From Bacteroidia bacterium (GTDB lineage Bacteria; Bacteroidota; Bacteroidia; Flavobacteriales; Flavobacteriaceae), in contig JAUIBH010000019.1 of NCBI GenBank assembly GCA_030427985.1, forward strand, positions 1 to 49,099: a stretch of DNA of 49,099 nucleotides, written 5' to 3'. The notes under the pieces were generated by a model that saw nothing but the letters and a program-made list of their open reading frames with translations, had not been told where the DNA came from and did not search any database. The stretch's first letter is position 1. Each line of letters opens with the position of its first letter. Positions 1 to 49,099 of the stretch are shown here, piece after piece. The position numbers and the translations under genes were made by a program.

Positions 1-599
1 AGGCATTGGTCGGTATATTTGCAGCCATTGTTATGGGTGCAGTACTAAGTACGTTTAACAGTGTATTGAACAGTGCTGCCACTATTTTTTGTATCGATGT
101 GTATAAACGACATGTCAACAAGCATATTAGCGACACCAATCTGGTCAAAATTGGAAAAACATCTTCGGCTATATTGGCAGTTTTTGCCATTTTGGCCGCT
201 CCCATGGTCGGTAATGCCCCTGATGGGCTGTACCAATTACTGCAACAATTGAACGGAATTTTCTTTATTCCGATTGCATCCATAATTTTGGCGGGATTCT
301 TTTTAAAATCCATATCTGCTACAGGAGCAAGGGTAGGAATGGTTTTTGGCCTTATATTTTATATACTGACAACCTTTGTTATGAAAGTGGACCTCCATTT
401 TATTCATATTTGGGGAATTGAATTTGTATTGAATATTTTGGTCATGTACCTATTTTCATATTTCTATCCTATGTCAAAAAAATTCGAGATAAATGACCTT
501 CATATACTCGAAATGAAACCATGGAAATACTCCAAGGTGTGGTCAATAGCCTTATGCCTGATTACATTGTTAATCTATATTTTATTGGGCATCAATTAA
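1..599 (+). CDS. Sodium:solute symporter (SSS/SLC5 family), C-terminal part
   Basis: This is the 3' end of a gene that begins before the window; the reading frame is open from the first bases. The visible ~197 residues are mostly hydrophobic, with about five membrane segments. The segment STFNSVLNSAATIFCIDVYKR is typical of the late core helices of SGLT-like Na+/solute symporters. Such proteins import sugars or other small solutes with sodium across the inner membrane. The substrate cannot be told from this fragment. No downstream gene follows on the same strand, so it is probably the last gene of its transcript. Confidence 0.8.
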   Translation, partial: ALVGIFAAIVMGAVLSTFNSVLNSAATIFCIDVYKRHVNKHISDTNLVKIGKTSSAILAVFAILAAPMVGNAPDGLYQLLQQLNGIFFIPIASIILAGFFLKSISATGARVGMVFGLIFYILTTFVMKVDLHFIHIWGIEFVLNILVMYLFSYFYPMSKKFEINDLHILEMKPWKYSKVWSIALCLITLLIYILLGIN

Positions 600-986
600 A
601 ATTTGGTTTTTCATATACCAATTTTTAAATCTCAAAGGAAAACATTAACGATTTTCAATATTGGACCAACATTGAAGAGTCAATGTCCTCATGAATGTAC
701 AATACATACTGGAATAAAAAATCATTATCGCCAATAATGTCCCATATACATATACTGTTGTGACAAAACCTGCTCGTTAACTATAGTAACTCGCACCAAT
801 AGGTTCGACAACTGACCCGAATATTTTCAGTAAAACACTGTAAACTAATGAATTAAGTTATTTTTCATTAAAAAATAACCGAAGAGGTGAACTTTTGGTC
901 ATTTAGATAAGCCTTCAAAATTGAAGTTAACATAATTTGATGGAAAGTCCACCCATAGTTCCAACGGTTTTTCTTTTAGGACAACC
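600..986. other. Intergenic region between convergent genes
   Basis: This 387-bp AT-rich stretch separates the symporter end from the convergent SulP gene end. The only structure I see is an AT-only hairpin: GTTATTTTT at 857-865 and AAAAATAAC at 871-879 with a five-base loop. It could end either transcript, but the stem is weak. No credible open reading frame was found. Confidence 0.45.
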
Positions 987-2864
987 TTAGCATTCATTCC
1001 GGTGTAAACCTCTAATTTGATTTTTAATAAATGAAGTGCATTCCCCAAAAGTATCGAATATTTGGTTCTCTGGAATCAATGACGGAATCAAGTTGACCCG
1101 TTCCATCATATACTTAGGTTGCTCCAGGACATGTACAAAAAGTACGGTGACACCTTTATTTTTAAGGTCAATCAATACATCTTCAAGGGTATACAGCCCA
1201 GATTGGTCCAAATATTGCATCCTATCCATTCGGATTATCACCGTAGAGGCGGTTTTAGGTATTTGTTGGGCCAATTGTTGAAACTCACTGGTAAATCCAA
1301 AAAACAAAGGTCCTTTCAAATGTTTGATAAAAACCTTTCTTTTAAGATCCTCAGGAAAATCAACCTCATCCGCCCAGCCCTTTTCTTCCAACAAGGTCTT
1401 CACATCCGATCGCTTTGCCGATAGGTCCCCCATTTTTTTCATGAACATAAGGGAAGCGATTACCAGGCCAATACCAACGGCATACACCAAATTCCAAATG
1501 GAAGAAAGCACCATTACAACTAGCATTATTATAACTTCCGAGCTCACCTTTAATGGCCCGATTTTGGTGTCTCGCGGTAAAAAAGGTATGGCTTTTAGCC
1601 CTTTATAATCTATTACGCCAATACCCACTGTTACCAAGATACCGGCGAGCACCGCTGCGGGAATTTTGGATGCGACCGGGCCCAGGGCCAACAATACAAC
1701 CAATAAAAGTATACCTGCGATCATTCCCGACAACCTCGTTTTTCCTCCGGCATTGATGTTTACAACGGTTCGGATAGTTGCCCCCGCCCCAGGGATACCC
1801 CCAAAAATGGCAGCAATACCATTTCCTATTCCCTGCCCCACCAATTCTTTATTTGGCCTATGTTGTGTCTTGGTCATATTATCGGCAACCACGGAAGTCA
1901 ATAGCGAATCTATGGCTCCCAAAAGTGCCAAGGTCAAGGCCGTAAAAACATAGGGGGTAACAGAGGTCAATTTAAATTCACTGAAGATGTCCAAATGGGG
2001 AACGGGGAAACCGCTGGGTATTTGTTGGATGGGTCTATAATCCAGTCCAAGCCCATAGGCCACCCCTGAAACGACCAGCAATGCCACCAATGCACTGGGA
2101 ATGGTAGTTGTAATTCGTTTAAAGCCATAGATGATTACAATGGTCACCAAGGCCAAGGCAAGTTCCAACCAATTTATTTGTTGTAGGGCCCTAGGCAACA
2201 CCTTGATTGCACCAATGACCCCTGAAGCCTCTTTATTGGCCAAGGTTCGGGCCTCTTTCAGTATATTTTCCTCAGAGACCTCTCCCGCCCTACCCAAGGT
2301 TTCTTGAAAATCCTCAAGAACGAGTATTCCTTCGTTCGATTCTTCCTTGAGAATATTCTTAAGGATAACCTCTTCTGCCCGGGGCCTGAACTGATTTACA
2401 AATGCTGCATCTTCCTTTGGGTAGTAGCCTATTGAAGGCAGAATTTGGGTCACCAAGATAATTACCCCGATGGCCGTCATAAAACCTGAAACCACTGGAT
2501 ATGGAATATAGCGAATGTATTTTCCAAGCCCTGCAATGCCCAATATGATCTGTATCAGTCCCGCCAATAGAAACACTAATAATATGGCAGGCAATGCTTT
2601 CTCGAGATTACCATCGTTCATGGCCACGATACTTGCAACAACGACCATACTCACGGCGGTCATAGGTGCCGTGGGCCCCGATATCTGGGTATTGGTCCCT
2701 CCAAAAAGAGCTGCAAAAAAACTGATGAAGATGGCTCCGTATAGTCCGGCACTGGGGCCCATTCCAGAACTGACACCGAATGCCAAAGCCAAGGGAAGGG
2801 CAACAATTCCCGCCGTAAGCCCGCCAAATATATCTCCTCGTAAATTGGTAAAAAAATTCTTCAT
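987..2864 (-). CDS. SulP family anion transporter with C-terminal STAS domain
   Basis: The 625-residue protein has the SulP layout: about 10-14 membrane helices over residues 1-490, then a cytoplasmic STAS domain from about 510 to 615. The N-terminal helix motif GLTAGIVALPLALAFG and the later motif GGIPGAGATIRTVVN are SulP signatures. STAS is recognisable by the segment MDRMQYLDQSGLYTLEDVL. Family members carry sulfate, bicarbonate or other anions with Na+ or H+; the substrate here is unknown. A hydrophilic, acidic stretch of about 70 residues (about 150-222) lies between membrane helices and is unusually long. The gene is the last of the leftward series that starts at 9317, but a 248-bp gap before it suggests its own promoter. 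Confidence 0.93.
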   Translation of the reverse strand: MKNFFTNLRGDIFGGLTAGIVALPLALAFGVSSGMGPSAGLYGAIFISFFAALFGGTNTQISGPTAPMTAVSMVVVASIVAMNDGNLEKALPAILLVFLLAGLIQIILGIAGLGKYIRYIPYPVVSGFMTAIGVIILVTQILPSIGYYPKEDAAFVNQFRPRAEEVILKNILKEESNEGILVLEDFQETLGRAGEVSEENILKEARTLANKEASGVIGAIKVLPRALQQINWLELALALVTIVIIYGFKRITTTIPSALVALLVVSGVAYGLGLDYRPIQQIPSGFPVPHLDIFSEFKLTSVTPYVFTALTLALLGAIDSLLTSVVADNMTKTQHRPNKELVGQGIGNGIAAIFGGIPGAGATIRTVVNINAGGKTRLSGMIAGILLLVVLLALGPVASKIPAAVLAGILVTVGIGVIDYKGLKAIPFLPRDTKIGPLKVSSEVIIMLVVMVLSSIWNLVYAVGIGLVIASLMFMKKMGDLSAKRSDVKTLLEEKGWADEVDFPEDLKRKVFIKHLKGPLFFGFTSEFQQLAQQIPKTASTVIIRMDRMQYLDQSGLYTLEDVLIDLKNKGVTVLFVHVLEQPKYMMERVNLIPSLIPENQIFDTFGECTSFIKNQIRGLHRNEC

Positions 2865-3112
2865 GTTGTTTGTTTGGTTTTTTAAATCAGAATCCGGCGC
2901 ATTTTAACGCCCAGATAACCACAACCAGACATCATCGAGTTTTTGTACGAATGTACTTTCGATCATGGGGTGGGATAGCCAAGAAACGTCATTGATTCTT
3001 TAAGAAGGAAACATTGGTATTGGTGATAAGGTCGCCCCCTCCCTGTTTCACCTACAAAGGGTGAACACCGCATTTTTCATTACAATTCGATTCTTACTAT
3101 TTATTCACTGGG

Positions 3113-3505
3113 TCACCTTTGATACCTTTCCAAAATTTTTGAAAACAGTATCGCTTTGATTTTTGTATAGGTTTTGATATGATCCATATAGCCATCCCTG
3201 TTTTTCTCATGGGTGTTGAGATAATAGGCATCGCATTCCGTTGTATCACACTCAATGGCATTTATCATTGTCCTTTCATACCTGTACAGGGTACCCAATC
3301 GAAGTTGGTTTTCCCGTTGGATGGCCAAAAGGCTTTGGTGCACTGAAGGGTTGCCCAACAACCTTTTTTCCAATGGAATCAAATATTGCAGCTCATTATT
3401 GATCAATTCCATGGTTTCGGTCCAATTGGAAATTTCCAGCTTGTCCTTTTTAACTATGATCTGGCTAATGGATTCATGAAAATAGGGCCTGTTCACCTGC
3501 TTCAT
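3113..3505 (-). CDS. Conserved-looking small helical protein of unknown function
   Basis: The 130-residue product is not one I recognise. It is predicted mainly helical and soluble, with no signal peptide or membrane segment, and carries two clustered Cys within ECDTTECDAYY near residues 86-96. The start ATG overlaps the stop of the upstream Rnk/GreA-like gene by four bases (ATGA, 3502-3505). That overlap implies translational coupling and a shared role. Spacing of charged and aromatic residues is reminiscent of four-helix proteins, but this is only an impression. The real start is fixed by the overlap. Confidence 0.75.
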   Translation of the reverse strand: MKQVNRPYFHESISQIIVKKDKLEISNWTETMELINNELQYLIPLEKRLLGNPSVHQSLLAIQRENQLRLGTLYRYERTMINAIECDTTECDAYYLNTHEKNRDGYMDHIKTYTKIKAILFSKILERYQR

Positions 3506-3921
3506 AACACCATGTTTATATTTATGGGTTCATTCTCCTGTTCCACATTCTCAATGGTCAGTTTTTGGTTCCCTGAAGGGAAATCCCAATCGAGCGAATC
3601 CCCTTTGGCATAACCCATTACCGCGGCTCCCATGGGAGTCAGGATTGAAATATGGTTGTTCTTCACATCGCTCCGACTAGGGAGTACCAATTTGAACTTT
3701 TTATGCCATCCATTTTCGGAGACTATGGTAATCGTTGCGTTGAACCGTATGACATCATCCGGCATTTCCACTTCATCCAATATCCGTGCTGTTTCCATTT
3801 CACCCACGAGCTTTTTCACCGAGCTCCTAAGGGTATTGTCCTTATAGTATCCTGATAGGTTCATTAACCGCTTCAAAAGGACATATTCTTTTTTTTCAAT
3901 TACCAAACTTCCGTATTTCAT
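3502..3921 (-). CDS. Rnk/GreA C-terminal-like protein (first of two paralogues)
   Basis: This 139-residue protein resembles the C-terminal FKBP-like domain of GreA/GreB transcript-cleavage factors and the Rnk regulators. The segments ISILTPMGAAVMGYAKGDSL and WDFPSGNQKLTIENVEQ match the canonical 'SP.G.AL.G...GD...... P.G...Y.I..I' pattern. It lacks the long N-terminal coiled coil that GreA inserts into the RNA polymerase secondary channel, so it is closer to Rnk. A paralogue with the same MKYG(S/N)LV(I/L)EK start lies at 6233. Rnk-type proteins bind RNA polymerase and modulate transcription; that role here is inference. It is followed with a four-base overlap by the helical gene at 3113. Confidence 0.75.
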   Translation of the reverse strand: MKYGSLVIEKKEYVLLKRLMNLSGYYKDNTLRSSVKKLVGEMETARILDEVEMPDDVIRFNATITIVSENGWHKKFKLVLPSRSDVKNNHISILTPMGAAVMGYAKGDSLDWDFPSGNQKLTIENVEQENEPININMVL

Positions 3922-3985
3922 TATTTCTTGTTTTTATATTTTAATCTCCATCACCTTCAAATGGAACTGTAAATGGATTATTGGA

Positions 3986-5278
3986 TTATGGAAAAATGCC
4001 CCTTTGAACATACGTTTCCTCAAGTCGCTCAATGGCAATGATAAAGGCGGCTGTGCGCATATCCACTTTTTTGGATCTCGCCTTATGGACTACCTTGCCA
4101 AAGGATTCCCTCATCTTTTTTTCCAATTTTTCCAATACTTCATCCAATTGCCATATTTCTCCGTTGCGATTTTGCAACCATTCAAAATAACTTCCGATCA
4201 CACCTCCGGAATTACAGAGGATATCAGGAATAATATCGACCCCCCTTTTCAAAAGGATTTCCTCGGCCTTTACATCTGTTGGGCCATTGGCTCCCTCAGC
4301 GATCAAACGGGCCTTTATCTTCGGGGCATTTTCAACAGTGATTTGATTTCCCAGTGCCGCAGGGATACAGATATCACAGTCGAGACCAAAAAAATCGGTA
4401 TTGTCCATAGCATTTGCACCGCTATAACCTAGGATACTCCCCTTATTGGCCTGTACATATTCAAATAATTTTTCAGTGGAGATGCCATCCTCGTTATATA
4501 TGCTTCCATAGGCATCCTGTATCGCTGTGAGTATCGCCCCCTCCTTTTCCAAAAAGTGTGCGGCCCAATAGCCCACATTGCCAAAACCTTGTACAATGAA
4601 CCTTTTATTTTTCAAATCGACCTTTTTGTTTTCTGCCCAAAATTTAATGGTCAGGAACACCCCGTAACCGGTCGCCCTGTCCCTGCCTTCGGAGCCTCCT
4701 GCCCCTATGGGTTTTCCAGTGACCACATGTAGGTTCTTTGAACGTTCATTGGGAGATTTGGTGGACATATACGTGTCCAAGATCCAAGCCATGGTCTGGG
4801 CGTTGGTATTCACGTCCGGAGCCGGAATATCCAATTCTGGGCCTATATTGTCCCCAAGGGCATAGGTGAACCGTCTGGTGATTCGTTGCAATTCGTCCTG
4901 TGAATACTTTGTCGGATCCAATTGGATACCCCCTTTGGCCCCCCCGTAGGGCAATCCTGCCAATGAGGTCTTCCAGGTCATCCACATGGCCAGTGCACGC
5001 GCAGCATCAATGTCCACTGTAGGATGGTAACGAAGTCCTCCCTTATAGGGGCCCAGGGCATTGTTGTGCTGAACCCGATACCCCGTAAATATTTCCACTT
5101 CACCATTATCCATACGGACCGGGAAATGGACGATAAACTCGTTGTTCGTCACTTCAAGGATCTTACGGATGTTCTTGTTCAGTTCAATAATGTCCGCTGC
5201 ATTGTTGAACTGTCTCATGACATTGTCCAACATACCTTGTTTCAACTGCTTTTTTTCAGATGTTATCGTTGTATTCAT
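3986..5278 (-). CDS. gdhA: Glutamate dehydrogenase (hexameric, short form)
   Basis: The 430-residue protein is full length for the ~420-430-residue Glu/Leu/Phe/Val dehydrogenase group, which includes RocG/GudB-type enzymes. It catalyses the reversible oxidative deamination of glutamate to 2-oxoglutarate and ammonium in the cytoplasm. The glutamate-binding motif PYGGAKGG carries the catalytic Lys near 115. The conserved Asp lies in the DVNT motif near 155, and the Rossmann glycine motif GFGNVG is at 231-236. It sits between the small Cys-rich gene and the first Rnk-like gene. Its place in a putatively sigma-54-controlled series suggests a link to nitrogen or carbon status. Coenzyme preference is not proven by what I can see. 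Confidence 0.95.
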   Translation of the reverse strand: MNTTITSEKKQLKQGMLDNVMRQFNNAADIIELNKNIRKILEVTNNEFIVHFPVRMDNGEVEIFTGYRVQHNNALGPYKGGLRYHPTVDIDAARALAMWMTWKTSLAGLPYGGAKGGIQLDPTKYSQDELQRITRRFTYALGDNIGPELDIPAPDVNTNAQTMAWILDTYMSTKSPNERSKNLHVVTGKPIGAGGSEGRDRATGYGVFLTIKFWAENKKVDLKNKRFIVQGFGNVGYWAAHFLEKEGAILTAIQDAYGSIYNEDGISTEKLFEYVQANKGSILGYSGANAMDNTDFFGLDCDICIPAALGNQITVENAPKIKARLIAEGANGPTDVKAEEILLKRGVDIIPDILCNSGGVIGSYFEWLQNRNGEIWQLDEVLEKLEKKMRESFGKVVHKARSKKVDMRTAAFIIAIERLEETYVQRGIFP

Positions 5279-5308
5279 TTAATAAAGTTTTGTTTGCACT
5301 ATGTGCCC

Positions 5309-5473
5309 TTAATTATTAATCATTTCATTGGTGACCATTATGGCCGGTCCATCGCCTTCATCAAACCGATGGATATATTCATTGCATAATTGGATATTGT
5401 TCCTATCCGTACTTAAGGAACAATAGGCCACATGCCTGCATGTTGAGCATAGGCTCCGTACTAATTCTTGCAT
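5309..5473 (-). CDS. Small Cys-rich protein, 54 residues
   Basis: An ATG at 5473 opens a 54-codon frame ending at TAA 5309-5311. The product begins MQELVRSLCSTCRHVAYC and later has a fourth Cys at residue 30, giving a C-x2-C-x5-C-x11-C pattern. Together with His14 and several aromatic and charged residues, this suggests a small zinc- or iron-sulfur-binding fold. The gene lies in the same direction as and between the four-helix-bundle sensor gene (36 bp away) and glutamate dehydrogenase (30 bp away). That even spacing supports it as a real operon member. I do not recognise the family. Confidence 0.6.
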   Translation of the reverse strand: MQELVRSLCSTCRHVAYCSLSTDRNNIQLCNEYIHRFDEGDGPAIMVTNEMINN

Positions 5474-5508
5474 AGATTGTTTAAATTTTAATAATTGGGA
5501 TTAGGGTA

Positions 5509-6129
5509 TTAATTCCAATGCACTGGTTTTAGCACCTTTACAGGATAAAATGCCAATACCAAAATTGATATTCCGATGATGACCAGAAATACCACTTCCA
5601 AGTTTGACAACGTCCTATTGATCCCCAAGGTTTTTTCCGATAGCTGGGTCAGCATGTTACTTTGCTCCAATTGGATTTCCTCAAGACCGTCCAAGGTTTG
5701 TTTTATTTGGGCCAATTGTGGCAATACCTTTGCTTCGGTCAACTGTTGTCCCTCTGTTGATACAAAGCCAGTTCCACTGCGTGCTAAACCCGAAAATTGA
5801 CGATCCAATCGCTCCAATAGTCTAGCTTCATCCCGTGTCAACTTGGTTTTGGAGAAATCAAGCAACAGGGTTTTGATTTTTTCGGACCTTTCATTACCCT
5901 GTACATGCTCACCTTTCAAGAGTGCCACTTCCATCTCATGGGCCATATCCTGTAATTGATAGATATAATCCTGCACCACTATGCGATCATCATAAATGGA
6001 CTTGACCGATTCTTGTATTGTGGAAAAATATTTCCGATCCAAAAGATTGGACCCCAACACCAATAAAAAAGCGGTGATCAATACGAGGCCGACCAATATT
6101 CGTTGTTTTATTGAAAATTTTCCTTCCAT
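5509..6129 (-). CDS. Membrane four-helix-bundle sensor-like protein without output domain
   Basis: The 206-residue protein starts with a membrane helix (about residues 10-27). A predicted periplasmic helical region of ~150 residues rich in heptads follows, and a second membrane helix lies at about 180-197. This is the layout of the four-helix-bundle ligand-binding module (4HB_MCP/CHASE3-like) of chemoreceptors and histidine kinases. The protein stops about ten residues after the second membrane helix, so it has no HAMP, kinase or signalling domain. It may act as a subunit that senses a signal and partners with another protein. The soluble kinase encoded upstream at 8229-9317 is a candidate partner by context only. 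Confidence 0.75.
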   Translation of the reverse strand: MEGKFSIKQRILVGLVLITAFLLVLGSNLLDRKYFSTIQESVKSIYDDRIVVQDYIYQLQDMAHEMEVALLKGEHVQGNERSEKIKTLLLDFSKTKLTRDEARLLERLDRQFSGLARSGTGFVSTEGQQLTEAKVLPQLAQIKQTLDGLEEIQLEQSNMLTQLSEKTLGINRTLSNLEVVFLVIIGISILVLAFYPVKVLKPVHWN

Positions 6130-6232
6130 CTTATCATCTTATTTGGTTTACTACAAATTCCATGTTTTATATCCCATTGGTGATTTCCTGTATCACCATG
6201 ATCATATTCAAGTAGAAATTTCTCCTTGAACC

Positions 6233-6715
6233 TCAGGACTCTTGTTCCTTTGCCATCAGTGAATCTGAATCCCATTTGAACAATTTGCGAAATTCCTTTT
6301 CGGTTATATCCAGAATTGTTTTCTTTCCAGTTTGTTCCACTCTTATCAACTTCAACAACATGGCATTGCCAGGTAACCCATAAAGAAAGGTATCACCTTG
6401 TGAGAGCCCAATGAGCGAAGCACCCAGACTACTGACAACAGAAATCTTATTTTCTTTGGCATTGATTTCCCCAGGAGCCACCAATTGGAATGTTTCTTGC
6501 CAACCGGATGAGTATTGAACGATAACATTGGAATACAGCCTGACAACATCGGATGGTATTTGGTCAACATCCACTACAATGGCATTGTCCAAGTTCCTGT
6601 CCAAGATTTCCAAGATATTCATATGGGAATAGTCTTCTAGGGCGAGGTTCAGTTCCATAAACTTTCTTGTCATCAGAAAGTCATGTTTTTCCAAAACAAG
6701 GTTACCGTATTTCAT
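6233..6715 (-). CDS. Rnk/GreA C-terminal-like protein (second paralogue)
   Basis: The 160-residue product begins MKYGNLVLEKHDF, matching the start of the paralogue at 3921, so I place the start at 6715. An upstream in-frame ATG at 6742 would add nine residues. The C-terminal half has the FKBP-like Gre/Rnk pattern, with ISVVSSLGASLIGLSQGD followed by FLYGLPGNAMLLKLIRVEQ. The GreA coiled coil is missing. A strong sigma-54-type promoter (6776-6789) lies 60-75 bp upstream, and the neighbouring upstream gene encodes a sigma-54 activator. The gene is therefore probably the first cistron of the operon that activator controls. Confidence 0.75.
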   Translation of the reverse strand: MKYGNLVLEKHDFLMTRKFMELNLALEDYSHMNILEILDRNLDNAIVVDVDQIPSDVVRLYSNVIVQYSSGWQETFQLVAPGEINAKENKISVVSSLGASLIGLSQGDTFLYGLPGNAMLLKLIRVEQTGKKTILDITEKEFRKLFKWDSDSLMAKEQES

Positions 6716-6775
6716 AGGCTTTTCTATACCACCAACCATCACCGGTCAGCATTCAAAATCTTTGGATACCTATGG

Positions 6776-6789
6776 GCAAAGTCCGTGCC
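6776..6789 (-). promoter_or_regulatory. Sigma-54 (-24/-12) promoter
   Basis: Read on the minus strand the site is GGCAC-GGACT-TTGC, which fits the sigma-54 consensus TGGCAC-N5-TTGC with exact spacing between the -24 GG and the -12 GC. The base before the GG is A instead of T. It points leftward to the Rnk-like gene and would start transcription near 6764. The adjacent gene at 6916 encodes an NtrC-family activator with the GAFTGA motif that is specific for sigma-54. Confidence 0.75.
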
Positions 6790-6915
6790 TTTCAAATGAC
6801 AAAAATGCAACTAGGTTACAACTATTTGATTGTCAGTATTTAACGTTGTTTTAAAAATTTTAGAGAAAGAAATGAAGTGGGGAAATTATCCCCGGTTGGT
6901 AATTTTATAACCAGT

Positions 6916-8226
6916 TCAATCCAGCTTATCACGCAAGGTTTTGCGATCTATCTGTAGTATTTCGGCGGCCTTGGTCTTATTGCCCTTTGTGTGCAAAAGT
7001 ACCTTTTTGATATATTCCTTTTCCATTTCCCTAAGGGGCACAAGGCCTTTTTGGGGAAAATCAATTTGGTATTTCAAGAACTCGGGAATATCTTCAACCC
7101 CTATGGGGCCATCCGACATGATTACCATGCGCTGGACTATATTTTCAAGTTCCCTTATGTTACCCGGCCAAGGGTATCGTTCCAAAATCTCCAAGGCTAC
7201 AGAACTTATTCTTGGTAAGCGGTCTTTATATTCAACACCATATTTTCTCAGAAACTTTTCCACCAGCAAAGGAATATCGGTTTTTCTTTCCCGAAGTGGC
7301 GGCACATTGATTTCCACAACCGTAAGTCTATAATATAGGTCTTCCCTAAAGTTCTTGTTCTTGATCTCCTCCAAAAGATTCACATTGGTGGCCGCAACGA
7401 TGCGGATTTCAACTTTTTCCAGTTTTCGGGATCCCACCCTGGTAATTTCCTTTTCTTGAAGTGCACGCAACAGCTTGGTCTGTACTGCCAAACCAGCTGC
7501 TCCTATTTCATCCAAAAAAAGGGTTCCTCCTTCGGCAGCCTGAAAGAATCCACCGCGGTTCTCATTGGCCCCTGTGAAGGCACCTTTCATATATCCGAAG
7601 AGTTCTGCCTCTTGGAGGCTTTCGGGGATGGCTCCACAGTTTACTGCAATGAAAGGTCCTTTGGAAAACTTACCCGAATAATGGATGGCCCGTGCCACGA
7701 GTTCCTTCCCTGTTCCACTCTCGCCTGTAATCAATACAGTGGCTCTATTGTCCCTTACCCGATCTATGATATTGAGAATGTCTTGGAAGGCACTCGAACT
7801 ACCAACCATTCCTTCAAACTTGATATCACTTTTAGTAGATGAGGACTGCTTTTCCTTATTGTTAAATGCCTTGTCAATGGATTTCTTAAGTTCCACTTTG
7901 GTAAACGGCTTGGTCAAGTAATCAATTGCACCCGTTTTGATGACTTCCAAGGCCCCATCCACCGAAGGATACCCCGTGACTACCAATTTAGGCATTAGGG
8001 GGTAATGTTCGTTTGCATATTTTAATAACTGTAGGCCATCCACTTCGGGCATTTGGATATCAGTGATCAGAAGATCAACGGTGCTGTCCCGCAAAATGTA
8101 TAGGGCTTCCTTTACCGAGATTGCCTTATAGACGTGGTAGTCAAGACTTTTCAATTGTCTGGAAAGAAGTTCCAAGATATGGATGTCGTCATCGACAACT
8201 AGGATGTTCTCTTTATGTAGTGCCAT
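6916..8226 (-). CDS. NtrC-family sigma-54-dependent response regulator
   Basis: The 436-residue protein has three modules. A receiver domain (about 5-120) carries Asp56, Thr84 and Lys106. An AAA+ domain has Walker A GESGTGKE at 168-175, the sigma-54 contact motif GAFTGA at 215-220 and Walker B LFLDEI at 236-241. A Fis-type helix-turn-helix lies at the extreme C-terminus (KTKAAEILQIDRKTLRDKL). Phosphorylated proteins of this class oligomerise upstream of sigma-54 promoters and hydrolyse ATP to open them. It starts two bases after the stop of the kinase gene and is clearly its partner. The probable target promoter lies 126 bp beyond its own stop codon. Confidence 0.95.
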   Translation of the reverse strand: MALHKENILVVDDDIHILELLSRQLKSLDYHVYKAISVKEALYILRDSTVDLLITDIQMPEVDGLQLLKYANEHYPLMPKLVVTGYPSVDGALEVIKTGAIDYLTKPFTKVELKKSIDKAFNNKEKQSSSTKSDIKFEGMVGSSSAFQDILNIIDRVRDNRATVLITGESGTGKELVARAIHYSGKFSKGPFIAVNCGAIPESLQEAELFGYMKGAFTGANENRGGFFQAAEGGTLFLDEIGAAGLAVQTKLLRALQEKEITRVGSRKLEKVEIRIVAATNVNLLEEIKNKNFREDLYYRLTVVEINVPPLRERKTDIPLLVEKFLRKYGVEYKDRLPRISSVALEILERYPWPGNIRELENIVQRMVIMSDGPIGVEDIPEFLKYQIDFPQKGLVPLREMEKEYIKKVLLHTKGNKTKAAEILQIDRKTLRDKLD

Positions 8227-8228
8227 AT

Positions 8229-9317
8229 CTAAACTTTGGGAAACTCGAGGATAAAGATAGTGCCTTTGGGAGTATTGGGCCGATGCGAGATCGTTCCTTT
8301 ATAACTATGTACTATACCATGTACTACACTCAGGCCCAGGCCAGTGCCCTCACCTGTTGGCTTTGATGTATAAAATGGTTCGAAAATTTTATCAGCATGT
8401 TCAGCTGCAATACCAAGTCCTTCATCCTTAATTCGGATAATGGTCTTGCCCTTGGATTCATCAAGTTCAATATATATAGCTCCCTTTGTAGTAGAGTAAT
8501 AGGCTGCGTTCATGATTAGATTGAACAGCACTTGGGTCAGTTGAACGGTATTGGCCCTCATTTGGATATGTCGCTGACCAAAAGATTTGATAACATTGAG
8601 CTGTTTGGCCTTAAGGGACGGGGTCAACAAGCGTAAAACATTTTCCACAACTGCGTTCAGTTCAATCTGTTCCATCTCTTGGGGCATCTCACAAGTAAAG
8701 AACATCAGCTTTTTAACAATCTCACGACTGAAAATGGCGTTATCGATAATTTTTTGGAGATCTCTCTTCGTGGCTTCACCTCCAGTATTTTCCATGAGCA
8801 ACTCGGCAAAACCTAAAATATTGGCCAAAGGGGTATTAAGTTCATGTGCAATCCCTGCAGTAATCTCGCCCATAATGTGAAATCGATCGGCCCGCTCCAT
8901 TTGCCTTTTGGTTTCCTCTTCCGAATCACGGATATACTTTCGCTCCATAAGGTTACCAAGGGCCAAACTGACATTTTTGAGGAGGTTTTTTTCTTCAACC
9001 AAAAAATCAGATACTTTATATTCATTGGAAGGGTAACCTACGGTTATTTGTCCCTCAACCTCGTTGAATATCTTGACATCACAAGAAAGGGATACCATAT
9101 CATTCCGATAGTGCTCGGTATGGATCTGTGTATCCCCGATCAATATCTGGATTTCTGCTACTTCGGTAAACTGCCACCCTCGTTTTAAGCAATGGGCAAT
9201 AGCTTCAAGAGAGGTCTCAAGTTCATTATAATTTGAATTTACAATAATCGAGGTAACCTCGTAAAGACAGGTCAATTCTTTGACACGTTCTTTTAACTTT
9301 TGTTCAGTATCTATCAT
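8229..9317 (-). CDS. Cytoplasmic sensor histidine kinase with GAF-like N-terminus
   Basis: The 362-residue protein has no membrane helix or signal peptide. Residues 1-120 resemble a GAF-like input domain of the type found in kinases whose sequence begins with 'L..R.KEL..LY.V'. A linker coiled coil precedes the dimerisation domain with the phospho-acceptor His158 in GIAHELNTPL. The ATP-binding domain has the N-box (Asn266 and Asn270), DEGLGI near 298 and GEGTGLGLS near 322. It phosphorylates the response regulator encoded directly downstream. The signal is unknown; two Cys residues (17 and 43) in the input region could respond to redox or metal. Confidence 0.93.
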   Translation of the reverse strand: MIDTEQKLKERVKELTCLYEVTSIIVNSNYNELETSLEAIAHCLKRGWQFTEVAEIQILIGDTQIHTEHYRNDMVSLSCDVKIFNEVEGQITVGYPSNEYKVSDFLVEEKNLLKNVSLALGNLMERKYIRDSEEETKRQMERADRFHIMGEITAGIAHELNTPLANILGFAELLMENTGGEATKRDLQKIIDNAIFSREIVKKLMFFTCEMPQEMEQIELNAVVENVLRLLTPSLKAKQLNVIKSFGQRHIQMRANTVQLTQVLFNLIMNAAYYSTTKGAIYIELDESKGKTIIRIKDEGLGIAAEHADKIFEPFYTSKPTGEGTGLGLSVVHGIVHSYKGTISHRPNTPKGTIFILEFPKV

Positions 9318-9647
9318 AAGTCTTTATACCATTTTCTACACTGAATAGGATATTTCCGCTTCCTGATAACTGGAATACCAATGCCAAAGGAACCCTTTAA
9401 AAATGATTGCTTTTATTTGTATCTCTCTTTTCTGATACTCCATCTAACGAAGGTAGTTAAAAAAGAGTATTTTATCTTCTTTATGACCATCATGATATCT
9501 AGCGCTTTTGGATTGAGTTGACACGCATAACTTATTATACTAAGACGACAAAGAAACCAAATGTAAACAAGGGCAAGCTCCATTATATTGTAACCTAAAG
9601 TGTATATTTGAAACTTATTGGTAATCCCCATTGGGAAAAATAATAAG
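9318..9647. other. Divergent intergenic region
   Basis: The region between the leftward kinase gene and the rightward rrf2 gene is 386 bp and AT-rich. Its right end holds the rrf2 operator and promoter listed separately. The rest should include the kinase promoter, but I see no clear TAnnTTTG element on the minus strand. A partial sigma-54-like match near 9371-9387 lacks the -12 GC. No small gene is convincing here. Confidence 0.4.
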
Positions 9648-9685
9648 GGACATTTTTATCCGAAATATAATAAATGTTATCTTTG
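9648..9685 (+). promoter_or_regulatory. rrf2 promoter with putative Rrf2 operator
   Basis: A Bacteroidota -7 element TATCTTTG (TAnnTTTG) is at 9678-9685, 18 bp before the rrf2 start. The 14-mer GGACATTTTTATCC at 9648-9661 sits where the -33 contact is expected. The same 14-mer recurs at 10160-10173 before the RIC gene. Its ends GGA/TCC are inverted. Position and recurrence suggest autorepression by the Rrf2 protein. Confidence 0.6.
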
Positions 9686-9703
9686 TAACGAATAAATATA
9701 GCA

Positions 9704-10141
9704 ATGATGTTTTCAAAAGCCTGTGAGTATGGTATTCGCGCTGCGGTATATGTTGCGCTGCAATCCTTAGATGGAAGACGTGTCAGTGTCAATGAAATTG
9801 CCGAAGAAATTGATTCCCCAATCGCTTTCACGGCCAAGATACTACAACAGCTCTCGAGGAGCAAGGTCATCCATTCCGTCAAGGGGCCCACAGGTGGCTT
9901 TGAGTTGGACCGAACCGAGATGGACACCGTAAAATTAAGTATGATAGTCCATGCCATCGATGGGGATGATATCTATATCGGCTGTGGCCTTGGACTCAAG
10001 GAGTGCAACGCAAACCAGCCCTGTCCTCTCCATGACAAGTTTGTCGACATCAGGACCGATCTAAAAAATATGTTGGAGAATACCAGTTTGTACGAACTGG
10101 CAACGGGACTGGAAGTTGGATTGACCTATTTGAAGCGTTAA
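9704..10141 (+). CDS. Rrf2-family iron-sulfur transcriptional regulator (NsrR/IscR-like)
   Basis: The 145-residue protein matches Rrf2 regulators: an N-terminal winged helix (CEYGIRAAVYVA... then ILQQLSRSKVIHSVKGPTGG) and a dimer helix. Three Cys in the cluster-binding loop, CGLGLKEC followed by NANQPC, give a C-x6-C-x5-C pattern. In NsrR and IscR the equivalent Cys ligate an Fe-S cluster that reacts with nitric oxide or reports cluster status. The next genes encode RIC, a hemerythrin and a haemoglobin relative, which points to an NsrR-like role. Start ATG at 9704 or 9707 cannot be separated. The effector is inferred, not shown. Confidence 0.9.
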   Translation: MMFSKACEYGIRAAVYVALQSLDGRRVSVNEIAEEIDSPIAFTAKILQQLSRSKVIHSVKGPTGGFELDRTEMDTVKLSMIVHAIDGDDIYIGCGLGLKECNANQPCPLHDKFVDIRTDLKNMLENTSLYELATGLEVGLTYLKR

Positions 10142-10159
10142 AAAATTTAAACAAATAAA

Positions 10160-10173
10160 GGACATTTTTATCC
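10160..10173 (+). promoter_or_regulatory. Second copy of the putative Rrf2 operator
   Basis: The 14-mer GGACATTTTTATCC is identical to the one at 9648-9661 and lies 32 bp upstream of the RIC start. With one more base on each side it becomes an imperfect inverted repeat AGGA...TCCT. An exact repeat of this length in two consecutive upstream regions is unlikely by chance in this context. Confidence 0.6.
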
Positions 10174-10205
10174 TATTTATTAAAATAACATTTAATTCCA
10201 ATATC

Positions 10206-10934
10206 ATGAACGATACCATCGAAAAAACAGTGGGCCAGATGGTGGCCGAGGATTACCGTACCGCCCAGGTCTTTAAAAACCACAAGATCGATTTTTGCTG
10301 CAAAGGCAATAGGACCTTACAGGAAGTTGCCGACAAAAATGGTCTGGACAAGGAAGTGTTATTGCAAGAACTGGATGAAGTCCAGAGCAACAATCGAACG
10401 GATCAGCCCGATTTCAATACATGGCCTTTAGACCTTTTGATCGATTATATCGAAAAAAAGCACCATCGGTACGTAGAGGAACGTATCCCGATATTAAAGC
10501 AATATCTTAACAAGCTATGTCACGTACATGGCAACAAACACCCTGAACTGTTTGGTATTTTTGAACATTTTACCGGTTCTGCCGGCGAACTGTCCATGCA
10601 CATGAAGAAGGAAGAACTGGTCCTGTTCCCCTGGATCCGCAAAATGGTGGCGGGAACGGCAGATGGAAAGACCTTGGGACCACCACAATTTGGTACAGTC
10701 CATAACCCTATTCAAATGATGATGGAGGAGCATGACAATGAAGGGGAACGCTTCCGAAAAATCGCCGCCCTGAGTGGTGATTACACCCCCCCTGCCGATG
10801 CCTGTAATACGTATAGGGTTACCTTTTCCCTTCTTCAGGAATTTGAGGAAGACCTTCATCGACATATCCATTTGGAGAACAATATCCTGTTCCCAAAAGC
10901 AGAAATATTGGAAAAAAAAGTGCTTAGCAACTAA
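10206..10934 (+). CDS. ric: Iron-sulfur cluster repair di-iron protein RIC (ScdA/YtfE family)
   Basis: The 242-residue protein has the two RIC domains. The N-terminal ScdA_N region (about 1-60) has the Cys pair in KNHKIDFCCKGNRTL, and the C-terminal hemerythrin-like domain (about 80-230) has many His and Glu ligands, for example HHRYVEE, HMKKEEL, EEHDNEGE and HRHIHLENN. Members repair Fe-S clusters damaged by nitric oxide or oxidants. Length is normal for the family (~220-245). The gene follows the Rrf2 gene by 64 bp, shares its operator-like site, and is followed seven bases later by another hemerythrin gene. Confidence 0.93.
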   Translation: MNDTIEKTVGQMVAEDYRTAQVFKNHKIDFCCKGNRTLQEVADKNGLDKEVLLQELDEVQSNNRTDQPDFNTWPLDLLIDYIEKKHHRYVEERIPILKQYLNKLCHVHGNKHPELFGIFEHFTGSAGELSMHMKKEELVLFPWIRKMVAGTADGKTLGPPQFGTVHNPIQMMMEEHDNEGERFRKIAALSGDYTPPADACNTYRVTFSLLQEFEEDLHRHIHLENNILFPKAEILEKKVLSN

Positions 10935-10941
10935 AGCCCTT

Positions 10942-11403
10942 ATGGCTGGAACACCCATCAAACGTCACAAGGCCCTCCAGGGAGTAAGCCGTGAACACCA
11001 TCACGGCCTGCTCCTATGTTGGAAGATTCGAACGGGACTTTCAAAAAAGGTAGCACCGGAACGTATAAAGACCTACGTGGATTGGTTCTTTAAGACTCAT
11101 TTAATCCCGCATTTTGAACTGGAGGAAAATTACATCTTTCCAATCCTGGGCATGGGCAACCCAAAAATTAAAAAAGCGTTAAGGGAACATCGTAGGTTGC
11201 TCAGGCTATTTACATCCAATATTGACTTGATTAGAAGTCTTGTACAGATCGAAGAGGAATTGGAGCAGCATATACGATATGAGGAACGCCAACTCTTCAA
11301 TGAAATTCAAAAAGTTGCCAGTGAAGTACAGTTGGATTTAATACGAGAACACCATAACCATGAAAAATTCAAAGACAATACAGATGATCCATTTTGGAAC
11401 TAA
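10942..11403 (+). CDS. Hemerythrin HHE cation-binding domain protein
   Basis: I place the start at ATG 10942, seven bases after the RIC stop; an earlier in-frame start would overlap RIC heavily. The 153-residue protein carries His/Glu pairs typical of an HHE di-iron bundle: REHHHG near 18, HFELEENY, EHRRL, and HIRYEERQLF. It is likely cytoplasmic and may bind oxygen or nitric oxide or store iron for RIC. It is cotranscribed with ric by spacing. The family is broad, so the exact activity is open. Confidence 0.8.
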   Translation: MAGTPIKRHKALQGVSREHHHGLLLCWKIRTGLSKKVAPERIKTYVDWFFKTHLIPHFELEENYIFPILGMGNPKIKKALREHRRLLRLFTSNIDLIRSLVQIEEELEQHIRYEERQLFNEIQKVASEVQLDLIREHHNHEKFKDNTDDPFWN

Positions 11404-11565
11404 AACCAATTCTAATGTACTTAACAACGTCCATAAATGTCTGATTTTTGGAATTGAATAATGGCATGTTTTCCAGCATTGGTCAGCATGATTGTGGTTT
11501 AGGGCCGCGCTACAAAAGTAATTAAAAGATAGTTTGTTGATTAGTTGTTCAGGCACGATACCTGA

Positions 11566-12993
11566 TTACCGATAGAAACCGGCAATCTTGGTCAAAAGCT
11601 GGTTCAATTCTTCTTTATTATATACCTGGTCTCCTTTGACCACCATAAATATATCCTTGGTCGCACCTATGGACTGGACAGGGTTGCCATTGAGCAATAA
11701 CAAATCAGCCACCTTTCCCTCCTCAACACTGCCATATTGCTCTAAAAGTCCAAAAAATTTTGGCCCGTTGACCACGGAAGACCTTAGGGCCTCGAGTGGA
11801 GTGAGCCCACCATCCACAAAAATCTGGAGTTCCTGGTGCAATGCAAATCCTGGGTAAATAAAGGAATTCAAAAAACCAGCATCGGTTCCGGCAATGATAT
11901 CCATACCTGACTCCTGTATGAGTGGCAATAGGCCAACCATTTCACTGTATCTTTCCTTTCGGTCATGTATTTCTTCTTCCGAAGCGCTATTGGCACGACC
12001 AACACGCCAATCATAGGTCTTTATAAAATTGGGAGCCAAGTATTGCAGTTCAAGATCGTCCATATGGTCATCCTCATCCAAAAAAGCCATAATCTGCCCC
12101 CCTATCAGAGTCGGCACTATCGCAGTACCATTTTCGGCCAATTTTCTATACTTGATCAAAGCTATTTCCTTATCAAAGGAATCCTCCAATAGCCTTTGGG
12201 CATTTTGTTTATCCAATTTTCCTAATTTATATTGGGCCAAGATCGTTTCTTCATTTGCCGAACCTGCCTTTAGCATATAGCTCATGTGCTCCACGGTCCG
12301 CTGACCTGCTTCACTGGCTTGATGGATGGTCAATTCAAATGGGATATGGCCAGAAGTCATATACCCTCGTTGCGTGGCCATTTTGATACTTTTCAAAAAA
12401 AGTTCAGGTACGAGGGCATTATCTGTGACCTTGACAAAGTCCACCTGCAGTCGATCAAGGGAATCAAGGGCATGGTTCAATTCTAACTCTGTTGATATTT
12501 CAAGATCACCGGGCCAAATGGAATTTTTACCTTCCAATTTAGGACCTGAAGTAAAAATATTCGGCCCCAACATAGTTCCCGAGGCTATCTGTTTTTTCCA
12601 TGAAAGTACACTGGGACTGATATCGGCTGCACAGTCCCTAACGGTGGTCACACCGTTGGCAATATACAATGGCAACAAGTTTTTATTTGCTGTGATCAGG
12701 GTATCACCTCCACCAAAGTGGACATGCATATCTCAAAGCCCAGGAATGATAAATTTATTGGAAGCTTCAACCGTCTTAGCACCGGTCCATCCTTTAATGC
12801 CATCATGAGGAGCGATGCGCGCAATCCGACCTTCAACAATTCCAATATCCTGATCATTGATGATTTGACCGTTTCTAGTATCCACCACATTTACGTTCTG
12901 GATCAAAATGTCAAATTTGTCCCTTTCCGACAAATGGTTTCTGCATCCTATAGCAAAAAGGGCAACTAACCATAAAATATTTATTTTTTTCAT
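11566..12993 (-). pseudogene. Amidohydrolase lipoprotein gene with in-frame TGA
   Basis: The first frame (12993-12733, 86 codons) encodes a lipoprotein signal (LFAIGC lipobox) and the start of an amidohydrolase, ending at IIPGL. A TGA at 12735-12733 follows. The same frame continues directly with D-M-H-V-H-F and runs 387 more codons to 11566 as an imidazolonepropionase/prolidase-like amidohydrolase. It has the later HIPFELT, TVEHMSYM and AGTDAGF metal-site motifs. Family members read PGLWDMHVH or similar here, so the TGA replaces what is probably a TGG Trp codon. Either the gene is inactivated, or translation restarts at the ATG two codons later and gives a protein without the lipoprotein signal, or the base is a sequencing error. 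Confidence 0.85.
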
Positions 12994-13084
12994 TTGAGTT
13001 GTATTGGGGGGTCACTATGGTATGTGGGGACACATCACTATATGGGACCATTCGGTCGTGAACGGTCTTTTTGTATTCCACGGA

Positions 13085-13092
13085 CAAAGGTA
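13085..13092 (-). promoter_or_regulatory. Possible -7 element for the amidohydrolase gene
   Basis: On the minus strand this is TACCTTTG, a match to TAnnTTTG, about 90 bp upstream of the amidohydrolase start. No matching -33 element at normal spacing is clear. The rest of the 287-bp gap up to 13280 shows no gene. Confidence 0.3.
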
Positions 13093-13280
13093 TAGTTCTT
13101 TTATCAATTTTTTAATGGGCCACTTTGGACTTTTAACCTGTAACCATTCTCTTGATACACATTACTTCTGGTGGGCAACATCTTTTCCTTAGGTTCCCAT
13201 GGGATGATCCTTTACTTGTTACAGGGTTTGAGATCAGTGGGCTTGGTTTGACTTCAAAGCAGGAAGACTGTATCACTGGT

Positions 13281-13859
13281 TTACAAACCTATTCCATTTT
13301 CTAGATCGATGTCGTAAAATATCCTATCCAATTGGATATCGTGTGGTTCTCGGGGCAACTGGTTCATTTTTTGAAAAGGATAAAACATTCCAATCTTAAA
13401 GGATGTGGTCAACTCGGCCAAAAAAGTGTCATAGTACCCTGCGCCATACCCCAGCCTATAACGCTCATCATCACAGGCCAACCCGGGCACCACAACCATA
13501 TCATAAGTTCCTTCAAAAGTTCTTTCACCCATTGGATGTACGGTACCAAAAACTCCAGGTTCCAAATCCTCCAGGGAAGCAAGGATCAAGTTTTTAAATT
13601 CCCTATTGGGCATGGTCTGAGGGCAAATCACCGTCTTGTGATGGGCCAGACACTGTTCGATAAATGGAAAAATATCAATTTCGGAACCCATGGGCAGATA
13701 GGTGTGGACAGTTTGGCATCCCCCCAGTTCCATAATTTGCCATAAGGTCTTACAGGCATATCGATCATAGAGGGTCTTGGTGGCCATGGACATAAGGTCG
13801 CGCTGTTGCAACATCCGTTTCCTAATTTCCTTTTTTTGTATTTTGATAGGGGTATTCAT
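13281..13859 (-). CDS. 5-formyltetrahydrofolate cyclo-ligase
   Basis: The 192-residue protein matches the MTHFS/5-FCL family, which converts 5-formyl-THF to 5,10-methenyl-THF with ATP in the cytoplasm. Visible signatures are the N-terminal KKEIRKRMLQQR, the substrate-site segment TYLPMGSEIDIFPF, and the ATP/Mg motif VVPGLACDDERYRLGYGAGYYD. Length is normal (180-200). It is a single gene flanked by gaps of 287 and 134 bp, with no obvious functional partner nearby. The start is taken at the ATG that places the basic KIQKKEIRKRM helix at the N-terminus. Confidence 0.93.
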   Translation of the reverse strand: MNTPIKIQKKEIRKRMLQQRDLMSMATKTLYDRYACKTLWQIMELGGCQTVHTYLPMGSEIDIFPFIEQCLAHHKTVICPQTMPNREFKNLILASLEDLEPGVFGTVHPMGERTFEGTYDMVVVPGLACDDERYRLGYGAGYYDTFLAELTTSFKIGMFYPFQKMNQLPREPHDIQLDRIFYDIDLENGIGL

Positions 13860-13993
13860 ACCAGCAATATTTCAGACAAAAATATCCGTTATTTTTCAAT
13901 TCTCCCTATCTTTACTCCAATTTCAAGTTCTGACCCAATAAAGATCCAGAAAGGGTAAGTGGAACTTGGTGTATGGTCATTGTATTGTAAAAG

Positions 13994-14330
13994 ATGGAAC
14001 AGAAAAAGGAATTCGTAACCCTGGAGGAAGTCTGGCAATTGGTGGATATTTTCAATGGAGTGATCCAAGACCATTGGCCAGCCTATTTGGAAAAATGCAC
14101 CGTTTTTGGCAAACAGTGTCATTGGGAGAACACACCTATTACGGCAGTCCCCTAACCCATATATTAAACTACCGATCCAAGGAACACATTTTGACCGATG
14201 GAAGCAGCTCTTTATGGAAACGGTTGATGAGAACTTAATTGTCGAAAAAGCTGCTGAGGCCAAGTTTCGGGCGGAAAAGATGGCGGAAATGTTCCAATTG
14301 AAGATTGCGTATTTTCGGCATATTGAATAA
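13994..14330 (+). pseudogene. Group III truncated haemoglobin, frameshifted
   Basis: Three overlapping frames spell one haemoglobin. The first (from ATG 13994) reads to IQDHWPAYLEK. The second continues MHRFWQTVSLGEHTYYGSP. The third gives YIKLPIQGTHFDRWKQLF and ends in AEKMAEMFQLKIAYFRHIE at 14330. Group III truncated haemoglobins have exactly this order, with HFDRW..LF.ETVDE around the proximal His region. The shifts fall in a five-A run near 14090 and a four-C run near 14150, and one added base in each would restore the frame. The N-terminal part also seems short by about 14 residues after LVDIF. The normal protein binds O2 or NO, which fits the surrounding Rrf2/RIC/hemerythrin cluster. 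Confidence 0.8.
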
Positions 14331-14339
14331 TAAGGACTT

Positions 14340-14645
14340 ATGAAGGTCAAACTTTCAGAAATTTTCGGGAATACCACCAACCGATCTATGTACTCAAGGG
14401 ACGAACTCCTGTCCTTGGATGTAAAAATGGAATTTATAAAACGTTTGGGCCAGTTTTATGACATCCCTTATATGTCGGATGGCAACAATGAACATAACCT
14501 ATGCTTTGCCAACAGTCGCGCTGTTCGTTTTGAATATAAATCGGCCTTTTCAAAAAAGGATATCATCACCTATCTCCTCTCCACCTTAAAACAGGACACA
14601 TTCCATTTGGGAACTGATGAAGTGATTTTTTCAAAATCGGTATGA
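14340..14645 (+). CDS. Small protein of unknown function
   Basis: The 101-residue product starts nine bases after the haemoglobin frame ends and runs in the same direction, so it is probably cotranscribed with it. It is soluble, has no signal peptide, contains one Cys and is rich in aromatic and charged residues. I do not recognise a domain. Its position between a haemoglobin and a flavin reductase suggests a role in the same stress response, by context only. Confidence 0.65.
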   Translation: MKVKLSEIFGNTTNRSMYSRDELLSLDVKMEFIKRLGQFYDIPYMSDGNNEHNLCFANSRAVRFEYKSAFSKKDIITYLLSTLKQDTFHLGTDEVIFSKSV

Positions 14646-14724
14646 TCCATATCGACATATCTTCATTTTTGTAACCCAGACCGCACATTTTAATCCAATT
14701 GGTAACCAACATACCATTTGTACT

Positions 14725-15441
14725 ATGAACGGTTTCATTTTTCCCTATACCACAAGACTTGTAAAAAAAGAAAAAGTCAACCACAATGTCGTCCGCTTTT
14801 CAATCCAAAGACCCTTTGGGTTCAATTTTGTTCCAGGCCAGGCCGTGGAACTGAGTATCGACCAGCCCGGTTGTGAATTGGAAGTGGCTCCTTTTACGAT
14901 TATAAGTACCGTAGATGACCCATATCTGGAGTTCATTATTAAGATACGGCCAAACAGGGACAGTCTGACCTATCGTTTGTCTTCGTTAAAGCCAGGCGCG
15001 GTGATCCAACTAAGTCGACCCTGGGATACTTTTGAATATAGGGGTCACGGACATTTTATTGCCGCCGGTACGGGTATTGTTCCCTTTATGCCCATCCTGG
15101 ACTATATTCAAAGGTTTGGTCCAGAGTTCATGGAAAGCCATTTATTGGTCTATGCCCTTAAAAGCAAAGAGGATGTCCTGTTCGAAAAAAAATTAAGAAG
15201 GATGTTGGGCAACAATTTCATTACAAGATTGAGCAGCCCAACGGCAAGCGAAAAATTTTCAGGGCGTATTGATTTTGGGTTCCTCAAATCGATTGTCCAA
15301 AAAAAAGATCAATATTTTTATATCTGCGGGCCCAAGTCCTTCGAATTTGATATGATGACCCACTTGATGAAAATAGGTGTTGATCAAAAACGGATCCAGA
15401 CGGGTTATACGTTTGAACAGAGCAAACCCTTAAATTCTTAA
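14725..15441 (+). CDS. Ferredoxin/flavodoxin-NADP reductase-like flavoprotein
   Basis: The 238-residue protein has the FNR two-domain fold. An FAD-binding barrel (about 1-105) carries PGQAVELSID and, in place of the classic RxYS motif, APFTIIST. An NAD(P) domain follows with AAGTGIVPFMPIL near 112 and YICGPKSF near 197. There is no C-terminal ferredoxin domain, so it would pass electrons to a separate partner. The neighbouring truncated haemoglobin or an unknown ferredoxin is a plausible acceptor. It begins 79 bp after the small unknown gene. A possible -7 element with three-base spacing, TACCATTTG, lies just before the ATG. Confidence 0.85.
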   Translation: MNGFIFPYTTRLVKKEKVNHNVVRFSIQRPFGFNFVPGQAVELSIDQPGCELEVAPFTIISTVDDPYLEFIIKIRPNRDSLTYRLSSLKPGAVIQLSRPWDTFEYRGHGHFIAAGTGIVPFMPILDYIQRFGPEFMESHLLVYALKSKEDVLFEKKLRRMLGNNFITRLSSPTASEKFSGRIDFGFLKSIVQKKDQYFYICGPKSFEFDMMTHLMKIGVDQKRIQTGYTFEQSKPLNS

Positions 15442-15447
15442 CGAACC

Positions 15448-15795
15448 ATGGCATTACAAACAAACCCAGATTTCTTGAACAAACCCAACGTCCTTTTGGA
15501 GGAGAATGGGGAACAGCGCAGGAAAATGGAAAAAATCGTATTGGAGTTTGGTGAACGTTTTATTGAAAATTTGGCATTCACCAAAGCTTTTAATGCAAAT
15601 TCCGAATCCCCCAAAAATCTCGAATTGGAATTTGGAATCAGGGAAGATACCTCGAGCCTTGGTGAGCTACTGGCTTTTTTTGACCAAGCGGTATTGGGCC
15701 CTGCATTGCCCTTGATGACCGTGGCCTCCGGACACAGTCTTCGGGCTACTTTCATGGACATCCCTGAATGCACCCCGAAGCGCCGAGTCTCGTAG
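15448..15795 (+). CDS. Unknown gene truncated and fused to antisense polymerase DNA
   Basis: The frame opens six bases after the reductase stop. Its first ~85 residues look like a genuine charged helical protein (EENGEQRRKMEKIVLEFGER and following). From about 15703 the DNA is homologous to the Y-family polymerase gene read in the opposite sense (compare 39471 onward). The last ~30 residues are therefore antisense polymerase sequence, and the native C-terminus is lost. The product is probably a broken remnant. I do not recognise the N-terminal part. Confidence 0.5.
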   Translation: MALQTNPDFLNKPNVLLEENGEQRRKMEKIVLEFGERFIENLAFTKAFNANSESPKNLELEFGIREDTSSLGELLAFFDQAVLGPALPLMTVASGHSLRATFMDIPECTPKRRVS

Positions 15796-15929
15796 CTACA
15801 GGCCGCAACTACCCCCCTGTCCCCCATTCCACCGACCAAGAGGGGCCGCTTCATCAGACGGCTGTCCAGCAGCCGCTCACAGGAGACGAAGAAGGTATCC
15901 AGATCGAGATGGAGAATGGTGGGTTTCAT
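15703..15929 (-). pseudogene. 5' remnant of a Y-family DNA polymerase gene
   Basis: From ATG 15929 the minus strand encodes MKPTILHLDLDTFFVSCER and continues for ~75 codons nearly identical to the N-terminus of the intact polymerase at 38483-39697, as far as the motif ATVIKGNAG. Past 15703 similarity stops abruptly and the frame runs into the antisense of the upstream unknown gene. The palm residues after this point, including the SVDE motif, are missing, so the product cannot be an active polymerase. It is the decayed partner of the divergent SRAP gene. Confidence 0.85.
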
Positions 15930-15935
15930 ACAAAT

Positions 15936-15971
15936 ATTGGATTTATTCCTATTATTTGGAAAATATCCAAA
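15936..15971. promoter_or_regulatory. Decayed copy of the dinB/SRAP palindromic operator
   Basis: The left arm ATTGGATTTATTCC and right arm GGAAAATATCCAAA are separated by eight bases, and 11 of 14 positions pair. The element corresponds to the better palindrome at 39707-39742 in the intact copy and lies in the same place between the polymerase and SRAP genes. Confidence 0.5.
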
Positions 15972-16046
15972 TGTACGGAAAGGGTTGACCCATTTCAAAA
16001 CTTTAACAATTTTGACTATCTTAATACGGCTTAATTCAACCTCAAC

Positions 16047-16805
16047 ATGTGCTACTCTACCAGACAGACCCGGGAACGGAAAGAACTGGAAAAACTGCTT
16101 TCCGTAAAGGCCATGTACGGTGATATCCACACCGATCTGGAACTCATTTATTTCCATGCCAACGGCTGGGGCCATCCCGTGATGTGGACCTTGGGCCAAG
16201 AAGAGCCCAACAACATGCTCCCGGCGATGTGGGGCATCATGCCTCCCAAGGAAAAGCAGGAAAATTATACGGAGTATTTCAAGAACCCGAAGACCTTTGG
16301 GGGACTGAACGCCAAATCCGAAAAGCTCTTTGACCACTTTGTGTACCGTTACTGCTGGGAAAACCAGCGGTGCATCATTCCCGTGGACGGTTTCTTCGAA
16401 CCACACAACACCAAGGTAAAGGCAAAGGGCAAGGATTTCAAGGTTCCCTTTTACTTCCATAGAAAGAACAGGGACCCCATATACCTAGCAGGTATCTACA
16501 CCAACACGGCTGATGGGCGCAGGACCTTTGCCGTACTCACCAAGGAAGCCACCCCCATGTTCGCCGAGATTCACAATGAGAAGAAACGGCGTCCCGTGAT
16601 CATCGACGACGAAAATTTAGATGCTTGGTTACATAACGGCAACAATGAATCGGACGTTCAAGATCTCATCGATGACGACCTCTGGGAAGGGAATCTGAAA
16701 GCCTATCCCGTCACCAAGGACCTCTATAGTAGAAGTGTGGATTCCAACTACACGGAAATCATTGATAAAGTGGACTACGAAGAGGTGTCGATTTCCTATG
16801 GATAA
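16047..16805 (+). CDS. SRAP (HMCES/YedK-type) abasic-site protein, copy 1
   Basis: The 252-residue protein has the catalytic layout of the SRAP family: Cys2, exposed after removal of Met1, Asn88 in FGGLNAKSE, Glu118 in PVDGFFEP and His176 in AEIHNEKKRRPVI. SRAP proteins form a thiazolidine cross-link between Cys2 and abasic sites in single-stranded DNA and so protect stalled forks. All active-site residues are present, so this copy should still work although its divergent polymerase neighbour is destroyed. It is about 80% identical by eye to the copy at 39818-40573. Confidence 0.93.
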   Translation: MCYSTRQTRERKELEKLLSVKAMYGDIHTDLELIYFHANGWGHPVMWTLGQEEPNNMLPAMWGIMPPKEKQENYTEYFKNPKTFGGLNAKSEKLFDHFVYRYCWENQRCIIPVDGFFEPHNTKVKAKGKDFKVPFYFHRKNRDPIYLAGIYTNTADGRRTFAVLTKEATPMFAEIHNEKKRRPVIIDDENLDAWLHNGNNESDVQDLIDDDLWEGNLKAYPVTKDLYSRSVDSNYTEIIDKVDYEEVSISYG

Positions 16806-17329
16806 TCATTAAAAAAAGGCTTCTTATATTAACGACCCCTTAAAATTTGTTGGGCGGACAATCGGATTTGCGGCCTTTCCAAGGCAAAGCCCCAAGAAGG
16901 GTTTGCAAAGGAAGGTCGCATCAAAATCCGTTTGGATGCCTTCCTTATTGGTTTTGAGCCAAATCAAAGGTCACTTTCACCATCAAGGGGTGCATGAAGA
17001 AATCAATCCATAAAATGGCAAATCAAAATAATGCAATGCTTACATAGATAATAACGGTAAAACTCGAGATCAGGATAAACAGTCCAAGGCCCTTGATAGG
17101 TTTTTTGTGTACTTCAAAAATATGAATGGAACGGGTAGGCATGAAAGCTAAATGACTTCACATATTTATAAATTATCGAACACAATATTGGAGAGGACAA
17201 AACTGATCCTGCATGGCCCGAATCAACAATTTTAATGGTCGTGATCAATTTCACTTCCCAATAAGGTCATTTCACCTATCTTTTTGGATGTTTCACTTTA
17301 AATTACTGATTTAAAGAATGTTACATTTT
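16806..17329. other. Intergenic region after SRAP copy 1
   Basis: This stretch of more than 500 bp separates SRAP from the repeat-containing secreted protein gene. In the intact copy ParB follows SRAP closely, so this region and the next three genes are extra here. The only possible gene is a 39-codon frame on the minus strand (listed separately). I see no terminator with a T-run and no homology to other parts of the window. Confidence 0.4.
17023..17142 (-). CDS. Possible 39-residue single-membrane-helix protein
   Basis: A frame from ATG 17142 to TGA at 17025-17023 encodes a basic N-terminus (FEVHKKPIKG) followed by one hydrophobic helix (LGLFILISSFTVIIYVSIALF). That is the usual shape of a small membrane protein. 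There is no clear promoter or partner gene, and a frame of this size could occur by chance. Confidence 0.25.
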   Translation of the reverse strand: MPTRSIHIFEVHKKPIKGLGLFILISSFTVIIYVSIALF

Positions 17330-17337
17330 TACCTTTG
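17330..17337 (+). promoter_or_regulatory. -7 element of the repeat-protein gene
   Basis: TACCTTTG matches the Bacteroidota -7 consensus TAnnTTTG and lies 38 bp upstream of the ATG at 17376, with an AT-rich leader between them. Confidence 0.5.
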
Positions 17338-17375
17338 CCAACGAAATCAGAAATAATAAAACAAAAAATAAAATC

Positions 17376-17789
17376 ATGAAAACAACAGCATTTCTAAGTT
17401 TGGTACTCTTGTCCACGACGTTAATGGCACATGAAGGTAACTCCGAATGCAACAAGGGATGCACCACCCTATCGATACAGGATATAATATTCATCGAACC
17501 AGAAGAGGAAATCCATCTTGGTTTTGACACTGCGCTGTACCTGCCCGAAGGTTTTGACCCCTATGCGGGTATGGGGACCGTTGTGGACAGGATTCCATTT
17601 ATCGAAGAAGAAGTGGAAATCCATCTTGGCTTTGATACTGCCCCCTATTTGCCTGAGGGGTTTAATCCCTACGAAGGTATGGTGTTCGATATCAACGAAA
17701 TAGAGGTAGTGGAAATGGAGGAAAACATAGAGTTGGATTTTGATATCCAAAAGTATCTCCCTAAAGGTTTCAATGCACTTGCCAAATAA
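17376..17789 (+). CDS. Secreted protein with three ~40-residue repeats
   Basis: The 137-residue protein has a signal peptide (MKTTAFLSLVLLSTTLMA) and a short Cys-containing segment (ECNKGC). Three repeats follow, whose cores are HLGFDTALYLPEGFDPYAG, HLGFDTAPYLPEGFNPYEG and ELDFDIQKYLPKGFNALAK. Each repeat is preceded by an acidic stretch. The motif (F)D(T)xxYLPeGFnpY has no function known to me. It is followed by a strong terminator at 17819 and then by a LytS/LytTR pair, so it is a one-gene transcript with its own promoter. It could be an envelope or cell-surface signal protein; that is inference. Confidence 0.8.
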   Translation: MKTTAFLSLVLLSTTLMAHEGNSECNKGCTTLSIQDIIFIEPEEEIHLGFDTALYLPEGFDPYAGMGTVVDRIPFIEEEVEIHLGFDTAPYLPEGFNPYEGMVFDINEIEVVEMEENIELDFDIQKYLPKGFNALAK

Positions 17790-17818
17790 GGGTGCAAAAA
17801 TGGGCCAATCCCTCCAAG

Positions 17819-17846
17819 GCCTTCAATCTACATTGAAGGCTTTTTT
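17819..17846 (+). terminator. Rho-independent terminator
   Basis: The stem GCCTTCAAT/ATTGAAGGC is perfect over nine pairs with a CTAC loop and is followed by six T. It ends the transcript of the repeat-protein gene 29 bp after its stop codon. Confidence 0.9.
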
Positions 17847-17891
17847 ATCTATGGGGACAAGAACCGGAGACCCTTCAAGTTAAAATTACCG

Positions 17892-17899
17892 TAAATTTG
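17892..17899 (+). promoter_or_regulatory. -7 element of the LytS/LytTR operon
   Basis: TAAATTTG fits TAnnTTTG and lies 17 bp upstream of the kinase ATG. The distance implies a very short leader, as is common in Bacteroidota. Confidence 0.5.
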
Positions 17900-17916
17900 A
17901 ATCGTTCCGAACAACA

Positions 17917-18960
17917 ATGATTTCCATGGCCTTAAAACATGTCAAACAAGCCACCATAATCAAGATAGCCTTGCTGCTTGCGATATTGGCATCCCTCCCC
18001 AAGACCATCTTCCTATACGACATGATCAGTCAGGGCAATCTTGACTTTTCAGGGCTACAGATCAAAGACCTGCCCTACCGCCTTGTTTTTATCTTCCTGT
18101 TCTCCTGGGCCATATTGGAATTGAACGCCAACATCAGCTATGCCAGGTTCAAGTGGTCGACACCGGTGCGGATAAGTGTCCTGTTCTTAGCAAATATTGC
18201 CATCTTTTTGATGGCCCTTACCTTGTTCAAGAATCTATATCCAATTCTACTGGACACAGAAATGACAACTAGGGATAAAGGCTTTTCGAACTTTACCTTT
18301 GGCAATTTGTTGATCGCATTGTTCTTTATCGGAAGGATCCTACGCCTACAGGCCGACAAGCAAGAAAGTAGGATCGAGAACGAACATCTTAAACAACAGA
18401 GCCTCCAGAACGAACTAATGGCCTTGAAAAACCAAATCGATCCGCACTTTTTGTTCAATTCCCTCAATTCATTGACCTCACTCATCCGTGATAACGAAAA
18501 GGCCACACAATTCGTTCGGAAGCTATCCTTTATGTACCGTTATATTTTAAAGAGCGGTGAAAGCGATCTTGTCAGTTTAAGGGAAGAATTAAAATTTCTG
18601 GAAAGCTATACCTATCTGATCCGCACAAGGTACCGTGACCGTTTCAGCATCGATATACAAATAGAGGATGTATTTCTACAAGAGGAAATCCCACCATTGG
18701 CCTTGCAATTGTTGGTCGAAAATGCCGTAAAGCACAACGAGATCTCGGAAACAAATCCTTTGGAAGTGAAAATTTATTCAAGGGAAGGCTCGATATTCGT
18801 CGACAACATCATGAGACCGCGCACCACTATTGGCGAAGGCACCAAACATGGACTCTTGAACCTCAAGAAAAGGTACATTCTTGTCTGCCACAAAGAAATC
18901 ACGGTACGCACCGAAAATAATATCTTTAGTGTGGAACTCCCTGTAAAAACAGCAGCATGA
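17917..18960 (+). CDS. LytS-type sensor histidine kinase
   Basis: The 347-residue protein has about four membrane helices in residues 1-140, a coiled coil (ADKQESRIENEHLKQQSLQ), and then the His_kinase domain with phospho-acceptor His in QIDPHFLFNSLNSL near 186. The ATP-binding part has the N-box in LLVENAVKHN near 267. There is no extracellular sensor domain, so the membrane region itself probably senses the signal. Its stop overlaps the regulator start by four bases (ATGA). The pair is not part of the intact dnaE-dinB-SRAP-ParB module and may be an insertion between SRAP and ParB copy 1. Confidence 0.92.
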   Translation: MISMALKHVKQATIIKIALLLAILASLPKTIFLYDMISQGNLDFSGLQIKDLPYRLVFIFLFSWAILELNANISYARFKWSTPVRISVLFLANIAIFLMALTLFKNLYPILLDTEMTTRDKGFSNFTFGNLLIALFFIGRILRLQADKQESRIENEHLKQQSLQNELMALKNQIDPHFLFNSLNSLTSLIRDNEKATQFVRKLSFMYRYILKSGESDLVSLREELKFLESYTYLIRTRYRDRFSIDIQIEDVFLQEEIPPLALQLLVENAVKHNEISETNPLEVKIYSREGSIFVDNIMRPRTTIGEGTKHGLLNLKKRYILVCHKEITVRTENNIFSVELPVKTAA

Positions 18961-19718
18961 AGGTAGTAATCGTAGAAGATGAATTGGCAGCAAGTGATAA
19001 TCTTGCCTATCTGCTACACGCCATAGATGATGATATTGAAATTCTTACAGTACTTGATTCGGTAAAATCTTCGGTGGAATATTTTTCAAAGCCCCATGAG
19101 GTGGAATTGATCTTTATGGACATCCATCTTGCCGATGGTGTCTCGTTCGAAATTTTTGATAAGGTAACCCTAAATGTTCCGGTGATTTTCACAACTGCCT
19201 ATAACAAATACGCCTTAAAAGCATTCAAGTTCAACAGTATCGATTATTTGTTAAAACCCATAGACAAGGATGAATTATCGGACGCACTGGAACAGTTCAA
19301 GGTGCAGAACAAACAGAAAGGGATTACCGACCACCAAATAAAAGACCTGATTGATTTGGTCGGTAGGAAGGCCAAGACATATCGATCTACTTTTTTGGTG
19401 CACAATCGTGACGAAATGATTCCCCTAAAAACCGAAAAAATTGCTTATTTCAGAATTGACACGGGAATTGTAAAAGGGATTACTTTCGATAATAAATCGT
19501 ACAGTATGGACAATAACCTGGAAGACATCGAGGAGGAATTGGACCCCGAGCTCTTTTATAGGGCCAGCAGGCAGTTCATCATAAACCGTGAGGCCATTGT
19601 GAACATCAAACAATACTTCAACGGCAAACTCATCGTTGTGGTGAATCCTGCTTGTGATAAGCGGATTGTAGTAAGCAAGGCCAAGGCAATCGGATTTAAA
19701 ACATGGGTGGGTTCTTGA
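18957..19718 (+). CDS. LytTR-family response regulator
   Basis: The 253-residue protein joins a receiver domain (about 1-120) to a LytTR DNA-binding domain (about 145-250). The receiver has Glu-Asp near 7-8, the phospho-Asp in LIFMDIHLADG near 54, Thr in IFTTAYN and Lys in YLLKPID. The LytTR part has the typical pattern of IAYFRIDTG, EEELDPELFYRASRQFIIN and the end RIVVSKAKAIGFKTW. It is translationally coupled to the kinase. Its targets are unknown; the upstream repeat-protein gene is a nearby candidate. Confidence 0.93.
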   Translation: MKVVIVEDELAASDNLAYLLHAIDDDIEILTVLDSVKSSVEYFSKPHEVELIFMDIHLADGVSFEIFDKVTLNVPVIFTTAYNKYALKAFKFNSIDYLLKPIDKDELSDALEQFKVQNKQKGITDHQIKDLIDLVGRKAKTYRSTFLVHNRDEMIPLKTEKIAYFRIDTGIVKGITFDNKSYSMDNNLEDIEEELDPELFYRASRQFIINREAIVNIKQYFNGKLIVVVNPACDKRIVVSKAKAIGFKTWVGS

Positions 19719-19953
19719 TTCACCGCTCCCTCCCAAAGGTCGCCTGTCCTTTTGGACCATGCCCATACTTCGCCTACCTATCAGGTATTCGCATGCCCTC
19801 TGGGGTCATTCAAACAATCGAAAAGAAAAACACCATAGAATTTAAAAAATAACAAATGGCTCCCGAACCCATTTGCGCAATCGGATCACAAGTACCCAAA
19901 ACAACCATTTTAGGTGAAGACGCGTAGTGTCCAAAAAAGAAGATTCCCTTGAT

Positions 19954-19984
19954 AAAAAAAGGAGGGACCTGTTTCCAGATCCCT
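19954..19984 (-). terminator. Rho-independent terminator of ParB copy 1
   Basis: On the minus strand the stem AGGGATCTG pairs with CAGGTCCCT (one U-G pair) around a GAAA tetraloop. A run of seven T follows after two bases. It lies 14 bp beyond the ParB stop codon. Confidence 0.85.
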
Positions 19985-19997
19985 TCATTTATACAAA

Positions 19998-21794
19998 TCA
20001 ATCCTTCAATACCTCGGCCTGCTGTTCCAGAACCAAGATCCTTTCCTTGATCCGTGCTTCACGCTCTTGACGTTTTCCGGCATAAGTGTCCTCAATGACT
20101 GCGATCTTGTCCCTGTAAAAGGATTGCATCGCCATGTAGAAGGATTGGTTGGTCAGGTCATTGGTGTGGTTGCTTTCCCCAAGGTGTACCTGTCGGGTCA
20201 ACAGGAACCGTAGTAGTTTGTGTAACATCTCTTTCTTGAAGTTTTGTTTGAACTGGGCCACAAGTTCCTCTCTGGATAGCTGGGAATCATCCCCAAAAAA
20301 ATCCTCAAAATGTTCCCGTTGGCCATAGTATCCGATATTGTTTTCGAACAAGGAGATGGAGATGGCCACCATTTCATCAATCGACAATGCCTTCTTTTGG
20401 TCAATATAATCGGTCTCCCGAATCATCTCAACCACATCTTTGAACTGGTTGTTGTTCTCAATCTCCTTTTTCCGCAGTTCCCTCGTATTGATCTTGATGA
20501 TCTGTTCCGCGGGAGTACATTCCGACATCTTTCTTTTCTCCAATGACTTGACATCTGAACCTCTATCATCGGATTCCTCTCTGATTTTTACATAAATGGC
20601 TTGGGTCAAATAGGAATCCGGTTCCAGTAAAATACCCTTTCCAAACCCATGATCCATGGCATTGTCCCATTTCTCCTTTTCCTCAGTATAGGATTCCAAG
20701 GCCTCGTCCAGGAACTTGGTCAATTCTTCCTCTGTGTATTCATAGTGCCGGTACTCCTCTTTAATGCTTTCCATGGTAGGGGCAACAGGCTCCTTTAAAA
20801 TGTCCAGTTCATTGGTCAAATGCACCTCAAGACCCTCTTTTTCCATTTGGGCCATGACCCATTGATTGCGCTCCTCGTCCACCCAATATTTGCTAATGTT
20901 GGGCACCAGTTTCAATCCTTCCTTTTTCACTCTTTTCAAGAGTTTCATAAAAGTCTTGGTCTTTTTGTTCTCAAAGCAGGATGTCCGGGTACAGACCATC
21001 TTTCCTTCCCCGAATAGGTTCCCTTGGTTGGCTGCATTAAAAGGGCAGACATTACATGCACCGGCTTTGGGTACCAAGGTCTTGTCGGTCACATCAAAAC
21101 AGGCTTGGGTCAAATCAAAGCTCCGGTTATCAATCATCCGCTTGACCCGATGTTCCTGAAAATCCCCTTCCATGCTTTCCAGCATCAATTTTTGCTCTTC
21201 CGACTCGAAAAGGGCCACGGCCACACCAAGGCCCAGGGTCATCTCCCCTCTTCTGACAAAGGTCTTGAAACCTTCAATCAATCCTGCCAATTTAACCCGT
21301 TGCCGAACATAATTTTCAGAGCGGCCCAAGCGCTGGGCAATCTCAGTAGGTTCATATCGGTCCAAGAGAAACTGGATGGCCTCGGCCTCCTCTGTGGGTT
21401 CCACATCCTTCCGTTGCAGGTTCTCAATGATCTGGACTTCCAGTACTTCCGTATCGACATAGTCCCTTACCATGGCCGGGATAGTGGTCAATCCTGCCAA
21501 TTTACTTGCACGAAACCGCCTTTCACCCATGACAATGATATAGCCGTCATCAGATTTTCGCACTGTGATCGGCTGCAAGACCCCATGTTGGGCAATGCTC
21601 TGTGCCAGTTGGTTCAGACTTTGGTCATCAAAGGTTTTTCGGGGTTGCCCGGAATCGGGGGATACCAATCCGACATCCAACATTTGGATCTGTGGGATGG
21701 TTGTTGCATCCCTGTGGGTTTTGGACTTCCTTGGTTTGGATACTTGCCCATTGTTCACTTTGCGTGTCGCTCTTTTTTTTGATCTTGTTTCCAT
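19998..21794 (-). CDS. ParB/Spo0J-like DNA-binding protein, copy 1 (orphan)
   Basis: I choose ATG 21794 because the paralogue starts at the matching place; an in-frame extension upstream is not conserved as protein. The 598-residue product has the ParB N-terminal domain with the CTP-binding motif GERRFRA at 90-96 and ENLQRKD near 124. A KorB-type helix-turn-helix follows (EPTEIAQRLGRSENYVRQRVKLAGLI). A zinc-like cluster with Cys247, Cys250, Cys268 and Cys273 lies around CNVCPFNAANQGNLFG, and the C-terminal half is long, acidic and helical. No ParA gene is nearby. Canonical ParB proteins segregate DNA; this type with the four-Cys motif is found on mobile elements and beside repair genes, so another role is possible. 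Confidence 0.88.
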   Translation of the reverse strand: METRSKKRATRKVNNGQVSKPRKSKTHRDATTIPQIQMLDVGLVSPDSGQPRKTFDDQSLNQLAQSIAQHGVLQPITVRKSDDGYIIVMGERRFRASKLAGLTTIPAMVRDYVDTEVLEVQIIENLQRKDVEPTEEAEAIQFLLDRYEPTEIAQRLGRSENYVRQRVKLAGLIEGFKTFVRRGEMTLGLGVAVALFESEEQKLMLESMEGDFQEHRVKRMIDNRSFDLTQACFDVTDKTLVPKAGACNVCPFNAANQGNLFGEGKMVCTRTSCFENKKTKTFMKLLKRVKKEGLKLVPNISKYWVDEERNQWVMAQMEKEGLEVHLTNELDILKEPVAPTMESIKEEYRHYEYTEEELTKFLDEALESYTEEKEKWDNAMDHGFGKGILLEPDSYLTQAIYVKIREESDDRGSDVKSLEKRKMSECTPAEQIIKINTRELRKKEIENNNQFKDVVEMIRETDYIDQKKALSIDEMVAISISLFENNIGYYGQREHFEDFFGDDSQLSREELVAQFKQNFKKEMLHKLLRFLLTRQVHLGESNHTNDLTNQSFYMAMQSFYRDKIAVIEDTYAGKRQEREARIKERILVLEQQAEVLKD

Positions 21795-21875
21795 GATTCT
21801 TGGATTTTTGATTAAACAATATTTGAGCGGACACCAAGCGGAAGACAAAATTTTGGAGCGGCAAGGAAACGGAAT
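21795..21875. repeat. Conserved ParB upstream region, copy 1 (left part)
   Basis: These bases match 42448-42528 upstream of the ParB paralogue at most positions, including ACAATATTTGAGC and CAAAATTTTGGAGCGGC. Similarity stops sharply after GGAAT at 21871-21875. In the other copy the same GGAAT continues into AAAAAGTGAC, which is found here at 28031. The conserved leader probably holds the ParB promoter. Confidence 0.75.
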
Positions 21876-22091
21876 CGTTACTTTACCAACATAACAATTA
21901 GAGGTAAAGAAAATTTGTTTTTACTATTACATAAACAGTTCCACTTACTGCATTAGCTTTTGAAACGGAATAGAAAAAATCTACCATTTATATCAAGTAC
22001 AGTAAGTTTTTGAGTTAAAGCCAGAGAGTATTTCGGGTAAAACCCACTAACGATTTAAGCCGCTCAATTGGAACATATCACAACTTAAATT
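21876..22091 (+). other. IS110 left end, candidate bridge RNA region
   Basis: The 216 bp between the insertion breakpoint and the transposase start are non-coding. IS110-group elements encode a structured bridge RNA in this position. A small hairpin GGGTAAAACCC near 22036 is visible, but I cannot fold the whole region. The assignment rests on the transposase family and the length of the left end. Confidence 0.4.
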
Positions 22092-23123
22092 ATGAATATA
22101 TACGGAATTGACCTGTCCAAGGAAAAGTTTGATGTGAGCTTTCTTGATAAGGGTAAAGAGAGAAAAAAGATTGTACCCAATAACTTCAAGGGCATCTGCA
22201 AGTTTTTAAAGCTATTGACCGATGACAGTCTATTAGTAGCCGAACATACTGGAAGCTACGGTGACTTGCTGGTACACCTCTGTTATCAGTACAATATTAA
22301 AATCGCATTGGTTTCTGGCTACAACATTAAACATAGCCTGGGGCTACAGAGAGGTAAAAGTGATTCAAAAGACGCCTACCGAATTCGAAAATACGGGGTA
22401 AGATTCTATGAAGAATTACATCTTGCAGTACCAAAGCATGAATCTGTGAAAGAGCTTAAAGAACTATATGTCCTTCGTGAACAGTTATCGAAAAGTAGAA
22501 AGTCTCTCCTTTTAGGGCATGAAGCAAGAAAACAGAGTCCATCTAAGAGTATTGCAGCCTACCAAAGCTACAAAAGAGCAATCTCAAATTTGGAAGAAGA
22601 AATTGGAACTATTGAAATCGAAATAGAAAAGGTTATCCAAAACAATAAAGAACTAAAAGACAATTATCAGTTGATTACAAGTATAACTGGGATCGGACCG
22701 GTAATAGCCAACAACCTTATCATTAAAACAGAAAATTTTAAACGTATTTCCACGGCTAAAAAAGCTGCCGCATTTGCCGGTGTGTGCCCATACCCCAATT
22801 CATCGGGAAAAATGTCTTGGAAGGCAAAAACAAGCCATATAGCCGACAAGAAACTGAAATCACTACTATTCCTTGCAGCAAAAACGGCTGTAACACACAA
22901 TAAGGAATATAGTTTATATGCTAAACGAAAAAAGCTTGAAGGAAAACCTTATTATTTAATAATGAACAATGTATCCAATAAAATGCTTAGAACGGTTTAT
23001 GGCATTATACAAAGTAGAAAACCATATGACCTGAAACACATTTGTAATGACCCGAGAAAAAAGGTTTGTCCCAAGGTTTCCGATTTATCTCAGCAAGGTG
23101 AATCAAGTAATGGGTTGAACTAA
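22092..23123 (+). CDS. IS110-family transposase
   Basis: The 343-residue protein has an N-terminal RuvC-like DEDD domain with YGIDLSKEKFDV (Asp6), LVAEHTGSYG and KSDSKDAYRI. A C-terminal Transposase_20 domain follows, with SITGIGPVIANNL, AAFAGVCPYPNSSGKM and KLKSLLFLAA. The Ser in the SSG motif is the likely catalytic residue of that domain. Length and residues are intact, so it may be active. IS110 transposases work with a bridge RNA that picks target and donor sites. The element sits in the region upstream of ParB copy 1. Confidence 0.95.
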   Translation: MNIYGIDLSKEKFDVSFLDKGKERKKIVPNNFKGICKFLKLLTDDSLLVAEHTGSYGDLLVHLCYQYNIKIALVSGYNIKHSLGLQRGKSDSKDAYRIRKYGVRFYEELHLAVPKHESVKELKELYVLREQLSKSRKSLLLGHEARKQSPSKSIAAYQSYKRAISNLEEEIGTIEIEIEKVIQNNKELKDNYQLITSITGIGPVIANNLIIKTENFKRISTAKKAAAFAGVCPYPNSSGKMSWKAKTSHIADKKLKSLLFLAAKTAVTHNKEYSLYAKRKKLEGKPYYLIMNNVSNKMLRTVYGIIQSRKPYDLKHICNDPRKKVCPKVSDLSQQGESSNGLN

Positions 23124-23276
23124 TATATCTTGGAGTTTAAAATCAAGAATCATTGTTGTTCCATAAAAGGTAATTTAACCAGACTACTAAAGAAGACCAA
23201 AAACTGGAATAGGATATCGTTCGTTTGGATTCCATCCTTAAGTAAAACGGTCGTCGAAAAGAAGCAGTATCTATTT

Positions 23277-23317
23277 ATTTAAGTATTTGCTTAAATTATT
23301 ATATACATGTAACTTTG
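23277..23317 (+). promoter_or_regulatory. arsR promoter with inverted-repeat operator
   Basis: The -7 element TAACTTTG (23310-23317) and a -33 TTTG (23286-23289) are 20 bp apart, a good Bacteroidota promoter. The -33 element lies inside the inverted repeat ATTTAAG-N6-CTTAAAT (23277-23296). Such a site is what an ArsR-type dimer would bind to block its own promoter. Confidence 0.7.
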
Positions 23318-23332
23318 TCGGAAAGAATACAT

Positions 23333-23704
23333 ATGAAATTTGAAACCAGTTGTATCAGGGCAGAAGCCGACCATGTTCAAATTCTTCGCTGTAAAGAAGA
23401 TTTGAACGCTGTATCAACTTCCATTGAAGCCATAAGTAAAATTATGGCACTGGCCGGCAATGAAGTTAGGTTTAAGATATTGTTTTTGTTACAGCGGGAA
23501 ACTGAATTATGTCCTTGCGACTTTGCGGATATTCTGGAAATGAGCGTTCCCGCTATTTCCCAGCACTTACGTAAGATGAGGGATGTAAATGTCATTTCCA
23601 CCCGTAGAGAAGGTCAAACTATCTTTTATAGTATTTCAAAGGAAAACGAAGCTTTTTTAACTTCTATTTTGAGTAACATAGAATCCGAAAGGAAAATTGC
23701 ATAA
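23333..23704 (+). CDS. ArsR/SmtB-family metal-responsive repressor
   Basis: The start at ATG 23333 is preferred because an upstream TTG start would lie within the -7 promoter element. The 123-residue protein has the ArsR winged helix, with NEVRFKILFLLQ, the recognition region MSVPAISQHLRKM and the wing TRREGQTIFYSI. The alpha-3 metal motif ELCPCD keeps the two Cys of the ELCxCD site of As/Hg-sensing ArsR proteins; additional Cys near residues 5 and 20 may complete it. Release of the repressor by a soft metal would turn on the MerTP gene one base downstream of its stop codon. Confidence 0.88.
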   Translation: MKFETSCIRAEADHVQILRCKEDLNAVSTSIEAISKIMALAGNEVRFKILFLLQRETELCPCDFADILEMSVPAISQHLRKMRDVNVISTRREGQTIFYSISKENEAFLTSILSNIESERKIA

Positions 23705-23705
23705 T

Positions 23706-24308
23706 ATGAAAAAAACATTGACATCCAATCGAACTGCTTTTGCTGGATTGTTTTCAGCCATTGTAGCCTCACTGTGTTGTATTACCCCTGTCCTGGCGTT
23801 GCTGTCCGGCACGACTGGAATCGCTTCTACCTTTTCTTGGGTAGAACCTTATAGACCTATTTTGATAGGTGCGACTGTTTTGATTCTTGGTTTTGCTTGG
23901 TATCAAAAATTAAAACCGCGTCCACAGGATATTGATTGCGCTTGTGATGATGATAAACCTAAATTTATTCAAACCAAAAAGTTCTTGTTTTTGGTTACTA
24001 TTTTTGCTGGTATAATGTTGGCATTCCCTTACTATTCACATATGTATTATTCCAACTCCAATGTTGAAAAGCAAGTCGTATTTGTATCTGAAAGTAACGT
24101 AAGTGAATTGACCTATTCCATTCAAGGGATGACCTGTGCTGGTTGCGAAGCCCATATTGAAAACGAGGTAAATAAACTAGAGGGTGTTTTAGGGGTAGAT
24201 GCAAATTATGAGACTTCCAAAGCTTTTGTAAAGTTTGACAGAAGTAAGGTAAGTGCTAATGAAATAGTATCTGCTATTGGAAAAACGGGATATAAAATCA
24301 TAGAATAA
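23706..24308 (+). CDS. merTP: MerT-MerP fusion, mercuric/soft-metal transport protein
   Basis: The 200-residue protein joins a MerT-like membrane part to a MerP-like domain. The first membrane helix has the vicinal Cys pair in SLCCITPVLALLSG that takes Hg(II) in MerT. Two more helices follow, with a CACDD loop between helices two and three. After about residue 130 an HMA domain has GMTCAGCEAH and ends in ANEIVSAIGKTGYKI. In known mer operons this moves Hg(II) inward to the reductase MerA, but no merA lies in this window. The gene overlaps the next by one base (TAATG). Confidence 0.85.
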   Translation: MKKTLTSNRTAFAGLFSAIVASLCCITPVLALLSGTTGIASTFSWVEPYRPILIGATVLILGFAWYQKLKPRPQDIDCACDDDKPKFIQTKKFLFLVTIFAGIMLAFPYYSHMYYSNSNVEKQVVFVSESNVSELTYSIQGMTCAGCEAHIENEVNKLEGVLGVDANYETSKAFVKFDRSKVSANEIVSAIGKTGYKIIE

Positions 24309-24517
24309 TGGAAGCTATTTTAGAATCAACGATCAAGTGTCCAAACTGTGGACATAGGAAAGAGGAAGAAATGCCAACGACAGCTTGCCAATTCTTTTAT
24401 GATTGTGAAAATTGCAAAGAAGTATTACGTCCAAAAGAGGGCGATTGTTGTGTATTCTGCTCCTATGGCACCGTTGCCTGTCCATCCGTTCAGGAAAGCT
24501 CTCTATGTTGCGAGTAA
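24308..24517 (+). CDS. GDCCVxC-domain small Cys-rich protein
   Basis: The 69-residue protein has ten Cys. It begins with a CPNCGH knuckle, has CENCKE in the middle, and then GDCCVFCSYGTVACP, the hallmark of the GDCCVxC (seleno)protein family found in mer-type operons. All positions are Cys codons; no selenocysteine TGA is seen. It ends in CCE. The protein is probably cytoplasmic and may receive metal from MerTP. It overlaps the MerTP stop by one base. Confidence 0.85.
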   Translation: MEAILESTIKCPNCGHRKEEEMPTTACQFFYDCENCKEVLRPKEGDCCVFCSYGTVACPSVQESSLCCE

Positions 24518-24530
24518 ATTTGAAAAATTA

Positions 24531-24545
24531 TTTGGGGACCACCCT
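24531..24545 (+). promoter_or_regulatory. Candidate CsoR operator in front of csoR
   Basis: TTTGGGGACCACCCT here differs by one base from the site at 25007-25021 before the thioredoxin-like gene. The G-rich/C-rich composition is like known CsoR/RcnR operators. It lies 36 bp before the csoR start. Confidence 0.45.
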
Positions 24546-24581
24546 GGGAGCCTCATTACTTTGTCACAAAATTCAAAATCA

Positions 24582-24944
24582 ATGATACCACGAGATTTAA
24601 GCAAGGACATAAAAACGAGGTTGCAAAGTATCAATGGGCAAATAAGCGGTCTCGTTAAAATGCTGGATGAGGATACGGACCCGGAGAAGATACTGATACA
24701 GTTCAAGGCAGCCCAGAAGGGACTGGAGAAGGCCTACTTCCTGTTGCTTGACGAAACCTATCGAAAGGCACTTGCCATCAAGATTTCAGAAACCGTGGAA
24801 GCCTGCCCTGGGAATTGTGGCAATGAAGACCGTATTGAATTTATCAGGAAGCAGTTCCCTAATCTGGAATTGGACAGTCTTACGGACAAAATGAAGGAAA
24901 TAGCCTCCCTTAAGGCCAAACTGGAAGACTATAGGGACAAATAA
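24582..24944 (+). CDS. CsoR/FrmR/RcnR-family (DUF156) repressor
   Basis: I place the start at ATG 24582. The longer frame from 24348 lies inside the GDCCVxC gene in another frame and is spurious. The 120-residue protein is the DUF156 four-helix type: LQSINGQISGLVKMLDED, the segment ILIQFKAAQKGLEKAYFLLLDE, and KALAIKISETVEACPGNCG. The usual W-x-C-H-C ligand pattern is not obvious; a CPGNC pair at the end of helix 2 is. Ligand specificity may thus differ from copper CsoR. Two near-identical 15-bp sites flank the gene. Confidence 0.88.
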   Translation: MIPRDLSKDIKTRLQSINGQISGLVKMLDEDTDPEKILIQFKAAQKGLEKAYFLLLDETYRKALAIKISETVEACPGNCGNEDRIEFIRKQFPNLELDSLTDKMKEIASLKAKLEDYRDK

Positions 24945-25006
24945 ACTTTACCAAAAAGCAATACGATCAATGGCCCAAAAAAAAGGGACATTTTTTTTTA
25001 ATATTG

Positions 25007-25021
25007 TTTGGAGACCACCCT
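25007..25021 (+). promoter_or_regulatory. Candidate CsoR operator in front of the metal operon
   Basis: TTTGGAGACCACCCT matches the site before csoR at 14 of 15 positions and lies 70 bp before the thioredoxin-like gene. A -7-like element TATTGTTTG (25002-25010) overlaps its left end. Confidence 0.45.
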
Positions 25022-25091
25022 ACCCCATTTGATTCGTTGTTTGGATCCGATGACAATGGAAAGAAGAAATAAACAATTCAAAAACAGAAAG

Positions 25092-25364
25092 ATGAAACGT
25101 CAAGTAGAAGTTTTTACCGCCAATTGTCCGATCTGTGACCCTGTCGTCGAAATGGTTCGGGAACTGGCTTGTGATGAATGTGAAGTAACCACATACGATT
25201 TGGTTGAGCAATTCAGCGATAAGACCTGTCTCGCTAAGATGAATGAATACGGAGTACATAAAATACCGGCGGTTGCGGTCAACGGAAAATTGTTGGATTG
25301 TTGTAAGGACTCGTCCATTACCAAAGAAAGGTTGACGGAGGCGGGCATTGGACAGATCTCATAA
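25092..25364 (+). CDS. Thioredoxin/glutaredoxin-like protein
   Basis: The start MKRQVEVFTANCPICDPVV at 25092 puts the CPIC redox motif near the N-terminus as in glutaredoxin-like thioredoxins of metal operons. The protein has 90 residues, the cis-Pro in HKIPAVAVNG, and additional Cys (ACDEC, a TCLA Cys and DCCKD) able to bind thiophilic metals. It lacks a signal peptide and should be cytoplasmic. It is the first gene of the putative CsoR-regulated operon and is separated from the next by 13 bp. Confidence 0.8.
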   Translation: MKRQVEVFTANCPICDPVVEMVRELACDECEVTTYDLVEQFSDKTCLAKMNEYGVHKIPAVAVNGKLLDCCKDSSITKERLTEAGIGQIS

Positions 25365-25377
25365 AAACCAGCTAAAA

Positions 25378-26247
25378 ATGATTGTCAAAAAAATCACGAA
25401 GTTACCGGCAAGAATCAACTATCTGGTATTGATATTCCAATTGGCTTTCACGGGGGTAGCGGTGGCTCAAGGCCACGGCCCCTTGTATGGTCTACAGACC
25501 CCGACCCTTGCCAAGGGCGGAGTGGATCTGAATGTGGCTGGTATGACCCTAAGCACGGAAGATGAAACCTTGTATATGTTGCGTTATCTATTTTCCTATG
25601 GAATTACCGAAGATTTGCAGGTCAATTTGACCACACCGACAATGATCGGGCGTTTGGATAACGCACCGAGGACCCGGGGCAACAGCAATATGCCCGCAAA
25701 CGGAGATATCGAGGCTTCTCTTTGGTACCGTTTTTTTTCCAATGCCTTTGGTGTGGGCAAGCGCTTTGAGTCAACCGCTGTTTTTGGTGTTTCCACACCT
25801 ACCGATGATGTACGCGGACAGGTCAACGTCGGCCAATCCGTACACGCCGCCATTTCAACTGGCTATGCTTCACGGACCTGGTATGGATGGCTCGGGGGAG
25901 GATACCACTATTATTTCGGGAAAAACGGCGAACAATTGGGGGATTTGCCCTATGCCTCTGCCGTTGTGGGGTATCGCCCCAATATTTTTATGGGTGATTA
26001 TCCAAAACCCGATTGGCGCATTTTCATTGAATCGTTGGCCGAGTTTCCCGGTGAGGCCATCTATGAGGGAAACCTGAACGATTCTGGCACGAGAAGCACG
26101 AAGGTTCTGGTCGGCCCATCTTTTTTGGGACTGTACGGTGCATGGGGCATATCCTTTGGCGCTATGTTCCCGGCGGTACAGAACCTGACTCCAGGAGCTG
26201 TAAGGGAAAAATACCGAGTAGCGATAAATCTGAGCTATTGGTTATAG
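25378..26247 (+). CDS. Outer-membrane beta-barrel transporter-like protein
   Basis: The 289-residue protein starts with a signal peptide ending in AVAQGHG. The rest is rich in alternating aromatic/polar strands (SLWYRFFSNAF, WYGWLGGGYHYYFG) and ends with an outer-membrane-type terminal strand YRVAINLSYWL. It resembles the 'transporter' barrels of the phenol meta-pathway family seen in metal operons. It would sit in the outer membrane and let a small solute or metal complex pass. It is cotranscribed with the thioredoxin-like and HMA genes by spacing. Confidence 0.75.
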   Translation: MIVKKITKLPARINYLVLIFQLAFTGVAVAQGHGPLYGLQTPTLAKGGVDLNVAGMTLSTEDETLYMLRYLFSYGITEDLQVNLTTPTMIGRLDNAPRTRGNSNMPANGDIEASLWYRFFSNAFGVGKRFESTAVFGVSTPTDDVRGQVNVGQSVHAAISTGYASRTWYGWLGGGYHYYFGKNGEQLGDLPYASAVVGYRPNIFMGDYPKPDWRIFIESLAEFPGEAIYEGNLNDSGTRSTKVLVGPSFLGLYGAWGISFGAMFPAVQNLTPGAVREKYRVAINLSYWL

Positions 26248-26275
26248 ATAGCGATAAATTTTTAAAAAGTTGAGT

Positions 26276-26764
26276 ATGATGAAAAATAGTGTATTGGTGA
26301 TAATAATGGTCTTGTTGGTTGTGGGCACTCTAAATGCCCAGATAACCTACGTGGACCAGGAAGTGTACGGGATGGATTGTGCCCCTTGTGCCTATGGCCT
26401 GGAACGGGGACTGAAAAAGATGGACGGTCTTCAGAAGGTCCGTGTCAGTCTCAATGATGGAAGGGCCTATCTTGACCTGGCCGCTGAGAACGAACTCACT
26501 TTGGGGGCCATTCAAGAGGAAGTGAAAAAGAACGGGTTTTCCGCTAAAAAAGCAGCGGTGACCGTTTCGGGCAAACTAAGTAAAGAAAATGGCCAATGGT
26601 TGGTAGCCACCCCCCGGGAACAATTTTTGGTGTCGCAGGCCACTTCTACAGAATATCTTGAAAAAATGACGGAGGGCAACGTCACGGTGAGTGGCACGGT
26701 GGACGATGTGGAAGATGACAATCTTCCAAGCCAATGGATACTTACGATATCAAAAATGGAATGA
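26276..26764 (+). CDS. Periplasmic HMA-domain metal-binding protein
   Basis: I choose ATG 26276; the TTG at 26270 is unlikely. The 162-residue protein has a signal peptide ending in LNAQ and a MerP-like HMA domain with YGMDCAPCAYGLERGL near 30-45. The C-terminal region of about 70 residues is beta-rich and begins TVSGKLSKENGQWL. It repeats the pattern as NVTVSGTVDD and may be an OB fold. The protein would carry metal in the periplasm between the outer-membrane barrel and the MerT-like membrane protein, with whose gene it overlaps by four bases. Confidence 0.8.
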   Translation: MMKNSVLVIIMVLLVVGTLNAQITYVDQEVYGMDCAPCAYGLERGLKKMDGLQKVRVSLNDGRAYLDLAAENELTLGAIQEEVKKNGFSAKKAAVTVSGKLSKENGQWLVATPREQFLVSQATSTEYLEKMTEGNVTVSGTVDDVEDDNLPSQWILTISKME

Positions 26765-27111
26765 ATTCAATGAGGACCACTTTAAAATTGATGTTGAGCA
26801 CAAGCTTGCTTACCTCTTATCTACCCCTGATGTGCTGTCTTGTGCCCGCATTTTTATCGTTCGGGGCAGGATTGGGAGTTTTGGCCGGAAACTTTGAATG
26901 GCTGCATCCCGCACAATCCTATCTGAGCACCTTTTCGGTAGTTGTTCTTGGGATTGCCCACTACAAAAATTTCAAAGGTTCAAGAAAGTGCAACAAAGGG
27001 AAACCGTGCGAAAATACCGTTGGCAAATGCAGTATCAATTCATGGTCTTTATGGACGGTTACCTCGCTGGTCCTGATTTTTATCGTCTTAAACTACTTAT
27101 ATGAATTCTAA
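26761..27111 (+). CDS. MerT-like inner-membrane transport protein
   Basis: The 116-residue protein has three membrane helices. The first contains the Cys pair in LMCCLVPAFLSFGAG, as in MerT. The loop before the last helix has KCNKGKPCENTVGKC with three Cys. It has no fused HMA domain, unlike the MerTP at 23706; the separate HMA protein encoded just upstream may do that job. The start overlaps the upstream stop (ATGA) and the end overlaps the next gene by 11 bp, so the three are tightly coupled. Confidence 0.75.
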   Translation: MNSMRTTLKLMLSTSLLTSYLPLMCCLVPAFLSFGAGLGVLAGNFEWLHPAQSYLSTFSVVVLGIAHYKNFKGSRKCNKGKPCENTVGKCSINSWSLWTVTSLVLIFIVLNYLYEF

Positions 27112-27922
27112 ACTAGTTAGTGTCCTCTCAATTGTTTTCTTGGTTCTTTTCATATCCGGTTGTGAGAGGCACAAAAAACAGTGGCAGCTTGAACGAAAGA
27201 TTACGCTTCCCGAAGAATCCCGTCCCTTGGCGTTGGCAAAGGATAGGGATGTCATCTGGTTTACGGACCCCGATTATTTCCGGCTGTATAAAATAGACCT
27301 GAACGGAAAAGTATTGGATTCCATCACGGGCATCCAACGACCGATGAACATCCATTTTGAAAAGGGTACACTTTATATTCCAGAGTTTTTGACCGATTCC
27401 ATTTGGAAATATAAAAATAGCAGGTTAAGCCCCATGAAAATAAATAAGACTCCACAGGCACCGGCAGGTGTTTCCGTATATGGGGACACCATTTTGGTCG
27501 CTGATTTTTATAACCATCGTATTATTGTGGAGACCCCTAATAAAAGTTTTACCATCGGTAAACAGGGACATAAGGATGGGAAACTATACTATCCTATAGA
27601 TGTAAAGATGAAAAACGGCAAGGTTTACGTGGCTGATGCCTATAACCACAGGATCCAGATTTTTGATTTTGAAGGCAACCATATTGCCACCATCGGACAA
27701 AATGAGAAAATAAACGTGGCTTCAGGAATTGCTTTAAACGTCAATGAATTGGCCATCACCGACCAAGAAAATAGTCGGGTATTAATTTTTGACCATCAGG
27801 GCCAACTGCTTCAGATATTGACAGAAAACATCGTATATCCAACTGATGTTCTGTTCGACAGGAACAAACTTTACATCACAAATTTTAAGGAAAACTCAAT
27901 TTTAATCTGGTCTTTAAGATAG
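27101..27922 (+). CDS. NHL-repeat lipoprotein (beta-propeller)
   Basis: The 273-residue protein has a lipoprotein signal with lipobox LFISGC near 20. NHL-type repeats follow, for example ILVADFYNHRIIVETP, VYVADAYNHRIQIFD and LAITDQENSRVLIFD, giving about five to six blades. It should be anchored in the periplasm or at the surface. It shares no Cys-rich metal motif. It ends the CsoR-controlled operon, overlapping the MerT-like gene by 11 bp. The role in metal handling is unknown; a scaffold for the barrel-HMA-MerT chain is one idea. Confidence 0.8.
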   Translation: MNSKLVSVLSIVFLVLFISGCERHKKQWQLERKITLPEESRPLALAKDRDVIWFTDPDYFRLYKIDLNGKVLDSITGIQRPMNIHFEKGTLYIPEFLTDSIWKYKNSRLSPMKINKTPQAPAGVSVYGDTILVADFYNHRIIVETPNKSFTIGKQGHKDGKLYYPIDVKMKNGKVYVADAYNHRIQIFDFEGNHIATIGQNEKINVASGIALNVNELAITDQENSRVLIFDHQGQLLQILTENIVYPTDVLFDRNKLYITNFKENSILIWSLR

Positions 27923-28030
27923 TAATGTATCACTGGTTCCTTAAAAAAATACTTTACGTAACAATAGCATCTTTTTATGAAAACATTTGGTCTATTCTTT
28001 CTAAAAAATTTGGTTTTTAATAGAGTATAT

Positions 28031-28100
28031 AAAAAGTGACTTTAGGGAACGGCTTTATGCCGTCCCTTGCCCGAGAAATATTTGCCGGGTTTATCTTTTG
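28031..28100. repeat. Continuation of ParB upstream repeat, copy 1 (right part)
   Basis: This segment matches 42529-42600 closely, including AAAAAGTGACTT, TTTATGCCGTCCCTTG and CCGAGAAATATTT. It contains a conserved stem-loop (ACGGC-TTTAT-GCCGT). It shows where the DNA left of 21876 used to continue. Confidence 0.7.
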
Positions 28101-28209
28101 GAAATGTTGCTTGGATACTTATTACATTGTACTGATTCCAATGCATGTACTATGCAAGCGGACTTGACCCAATGATTTTGGTGTCCTGGCCAATCAGGGC
28201 AGTGAAGTA

Positions 28210-28236
28210 CCCCGTTCCAGTCATACCGGAACGGGG
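28210..28236. other. GC-rich hairpin
   Basis: CCCCGTTCC and GGAACGGGG form a perfect nine-pair stem with a nine-base loop. No T-run follows on either strand, so it is not a standard terminator. It stands out in an AT-rich gap and may be part of a mobile-element end or a recombination site. Confidence 0.5.
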
Positions 28237-28751
28237 AAACGGAACGAGATCCAAAAGCAGTGGGTCGTGTCCAAGATTTTTTTGGCGAAGCGCTTTTCCC
28301 GAAGTACCTGCCAGCCGTAGGCATGGAGAGCGAAATGCAGGGAAATGGGCTGAGAAAGCTGTTTGTTGCTGGAATACTTTAAAACAACAAAATTCCTAAG
28401 CCTTTTTAGATTTTTTCACTAAATTGGGAAACTGTTTTTTAACAGTCCTTTTCTTAATTAGAATTATAACAGCCCTACTGGAAATTCCCGGCACAAAGTC
28501 CCCTCTTCGACCGGTTTGGATAAGGAATTAAATTTACCGTGAAAAAATGTATTAACCTTTAACTTAAGGATTGTCCTATTTAATCCTATGGAACTGAGAT
28601 TATTCAACTTTTAAGAAAATAATGCGGCGTGTCCCATGGAAAATATATTGAATTGAGAATCGAAAAACTTGGGCATAGCCAACTAATTTGGCAATATAAA
28701 CCCAGTAAAGTTCATTTTATAAACAAGTTGTATGCAAGCTTAAAACACTAG

Positions 28752-31355
28752 ATGGAAGAAATCTCACAACCAACAGAAGAATTAAAAACGCTTGAAACTG
28801 AAGTTAAAGCTTTTGCAAATGCTCAACCTTATTGGGCAAGATACCTTTGTTCTGAAATTTTAGCAGGTAATGAAATTACAGATACTATAATTGATTCAGC
28901 TTATTCTTATTTGCTCGAAAAAATAGGTCTTAAAGAAGAAACTGATAAGCCTGAGCTTTCTATTTCATACAACCCAAATGCCTCTGATGATTTTAAAGAA
29001 AACCTGTCTTTTGACTCGCTTGCAAACGTTGAAGGAGTTAATGCCCTTACCGAAAATCAAACTATAGAGTTAACATCAAATTTGACTATCATATATGGAA
29101 CAAATGGAGCTGGGAAATCTGGTTATGTTCGCCTTTTAAAAAACGTTTTTTATTCCAAAGACAAGGCAAACATTCTTCCTAACATCAACATTGATTCCGG
29201 ACACAAACCAATAGCAGCAACCTTTAATTTTTCTTCAGAGGGAACTAACATTCCTTTGAAATATCCTGATAACATCGGAAATGGCATTTTTAATCAGTTT
29301 GCAATTTTTGACGGAGATATTGGGAAAAAACACCTTAGCTTAAGAAATGATTTTAGCTTCCGCCCTGCTGGATTGCAATTGTTTAATGAATTTAATGCTG
29401 CATTAGAGAAATTAAACGGCAAGCTAAATATTGAAATTCAATCTAAAAGTACTGCCAATCCCTTTGCAGATGATGACATTTTTCAAGCAGAATCTGAAAT
29501 CAAAACATTGTTAATTCAGCTTTCGCATAATTCTAAACTTGAAGATTTAAATGCTCATTTACCTTATAATGAAGAGGAAAAAGCAAAGAAAGTTCAACTA
29601 GACAAAGAATATGATGATTTAAAAATTGCTTTAGCTCAAAAAGACAAAGCATCGAAAGAGTTGCAAACTATAAAAGCCCAATTAGCAGCTCGAAAACAGA
29701 CTTTAGTTAACACGAACACTTGGTTCGCTCAAGACCAACTAAATAGTGTAATTAAAGCAATCACTAATTGTAAAACCAAAGAGGATACAGCACAAAAAGA
29801 AGGCGTAGAAAAATTCAAAACCGATAAAATTGAAAATATTGGTTCTACAGAATGGAAACAATTCATTGAAGCGGCCGCAAAATTTGCTTCTACTCAAAAC
29901 GAAGGTGAATACCCTTCACTTGGTGACAATTGCTTACTGTGTCAGCAAGCAATCAATGATGATGTTCCCAAAAGCTTAATTAGCAGCTATTGGGCTTACA
30001 TTAAAAGTGTTGCTGAACAAGAAGCAAAGACGGCCAAAGAAAAGCTTGCAAAGTTTAAAGCGGATTACGAAAAATTAAGTTTCAATCAATTTCCTGAAAC
30101 AGACACTTTAGCCGTTTGGTTAAAGGACAGGTACGAAACGGTTTTAGCCAATTTAAAAGATGAACTAAAGAAACAGGAAACATTAAGACAAACACTTGTA
30201 TCAAACATCAATGACAAAAAGGATATTTTACAAGTTGAAGTACAATTAGATTTAAGTGCATTAGATGCCATAAGCAAAACGGTAGATAAAGAAATTAAAG
30301 CGTTTGAAGAAGATGAGCAAAGTAAAAAACTTGGCGAACTGTTAAAAAAGAAAACTTATTTGGCTCATAAAGAAAAACTGGAAGCTCGATACCCAGATAT
30401 TGAAACCCTACACAAAAACTTGATTTGGGTAAACAAAGCCAACCAGTTTAATAAAAGGTCAGTAAAGAAATCATCTACAGATACTGAAAAGAGACTTTCC
30501 GAAGAATATTTCAACAACGATTATATCAATGAATTTAATGACGAATGCGATAAATTAAATGGAAAGTTTGGAATTGAAATAGATGCAAGAAGTTCAGATG
30601 CACAATCCAACCGCCAACTTTTTCTTAAAGGCGAAGACCCTTCTGCAATTTTAAGTGAGGGAGAACAAAAAGTAATTGCTCTGGCTGACTTTATTGCAGA
30701 AACCAACATTACCACAATTAACAGAGGAGTCATTCTTGACGACCCTGTTAACTCGCTTGATGAAGAACGGAAGAGTTTAATTGCGAATAGGCTCGTTTCA
30801 ATTTCAGAAACTAAACAAGTAATTATATTTACTCATGATTTAGTTTTTGTCTCCTGTCTTCTTAATTATGCTCAAGACAAATCTTTAACTCACGAGTGCC
30901 ATTGGATTGAAAATAGAAACGGTAACCCGGGTCAAGTTTGGTTAAGAAACTCACCTACGTATGAAAAAATTTATCGTAATGCTGAGCCAGTAAAGAAGCT
31001 ATACTCCGAAGCGAATAAAACCGAGTGCCCTCCTGAACAGAGAGAGTTCCTAGTTAAAAGTGGATTCACAGCATTACGTACCTGCTATGAGGTTTTAGTA
31101 ATTAATGACTTGTTTAAAAATGTTGTTCAGCGATACAATGAACGTGTAAGCGTTGATAGTCTTTCCAGTGTCTATTTTGACGAAGAATTAACAAACGAAC
31201 TTCTTGACAGTTTTGCTCAATGTTGCAGATACATGGAAGGCCATACGCATAGTGATAAATATGCTTACATGAAACCAGAACCTTCAAACCTTAATGAAGA
31301 AATTCAAAGATATGAAGCGTTAAGAAGTAAAATTCGAAAATTTAAAAAGAAATAA
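28752..31355 (+). CDS. RloC/PrrC-like AAA_13 ATPase with zinc hook
   Basis: The 867-residue protein has an SMC/Rad50-like ABC ATPase split by a long coiled coil. Walker A GTNGAGKS is at 116-123, the signature LSEGEQ at 634-639, Walker B VILDDPVNSLD at 660-670 and the H-loop FTHD near 694. The coiled coil bears a zinc-hook CLLC at 394-397, as in RloC. After the ATPase a helical C-terminal domain has Arg776-x3-Glu780 (RTCYE) and His831/His833 (GHTHSD). The anticodon nucleases PrrC and RloC have a similar Arg-x3-Glu...His triad. Such proteins cut tRNA during phage infection. Assignment of the nuclease part is tentative, the ATPase part firm. The gene is AT-rich compared with its neighbours. Confidence 0.8.
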   Translation: MEEISQPTEELKTLETEVKAFANAQPYWARYLCSEILAGNEITDTIIDSAYSYLLEKIGLKEETDKPELSISYNPNASDDFKENLSFDSLANVEGVNALTENQTIELTSNLTIIYGTNGAGKSGYVRLLKNVFYSKDKANILPNINIDSGHKPIAATFNFSSEGTNIPLKYPDNIGNGIFNQFAIFDGDIGKKHLSLRNDFSFRPAGLQLFNEFNAALEKLNGKLNIEIQSKSTANPFADDDIFQAESEIKTLLIQLSHNSKLEDLNAHLPYNEEEKAKKVQLDKEYDDLKIALAQKDKASKELQTIKAQLAARKQTLVNTNTWFAQDQLNSVIKAITNCKTKEDTAQKEGVEKFKTDKIENIGSTEWKQFIEAAAKFASTQNEGEYPSLGDNCLLCQQAINDDVPKSLISSYWAYIKSVAEQEAKTAKEKLAKFKADYEKLSFNQFPETDTLAVWLKDRYETVLANLKDELKKQETLRQTLVSNINDKKDILQVEVQLDLSALDAISKTVDKEIKAFEEDEQSKKLGELLKKKTYLAHKEKLEARYPDIETLHKNLIWVNKANQFNKRSVKKSSTDTEKRLSEEYFNNDYINEFNDECDKLNGKFGIEIDARSSDAQSNRQLFLKGEDPSAILSEGEQKVIALADFIAETNITTINRGVILDDPVNSLDEERKSLIANRLVSISETKQVIIFTHDLVFVSCLLNYAQDKSLTHECHWIENRNGNPGQVWLRNSPTYEKIYRNAEPVKKLYSEANKTECPPEQREFLVKSGFTALRTCYEVLVINDLFKNVVQRYNERVSVDSLSSVYFDEELTNELLDSFAQCCRYMEGHTHSDKYAYMKPEPSNLNEEIQRYEALRSKIRKFKKK

Positions 31356-31363
31356 AGCCAGCA

Positions 31364-31420
31364 TACAACAACACCTAAACGCAATGCCCTACGGGACACT
31401 GCCATAGCCAAAATGTTGTA
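31364..31420. repeat. Cassette-like inverted repeat between genes
   Basis: Outer arms TACAACA (31364-31370) and TGTTGTA (31414-31420) are perfect inverted repeats. Between them is a small hairpin CCC-TAC-GGG (31387-31395). The element fills the whole gap between the ATPase gene and the next gene. Similar short palindromic spacers recur in this island (33,420 and 34,491). Confidence 0.5.
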
Positions 31421-31442
31421 CCTCAAGCTAAAAAAGAACCTG

Positions 31443-33206
31443 ATGATAATAAAGGAAATCATAGTACAATTTGATACAGACTCTAGGAGAGGGTTTGATG
31501 AACACGATATCAGTTCCGCATTAAGAAAACTTGTCCCAGAAGATAAATCACAAATTGATGACACACTTAAGGCTGAGTTAATGGCCTTTGATTTTGCTGA
31601 GGATTATCAAGATAAAAAGACTGGATGGGGAACTTATTTTGGGCCTATGATGGTCTGGAACAATGGAGATGGCACAGCAACAGAATCACCATCAATCAAA
31701 CTAATCACTCCAGAGATGATTGATTATTGGGAAAAAAGGGCTACTGAATGTGTAAATCCAATAATAATAGCACGCTACAGCGGATTAGTTTGGGACTTCA
31801 AGAATAAAATTACAGGAATAAATCCACCACATGAGATTTGCCGAATATATACAAAAGCTTTAATTGATCAGGCCAATGGCGATTTTCATAAATATGAGGT
31901 TAATACCTTTCGGAAACTGGCACGAGCGTTAAAACTGTCGATTAGCCTTAATGACGATGATTTAATCAAGAAATGTAAAGATTCCCTAATCAATTTTGAA
32001 AATAGGCACTCGCAAGATACTAAGCCTGGCCTTTGGGGTTATGCATTTGACCATCTTGTGGGTAACAAGAGAATTAATCTCAGTGAACTAGAGGAAAATC
32101 AAATAATCAATGAATTAGAAGAGAAGCTATCGCGATTAACAAAGAACGATATCGAAGGTCAAAAAATTGATCCATGGGCTGCTGAAGCGGCTGCCGAAAG
32201 ACTTGCAGTCTATTACAGAAAAGGCCAAAAAAATGAAGATGTAAATAGGGTTATTTTAGAAGTTGGAAAAGCGTTTGATAATATTATAGGTGATGCTTCG
32301 GCCATGCAAGCTTCTGGATGGCTCGATCATCTTCAAAAACTTTATCTTAAATTTAACCTTAAAGAGGAGGCAGCTAAACTCTTGCTTAGGATTAGAGAGT
32401 TAGGGCCAAAAGTAGCATCAGAACTAAAGCCTATTTCTCACTCATTCGATCTGCCAAAAAAGAAAATGGATGAGTATATCTCTGCAATGACTAACGGAGA
32501 TATTCAAGAAGTTCTACAAAGAATAGCTGTACGATATATTCCGATTAAAGAACAAGTAAAGGAGCAGATTTTCGATCTGTCCAAAAAGGCTCCATTGACA
32601 TTTCTAATAGGTCATCAATTACAAGATGAAAAAGGGCGGGTTATTGCAACAATAGGTTCTTTGGAAGATGATTTGGAAGGACATATCGTTAGACAAGTCT
32701 CACAAAACCTTTCTTTTTCATCAATCTTTTTAAGGGCCATTTTTCAAGAGTCCATTAATCAAAAAGGAATTAATAAAGAACAAATTTTAAAATTCATTGA
32801 GAACACACCCATAATCAATACTGATAGATTCGAGATAATAAGTAGAGGATTAGATGCCTATTTCGTAAATGATTTTTTGGTAACAATTCATCTACTGGTT
32901 CCTCAAATTGAAGAAGCGTTTAGGAATATAGTGGAATTTGCAGGAGGTAATGTTTTAAAACCTTCTAGAGGGGGTGGCTATCACTTAAGAACATTTGATG
33001 AAATTTTACGAGACGATATAATAAAGGAAGCGTTGGGTGAAGATTTTGCTGATTACTTCCGAATTCTTTTTACAGACCAAAGAGGGTGGAATATAAGAAA
33101 TAATGTCTGCCATGGAATGGCTTCATCAAATATGTTTAACCATCAGACTTCTGACAGAGTAATACATGCGTTATTGTGTCTTGGTCTAATTCACGAAACA
33201 AAATAA
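31443..33206 (+). CDS. DUF4209-like protein with C-terminal HEPN-type motif
   Basis: I prefer ATG 31443 over 31413 because the first ten codons fall in the inverted-repeat spacer. The 587-residue protein is soluble and mostly helical. Its last 100 residues contain GWNIRNNVCHGM, an R-N-x3-H motif of the RX4-6H kind that marks HEPN RNases and the DUF4209 family. Many HEPN proteins are defence or toxin nucleases. It lies after the RloC-like gene and five bases before a 65-residue gene, which could be its small partner. I cannot confirm the family without a profile search. Confidence 0.6.
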   Translation: MIIKEIIVQFDTDSRRGFDEHDISSALRKLVPEDKSQIDDTLKAELMAFDFAEDYQDKKTGWGTYFGPMMVWNNGDGTATESPSIKLITPEMIDYWEKRATECVNPIIIARYSGLVWDFKNKITGINPPHEICRIYTKALIDQANGDFHKYEVNTFRKLARALKLSISLNDDDLIKKCKDSLINFENRHSQDTKPGLWGYAFDHLVGNKRINLSELEENQIINELEEKLSRLTKNDIEGQKIDPWAAEAAAERLAVYYRKGQKNEDVNRVILEVGKAFDNIIGDASAMQASGWLDHLQKLYLKFNLKEEAAKLLLRIRELGPKVASELKPISHSFDLPKKKMDEYISAMTNGDIQEVLQRIAVRYIPIKEQVKEQIFDLSKKAPLTFLIGHQLQDEKGRVIATIGSLEDDLEGHIVRQVSQNLSFSSIFLRAIFQESINQKGINKEQILKFIENTPIINTDRFEIISRGLDAYFVNDFLVTIHLLVPQIEEAFRNIVEFAGGNVLKPSRGGGYHLRTFDEILRDDIIKEALGEDFADYFRILFTDQRGWNIRNNVCHGMASSNMFNHQTSDRVIHALLCLGLIHETK

Positions 33207-33210
33207 AGTT

Positions 33211-33408
33211 ATGAGCAATAATTACGAAAAAATCTTTGATTCATTTAAATATGCCCGAGAGAAAGGCATTATTCCTACTGATCCTAATACATGGGATGAT
33301 AATTATCGAAAGCGACAACAGAAGCTGGCAGGCATTCTACCTGAAATTGAGAAAGACATTAATTCAATAAAAGAGGGAATAGAGAAAGATAAAAAATCTC
33401 AGAAGTGA
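33211..33408 (+). CDS. Small helical protein, possible partner of the HEPN-type protein
   Basis: The 65-residue protein starts five bases after the stop of the HEPN-motif gene and is certainly in its operon. It is charged, has no Cys, and ends with a helix rich in Glu, Lys and Ile (EKDINSIKEGIEKDKK). The arrangement of a large HEPN protein followed by a tiny gene resembles toxin-antitoxin or effector-regulator pairs. The family is unknown to me. Confidence 0.7.
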   Translation: MSNNYEKIFDSFKYAREKGIIPTDPNTWDDNYRKRQQKLAGILPEIEKDINSIKEGIEKDKKSQK

Positions 33409-33453
33409 AAGCACGAGGGCACAACATTGTAAAATAAACAAATTAATTGAACT

Positions 33454-34005
33454 ATGGACGTTCCAGTATCTGCTATCACGAAACCAATTATTGGAAAATT
33501 AATAGCTCTTCAGAGCTTTTTCTTTGCGAGACCACGACTCGACATTGACTTAAGACCAAATGCTGAAAGTCTTTTCGGTCAAAAATCTTTGGGACCTTCA
33601 ACTGACCAAGACCACGATGAACCTATACCAATTCCATATGTCAAATATGATTTCGAATTTTTTTGGAACTACAAACTGAGAATTAAAAATAATTCAAGTA
33701 AGACTGCTTATAACATAAAAATCGAAAAGATCCACAAGACTGGTGAAGACTATCTTGAAAAACAAGATGAAATTGCTTCTTTGAAGGATGGAGAAGAAAT
33801 CGAATTGAATTACACTCTTAGACATAGTAGTTCAAAAAATGGACAAGAAGCAAAACAGTTCTTGTCTAAATTCCCTGGACATCTCGAGAAACTTGAAATT
33901 TTGGTCTCATATACCAACGAAAGCAGGAAAAAATTCTATACTCGATTTATAGCAACACCAACAGAGAAAACAAATGAACATCTACTTCGAAAACCAAAAA
34001 AATAA
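33454..34005 (+). CDS. Unknown 183-residue protein
   Basis: The product has a hydrophobic-aromatic start (IALQSFFFAR) that is too short for a clear membrane helix. A predicted beta-rich domain follows around FEFFWNYKLRIKNNSSKTAY and LKDGEEIELNYTLRH, reminiscent of an immunoglobulin-like or CARDB-like sandwich. The end is charged. Its gene stands alone between short spacer palindromes, like a gene cassette. I assign no function. Confidence 0.65.
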   Translation: MDVPVSAITKPIIGKLIALQSFFFARPRLDIDLRPNAESLFGQKSLGPSTDQDHDEPIPIPYVKYDFEFFWNYKLRIKNNSSKTAYNIKIEKIHKTGEDYLEKQDEIASLKDGEEIELNYTLRHSSSKNGQEAKQFLSKFPGHLEKLEILVSYTNESRKKFYTRFIATPTEKTNEHLLRKPKK

Positions 34006-34075
34006 AAAAGCCGAACTTCTATCATGGACCGTTGGTGTGCATAGGACAAAACTATATGTATAAAAAAATAAGAAA

Positions 34076-34444
34076 ATGGACAGTAAGGAATTAGTAAAAG
34101 AATGGTTTTACAAATGGGGCAAAGGCGACTTCCTCAATTTACCTATTTCCGAAAATTTCAAACACACAAGTCCCTTTGGAACGATTGACGGTAAAAAAAC
34201 ATACCTTGATTTAGTTAAGGAAAATCAGGACAAGTTTTTGGGTTACGTTTTTGAAATACATGATGGTATTTATGGAACACATAAGGCCTGTGTACGATAT
34301 ACTGCCAAACAAGGAGACGATTTTGGTCTGGACGTAAGCGAATGGTATTACATCAAGGACAACTTGATAGAAAAAATCTTTTCATACTACCATATTGGTG
34401 AAGTCCGTGATGAACGTAAACTTGAAAATCCAAAGGGCAATTGA
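34076..34444 (+). CDS. NTF2/SnoaL-like fold protein
   Basis: The 122-residue protein fits the SnoaL/NTF2 cone fold: a helix start (ELVKEWFYKWGKGDF), the HTSPFGTIDGKKTYLDLV segment and a closing beta sheet (ACVRYTAKQGDDF, SEWYYIKDNLIEKIFSYYH). The family includes isomerases, hydrolases and many binding proteins, so no activity can be named. The gene lies alone in the AT-rich island, between a short spacer (34006-34075) and a larger inverted repeat (34491-34582). Confidence 0.75.
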   Translation: MDSKELVKEWFYKWGKGDFLNLPISENFKHTSPFGTIDGKKTYLDLVKENQDKFLGYVFEIHDGIYGTHKACVRYTAKQGDDFGLDVSEWYYIKDNLIEKIFSYYHIGEVRDERKLENPKGN

Positions 34445-34490
34445 TTTTTAAAATAAAAGTACGACAAGCCAACAAAGAACTGAGTTAAAA

Positions 34491-34582
34491 AACATAGAGC
34501 GGCAAGTGCCATCCGAAACCGCGGACTTTCCTACAACGTTTCGTCCGAGCGGACAGAAAGGTATTCTGTAAAGCTCTACGTT
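34491..34582. repeat. Cassette-like long inverted repeat
   Basis: Arms AACATAGAGC (34491-34500) and GCTCTACGTT (34573-34582) pair at nine of ten positions. Inside lies a perfect hairpin GTCCG-AG-CGGAC (34543-34554). The element occupies much of the 180-bp gap between the SnoaL-like and AraC genes. The layout resembles recombination sites of gene cassettes, but integron core motifs are not evident. Confidence 0.5.
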
Positions 34583-34624
34583 TCATACCCGAGACCATTG
34601 ACAGTAATGTAGAAAATCAGAGGA

Positions 34625-35029
34625 ATGACACTCTACGAAAAGGAAATTAATAGGATAAATGGTTTGATCTACTCAAACCAAGAGCAAATAGAGACTGTGA
34701 TTGGAGTTAGAAGTTATATCGACCATAACTTTGACAAAGATTTGAATTTGGATTTATTGTCTCGTTTTCGGTTTGTTTCCAAGTATCATCTGTTGCGATT
34801 GTTCAAAAAATATTATGGCCTAACACCAAGACAATACCTAATAGACAAAAGGGTTGAAAAATCCAAAGAACATCTGAAAAATGGATTGTCGGTAACTGAA
34901 ACCTGTTTTTCCGTTGGTTTTGAAAGTTTAGGTTCATTTAGCACTTTATTTAAAACCAAAACAGGAAAATCCCCTACTCAATTTCAAAAAGAGCAACTTT
35001 CAAGAAGCAAATTGGGATCAGAGTTGTGA
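34625..35029 (+). CDS. AraC-type transcriptional regulator (DNA-binding domain only)
   Basis: The 134-residue protein is little more than the double helix-turn-helix of AraC/XylS proteins. The first lies around LNLDLLSRFRFVSKYHLLRLFKKYYG, and the second around GLSVTETCFSVGFESLGSFSTLFKTKTGKSP. The usual ~150-residue ligand-binding domain is missing; the first 30 residues may help dimerise. The VOC gene 32 bp downstream is the likely target or partner; such AraC-VOC pairs are common in Flavobacteria. Confidence 0.85.
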   Translation: MTLYEKEINRINGLIYSNQEQIETVIGVRSYIDHNFDKDLNLDLLSRFRFVSKYHLLRLFKKYYGLTPRQYLIDKRVEKSKEHLKNGLSVTETCFSVGFESLGSFSTLFKTKTGKSPTQFQKEQLSRSKLGSEL

Positions 35030-35061
35030 ACTTTGGAAAATGAACAAAAATATTACCAAAA

Positions 35062-35457
35062 ATGAAAGTAACACTAATTAGCATTCCAGTAAGGGATCAG
35101 GAAAAGGCCTTAAAATTTTATACAGAAAAATTAGGTTTCATAATAAAGAAGGATATGCCATTAGAAGGTGGCAATAGATGGCTGACTTTAGTTTCATCAG
35201 AATGGCAGGATGGTCCTGAATTGTTATTGGAACCGGGACCAAATCATTTTGAGCCGTGTAAAATCTATCAAGACGCACTGATGGAAGCCGGAATGCCGTA
35301 CACTCAATTTGATGTTAAAAGTGTTGATGCAGAATTTGGGCGACTCACAGAACTTGGCGTGGAATTCAGTGTGAAACCATCTACGATGGGAACTTGGAAA
35401 TATGCAGTATTTAACGATACCTGTGGAAATAACATTCAAATTGTCGAAACGCTGTAG
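35062..35457 (+). CDS. VOC superfamily (glyoxalase/bleomycin-resistance fold) protein
   Basis: The 131-residue protein has the two beta-alpha-beta3 halves of the VOC fold, with ISIPVRDQEKALKFYTEKLGF at the start and VFNDTCGNNIQIVETL at the end. The last Glu of the second half (QIVE) is the common metal ligand position, but the first-half ligand is not obvious. VOC proteins include glyoxalase I, dioxygenases and antibiotic-binding proteins; the substrate here is unknown. It forms a small unit with the AraC-type gene. Confidence 0.88.
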   Translation: MKVTLISIPVRDQEKALKFYTEKLGFIIKKDMPLEGGNRWLTLVSSEWQDGPELLLEPGPNHFEPCKIYQDALMEAGMPYTQFDVKSVDAEFGRLTELGVEFSVKPSTMGTWKYAVFNDTCGNNIQIVETL

Positions 35458-35501
35458 GCGAACAAAGGAATCAGTGGTGGACAAAGGCAGTTCCATAGTT
35501 T

Positions 35502-38483
35502 CTAACCTATGGCCTTAAAATGTTCTTCCTGTCTACGAGGGTCAGTTTTAAGGGGCTGCTTCTTGGTGGCCACCACTTCCAGACTGTAATGCCCGAATTC
35601 CTCGGTGACCTTGCCATAACAGGCATAGATTCCCTTGCCATGAATGGGCGTTTGACCCATTGTCTGCGGAAAGTGGACACAATCAAAGAAACCGCCATCC
35701 AAATCCAACATAGTGGTAAAGCGCATGACCTCCCCTTTGGAGGTGGTATTGGTGCGGGTGTGGACCATGGAACCGTAAACCATTATTTTTCGGTTCAAAT
35801 AGTCTGGAAAATCCTTGTAAGTCAGCCGACTCTTAGGCTCCCCCTCCATCAGGTCATAGTACCCACAGAGCGGAAAGCCCAACAGTTCCAGTTGGTCATA
35901 GGCATCCTCAATGGGGTGGGATGGCAATTCGGGAAGCTTAAAATTCCTGTGTCTTGGTTTGAAGAGCAGTTTCTGCGGTGTACGCTGTCTATAGGCCCTA
36001 GTCTTGAATACGGCCTGCCAAAGTACTTCCTTTTTGGGAATCCCAAAACACCGGAAGGCATCGATACGTACCAATAGGGCCAGCTGTTCCATGGCGATGG
36101 GTACCCTATCGATAAAATCATCAAAGTCCCTGAACCGGCCATTAAGCTGGCGCTCGGTCAACAGCCGTTTGATGACGGAACGCTCCAAATTCTTGAGGTG
36201 CCCCAGCCCCATATAGATATGCCTGCCATGGATGGTATTGATATGGTCGCTCTGGTTGATACAGGGTGGATGGATGGTCGCGCCCCACATCTTGGCCTCA
36301 TGGACATACAGCTCCGTATCGTAAAAGCCCCCGCCATTGTTCAGCACCGCCACCATAAATTCCAGAGGGAAATAACATTTGAGGTAGAGGCTCTGGTAAC
36401 TCTCCACGGCATAGGAGGCGGAATGCCCCTTGGCAAAGGCATAGCCCGCAAAACTCTCTATCTGTTCCCAGACCATAACGGTCAGGTCACGGTCATGCCC
36501 CTTCTCCCGACAGTTCTTGAAGAATTTCCTTTTAACGGCCTGGAACTCCTCACGGGAACGGAACTTGCCGCTCATACCCCGTCTCAGCACATCGGCCTCG
36601 CCCAAGTCCAGCCCCGCGAACAGGTGCGCCACCTTTAGGACATCCTCTTGGTAGACCATAATGCCATGGGTCTCGGGCATAATGCCCAACAGGATGGGGT
36701 TGGCCTGCTTTCGCCGTTCGGGATCACGTTCCCTACGGATATACTCGTCCTTCATGCCCGAAGAGGACACCCCAGGTCGGATGACCGAACTGGCAGCCAC
36801 CAGCCCCAGATAGTCATGGGTCTTCAGTTTTTTCATCAACCCTCGCATGGCCGGGGATTCCACATAATAGGCCCCAATCGCCCTGCCCTCGCCCAACAGT
36901 CGGTTGATATTCACATCCCGTTTCAGGGGCTCGACATCCTTGATGTCCCGTAACGGTGCCTCGGGTTGGTTCTGCCTTACTATGGCCAGGGCATCCTTGA
37001 TCTTGGCAAGTCCCCGCTGCCCCAATATATCGAACTTGAATATCCCGACATCCTCAGCTATTATCATATCGAACTGTACCGTCGGGAATCCCTTGGGCGG
37101 TAAAGTGGTGGCCGAAAAGCAATGTGCTGACCTATCCAATATCAAAATACCGGAGGAATGCACACTGATATAGTTCGGCATCCCATGGACGTAAGTGGCA
37201 TATTTCAGTACCAATTGTGACATCCCATCCATGGTTCCATGCTCATACCTCCCAGTACTCAACTTATCGATTTCCTCCTTGGGCAATCCGAACACCTTGC
37301 CCAGTTCCCTGACCGCGGCCCGGTACTTAAAGGTATTGTAGGTACCCAGCAGGGCCACATGGTCGAAGCGTCTAAAAATATAGTCGGTCACATCCTCCCG
37401 ATCCCACGTGGAAAAATCGATATCGAAATCCGGTGGTGATGCCCGAAAGGGATTGATGAACCGCTCAAAATACAGGTCCAGTTCAATGGGATCCACATCG
37501 GTAATGCCGATAAGGTAGGCCACGATACTGTTGGCCCCGCTCCCCCGCCCTACATACGGATAGTCCCTGGACTTGGCGTAGGACACTATATCATGGTTGA
37601 TAAGGAAGTAGGACACAAAATCCAAATCCCGAATCGTCCGTAGCTCCCTTTCCATCCGCTCCCTAACGGTTTCCGAAGGATTAGCATACCGTTTGGGCAA
37701 TCCTGTTTCGGCCAGTTCCCGCAACTTTTGGAAATCAGCTTCTTTGGAGCCCAAAAAACTGGATTGGTTCTGCGATACCCTGTCCTTACCAAACCCAAAT
37801 ACAATGGTGCAGCCCTCCAGAAGTCTTTGGGTGTTTTCCAGAATGTGCGGAAAATCCGCCAACATTCGCTCCACTTCCGAAAGGGGGCGCATGGTATCCG
37901 TCTCCCTGCCCTGCTCGGACTGGGGCAGTTTGCTCAACAGGATATTGAGGCCAATCGCACGTAACAGGCGATGGGTATTGAAATCCTTTTTGTTCCTGAA
38001 ACTGACGGGCTGTAGCAGTACCAACCTATCACGGTAATCCCTATATCTCGAAAAGGGCAGTTTGCGCAGTTCCGCCAACGAGACCCCTATGTATTCATTT
38101 GCTTCAAAATCCGTGCGTTCTTCCTTCAGTACCTTTTCAAAGGGATGGATAATATTTGCGTTGTCAAAAATGGGTGCCTTGGATGGGATGGGGCTGCCCG
38201 TATGCAGGTGTTTGGACAAAAAGGCGTTGAGTTCCCGAAACCCTTCGTTGTTCTTTGCCAATCCCACAAACTGCTGCTGGTTCCCGTTCCTGAAATCAAC
38301 CCCCAGTACGGGTGTTATCCCCTGCTTTTGGGCCAATCGGACAAAGTTCATCCCTACCGAGGTATTGTTGATATCGGTCAAGGCCAAGGTCGTTACACCG
38401 TTGCGTTGGGCCAGCTCCAACAGTTCGGATTCGGAAAACGTCCCGTAGTTCAGGGAATAATATGTATGGCAATTGAGGTACAT
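35502..38483 (-). CDS. dnaE2: Error-prone DNA polymerase III alpha subunit (DnaE2-like)
   Basis: The 993-residue protein is a C-family polymerase, shorter than DnaE1 (~1160) and close to DnaE2 (~1000-1080). The palm has RGSGANSIVAYLIGITDVDP and the catalytic PPDFDIDF motif. A helix-hairpin-helix and OB region follow. The N-terminal PHP domain is degenerate: the metal-binding HxH of active PHP reads N-x-H in LNCHTYYSLNYG, and ALTDH reads ALTDI. PHP proofreading is therefore probably lost. Its ATG shares one base with the stop of the Y-family polymerase gene (TAATG), so the two are translated together. The pair resembles the SOS mutasome. Confidence 0.92.
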   Translation of the reverse strand: MYLNCHTYYSLNYGTFSESELLELAQRNGVTTLALTDINNTSVGMNFVRLAQKQGITPVLGVDFRNGNQQQFVGLAKNNEGFRELNAFLSKHLHTGSPIPSKAPIFDNANIIHPFEKVLKEERTDFEANEYIGVSLAELRKLPFSRYRDYRDRLVLLQPVSFRNKKDFNTHRLLRAIGLNILLSKLPQSEQGRETDTMRPLSEVERMLADFPHILENTQRLLEGCTIVFGFGKDRVSQNQSSFLGSKEADFQKLRELAETGLPKRYANPSETVRERMERELRTIRDLDFVSYFLINHDIVSYAKSRDYPYVGRGSGANSIVAYLIGITDVDPIELDLYFERFINPFRASPPDFDIDFSTWDREDVTDYIFRRFDHVALLGTYNTFKYRAAVRELGKVFGLPKEEIDKLSTGRYEHGTMDGMSQLVLKYATYVHGMPNYISVHSSGILILDRSAHCFSATTLPPKGFPTVQFDMIIAEDVGIFKFDILGQRGLAKIKDALAIVRQNQPEAPLRDIKDVEPLKRDVNINRLLGEGRAIGAYYVESPAMRGLMKKLKTHDYLGLVAASSVIRPGVSSSGMKDEYIRRERDPERRKQANPILLGIMPETHGIMVYQEDVLKVAHLFAGLDLGEADVLRRGMSGKFRSREEFQAVKRKFFKNCREKGHDRDLTVMVWEQIESFAGYAFAKGHSASYAVESYQSLYLKCYFPLEFMVAVLNNGGGFYDTELYVHEAKMWGATIHPPCINQSDHINTIHGRHIYMGLGHLKNLERSVIKRLLTERQLNGRFRDFDDFIDRVPIAMEQLALLVRIDAFRCFGIPKKEVLWQAVFKTRAYRQRTPQKLLFKPRHRNFKLPELPSHPIEDAYDQLELLGFPLCGYYDLMEGEPKSRLTYKDFPDYLNRKIMVYGSMVHTRTNTTSKGEVMRFTTMLDLDGGFFDCVHFPQTMGQTPIHGKGIYACYGKVTEEFGHYSLEVVATKKQPLKTDPRRQEEHFKAIG

Positions 38484-39697
38484 TATTGCTGTCGATGTGC
38501 CAATAAAATGGGTGGTTGTCCATCAAAGGGATTCCCGCCCCTACCAATGGTACGGGCGCCGAGGGCCGAGGCACGCATCAGACTGGACTCCCCGAACCGA
38601 TTGCGCACCTTGTCCATCGCCTGGTACAGGTTCAACCGTTTTTCGTTATCGTCGAAGAGGTCTATCTGATAGTGTCCCCCGACGATATGGCTGTAGTTCA
38701 CACCAACCAACCGGATGAGCATCCTCCGCTCGTAAAGGGTCTCGAAAAGCTCCTTTACCAAGGGCACGAGGATATGGTCGGCACTGGTATAGGGAATCCG
38801 TTTCTGTTTGGTATAGGTCTGGAAATCGCTGTACCGTATCTTGACGCTCACACAGCCCGTCACCTTATTGGCACGGCGCAACTGATAGGCCAGGTTCTCG
38901 GCCATGGCCACCAAGGTCGTTTCCAGTTTGACCATATCGATGGTGTCCCGTCCATAGGTCCGCTCGGTGGATATGGATTTGCGTTCATGGAACGGCACCA
39001 GGGGCGGATTGTCCAGACCGTGCGCCCGTTTCCAAATGGTACGCCCATGCAGGCCAAAGGCACTTTCCATCATTTCCAATGGGAGTTCCTGTACCGTCCG
39101 AACGGTAGTGACCCCCATATTGGACAACAGCCCATAGGTCTTCTCCCCAACCGATGGCAGTTTACGGATGGACAGTGGTGCCAAAAATTCCCGTTCATAG
39201 CCAAAATCGATTTTCATCTGGTTGTTGGGCTTGGCCTCCCCTGTGGCCACCTTCGAGACCACCTTGTTCTTGGACAGCCCGAACGAAATGGGAAGCCCCG
39301 TTTCATTCAGGATCCGCTGCCGCAGCTCGGAAGCGTATTTATAGCACCCGAAAAATCGGTCCATGCCCGAAAGGTCGACATAGAACTCGTCCACACTGGC
39401 CTTCTCAAAAACGGGCACGCTTTCCCTTATGATTTCCGTTACGTTGTCCGAAAACTTCATGTAGGTCCCGGCATTGCCCTTGATGACCGTGGCCTCCGGA
39501 CAGAGCCTGCGCGCCACCTTCATCGACATCCCGGAATGCACCCCGAAACGTCGGGTCTCATAACTACAGGCCGCCACCACGCCCCTATCGCCAAGGCCGC
39601 CCACCAACAGGGGACGCTTCATCAAACGGGTGTCCAGCAGCCGTTCACAGGAGACGAAAAAGGTGTCCAGGTCCATATGGAGGATAGCGGATGTCAT
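38483..39697 (-). CDS. Y-family DNA polymerase (DinB/Pol IV-like)
   Basis: The 404-residue protein has the Y-family palm motifs: ILHMDLDTFFVSCER at the start with the first catalytic Asp, the segment CSYETRRFGVHSGMSM, and SVDEFYVDLSGMDRFF with the Asp-Glu pair. A thumb with helix-hairpin-helix (IRKLPSVGEKTYGLLSNMGV) and a little-finger domain follow. All catalytic acids are kept, so unlike ImuB it should be an active polymerase. It is translationally coupled to dnaE2 and divergent from SRAP over a 120-bp gap with a large palindrome. A 75-codon remnant of a second copy is at 15703-15929. Confidence 0.9.
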   Translation of the reverse strand: MTSAILHMDLDTFFVSCERLLDTRLMKRPLLVGGLGDRGVVAACSYETRRFGVHSGMSMKVARRLCPEATVIKGNAGTYMKFSDNVTEIIRESVPVFEKASVDEFYVDLSGMDRFFGCYKYASELRQRILNETGLPISFGLSKNKVVSKVATGEAKPNNQMKIDFGYEREFLAPLSIRKLPSVGEKTYGLLSNMGVTTVRTVQELPLEMMESAFGLHGRTIWKRAHGLDNPPLVPFHERKSISTERTYGRDTIDMVKLETTLVAMAENLAYQLRRANKVTGCVSVKIRYSDFQTYTKQKRIPYTSADHILVPLVKELFETLYERRMLIRLVGVNYSHIVGGHYQIDLFDDNEKRLNLYQAMDKVRNRFGESSLMRASALGARTIGRGGNPFDGQPPILLAHRQQ

Positions 39698-39706
39698 ATA
39701 ATGGGG

Positions 39707-39742
39707 TTTGGATTTATTCCCAGTATTAGGAATATATCCAAA
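39707..39742. promoter_or_regulatory. 36-bp palindrome between Y-polymerase and SRAP genes
   Basis: Left arm TTTGGATTTATTCC and right arm GGAATATATCCAAA pair at 13 of 14 positions around an eight-base centre. It starts ten bases before the polymerase ATG, on the polymerase side of the shared promoter region. The decayed copy at 15936-15971 keeps the same layout. It is a strong candidate operator for a damage-responsive repressor. Confidence 0.6.
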
Positions 39743-39817
39743 ATTACGAAACGGAACCCTATGGTTTCAAAACTTTAACAATTTTGAGTATCTTATAGCT
39801 TCTTAATCCAACCCTCA

Positions 39818-40573
39818 ATGTGCTACTCCACCAGACAGACCCGCGAACGCAAGGAACTGGAGAAACTGCTCTCCGTTAAGGCCATGTACGGCGATATCGA
39901 TACCGATCTGGAGCTCATTTATTTCCATGCCAATGGATGGGCACACCCCATTATGTGGAGCATCGTACAGGAGGAACCGGAATACCTATTGCCCAATATG
40001 TGGGGCATCATGCCATCAAAACAGCGGCAGCAAGATTACGGAGAGTATTTCAAGAACCCGAAGACCTTCGGGGGTCTGAATGCCAAATCGGAAAAACTCT
40101 TCGACCATTTCATCTATCGGTATTCTTGGGAACACCAACGGTGCCTGATCCCCGTGGACGGCTTCTTTGAGCCGCACAACACCAAGGTAAAGGTCAAGGG
40201 TAAGGATTTCAAAGTACCCTTTTACTTTAGGCGCAGGAACGGTGACCCACTGTACTTGGCGGGCATCTATACCAACACCGCCGATGGCCGTAGGACCTTT
40301 GCCGTGCTGACCAAGGATGCCACGCCCAAGTTCGAGGAAATCCATAATGACAAGAAACGGCGGCCCGTTATCATCGATGGGGAAAATATGGACTCATGGC
40401 TGTTCCACGGCAACAACGAATCGGATGTCACGGAGCTTATGGAGGATGACCTATGGGAAGGGGAACTGGAAGCCCATCCCGTGACCCGTGACCTATACAG
40501 CAGGTCTGTGGATTCCAACTATCCCGACATCATTGAAAAAGTGGACTACCCAGAAATATCCATTGACTATTGA
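39818..40573 (+). CDS. SRAP (HMCES/YedK-type) abasic-site protein, copy 2
   Basis: The 251-residue protein keeps Cys2, the Asn in FGGLNAKSE, Glu in PVDGFFEP and His in EEIHNDKKRRPVI, the SRAP active site. It should cross-link to abasic sites in single-stranded DNA and shield them from mutagenic bypass or cleavage. It is transcribed divergently from the two polymerases and faces ParB copy 2. Length and most residues match copy 1 at 16047. The pairing of a shield protein with error-prone polymerases in one locus fits a coordinated damage response. Confidence 0.93.
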   Translation: MCYSTRQTRERKELEKLLSVKAMYGDIDTDLELIYFHANGWAHPIMWSIVQEEPEYLLPNMWGIMPSKQRQQDYGEYFKNPKTFGGLNAKSEKLFDHFIYRYSWEHQRCLIPVDGFFEPHNTKVKVKGKDFKVPFYFRRRNGDPLYLAGIYTNTADGRRTFAVLTKDATPKFEEIHNDKKRRPVIIDGENMDSWLFHGNNESDVTELMEDDLWEGELEAHPVTRDLYSRSVDSNYPDIIEKVDYPEISIDY

Positions 40574-40591
40574 ATCCCGTTGGACAGAGAT

Positions 40592-40625
40592 AAAAAAAAG
40601 AAGGGTTCGGTTTCCCGAACCCTTC
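40592..40625 (-). terminator. Rho-independent terminator of ParB copy 2
   Basis: On the minus strand an 11-pair perfect stem GAAGGGTTCGG/CCGAACCCTTC with a four-base loop is followed by eight T (A-run at 40592-40599 on the plus strand). It lies 22 bp beyond the ParB stop. The convergent SRAP gene ends at 40573, just past it. Confidence 0.9.
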
Positions 40626-40647
40626 CAATAGACTATACCTTGAACAT

Positions 40648-42447
40648 CTAATCCTTAATGGTCTTGGCCTGTTGCTCCAAGACCTTGACCCGTTCCTTTA
40701 ACCGTTTCTCACGTTTTTTGCGCGCCTTGGCATAGGACTTTTCAATGTCGGCAATGCCGTCCTTATGGTATTCCTGCATGGCAGTATAAAAGGAACTGTT
40801 GGTCAGGTCGTTCACATGGTTGCTTTCCCCAAAGTGTACCTGTTGGGTCAACAGGAACCGTACCAGTTTGTTAAGGGTCTCCTTTTTGAAGGTCTTCCTG
40901 AACTGGGCAACGATCTCTTCTCTGGTCTTGTCGGCCATATCCCCGAAAAATCCCGGAAAATGGTCCAACTGGTTGTAATACCCCACATTGTTCTCGTACA
41001 GAGAGATGGAAAAGGCCACCATTTCGTCCACGGACAGTTCCTCCTTGGTATTGATGTAATCCGTACCGCGTACCATCTCCACCACTTCCTTGAACTGTCG
41101 GTTGTGCTCTATCTGCTTTTTGCGGTCCTCACGGGCATTGATCTTGATAATCTGCTCCTCAGGGGTGCATTCAGACATCTTTCGCTTTTCCAAAGGCGTG
41201 CTTCGTACATCACCTTCCGACCCATTGGATTCCCTGACCTTTACGAAAATCTCTTCAGACCTATAGGAATCCGTATGGAACTGTATGCCCTTTTGAAACC
41301 CCTTATCAACCGCTCCATCGTATAGTTCCTTGTCTTCTTCGTAGGATTTCAGGGCCTCATCCAATTCTTCCTTGAGTTCTTCATCGCTATAATCGCAATG
41401 GCTGTACGCTTCCTTAATGGATTCCAAGGTCGGTTTGATGGGCTTCTCGATGATATTCAGTTCGTCCGGCAATTGTACCTTAAGTCCCTGCTTTTCCATC
41501 TGGGCCATAATCAACTGGTTACGTTCCTCGTCCATCCAGTAACGGGATATCTTGGGTACCAATAGCGTCCCGGTCTTTTTACAGTCTTTGATAAGGTTCA
41601 TCAGGGTTTTGGCCTTTTTGTTCACAAAGCAGGCCGTTTTCGTACAGACCATCTTGCCATTTCCGAAAAGGTTGCCCTGGTTCGCAGCGTTGAACGGACA
41701 GACGGTACAGGCCCCGGCCTTGGGGAGCAGTGTCCTGTCCGATAGGTCGAACGGGGCGTTGGCAAGGTCGAAGGTATGCCCGTCGACCATCCGTTTTACC
41801 CTGTGGGCACTGAATTCGCCCTCCAGGCTTTCCAATAGCATCTGCTGCTCTTCGGGTTCAAAAAGTGCCACGGCCGTACCCAGACCAATGGTCATCTCCC
41901 CGCTCCTAACGAATGCCTTGAAGCCCTCTATCAGGCCTGCCAGCTTCAACCGTTGCCTTACGAAGTTCTCGGTACGTCCCAACCTTTTGGCAATATCCTC
42001 AGGGCTGTACCTGTCCGTTAGATAGGCAATGGCCTCGGCCTCCTCTGTGGGTTCCACATCCTTGCGCTGTAGGTTTTCGATGATCTGGACTTCCAAGATC
42101 TCCTTGTCGCCATACGCCCTGACCATGGCCGGAATGGTCTTTAGCCCTGCCAATTTACTGGCCCGGTATCGGCGTTCCCCCATAACGATAACATACCCGT
42201 CATCGGATTTACGGACAGTAATGGGCTGTAAGACCCCATGTTCCGCAATGCTCTGCGCCAACTGTTGAAGACTTTTCTCGTCAAAGGTCTTTCTGGGCTG
42301 TCCCGGATCTGGGGAAACCGATTCGATATCCAGCATCCAAATCTGTGGAACGGCGTCCACTTTCCCATCCCTTTTGGAGTTTCTACCCTTTGTAGTTTGC
42401 CCACTATTTCTCTTGTGGGCCGCTCTTTGTTTTGTTTGTGCTTCCAT
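40648..42447 (-). CDS. ParB/Spo0J-like DNA-binding protein, copy 2 (orphan)
   Basis: The 599-residue protein parallels copy 1 throughout. The CTP-binding motif is GERRYRASKLAG, the helix-turn-helix region is EDIAKRLGRTENFVRQRLKLAGLI, and the four-Cys motif is CTVCPFNAANQGNLFG with MVCTKTACF. The C-terminus is long and acidic. I choose ATG 42447; an upstream in-frame extension to 42522 is leader sequence. No ParA is present. It sits convergent with SRAP copy 2, and the same order occurs in copy 1 apart from inserted genes. It may load on damaged or mobile DNA; that is inference. Confidence 0.88.
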   Translation of the reverse strand: MEAQTKQRAAHKRNSGQTTKGRNSKRDGKVDAVPQIWMLDIESVSPDPGQPRKTFDEKSLQQLAQSIAEHGVLQPITVRKSDDGYVIVMGERRYRASKLAGLKTIPAMVRAYGDKEILEVQIIENLQRKDVEPTEEAEAIAYLTDRYSPEDIAKRLGRTENFVRQRLKLAGLIEGFKAFVRSGEMTIGLGTAVALFEPEEQQMLLESLEGEFSAHRVKRMVDGHTFDLANAPFDLSDRTLLPKAGACTVCPFNAANQGNLFGNGKMVCTKTACFVNKKAKTLMNLIKDCKKTGTLLVPKISRYWMDEERNQLIMAQMEKQGLKVQLPDELNIIEKPIKPTLESIKEAYSHCDYSDEELKEELDEALKSYEEDKELYDGAVDKGFQKGIQFHTDSYRSEEIFVKVRESNGSEGDVRSTPLEKRKMSECTPEEQIIKINAREDRKKQIEHNRQFKEVVEMVRGTDYINTKEELSVDEMVAFSISLYENNVGYYNQLDHFPGFFGDMADKTREEIVAQFRKTFKKETLNKLVRFLLTQQVHFGESNHVNDLTNSSFYTAMQEYHKDGIADIEKSYAKARKKREKRLKERVKVLEQQAKTIKD

Positions 42448-42600
42448 GATTTTTGGATTTTTAGTTAAACAATATTTGAGCAGGAACCAAACGGAAGACA
42501 AAATTTTGGAGCGGCGAGGCAACGGAATAAAAAGTGACTTCAGGAAACGGTTTTATGCCGTCCCTTGTCCGAGAAATATTTTGCGGGTTTACCTTTCGAG
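42448..42600. repeat. Conserved ParB upstream region, copy 2 (uninterrupted)
   Basis: This is the intact version of the region that is split at 21875/28031 in copy 1. It has the shared GGAAT-AAAAAGTGAC junction at 42524-42538 and the conserved stem-loop around TTTATGCCGT. Similarity to copy 1 fades near 42600. Confidence 0.75.
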
Positions 42601-42959
42601 AAAGATTGATGGTTTAAAAAAATTATAATACAGGGCACCTTAAATCGGTTTGATGGCCAAAGGATTATTAAACCGTGTACCACCAAATGGAGAATATAAA
42701 CCGAACAGGGTTCCGTTAGAAGTTATATGCAAGCTTGAAAAATTGAGCGTTCAACTAAAAATTCACTGAGACCAAGGGACAATTTGCAGATTTGCCTTCT
42801 TGGTGTGCAGAGAAATCCAAGCTTCCAAGCTAAAGAACTTGAAAGAACAAATGCTCATGAAAAAAGAATTGGAAGATGCCTATGCTTTCCAGATTCCAGG
42901 AACCGTCAAAGTCCTTGACCAGCCCTAAGAGTTTATTAAACCGGAAAGGGTGTAACGAC
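42601..42959. other. Intergenic region with gene remnants
   Basis: The stretch between ParB copy 2 and the metal-efflux genes has no intact gene. GTTATATGCAAGCTT near 42721 echoes 28726. From about 42810 one plus-strand frame reads like the end of a protein (LKNLKEQMLMKKELEDAYAF, stop at about 42928) but has no proper start. It is probably a decayed gene end. Confidence 0.4.
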
Positions 42960-44924
42960 CTATTCCCATTTCATTTTCTGTAACCGTATTGCATTCAATA
43001 TTGCCAAAAGCGCCACGCCCACATCGGCAAACACCGCTTCCCACATTGTAGCCAAACCACCCGCGCCCAGAATAAGGACGATTAGCTTCACCCCAAATGC
43101 CAAGCCAATGTTCTGCCATACGATCCTACGGGTGGAGAGCCCGATTTTTACCGCTCGTGCCATCTTACTCGGGTGGTCGGTCTGGATGATGACATCAGCA
43201 GTTTCAATGGCCACATCACTGCCCAAACCCCCCATGGCAATACCCACATCGCTGGCGGCCAGAACGGGTGCATCATTGATGCCATCCCCCATAAAGGCCA
43301 CTTTGGTGCCGGATTGTTTTTTAAGTTCTTCCACTTTGCTGAGCTTATCCTCGGGCAATAAGCCGCCCTTGGCCCAATCCATGTTCAGTTCTTTCGCAAC
43401 TTGTTGCGTTATGGAATCTTTATCACCAGAGAGCATGATGATTTTCGAAATCCCGGCATCCCTGATTTGTTTGATGGCTTGATGGGCATCTTCCTTGAGT
43501 TCATCCGCAATGGTCACATAGCCTGCAAATTTTCCGTCAATGGCAACCATGACAATGGATTCCACAATGGCATCGGTTTCCAAAGGGACCTCTATGTGGT
43601 TTGCGGTCATCAAGGCTTTGTTGCCCACCAGTACCGTTTTCCCGTTGACCGTTCCTTTTAACCCCTTTCCGGCAACTTCCGATACATCGGTTGCCCCTAA
43701 ACCCGTACCCTCAGCCTTGTATTCCAAAACCGCCTTGGCTATGGGATGGGTGGATTGTTCTTCCATGGCCATCAAATAATTCATAAACTCGGCCTCCTCA
43801 AATTGGATGGACCTGATGTCCTTGATTTTAAAAACCCCTTTGGTAACGGTCCCTGTTTTGTCCATTACGACCGTGTTCACTTTGGTCATTGCATCCAAAA
43901 AAGATGCACCCTTGAAAAGGATCCCGTTTCGGGATGCCGCACCCAGACCACCAAAATAACCGAGCGGAATGGAAATGACCAAGGCACAGGGACAGGAAAC
44001 CACAAGGAATATCAAGGCTCGGTAAAGCCAATCCCTAAATACGTAACCATCCACAAAAAAGTAGGGAAGGAACGTTAATCCGATAGCAAGAAAGACCACA
44101 ATGGGCGTATAGATCCTTGCAAATTTTCTAATGAAGAGTTCGGTCTTTGATTTCCGGGCTGTCGCGTTTTGCACCATATCCAAGATCCGGGCAATGGAAC
44201 TGTCCTTGAATTCCTTGGTCGTTTCTACTTCGACAACACCGTCGAGGTTAATACTTCCGGCAAAGACCTTTTCATCCTTGTGTATGGTATCGGGTTTACT
44301 TTCGCCAGTGATGGCAGCCGTATTGAGGGAAGCTCTTTCGGATAACAGAATACCGTCCAAGGGAATTTTCTCGCCCACACGCACCTGAATTTTTTCGCCA
44401 ATTTCGACAGTTTCGGGATTTACGGCAACAAAGCCCCCGTTGCGAAATACCAGAGCTTCGTCCGGTCGTGCATCCAAAAGGGCCTTGATATTCCCCTTTG
44501 CCCTGTTTACAGCTGCACTTTGAAACAGTTCGCCCACGGCATAGAATAGCATTACGGCTACTCCTTCAGGATATTCGCCTATGGCAAAGGCCCCCAAAGT
44601 GGCAATGGACATCAGGAAAAATTCAGTAAAGAAATCACCCTGTTTGATACTGTTCCAACCCTCCTTGATGACAGGAAAACCAACAGGTAAATAAGCAAGG
44701 GTGTACCATGCTACCCTTATCCAACCCTTGAAAAAAGGCAAAGCATCAAAATAGTCCACAGCAATGCCGATAATGAGCATTACAAAGCTGAAAATGGCCG
44801 GTAAATAGATCTTGAATTTAGATACACCTTCAGGACCGCTATGGTTATGGCCACTTTCGTGTCCGTTTTCGCCCTGGTGTTCTTTTGAGCCCAGGTCACG
44901 TAGTTTTACTTTTTTCTTTTTCAT
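42960..44924 (-). CDS. zntA: P1B-type Zn/Cd/Pb/Co-exporting ATPase
   Basis: I place the start at ATG 44924 (MKKKKVKLRDLG), which leaves a 44-bp gap to the upstream Fur gene; an earlier ATG would overlap it. The 654-residue protein has the P1B-2 layout: TGES in the actuator domain, the membrane CPC metal site in SCPCALVISIPLG, the phosphorylation motif DKTGTVTKG and the HP motif QSTHPIAKA. A His-rich tail (HQGENGHESGHNHSG) replaces the N-terminal HMA domain. It pumps divalent metals out of the cytoplasm. The preceding Fur-family gene likely controls it. Confidence 0.93.
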   Translation of the reverse strand: MKKKKVKLRDLGSKEHQGENGHESGHNHSGPEGVSKFKIYLPAIFSFVMLIIGIAVDYFDALPFFKGWIRVAWYTLAYLPVGFPVIKEGWNSIKQGDFFTEFFLMSIATLGAFAIGEYPEGVAVMLFYAVGELFQSAAVNRAKGNIKALLDARPDEALVFRNGGFVAVNPETVEIGEKIQVRVGEKIPLDGILLSERASLNTAAITGESKPDTIHKDEKVFAGSINLDGVVEVETTKEFKDSSIARILDMVQNATARKSKTELFIRKFARIYTPIVVFLAIGLTFLPYFFVDGYVFRDWLYRALIFLVVSCPCALVISIPLGYFGGLGAASRNGILFKGASFLDAMTKVNTVVMDKTGTVTKGVFKIKDIRSIQFEEAEFMNYLMAMEEQSTHPIAKAVLEYKAEGTGLGATDVSEVAGKGLKGTVNGKTVLVGNKALMTANHIEVPLETDAIVESIVMVAIDGKFAGYVTIADELKEDAHQAIKQIRDAGISKIIMLSGDKDSITQQVAKELNMDWAKGGLLPEDKLSKVEELKKQSGTKVAFMGDGINDAPVLAASDVGIAMGGLGSDVAIETADVIIQTDHPSKMARAVKIGLSTRRIVWQNIGLAFGVKLIVLILGAGGLATMWEAVFADVGVALLAILNAIRLQKMKWE

Positions 44925-44968
44925 AATGATCGAAAGGTCGTTATATGTTTGGTGCAACGGAAGTGCAT

Positions 44969-45385
44969 TTATTGTCCGCTGCACTTTTCGCAGATTCCCT
45001 TAATGACCAAATTGGCATTTTCGGCCACATACCCATCGGGCAGATTGATATGGGGGATCTTATGCTCCGTGAGACACACCGTTTCATCACAGTTACCGCA
45101 ATGAAAGTGCAGGTGCAGATCTTGTTCCATTTCACAATTGCAACCTGGCTCGCACAGGGCATATTTTGAAATATTGGTGCCATCATCTATTTGGTGCACA
45201 ATGCGTTTTTCCTCAAAGGTTTTCAGGGTCCGGTACAAGGTGGTTCTGTCAGCTTTCGAGAAAGCGTTCTCTATATCGGTCAGGGCAATGGCCACTTCCT
45301 TTTCAGCCATATATTTATAGATCAAGATACGCATCGCCGTGGGGCGGACACCTTTGTTTTCCAATGTTTTTTCAATTTCTGTCAT
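44969..45385 (-). CDS. Fur-family metal-responsive regulator (Zur-like)
   Basis: The 138-residue protein has the Fur winged helix (RPTAMRILIYKYM, ADRTTLYRTLKTFEEKRIVHQI) and the metal sites. The His-rich HLHFHCGNC includes one CxxC, and GICEKC near the end is the second CxxC of a structural zinc site. Located between an RND efflux operon and a Zn/Cd ATPase, it more likely responds to zinc or another divalent metal than to iron. Gaps of 15 bp to the CzcB gene on one side and 44 bp to the ATPase gene on the other suggest one transcript with both. Confidence 0.9.
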   Translation of the reverse strand: MTEIEKTLENKGVRPTAMRILIYKYMAEKEVAIALTDIENAFSKADRTTLYRTLKTFEEKRIVHQIDDGTNISKYALCEPGCNCEMEQDLHLHFHCGNCDETVCLTEHKIPHINLPDGYVAENANLVIKGICEKCSGQ

Positions 45386-45400
45386 CGTACTGTTATTTTA

Positions 45401-46618
45401 TCAATGGCTATGGCCCGCATCCCCTTTCTTCATTTGGGCCATCAAATAGTAGGCATTGTTGTATGCAAATGTAGTGTTTGGTCCAACGGAGTCTACAAAA
45501 CTGATGGCGACCCAATCCCCCTCATGGGGGCCTGTGGTAATTTCTACAGGCTTGAAACTCCAGTCATTGCCTTCCCGATCCGCCCTGAAAATATATTTTT
45601 TTCCTTCGTTCGAACTGATTGCACTTTCAGGGACCGCAATGGTTTCGAAATTTTGGATTTCAATACGTCCTTCAACATACATCCCGGGGATCAGCTGCCC
45701 TTCCTTGTTCTCGATTTCAGCATGGACGTGTATCGCTTTGGGATTTTGCTCGAAAGTTTTCCCAACGGAATAAATTTTCGCGGTAAGTTCCTTCCCGGGA
45801 ATGGATTGAACATTAAAGGATACTTGCTGCCCTACATTTACTTTGTACACATCCTTTTCAAACACCATTAAATCGGCATGGACGTGATGGGTATCAACGA
45901 TTTCAAATAGGTCGGTCTGCGGTTCTACGTACTGCCCGGTCTTGATCGCTACTTTTTGGACAAACCCCTCAATGGGACTTCGCAATGGAACCTGTTGATA
46001 AATAGTCCCGTTTCTCACCCCGGATGCGGCAATGTTCAATTGTAGCAACTGTGCTTCCAATCCCTTTGCCAGGCTTTGTGATGCCCGGTATTCCGCTTCG
46101 GCCTTTTGAAAATTCGCCCCACTGCCCACCCCCGCATCATACAAGGTTTTTTGTCTTTCAAATTCCTTCATAAGAAACTGGCTGTTACTGTAGGCGTTCA
46201 GGTAATCGGTCTGTTTCTGGATGATGTTGGGGTGGGACAGATAGGCAACCGTTTGTCCTTTGCTTACTTTGTCGCCTTCAATGACCTCTATGGACACCAC
46301 ATTGGCACCCACGACCGTAGTAATGGTCGCTTCGTTCTGTGGTGGGACCTCCAGTTGCCCATTGGCCTCCACATACTGCTTCATGACACGTTGGGCAAGT
46401 GTATCAATTTTCATGTTAAGGTTGCGGTATTGCGCTTCCGTTAGCATGGCTTCCTTGACTTCACCTTCTTCCTTGACTTCACCTTCTTCCTGAATTTCGC
46501 CCACTTCAGGATTTTTTTGCATTGCCTCCTCGGTATCGGCTCTGGAATTCCCACAGGAAGTAAGTGCCAAGAGCATCGTCACGAGCCCAATAAGGCTATA
46601 TTTAAAAAGATTGTTCAT
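45401..46618 (-). CDS. czcB: CzcB-like RND periplasmic adaptor lipoprotein
   Basis: Start at ATG 46618 gives a lipoprotein signal (MNNLFKYSLIGLVTMLLALTSCG) four bases after the CzcA-fusion stop. The 405-residue protein has the HlyD/CusB order: an acidic repeat linker, a barrel-sandwich half (ANVVSIEVIEGDKVSKGQTV), a helical hairpin (QKTDYLNAYSNSQFLMKEFE), the second lipoyl half (RSPIEGFVQKVAIKTGQYV) and beta-barrel domains. It links the inner-membrane pump to the outer-membrane channel. The linker near residues 36-56 is encoded by a tandem DNA repeat (46451-46486). Confidence 0.9.
   Translation of the reverse strand: MNNLFKYSLIGLVTMLLALTSCGNSRADTEEAMQKNPEVGEIQEEGEVKEEGEVKEAMLTEAQYRNLNMKIDTLAQRVMKQYVEANGQLEVPPQNEATITTVVGANVVSIEVIEGDKVSKGQTVAYLSHPNIIQKQTDYLNAYSNSQFLMKEFERQKTLYDAGVGSGANFQKAEAEYRASQSLAKGLEAQLLQLNIAASGVRNGTIYQQVPLRSPIEGFVQKVAIKTGQYVEPQTDLFEIVDTHHVHADLMVFEKDVYKVNVGQQVSFNVQSIPGKELTAKIYSVGKTFEQNPKAIHVHAEIENKEGQLIPGMYVEGRIEIQNFETIAVPESAISSNEGKKYIFRADREGNDWSFKPVEITTGPHEGDWVAISFVDSVGPNTTFAYNNAYYLMAQMKKGDAGHSH
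46451..46486. repeat. Tandem 18-bp repeat within czcB
   Basis: TTCCTTGACTTCACCTTC occurs twice in direct succession and a third, diverged partial unit follows. It encodes the acidic repeats EGEVKE in the adaptor linker. The number of units could vary by slippage without shifting the frame. Confidence 0.85.
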
Positions 46619-46622
46619 TTGT

Positions 46623-49099
46623 CTATTGTTTAAAATATTGTAGTTCAAATACTGATTTTAGGTAGTTGTCAAGGGCGTCAAGGGCGTCCATTTCCGTGTT
46701 TATGGCATCCCGAACAATTTGTGTGAACGCTGTATAGTCCACCGCACCTTCCCTGTAGGCCAACAATGCACCCTTGCGCTGCTCTTGGGCAAGTGGCAAG
46801 GCCTTTTCCCTATAAAATTGCCACGATGCCCTCCATTTCAGATAGGCTTGCACGGCCTGCCGATATTCGGATTGCAGCTGGCGTTTTGCATAATCCGCAT
46901 TGGTCTTTGCGATTTCACTTTCAATTTTAGCGGCCTTGGCCCGACTGCGCTCGGTACCCGAAAACAAAGGAACCGAAATACCGGCTTGATAGGTGTAGAA
47001 CCCGCTATCGCCATTGATCTGTTGCAGTCCGCCCTGAAGGTTGAACTTAGGGAGTAGGTCGGCACGTGCCGCATCATAGGTGGCCCCGGCCTCCTCGATG
47101 CGCCTTTGTGAAAGTTCCAGCTCTGGATGTTTTCCCAAATCCCCATCCAATTCCAAAACCGTTACCGCGCTTTCATTAAGTTTTGCTGGCACTGAATAGA
47201 AGATATCCGAAACCAACCATAGATTCAGCTTTTGCAGGGCGATGGCATAATCGCTTTCCGCCTGTTGCAGTTTATTGCTGATTTGCAAGGCCTGATTTGT
47301 AGCCGATGAATATTCCAATCTGGAAATGGCTTCCACCTTGAAGTTGAGCTCTATTGCTTTTTTAAACTGTGAATAAATGGAATCCAGTTCATGGTACAGT
47401 TCAAATTTCTGTCGTTGTCGATAGGCTTCCGACCACGCTTTTTTCACTTCCTGTTCTACTTGCAGTCCGGAAAGGTCAAGAGCTGTCTCGGCCAAAGCGA
47501 TGCGTTGTTTCTGCAAACGCTTTTTTGCACTGATGCCCAAAAGGTCGATATTCTGTTGTCCAACCCCTACCAAGGTATAAATTCCTTTTCCATCCACAAT
47601 TTCTTCGCCACCTGTGAAGACTTGGGTATTGCCAAGGTCGTAGGCCGTTCCTTTAAGGGCGGTTTGTTTTTGGACTTCCCATTGTTTTGTTTTCAACAAC
47701 GGATAGTTTTTCTTGGAAATTTCCACGGCATCTTCCAATGAAATAGTAGGCAGAGAATCTTGCGGTTGAACTTCTTGTGCTTTTGCGCAAACGGTAGTGA
47801 ACAAAAGACAGATCATGACCGTAGGGGTAATCCATTTTGGGTTGGGCCTCTTCCGTTCCGAACGTCCCTCGACCCATTGGTAAAAGATGGGAAGGATAAA
47901 GAGCGTCAAGAGGGTCGAAGTTAGCAAGCCGCCAATGACAACGGTGGCCAAAGGGCGTTGTACTTCTGCCCCTGCCGATGCGGAAATGGCCATGGGCAGG
48001 AAACCTAAAATATCGGTAAAGGCCGTCAGCATAATGGGACGTATCCTTCGCTTGGTGCCTTCTATAATTCTATCTTTAAGATCGGTTACCCCTTCTTCTT
48101 TCAGTTCATTCAGACCACTGATCATGACCAGCCCGTTCAGAACGGCCACACCAAACAACACGATAAAGCCGACGCCTGCGGAAATACTGAAGGGCATATC
48201 CCTTAACCACAGGGCGAATACACCACCAATTGTGGCCATTGGGATGGCGAGATAGATCATCAAGGTCTGTGGAAAGGACTTTAGCGCAAAATAGATCAAT
48301 ATGAAAATCAGGAACAAGGCAATAGGGACAACAGTTTGCAATCTATTGCTGGCGCGTTCCAGATTTTCGAAAGCTCCACCATACCGAATGTAATATCCTG
48401 CGGGCAGGTCGAACTGGGCGTCCAATTTTGCCTGGATATCCTCTACCACCGATTTTACATCACGGTCGCGAATATTGATACCTACATAGGTCCGTCTATT
48501 TGTATTGTCACGGCTTATCTGCATCGGACCGGGTTCATAACTTACATCGGCAATTTCCCGTAATGGGATTTGGGAGCCATTGGGCAGGTTGATGAACAGG
48601 TTCTGGATGTCCTCGATGCTTTGCCTGTTTTCCTTTTGAAGCCTTACCACTAGGTCAAACCTTTTTTCGCCCTCGAAGATCACGCCAGCCTTTCCACCCG
48701 CAAAGGCTGCCTGTACCACTTTATTGAGTTGGTTGATCTTAAGACCGTACTGTGCCAATTTATCGCGGTTGTAGTCGATGGTGATTTGGGGCAGGCCGTC
48801 CGTGGCCTCTACTTTCATATCGGCCACACCGGGAACGGTGGCAATGATTTCCCCCATTTCCTCGGCCTTGCTTGCCAATACGTCAAGGTCTTCCCCGAAC
48901 AATTTAATGGCCACATCCTCACGAACCCCCGTAAGCAGTTCGTTGAAGCGCATTTCGATAGGCTGGGTAAATTCAAAGTTCACGCCGGGAACGATACTGA
49001 TGGCCTCTTTAATTTTTTCCACCAGTTCATCCTTGCTATCCGCAGATGTCCATTCATCCGTTGGTTTGAGGATGACGAATACATCGGCGATATCCATGG
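46623..49099 (-). CDS. czcA: CzcA-type RND metal pump fused to outer-membrane channel (3' part)
   Basis: The gene runs off the right end; 825 codons are visible. Residues up to about 410 are the C-terminal half of a heavy-metal RND pump, with membrane helices such as PIALFLIFILIYFALKSF and FGVAVLNGLVMISGLNE. A segment near 423-441 (PTVMICLLFTTVCAKAQ) then looks like an internal signal peptide. The remaining ~385 residues are an outer-membrane efflux protein (TolC/CzcC type) with two repeat halves. Such fusions are known in Bacteroidota metal pumps. The adaptor gene starts four bases downstream. Metal specificity is not shown. Confidence 0.92.
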   Translation of the reverse strand, partial: MDIADVFVILKPTDEWTSADSKDELVEKIKEAISIVPGVNFEFTQPIEMRFNELLTGVREDVAIKLFGEDLDVLASKAEEMGEIIATVPGVADMKVEATDGLPQITIDYNRDKLAQYGLKINQLNKVVQAAFAGGKAGVIFEGEKRFDLVVRLQKENRQSIEDIQNLFINLPNGSQIPLREIADVSYEPGPMQISRDNTNRRTYVGINIRDRDVKSVVEDIQAKLDAQFDLPAGYYIRYGGAFENLERASNRLQTVVPIALFLIFILIYFALKSFPQTLMIYLAIPMATIGGVFALWLRDMPFSISAGVGFIVLFGVAVLNGLVMISGLNELKEEGVTDLKDRIIEGTKRRIRPIMLTAFTDILGFLPMAISASAGAEVQRPLATVVIGGLLTSTLLTLFILPIFYQWVEGRSERKRPNPKWITPTVMICLLFTTVCAKAQEVQPQDSLPTISLEDAVEISKKNYPLLKTKQWEVQKQTALKGTAYDLGNTQVFTGGEEIVDGKGIYTLVGVGQQNIDLLGISAKKRLQKQRIALAETALDLSGLQVEQEVKKAWSEAYRQRQKFELYHELDSIYSQFKKAIELNFKVEAISRLEYSSATNQALQISNKLQQAESDYAIALQKLNLWLVSDIFYSVPAKLNESAVTVLELDGDLGKHPELELSQRRIEEAGATYDAARADLLPKFNLQGGLQQINGDSGFYTYQAGISVPLFSGTERSRAKAAKIESEIAKTNADYAKRQLQSEYRQAVQAYLKWRASWQFYREKALPLAQEQRKGALLAYREGAVDYTAFTQIVRDAINTEMDALDALDNYLKSVFELQYFKQ

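Follow-up and report, generated by a model that had tools for sequence, protein, structure and literature searches.

The window, i.e., the whole 49,099-nucleotide stretch of DNA analysed here, contains what is plausibly a mer-type Hg(II) locus of Bacteroidota in which the mercuric reductase is optional and which possibly also acts on Ag(I). Hg(II) is probably the main substrate. The reductase-less condition of the window is real, yet it is one state of a locus in which the reductase varies. In textbook mercury resistance, Hg(II) is imported by MerT/P and then reduced by MerA. The importer genes described below occur where no reductase is recognisable in the genome, and there they nearly always touch one small Cys-rich gene.

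Organization and Conservation of the Locus

Nine intact open frames, all on the + strand, span positions 23333-27922 and form two units. The first unit encodes an ArsR/SmtB-type metalloregulator (23333..23704; HTH_5, 49.3 bits against a cut-off of 22; HTH_metalloreg, 76.9 against 55), a MerTP fusion with a C-terminal HMA domain (23706..24308; MerTP_fusion model, 273.4 bits against 180) and a 69-aa GDCCVxC protein with 11 Cys (24308..24517; NF041374, 106.4 bits against 40), the start of which is overlapped by the MerTP stop at 24308. The second unit encodes a CsoR-family regulator (24582..24944; PF02583, 50.2 bits against 22.8), a small thioredoxin/glutaredoxin-like protein with CPIC and LDCC motifs (25092..25364; Thioredoxin_3, 33.5 bits against 24.8), a 12-stranded outer-membrane barrel assigned to the COG4313 fold from a structure model (25378..26247), an HMA protein with a GMDCAPC motif and a C-terminal beta domain (26276..26764; HMA, 36.9 bits against 24.8), a MerT-like inner-membrane protein (26761..27111; PF02411, 27.7 bits, below the cut-off of 32.9) and an NHL-repeat lipoprotein (27101..27922; NHL repeats, 68.2 bits against 20; lipobox read by eye). 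The HMA and MerT-like genes overlap at 26761-26764 and the MerT-like and NHL genes at 27101-27111. Family scores, overlaps and the CC, CxxC and HMA motifs of these genes all agree with the gene identities and three-compartment layout given in an earlier note on this DNA.

The best solved relative of the ArsR/SmtB regulator is CadC, and the regulator possesses both Cys of the ELCxCD site as well as a Cys at residue 7. Upstream of its gene, a candidate ArsR operator, the inverted repeat TTTAAG-N6-CTTAAA (23278-23295, +), and a Bacteroidota-type -7 box, TAACTTTG (23310-23317, +), were both read by eye; we take the latter to match the Bacteroidota consensus. The bases of both elements are identical in another locus, L017. 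A second conserved element, TTTGGRGACCACCCT, is found upstream of the csoR-like gene (24531..24545, +) and again upstream of the thioredoxin gene (25007..25021, +). For the second copy, a 13-base core is present in 21 of 28 distinct upstream regions, with 0-1 mismatch. We also note TTTGGRGACCACCC as a candidate DNA target of the CsoR-like protein.

Among 35 Bacteroidota-type barrel loci, each taken with 5 kb upstream, CsoR is present in all 35 and the ArsR-MerTP pair in 31, the weak MerT-like match at L050 not being counted. The gene order is thus conserved, and a lack of conservation, which would have counted against the earlier note, was not seen. The same cluster is carried by Flagellimonas marinaquae, where the DNA of the CsoR operon is ~99-100% identical to that of the window, while the nearby shared DNA is 79% identical; a recent transfer of the CsoR operon is therefore probable, and the operon presumably brings a benefit. 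An IS110-family transposase gene (22092..23123, +) lies at the shared unit's left edge. To the right of the module, the short repeat GGCTTTATGCCGTCCCTTG occurs in two copies within the window. The barrel was detected at E<=0.001 in only 3 of 395 sampled Bacteroidota genomes, of which one is the genome of the window itself and another has a weak, broken match, so the operon is accessory. A search for plasmid copies of the barrel gave no match at E<=1e-5.

Mercuric Reductase in the Window's Genome and in Related Loci

The window's genome, a metagenome-assembled genome of 88.9% completeness, contains no MerA over the cut-off and no relative of GbsMerA, a published mercuric reductase (PDB 8k40), at E<=1e-60; a merA elsewhere in the genome, which would have refuted the earlier note, therefore did not turn up. 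Two strong MerA matches (377.5 and 258 bits; cut-off 454) were rejected as lipoamide dehydrogenases, given that they score 585.8 and 476.2 bits with that family's model (cut-off 408.8); the second is truncated at the end of its contig. The MerA-like matches of F. marinaquae (L090 and L104) were likewise rejected as lipoamide dehydrogenases over that model's cut-off, and no mercuric reductase was found in this bacterium despite its having the same cluster. MerB gave no match in five genomes, including the window's, but as the control genomes gave no match either, this result carries no weight.

The earlier suggestion that the CsoR operon is a generally reductase-less system is, as stated, unsupported by its relatives. 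A gene 77% identical to GbsMerA, absent from the window, is found in 20 of the 35 barrel loci, canonical MerA is found in three, one of which also has the GbsMerA type, and 13 have neither; where present, the reductase stands beside MerTP or GDCCVxC. On the MerTP tree, the reductase state of the locus needs eight changes, and the branches neighbouring that of the window carry GbsMerA. This placement would suit the decay of a mer operon after loss of its reductase, and with it of the protection, as would the harm expected from MerT import without MerA. We regard such decay as improbable: none of the nine frames is broken, 27 of the 395 sampled genomes carry the MerTP-GDCCVxC pair without either reductase, and the probable recent transfer of the CsoR operon speaks for its usefulness.

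The GDCCVxC Protein

We found no paper on the GDCCVxC protein or, by title or abstract start, on the window's operon. The window's protein has a C-terminal Cys-Cys tail, which is conserved in 49 of 51 distinct relatives. In the sample of 395 Bacteroidota genomes, GDCCVxC was found in 101, of which 80 have neither reductase; within these 80, MerTP lies directly beside GDCCVxC in 27 and is absent from 52. Viewed from the importer, 30 of the 31 MerTP places in reductase-less genomes adjoin GDCCVxC at a distance of 27-123 bases. GDCCVxC also adjoins the tail-less GbsMerA type in 7 of 10 genomes but canonical MerA in 0 of 39, and in this sample no GDCCVxC was found within 17 kb of canonical MerA. 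Two observations point the other way: at locus L037, canonical MerA is ~2.7 kb from a GDCCVxC gene, with GbsMerA in between, and when whole genomes are compared, GDCCVxC shows a mild enrichment with canonical MerA (odds ratio 2.2, p 0.03). Inspection of 30 loci by eye showed no further gene that consistently follows the reductase-less unit.

As an end point for imported metal, which the earlier note had offered as one option, GDCCVxC is possible in view of its Cys-Cys tail and its adjacency to MerTP, and the chances that it serves as a cytoplasmic Hg carrier or sink appear to us evenly balanced. Our estimate was lowered because GbsMerA works without GDCCVxC in vitro and in E. coli. Instead of carrying metal, GDCCVxC might be a general redox or zinc-ribbon protein placed here by membership of a stress regulon. 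Its weak zinc-ribbon similarity, which is below the cut-offs, its appearance in the consulted part of a review as the selenoprotein family GOS_B, a hypothetical protein, and the activity of GbsMerA without it lean that way, and in 12 of 30 loci MerTP is not beside it, a methyltransferase or P-type ATPase being also seen as neighbour. The near-constant contact with MerTP in reductase-less genomes and the conserved tail argue otherwise, and we consider this explanation rather unlikely. Nevertheless, the genomes without MerTP and the other neighbours suggest that the role of GDCCVxC may be broader.

Substrate and Direction of the CsoR Operon

The barrel matches no Pfam family at E<=1; its model (mean pLDDT 82.5) has 12 strands and the COG4313 fold. 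Of 70 aligned sequences, 51 have Met at each of positions 56, 67 and 105, and 15 have it at none of them; the conservation of H33 is biased by the inclusion of HGP in the barrel search pattern, and nothing is concluded from it. The HMA protein is predicted to be periplasmic from an N-terminal signal-like stretch, and the nearest matches to its fold are Cu-binding domains, although MerP likewise appears among the matches. The MerT-like protein has a CC in its first helix and a Cys-rich loop, and a CC is found within the first 45 residues in 47 of 48 distinct relatives from the loci. Genes for the barrel, the HMA protein and MerT are found together in several phyla. The three MerR-family regulators scored from loci outside the Bacteroidota lie as near to ZntR or CadR as to MerR, all below the cut-off, a point against the mercury reading.

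Some of these features fit copper as well, and the CsoR operon may handle Cu(I) or Ag(I) rather than Hg(II) and simply adjoin a mer operon within a metal island. The CsoR family of the regulator, the nearest folds of the HMA protein, the Met positions of the barrel and a Csp-like copper-storage protein in 15 of 53 loci are all in keeping with this. CsoR copper repressors bind Cu(I) through Cys-His-Cys ligands. These are missing from the window's regulator in an alignment to 4adz, none of 26 distinct CsoR-like relatives has a Cys in the first 66 residues, and the regulator carries a conserved C-terminal CPGxC motif. Given also that the operon itself contains a MerT-like gene and is linked to the ArsR-MerTP pair in 31 of 35 loci, a Cu(I) or Ag(I) substrate seems unlikely.

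The earlier statement that no merA, merB or P-type ATPase lies inside the insertion is literally correct but incomplete, as the same contig carries genes for a Cd-family heavy-metal P-type ATPase (42960..44984, -), a CzcB-type RND adaptor (45401..46648, -) and the second half of a CzcA/CusA-type RND pump with an outer-membrane efflux domain (46623..49097, -), the last probably cut by the contig end. At loci L016 and L017, a P-type ATPase gene related to that of the window lies within ~1 kb of the module and an RND adaptor gene further on. With such partners, the operon could be a metal exporter in which the MerT-like and HMA proteins feed the barrel as an exit channel. MerT family proteins, however, are importers, the conserved core holds no ATPase or RND gene, and the COG4313 channels, as far as the consulted part of their description goes, have a proposed function linked to uptake; export thus appears a poor prospect. 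Whether barrel, HMA and MerT-like proteins form an inward route we judge an even call.

A Proposed Route for Mercury

Based on these results, we propose that the barrel would pass Hg(II) across the outer membrane, that the periplasmic HMA protein would take it up, and that the MerT-like protein and MerTP would bring it into the cytoplasm, where the thiols of the Cys-rich GDCCVxC protein would receive it and the thioredoxin-like protein would keep those thiols reduced. Where present, a tail-less GbsMerA-type reductase, aided by the Cys-Cys tail of GDCCVxC, would then make Hg(0). In the window, GDCCVxC would instead be the sink, with the metal perhaps expelled by the P-type ATPase and RND pump encoded on this contig. 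Only tentatively do we suggest the full model, in which GDCCVxC serves as a detached Cys-Cys tail, helping to load GbsMerA in trans, and forms alone with MerTP a widespread reductase-less import-and-sequester unit, and in which the barrel, HMA and MerT-like proteins, found in several phyla, make up a dedicated outer-to-inner-membrane mercury conduit.

Several points count against this model. Import by MerT/MerP without MerA was reportedly linked by Nakahara in 1979 to Hg hypersensitivity, so an importer plus a sink alone may be harmful. The COG4313 channels are believed, according to the part consulted, to import hydrophobic molecules rather than ions (PMC4493636). Reduction of Hg(II) by purified GbsMerA is fast, and the enzyme protects E. 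coli, GDCCVxC not being mentioned in the part of the report consulted; the enzyme has no Cys-Cys tail, and Tyr437 and Asp47 are proposed for metal transfer (PMC10587081). A tail in trans is therefore not needed for activity. If the model is true, a partner protein with a Cys-Cys tail would be a second answer to the tail-less GbsMerA beside Tyr437/Asp47, and a dedicated outer-membrane mercury route would, to our knowledge, be new. How cells that import or release Hg(II) cope without MerA is a question raised, in the part consulted, for MerB+ MerA- genomes (PMC8261052), and it becomes testable with a 69-residue protein.

Comparison with Known Systems

The closest known system is the mer operon of Gelidibacter salicanalis PAMC21136, described, as far as the consulted part of the report goes, as co-directional genes for ArsR, MerT/P, GbsMerA and a downstream hypothetical protein (PMC10587081; PDB 8k40/8k41), which we infer to be GDCCVxC. 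This order is shared by the window's relatives, where GDCCVxC follows the reductase in some loci and precedes it in others. The Gelidibacter operon has GbsMerA whereas the window has no reductase, and the same part of that report mentions no barrel/HMA/NHL operon. The canonical Bacteroidota mer operon has, according to the part of the source consulted, ArsR-type regulation (PMC3466566), and it has MerTP, both as in the window; canonical MerA, absent from the window, has NmerA and a Cys-Cys tail, as seen in L019.

The SAO selenoprotein system, in the part of its description consulted, has a small thioredoxin-like protein and an organometal theme in common with the window (PMC13188914); it was rejected as a match, with a SaoT model score of 11.2 bits (cut-off 65) and no ABC transporter gene among the nine described here. 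The CsoR/RcnR repressors (4adz) share PF02583 and a repeated element upstream of csoR and target genes, but they have Cys-His-Cys ligands where the window's regulator has the C-terminal CPGxC instead. Finally, the window's barrel shares the 12-stranded fold with the COG4313 channel Pput2725 (4rl8; PMC4493636, consulted in part), with 11% identity in the aligned part, and it differs from the COG4313 channels in having no Pfam match, in its Met positions 56/67/105 and in its metal-operon setting.

Conservation of the barrel operon

Scanning of the barrel alignment against one genome per species yielded 70 loci, some of which are near-copies and two of which (L047 and L049) are labeled as other phyla but have Bacteroidota-like genes, as judged from the MerTP tree. 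Among the 53 loci with enough flanking DNA for neighbor counts, the HMA gene is found 3' of the barrel gene in 51 and the MerT-like gene is close by in 47, with both present in 46. This three-gene core is also found in records titled Acidobacteria, Gammaproteobacteria, Gemmatimonadetes and Elusimicrobia. Where the upstream sequence extends 5 kb or more, as in 35 Bacteroidota-type loci, a CsoR-like gene is always present, the ArsR-MerTP pair occurs in 31 and the GDCCVxC gene in 30, while the NHL gene, the least constant member of the neighborhood, is present in only 21 of the 53 full-flank loci. The conserved neighborhood sought in an earlier note is thus found, and the observation made there, a three-compartment soft-metal system without a reductase, is confirmed.

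Of the 70 sequences in the barrel alignment, 51 (43 of the 62 distinct ones) have Met at each of positions 56, 67 and 105, four are mixed and 15 have Met at none of them; the last group comes entirely from records titled Acidobacteria or its subgroups. A route for soft metals through the barrel lumen is possible. In three non-Bacteroidota loci (L067, L055 and L081), a MerR-family regulator is found near the core; its scores against the models of MerR, ZntR and CadR are similar, and each falls below cut-off. A Cys-rich, Csp-like (copper-storage) protein, which could be a metal store, is encoded near the barrel gene in 15 of the 53 full-flank loci (e.g., L051:9579-9905; TIGR04401, 41 bits against a cut-off of 100).

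Reductases at the loci and elsewhere in the genomes

An FAD oxidoreductase of ~448 residues with the motif GGTCALRGCDPKK lies inside the gene cluster in 20 of the same 35 Bacteroidota-type loci, canonical MerA in three (one has both reductases) and neither in 13. The L020 oxidoreductase matches PDB 8k40 over its full length (791 bits; 345 of 448 residues identical, 77%), which identifies the enzyme of the relatives, by sequence, as the GbsMerA type. 8k40 is GbsMerA of Gelidibacter salicanalis, which is reported to oxidize NADPH with Hg(II), at half the rate with Ag(I) and trivially or undetectably with Cu, and to raise the Hg resistance of E. coli (PMC10587081). Its authors also describe GbsMerA as having neither the N-terminal domain nor the C-terminal Cys-Cys of other MerAs, propose Tyr437 and Asp47 for metal transfer, and give the operon as ArsR, MerT/P, GbsmerA and a hypothetical protein (PMC10587081). 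As the reductase in the relatives' clusters is of a published Hg(II)-reducing type, the locus is tied to Hg(II).

The whole-genome search covered 13 genomes (L020 and L032 belong to one; those of L016 and L042 were not included). MerA is over cut-off in two, G397 and G406. The GbsMerA-type query (E<=1e-60) found close copies in G402 (100%), G400 (100%) and G405 (77%), a 47% relative in G396 and remaining matches at 34%. The earlier note had asked whether merA lies elsewhere in the genome of the window (G000): no MerA was found over cut-off there or in Flagellimonas marinaquae (G395), and the two strongest MerA matches in each were rejected as lipoamide dehydrogenases. By score, with matches not individually typed, G398, G401, G403 and G404 have no MerA over cut-off and GbsMerA relatives at no more than 34%. 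G399, which has one further, unassigned oxidoreductase below cut-off (316 bits to the MerA model), was left out of the list of genomes without reductase.

On the MerTP tree of 51 rows (28 with no reductase, 20 with GbsMerA and three with MerA), some of them from 30 GDCCVxC loci that were best-scoring rather than random and covered for ~1.5 kb on each side, reductase state requires eight changes in all, which means that the enzyme has been gained or lost repeatedly; for the state without reductase, at least four are forced by well-supported branches.

GDCCVxC proteins and their gene neighbors

In 395 genomes drawn from the Bacteroidota, GDCCVxC was matched in 101 (E<=0.001; 100 over cut-off), MerA in 39 (E<=1e-122; 36 over cut-off) and GbsMerA-type reductase in 10 (E<=1e-110). 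Sixteen of the 101 GDCCVxC genomes have MerA, seven GbsMerA and 80 neither. In each of the seven genomes with both, 23-260 bases separate GDCCVxC from the GbsMerA-type gene (7 of 10 GbsMerA genomes), whereas in the 16 that have GDCCVxC and MerA the two genes are on different contigs or 17 kb or more apart (adjacent in 0 of 39 MerA genomes; Fisher p 1.4e-6). Against this contrast, GDCCVxC is slightly enriched with MerA at the genome level (odds ratio 2.2, p 0.03), and locus L037 holds MerA, GbsMerA and GDCCVxC in one cluster.

Among the 80 GDCCVxC genomes with neither reductase, MerTP was matched in 28 (E<=1e-20; 27 over cut-off), and 30 of the 31 MerTP places, in 27 genomes, sit 27-123 bases from GDCCVxC; one of these 27, G693, has a MerTP score below cut-off. 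In the other 52, GDCCVxC is present but MerTP is not, and any claim of a MerTP-exclusive role is limited accordingly. A Cys-Cys tail ends 49 of 51 distinct GDCCVxC sequences and is similar to SCCAS, with which the canonical MerA of L019 ends. We infer that GDCCVxC would provide GbsMerA with a tail in trans where that reductase exists, and would act as a stand-alone thiol sink where it is absent. Such a partner is not essential, because GbsMerA is active alone.

In several loci (e.g., L020:8290-8913), GbsMerA and GDCCVxC flank a class I SAM methyltransferase gene, and such a gene adjoins GDCCVxC, with no MerTP, in L128 and L131; these neighbors make methylation a possible end point.

Regulators and a repeated element

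The best match of ArsR is CadC, with the Cys pair of ELCxCD retained. The CsoR-like protein is without Cu ligands, and CPGxC is found in all 26 distinct sequences. The window has two exact copies of the element TTTGGRGACCACCCT (24531 and 25007); exact copies alone count, since allowing up to three mismatches yields five matches against 3.2 expected. Among 28 distinct 150-base regions preceding the thioredoxin gene, 21 contain its 13-base core with 0-1 mismatch, against 0.0009 per region in simulated sequence; among those preceding csoR, only 6 of 29 do. These counts are inflated by shared descent, yet the flanking bases differ among distant loci. The element is a candidate operator for the CsoR-like protein.

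Mobility and surrounding DNA

Positions 22999-28009 match Muricauda sp. TY007 (L016) and F. marinaquae (L017). Over ~24500-28009, identity to both is 99-100% in most 250-base blocks (lowest 96.5 and 98.4), whereas the ArsR unit is 77-94% identical (last block up to 99.6 in L016) and the nearby P-type ATPase DNA common to all three 79%. These differences point to a probably recent exchange of the CsoR operon, with a breakpoint between it and the ArsR operon. In both relatives the unit is close to ATPase and RND genes and occupies the site equivalent to 42571-42617; the window carries no insert there.

The 3' end of an IS110-family transposase gene (22092-23123), of which L017 seems to retain just a remnant, marks the left limit of what the window has in common with L016 and L017. 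A short palindromic repeat, GGCTTTATGCCGTCCCTTG, has near-identical copies at 28051-28069, right of the module, and at 42549-42567, where relatives bear the module; a 16-base part also occurs in L016, L017 and L027-L032. A large 867-aa gene followed by a DUF4209 gene (28752-33206), in the stretch from the module to the ATPase/RND island, may form a defense pair. A DNA polymerase III alpha homologue and its neighbor (35502-39697) are reminiscent of the imuB-dnaE2 mutagenesis cassette, and a further ImpB/MucB/SamB gene lies at 15438-16460.

Comparison with known systems

GbsMerA is already known in the literature. In the searchable literature GDCCVxC was found solely as a family or selenoprotein entry, and a search for papers on the barrel operon found none. 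The system is best classed as a mer variant in which the reductase is optional, the Cys-rich partner is unexplained and the outer-membrane module is unstudied.
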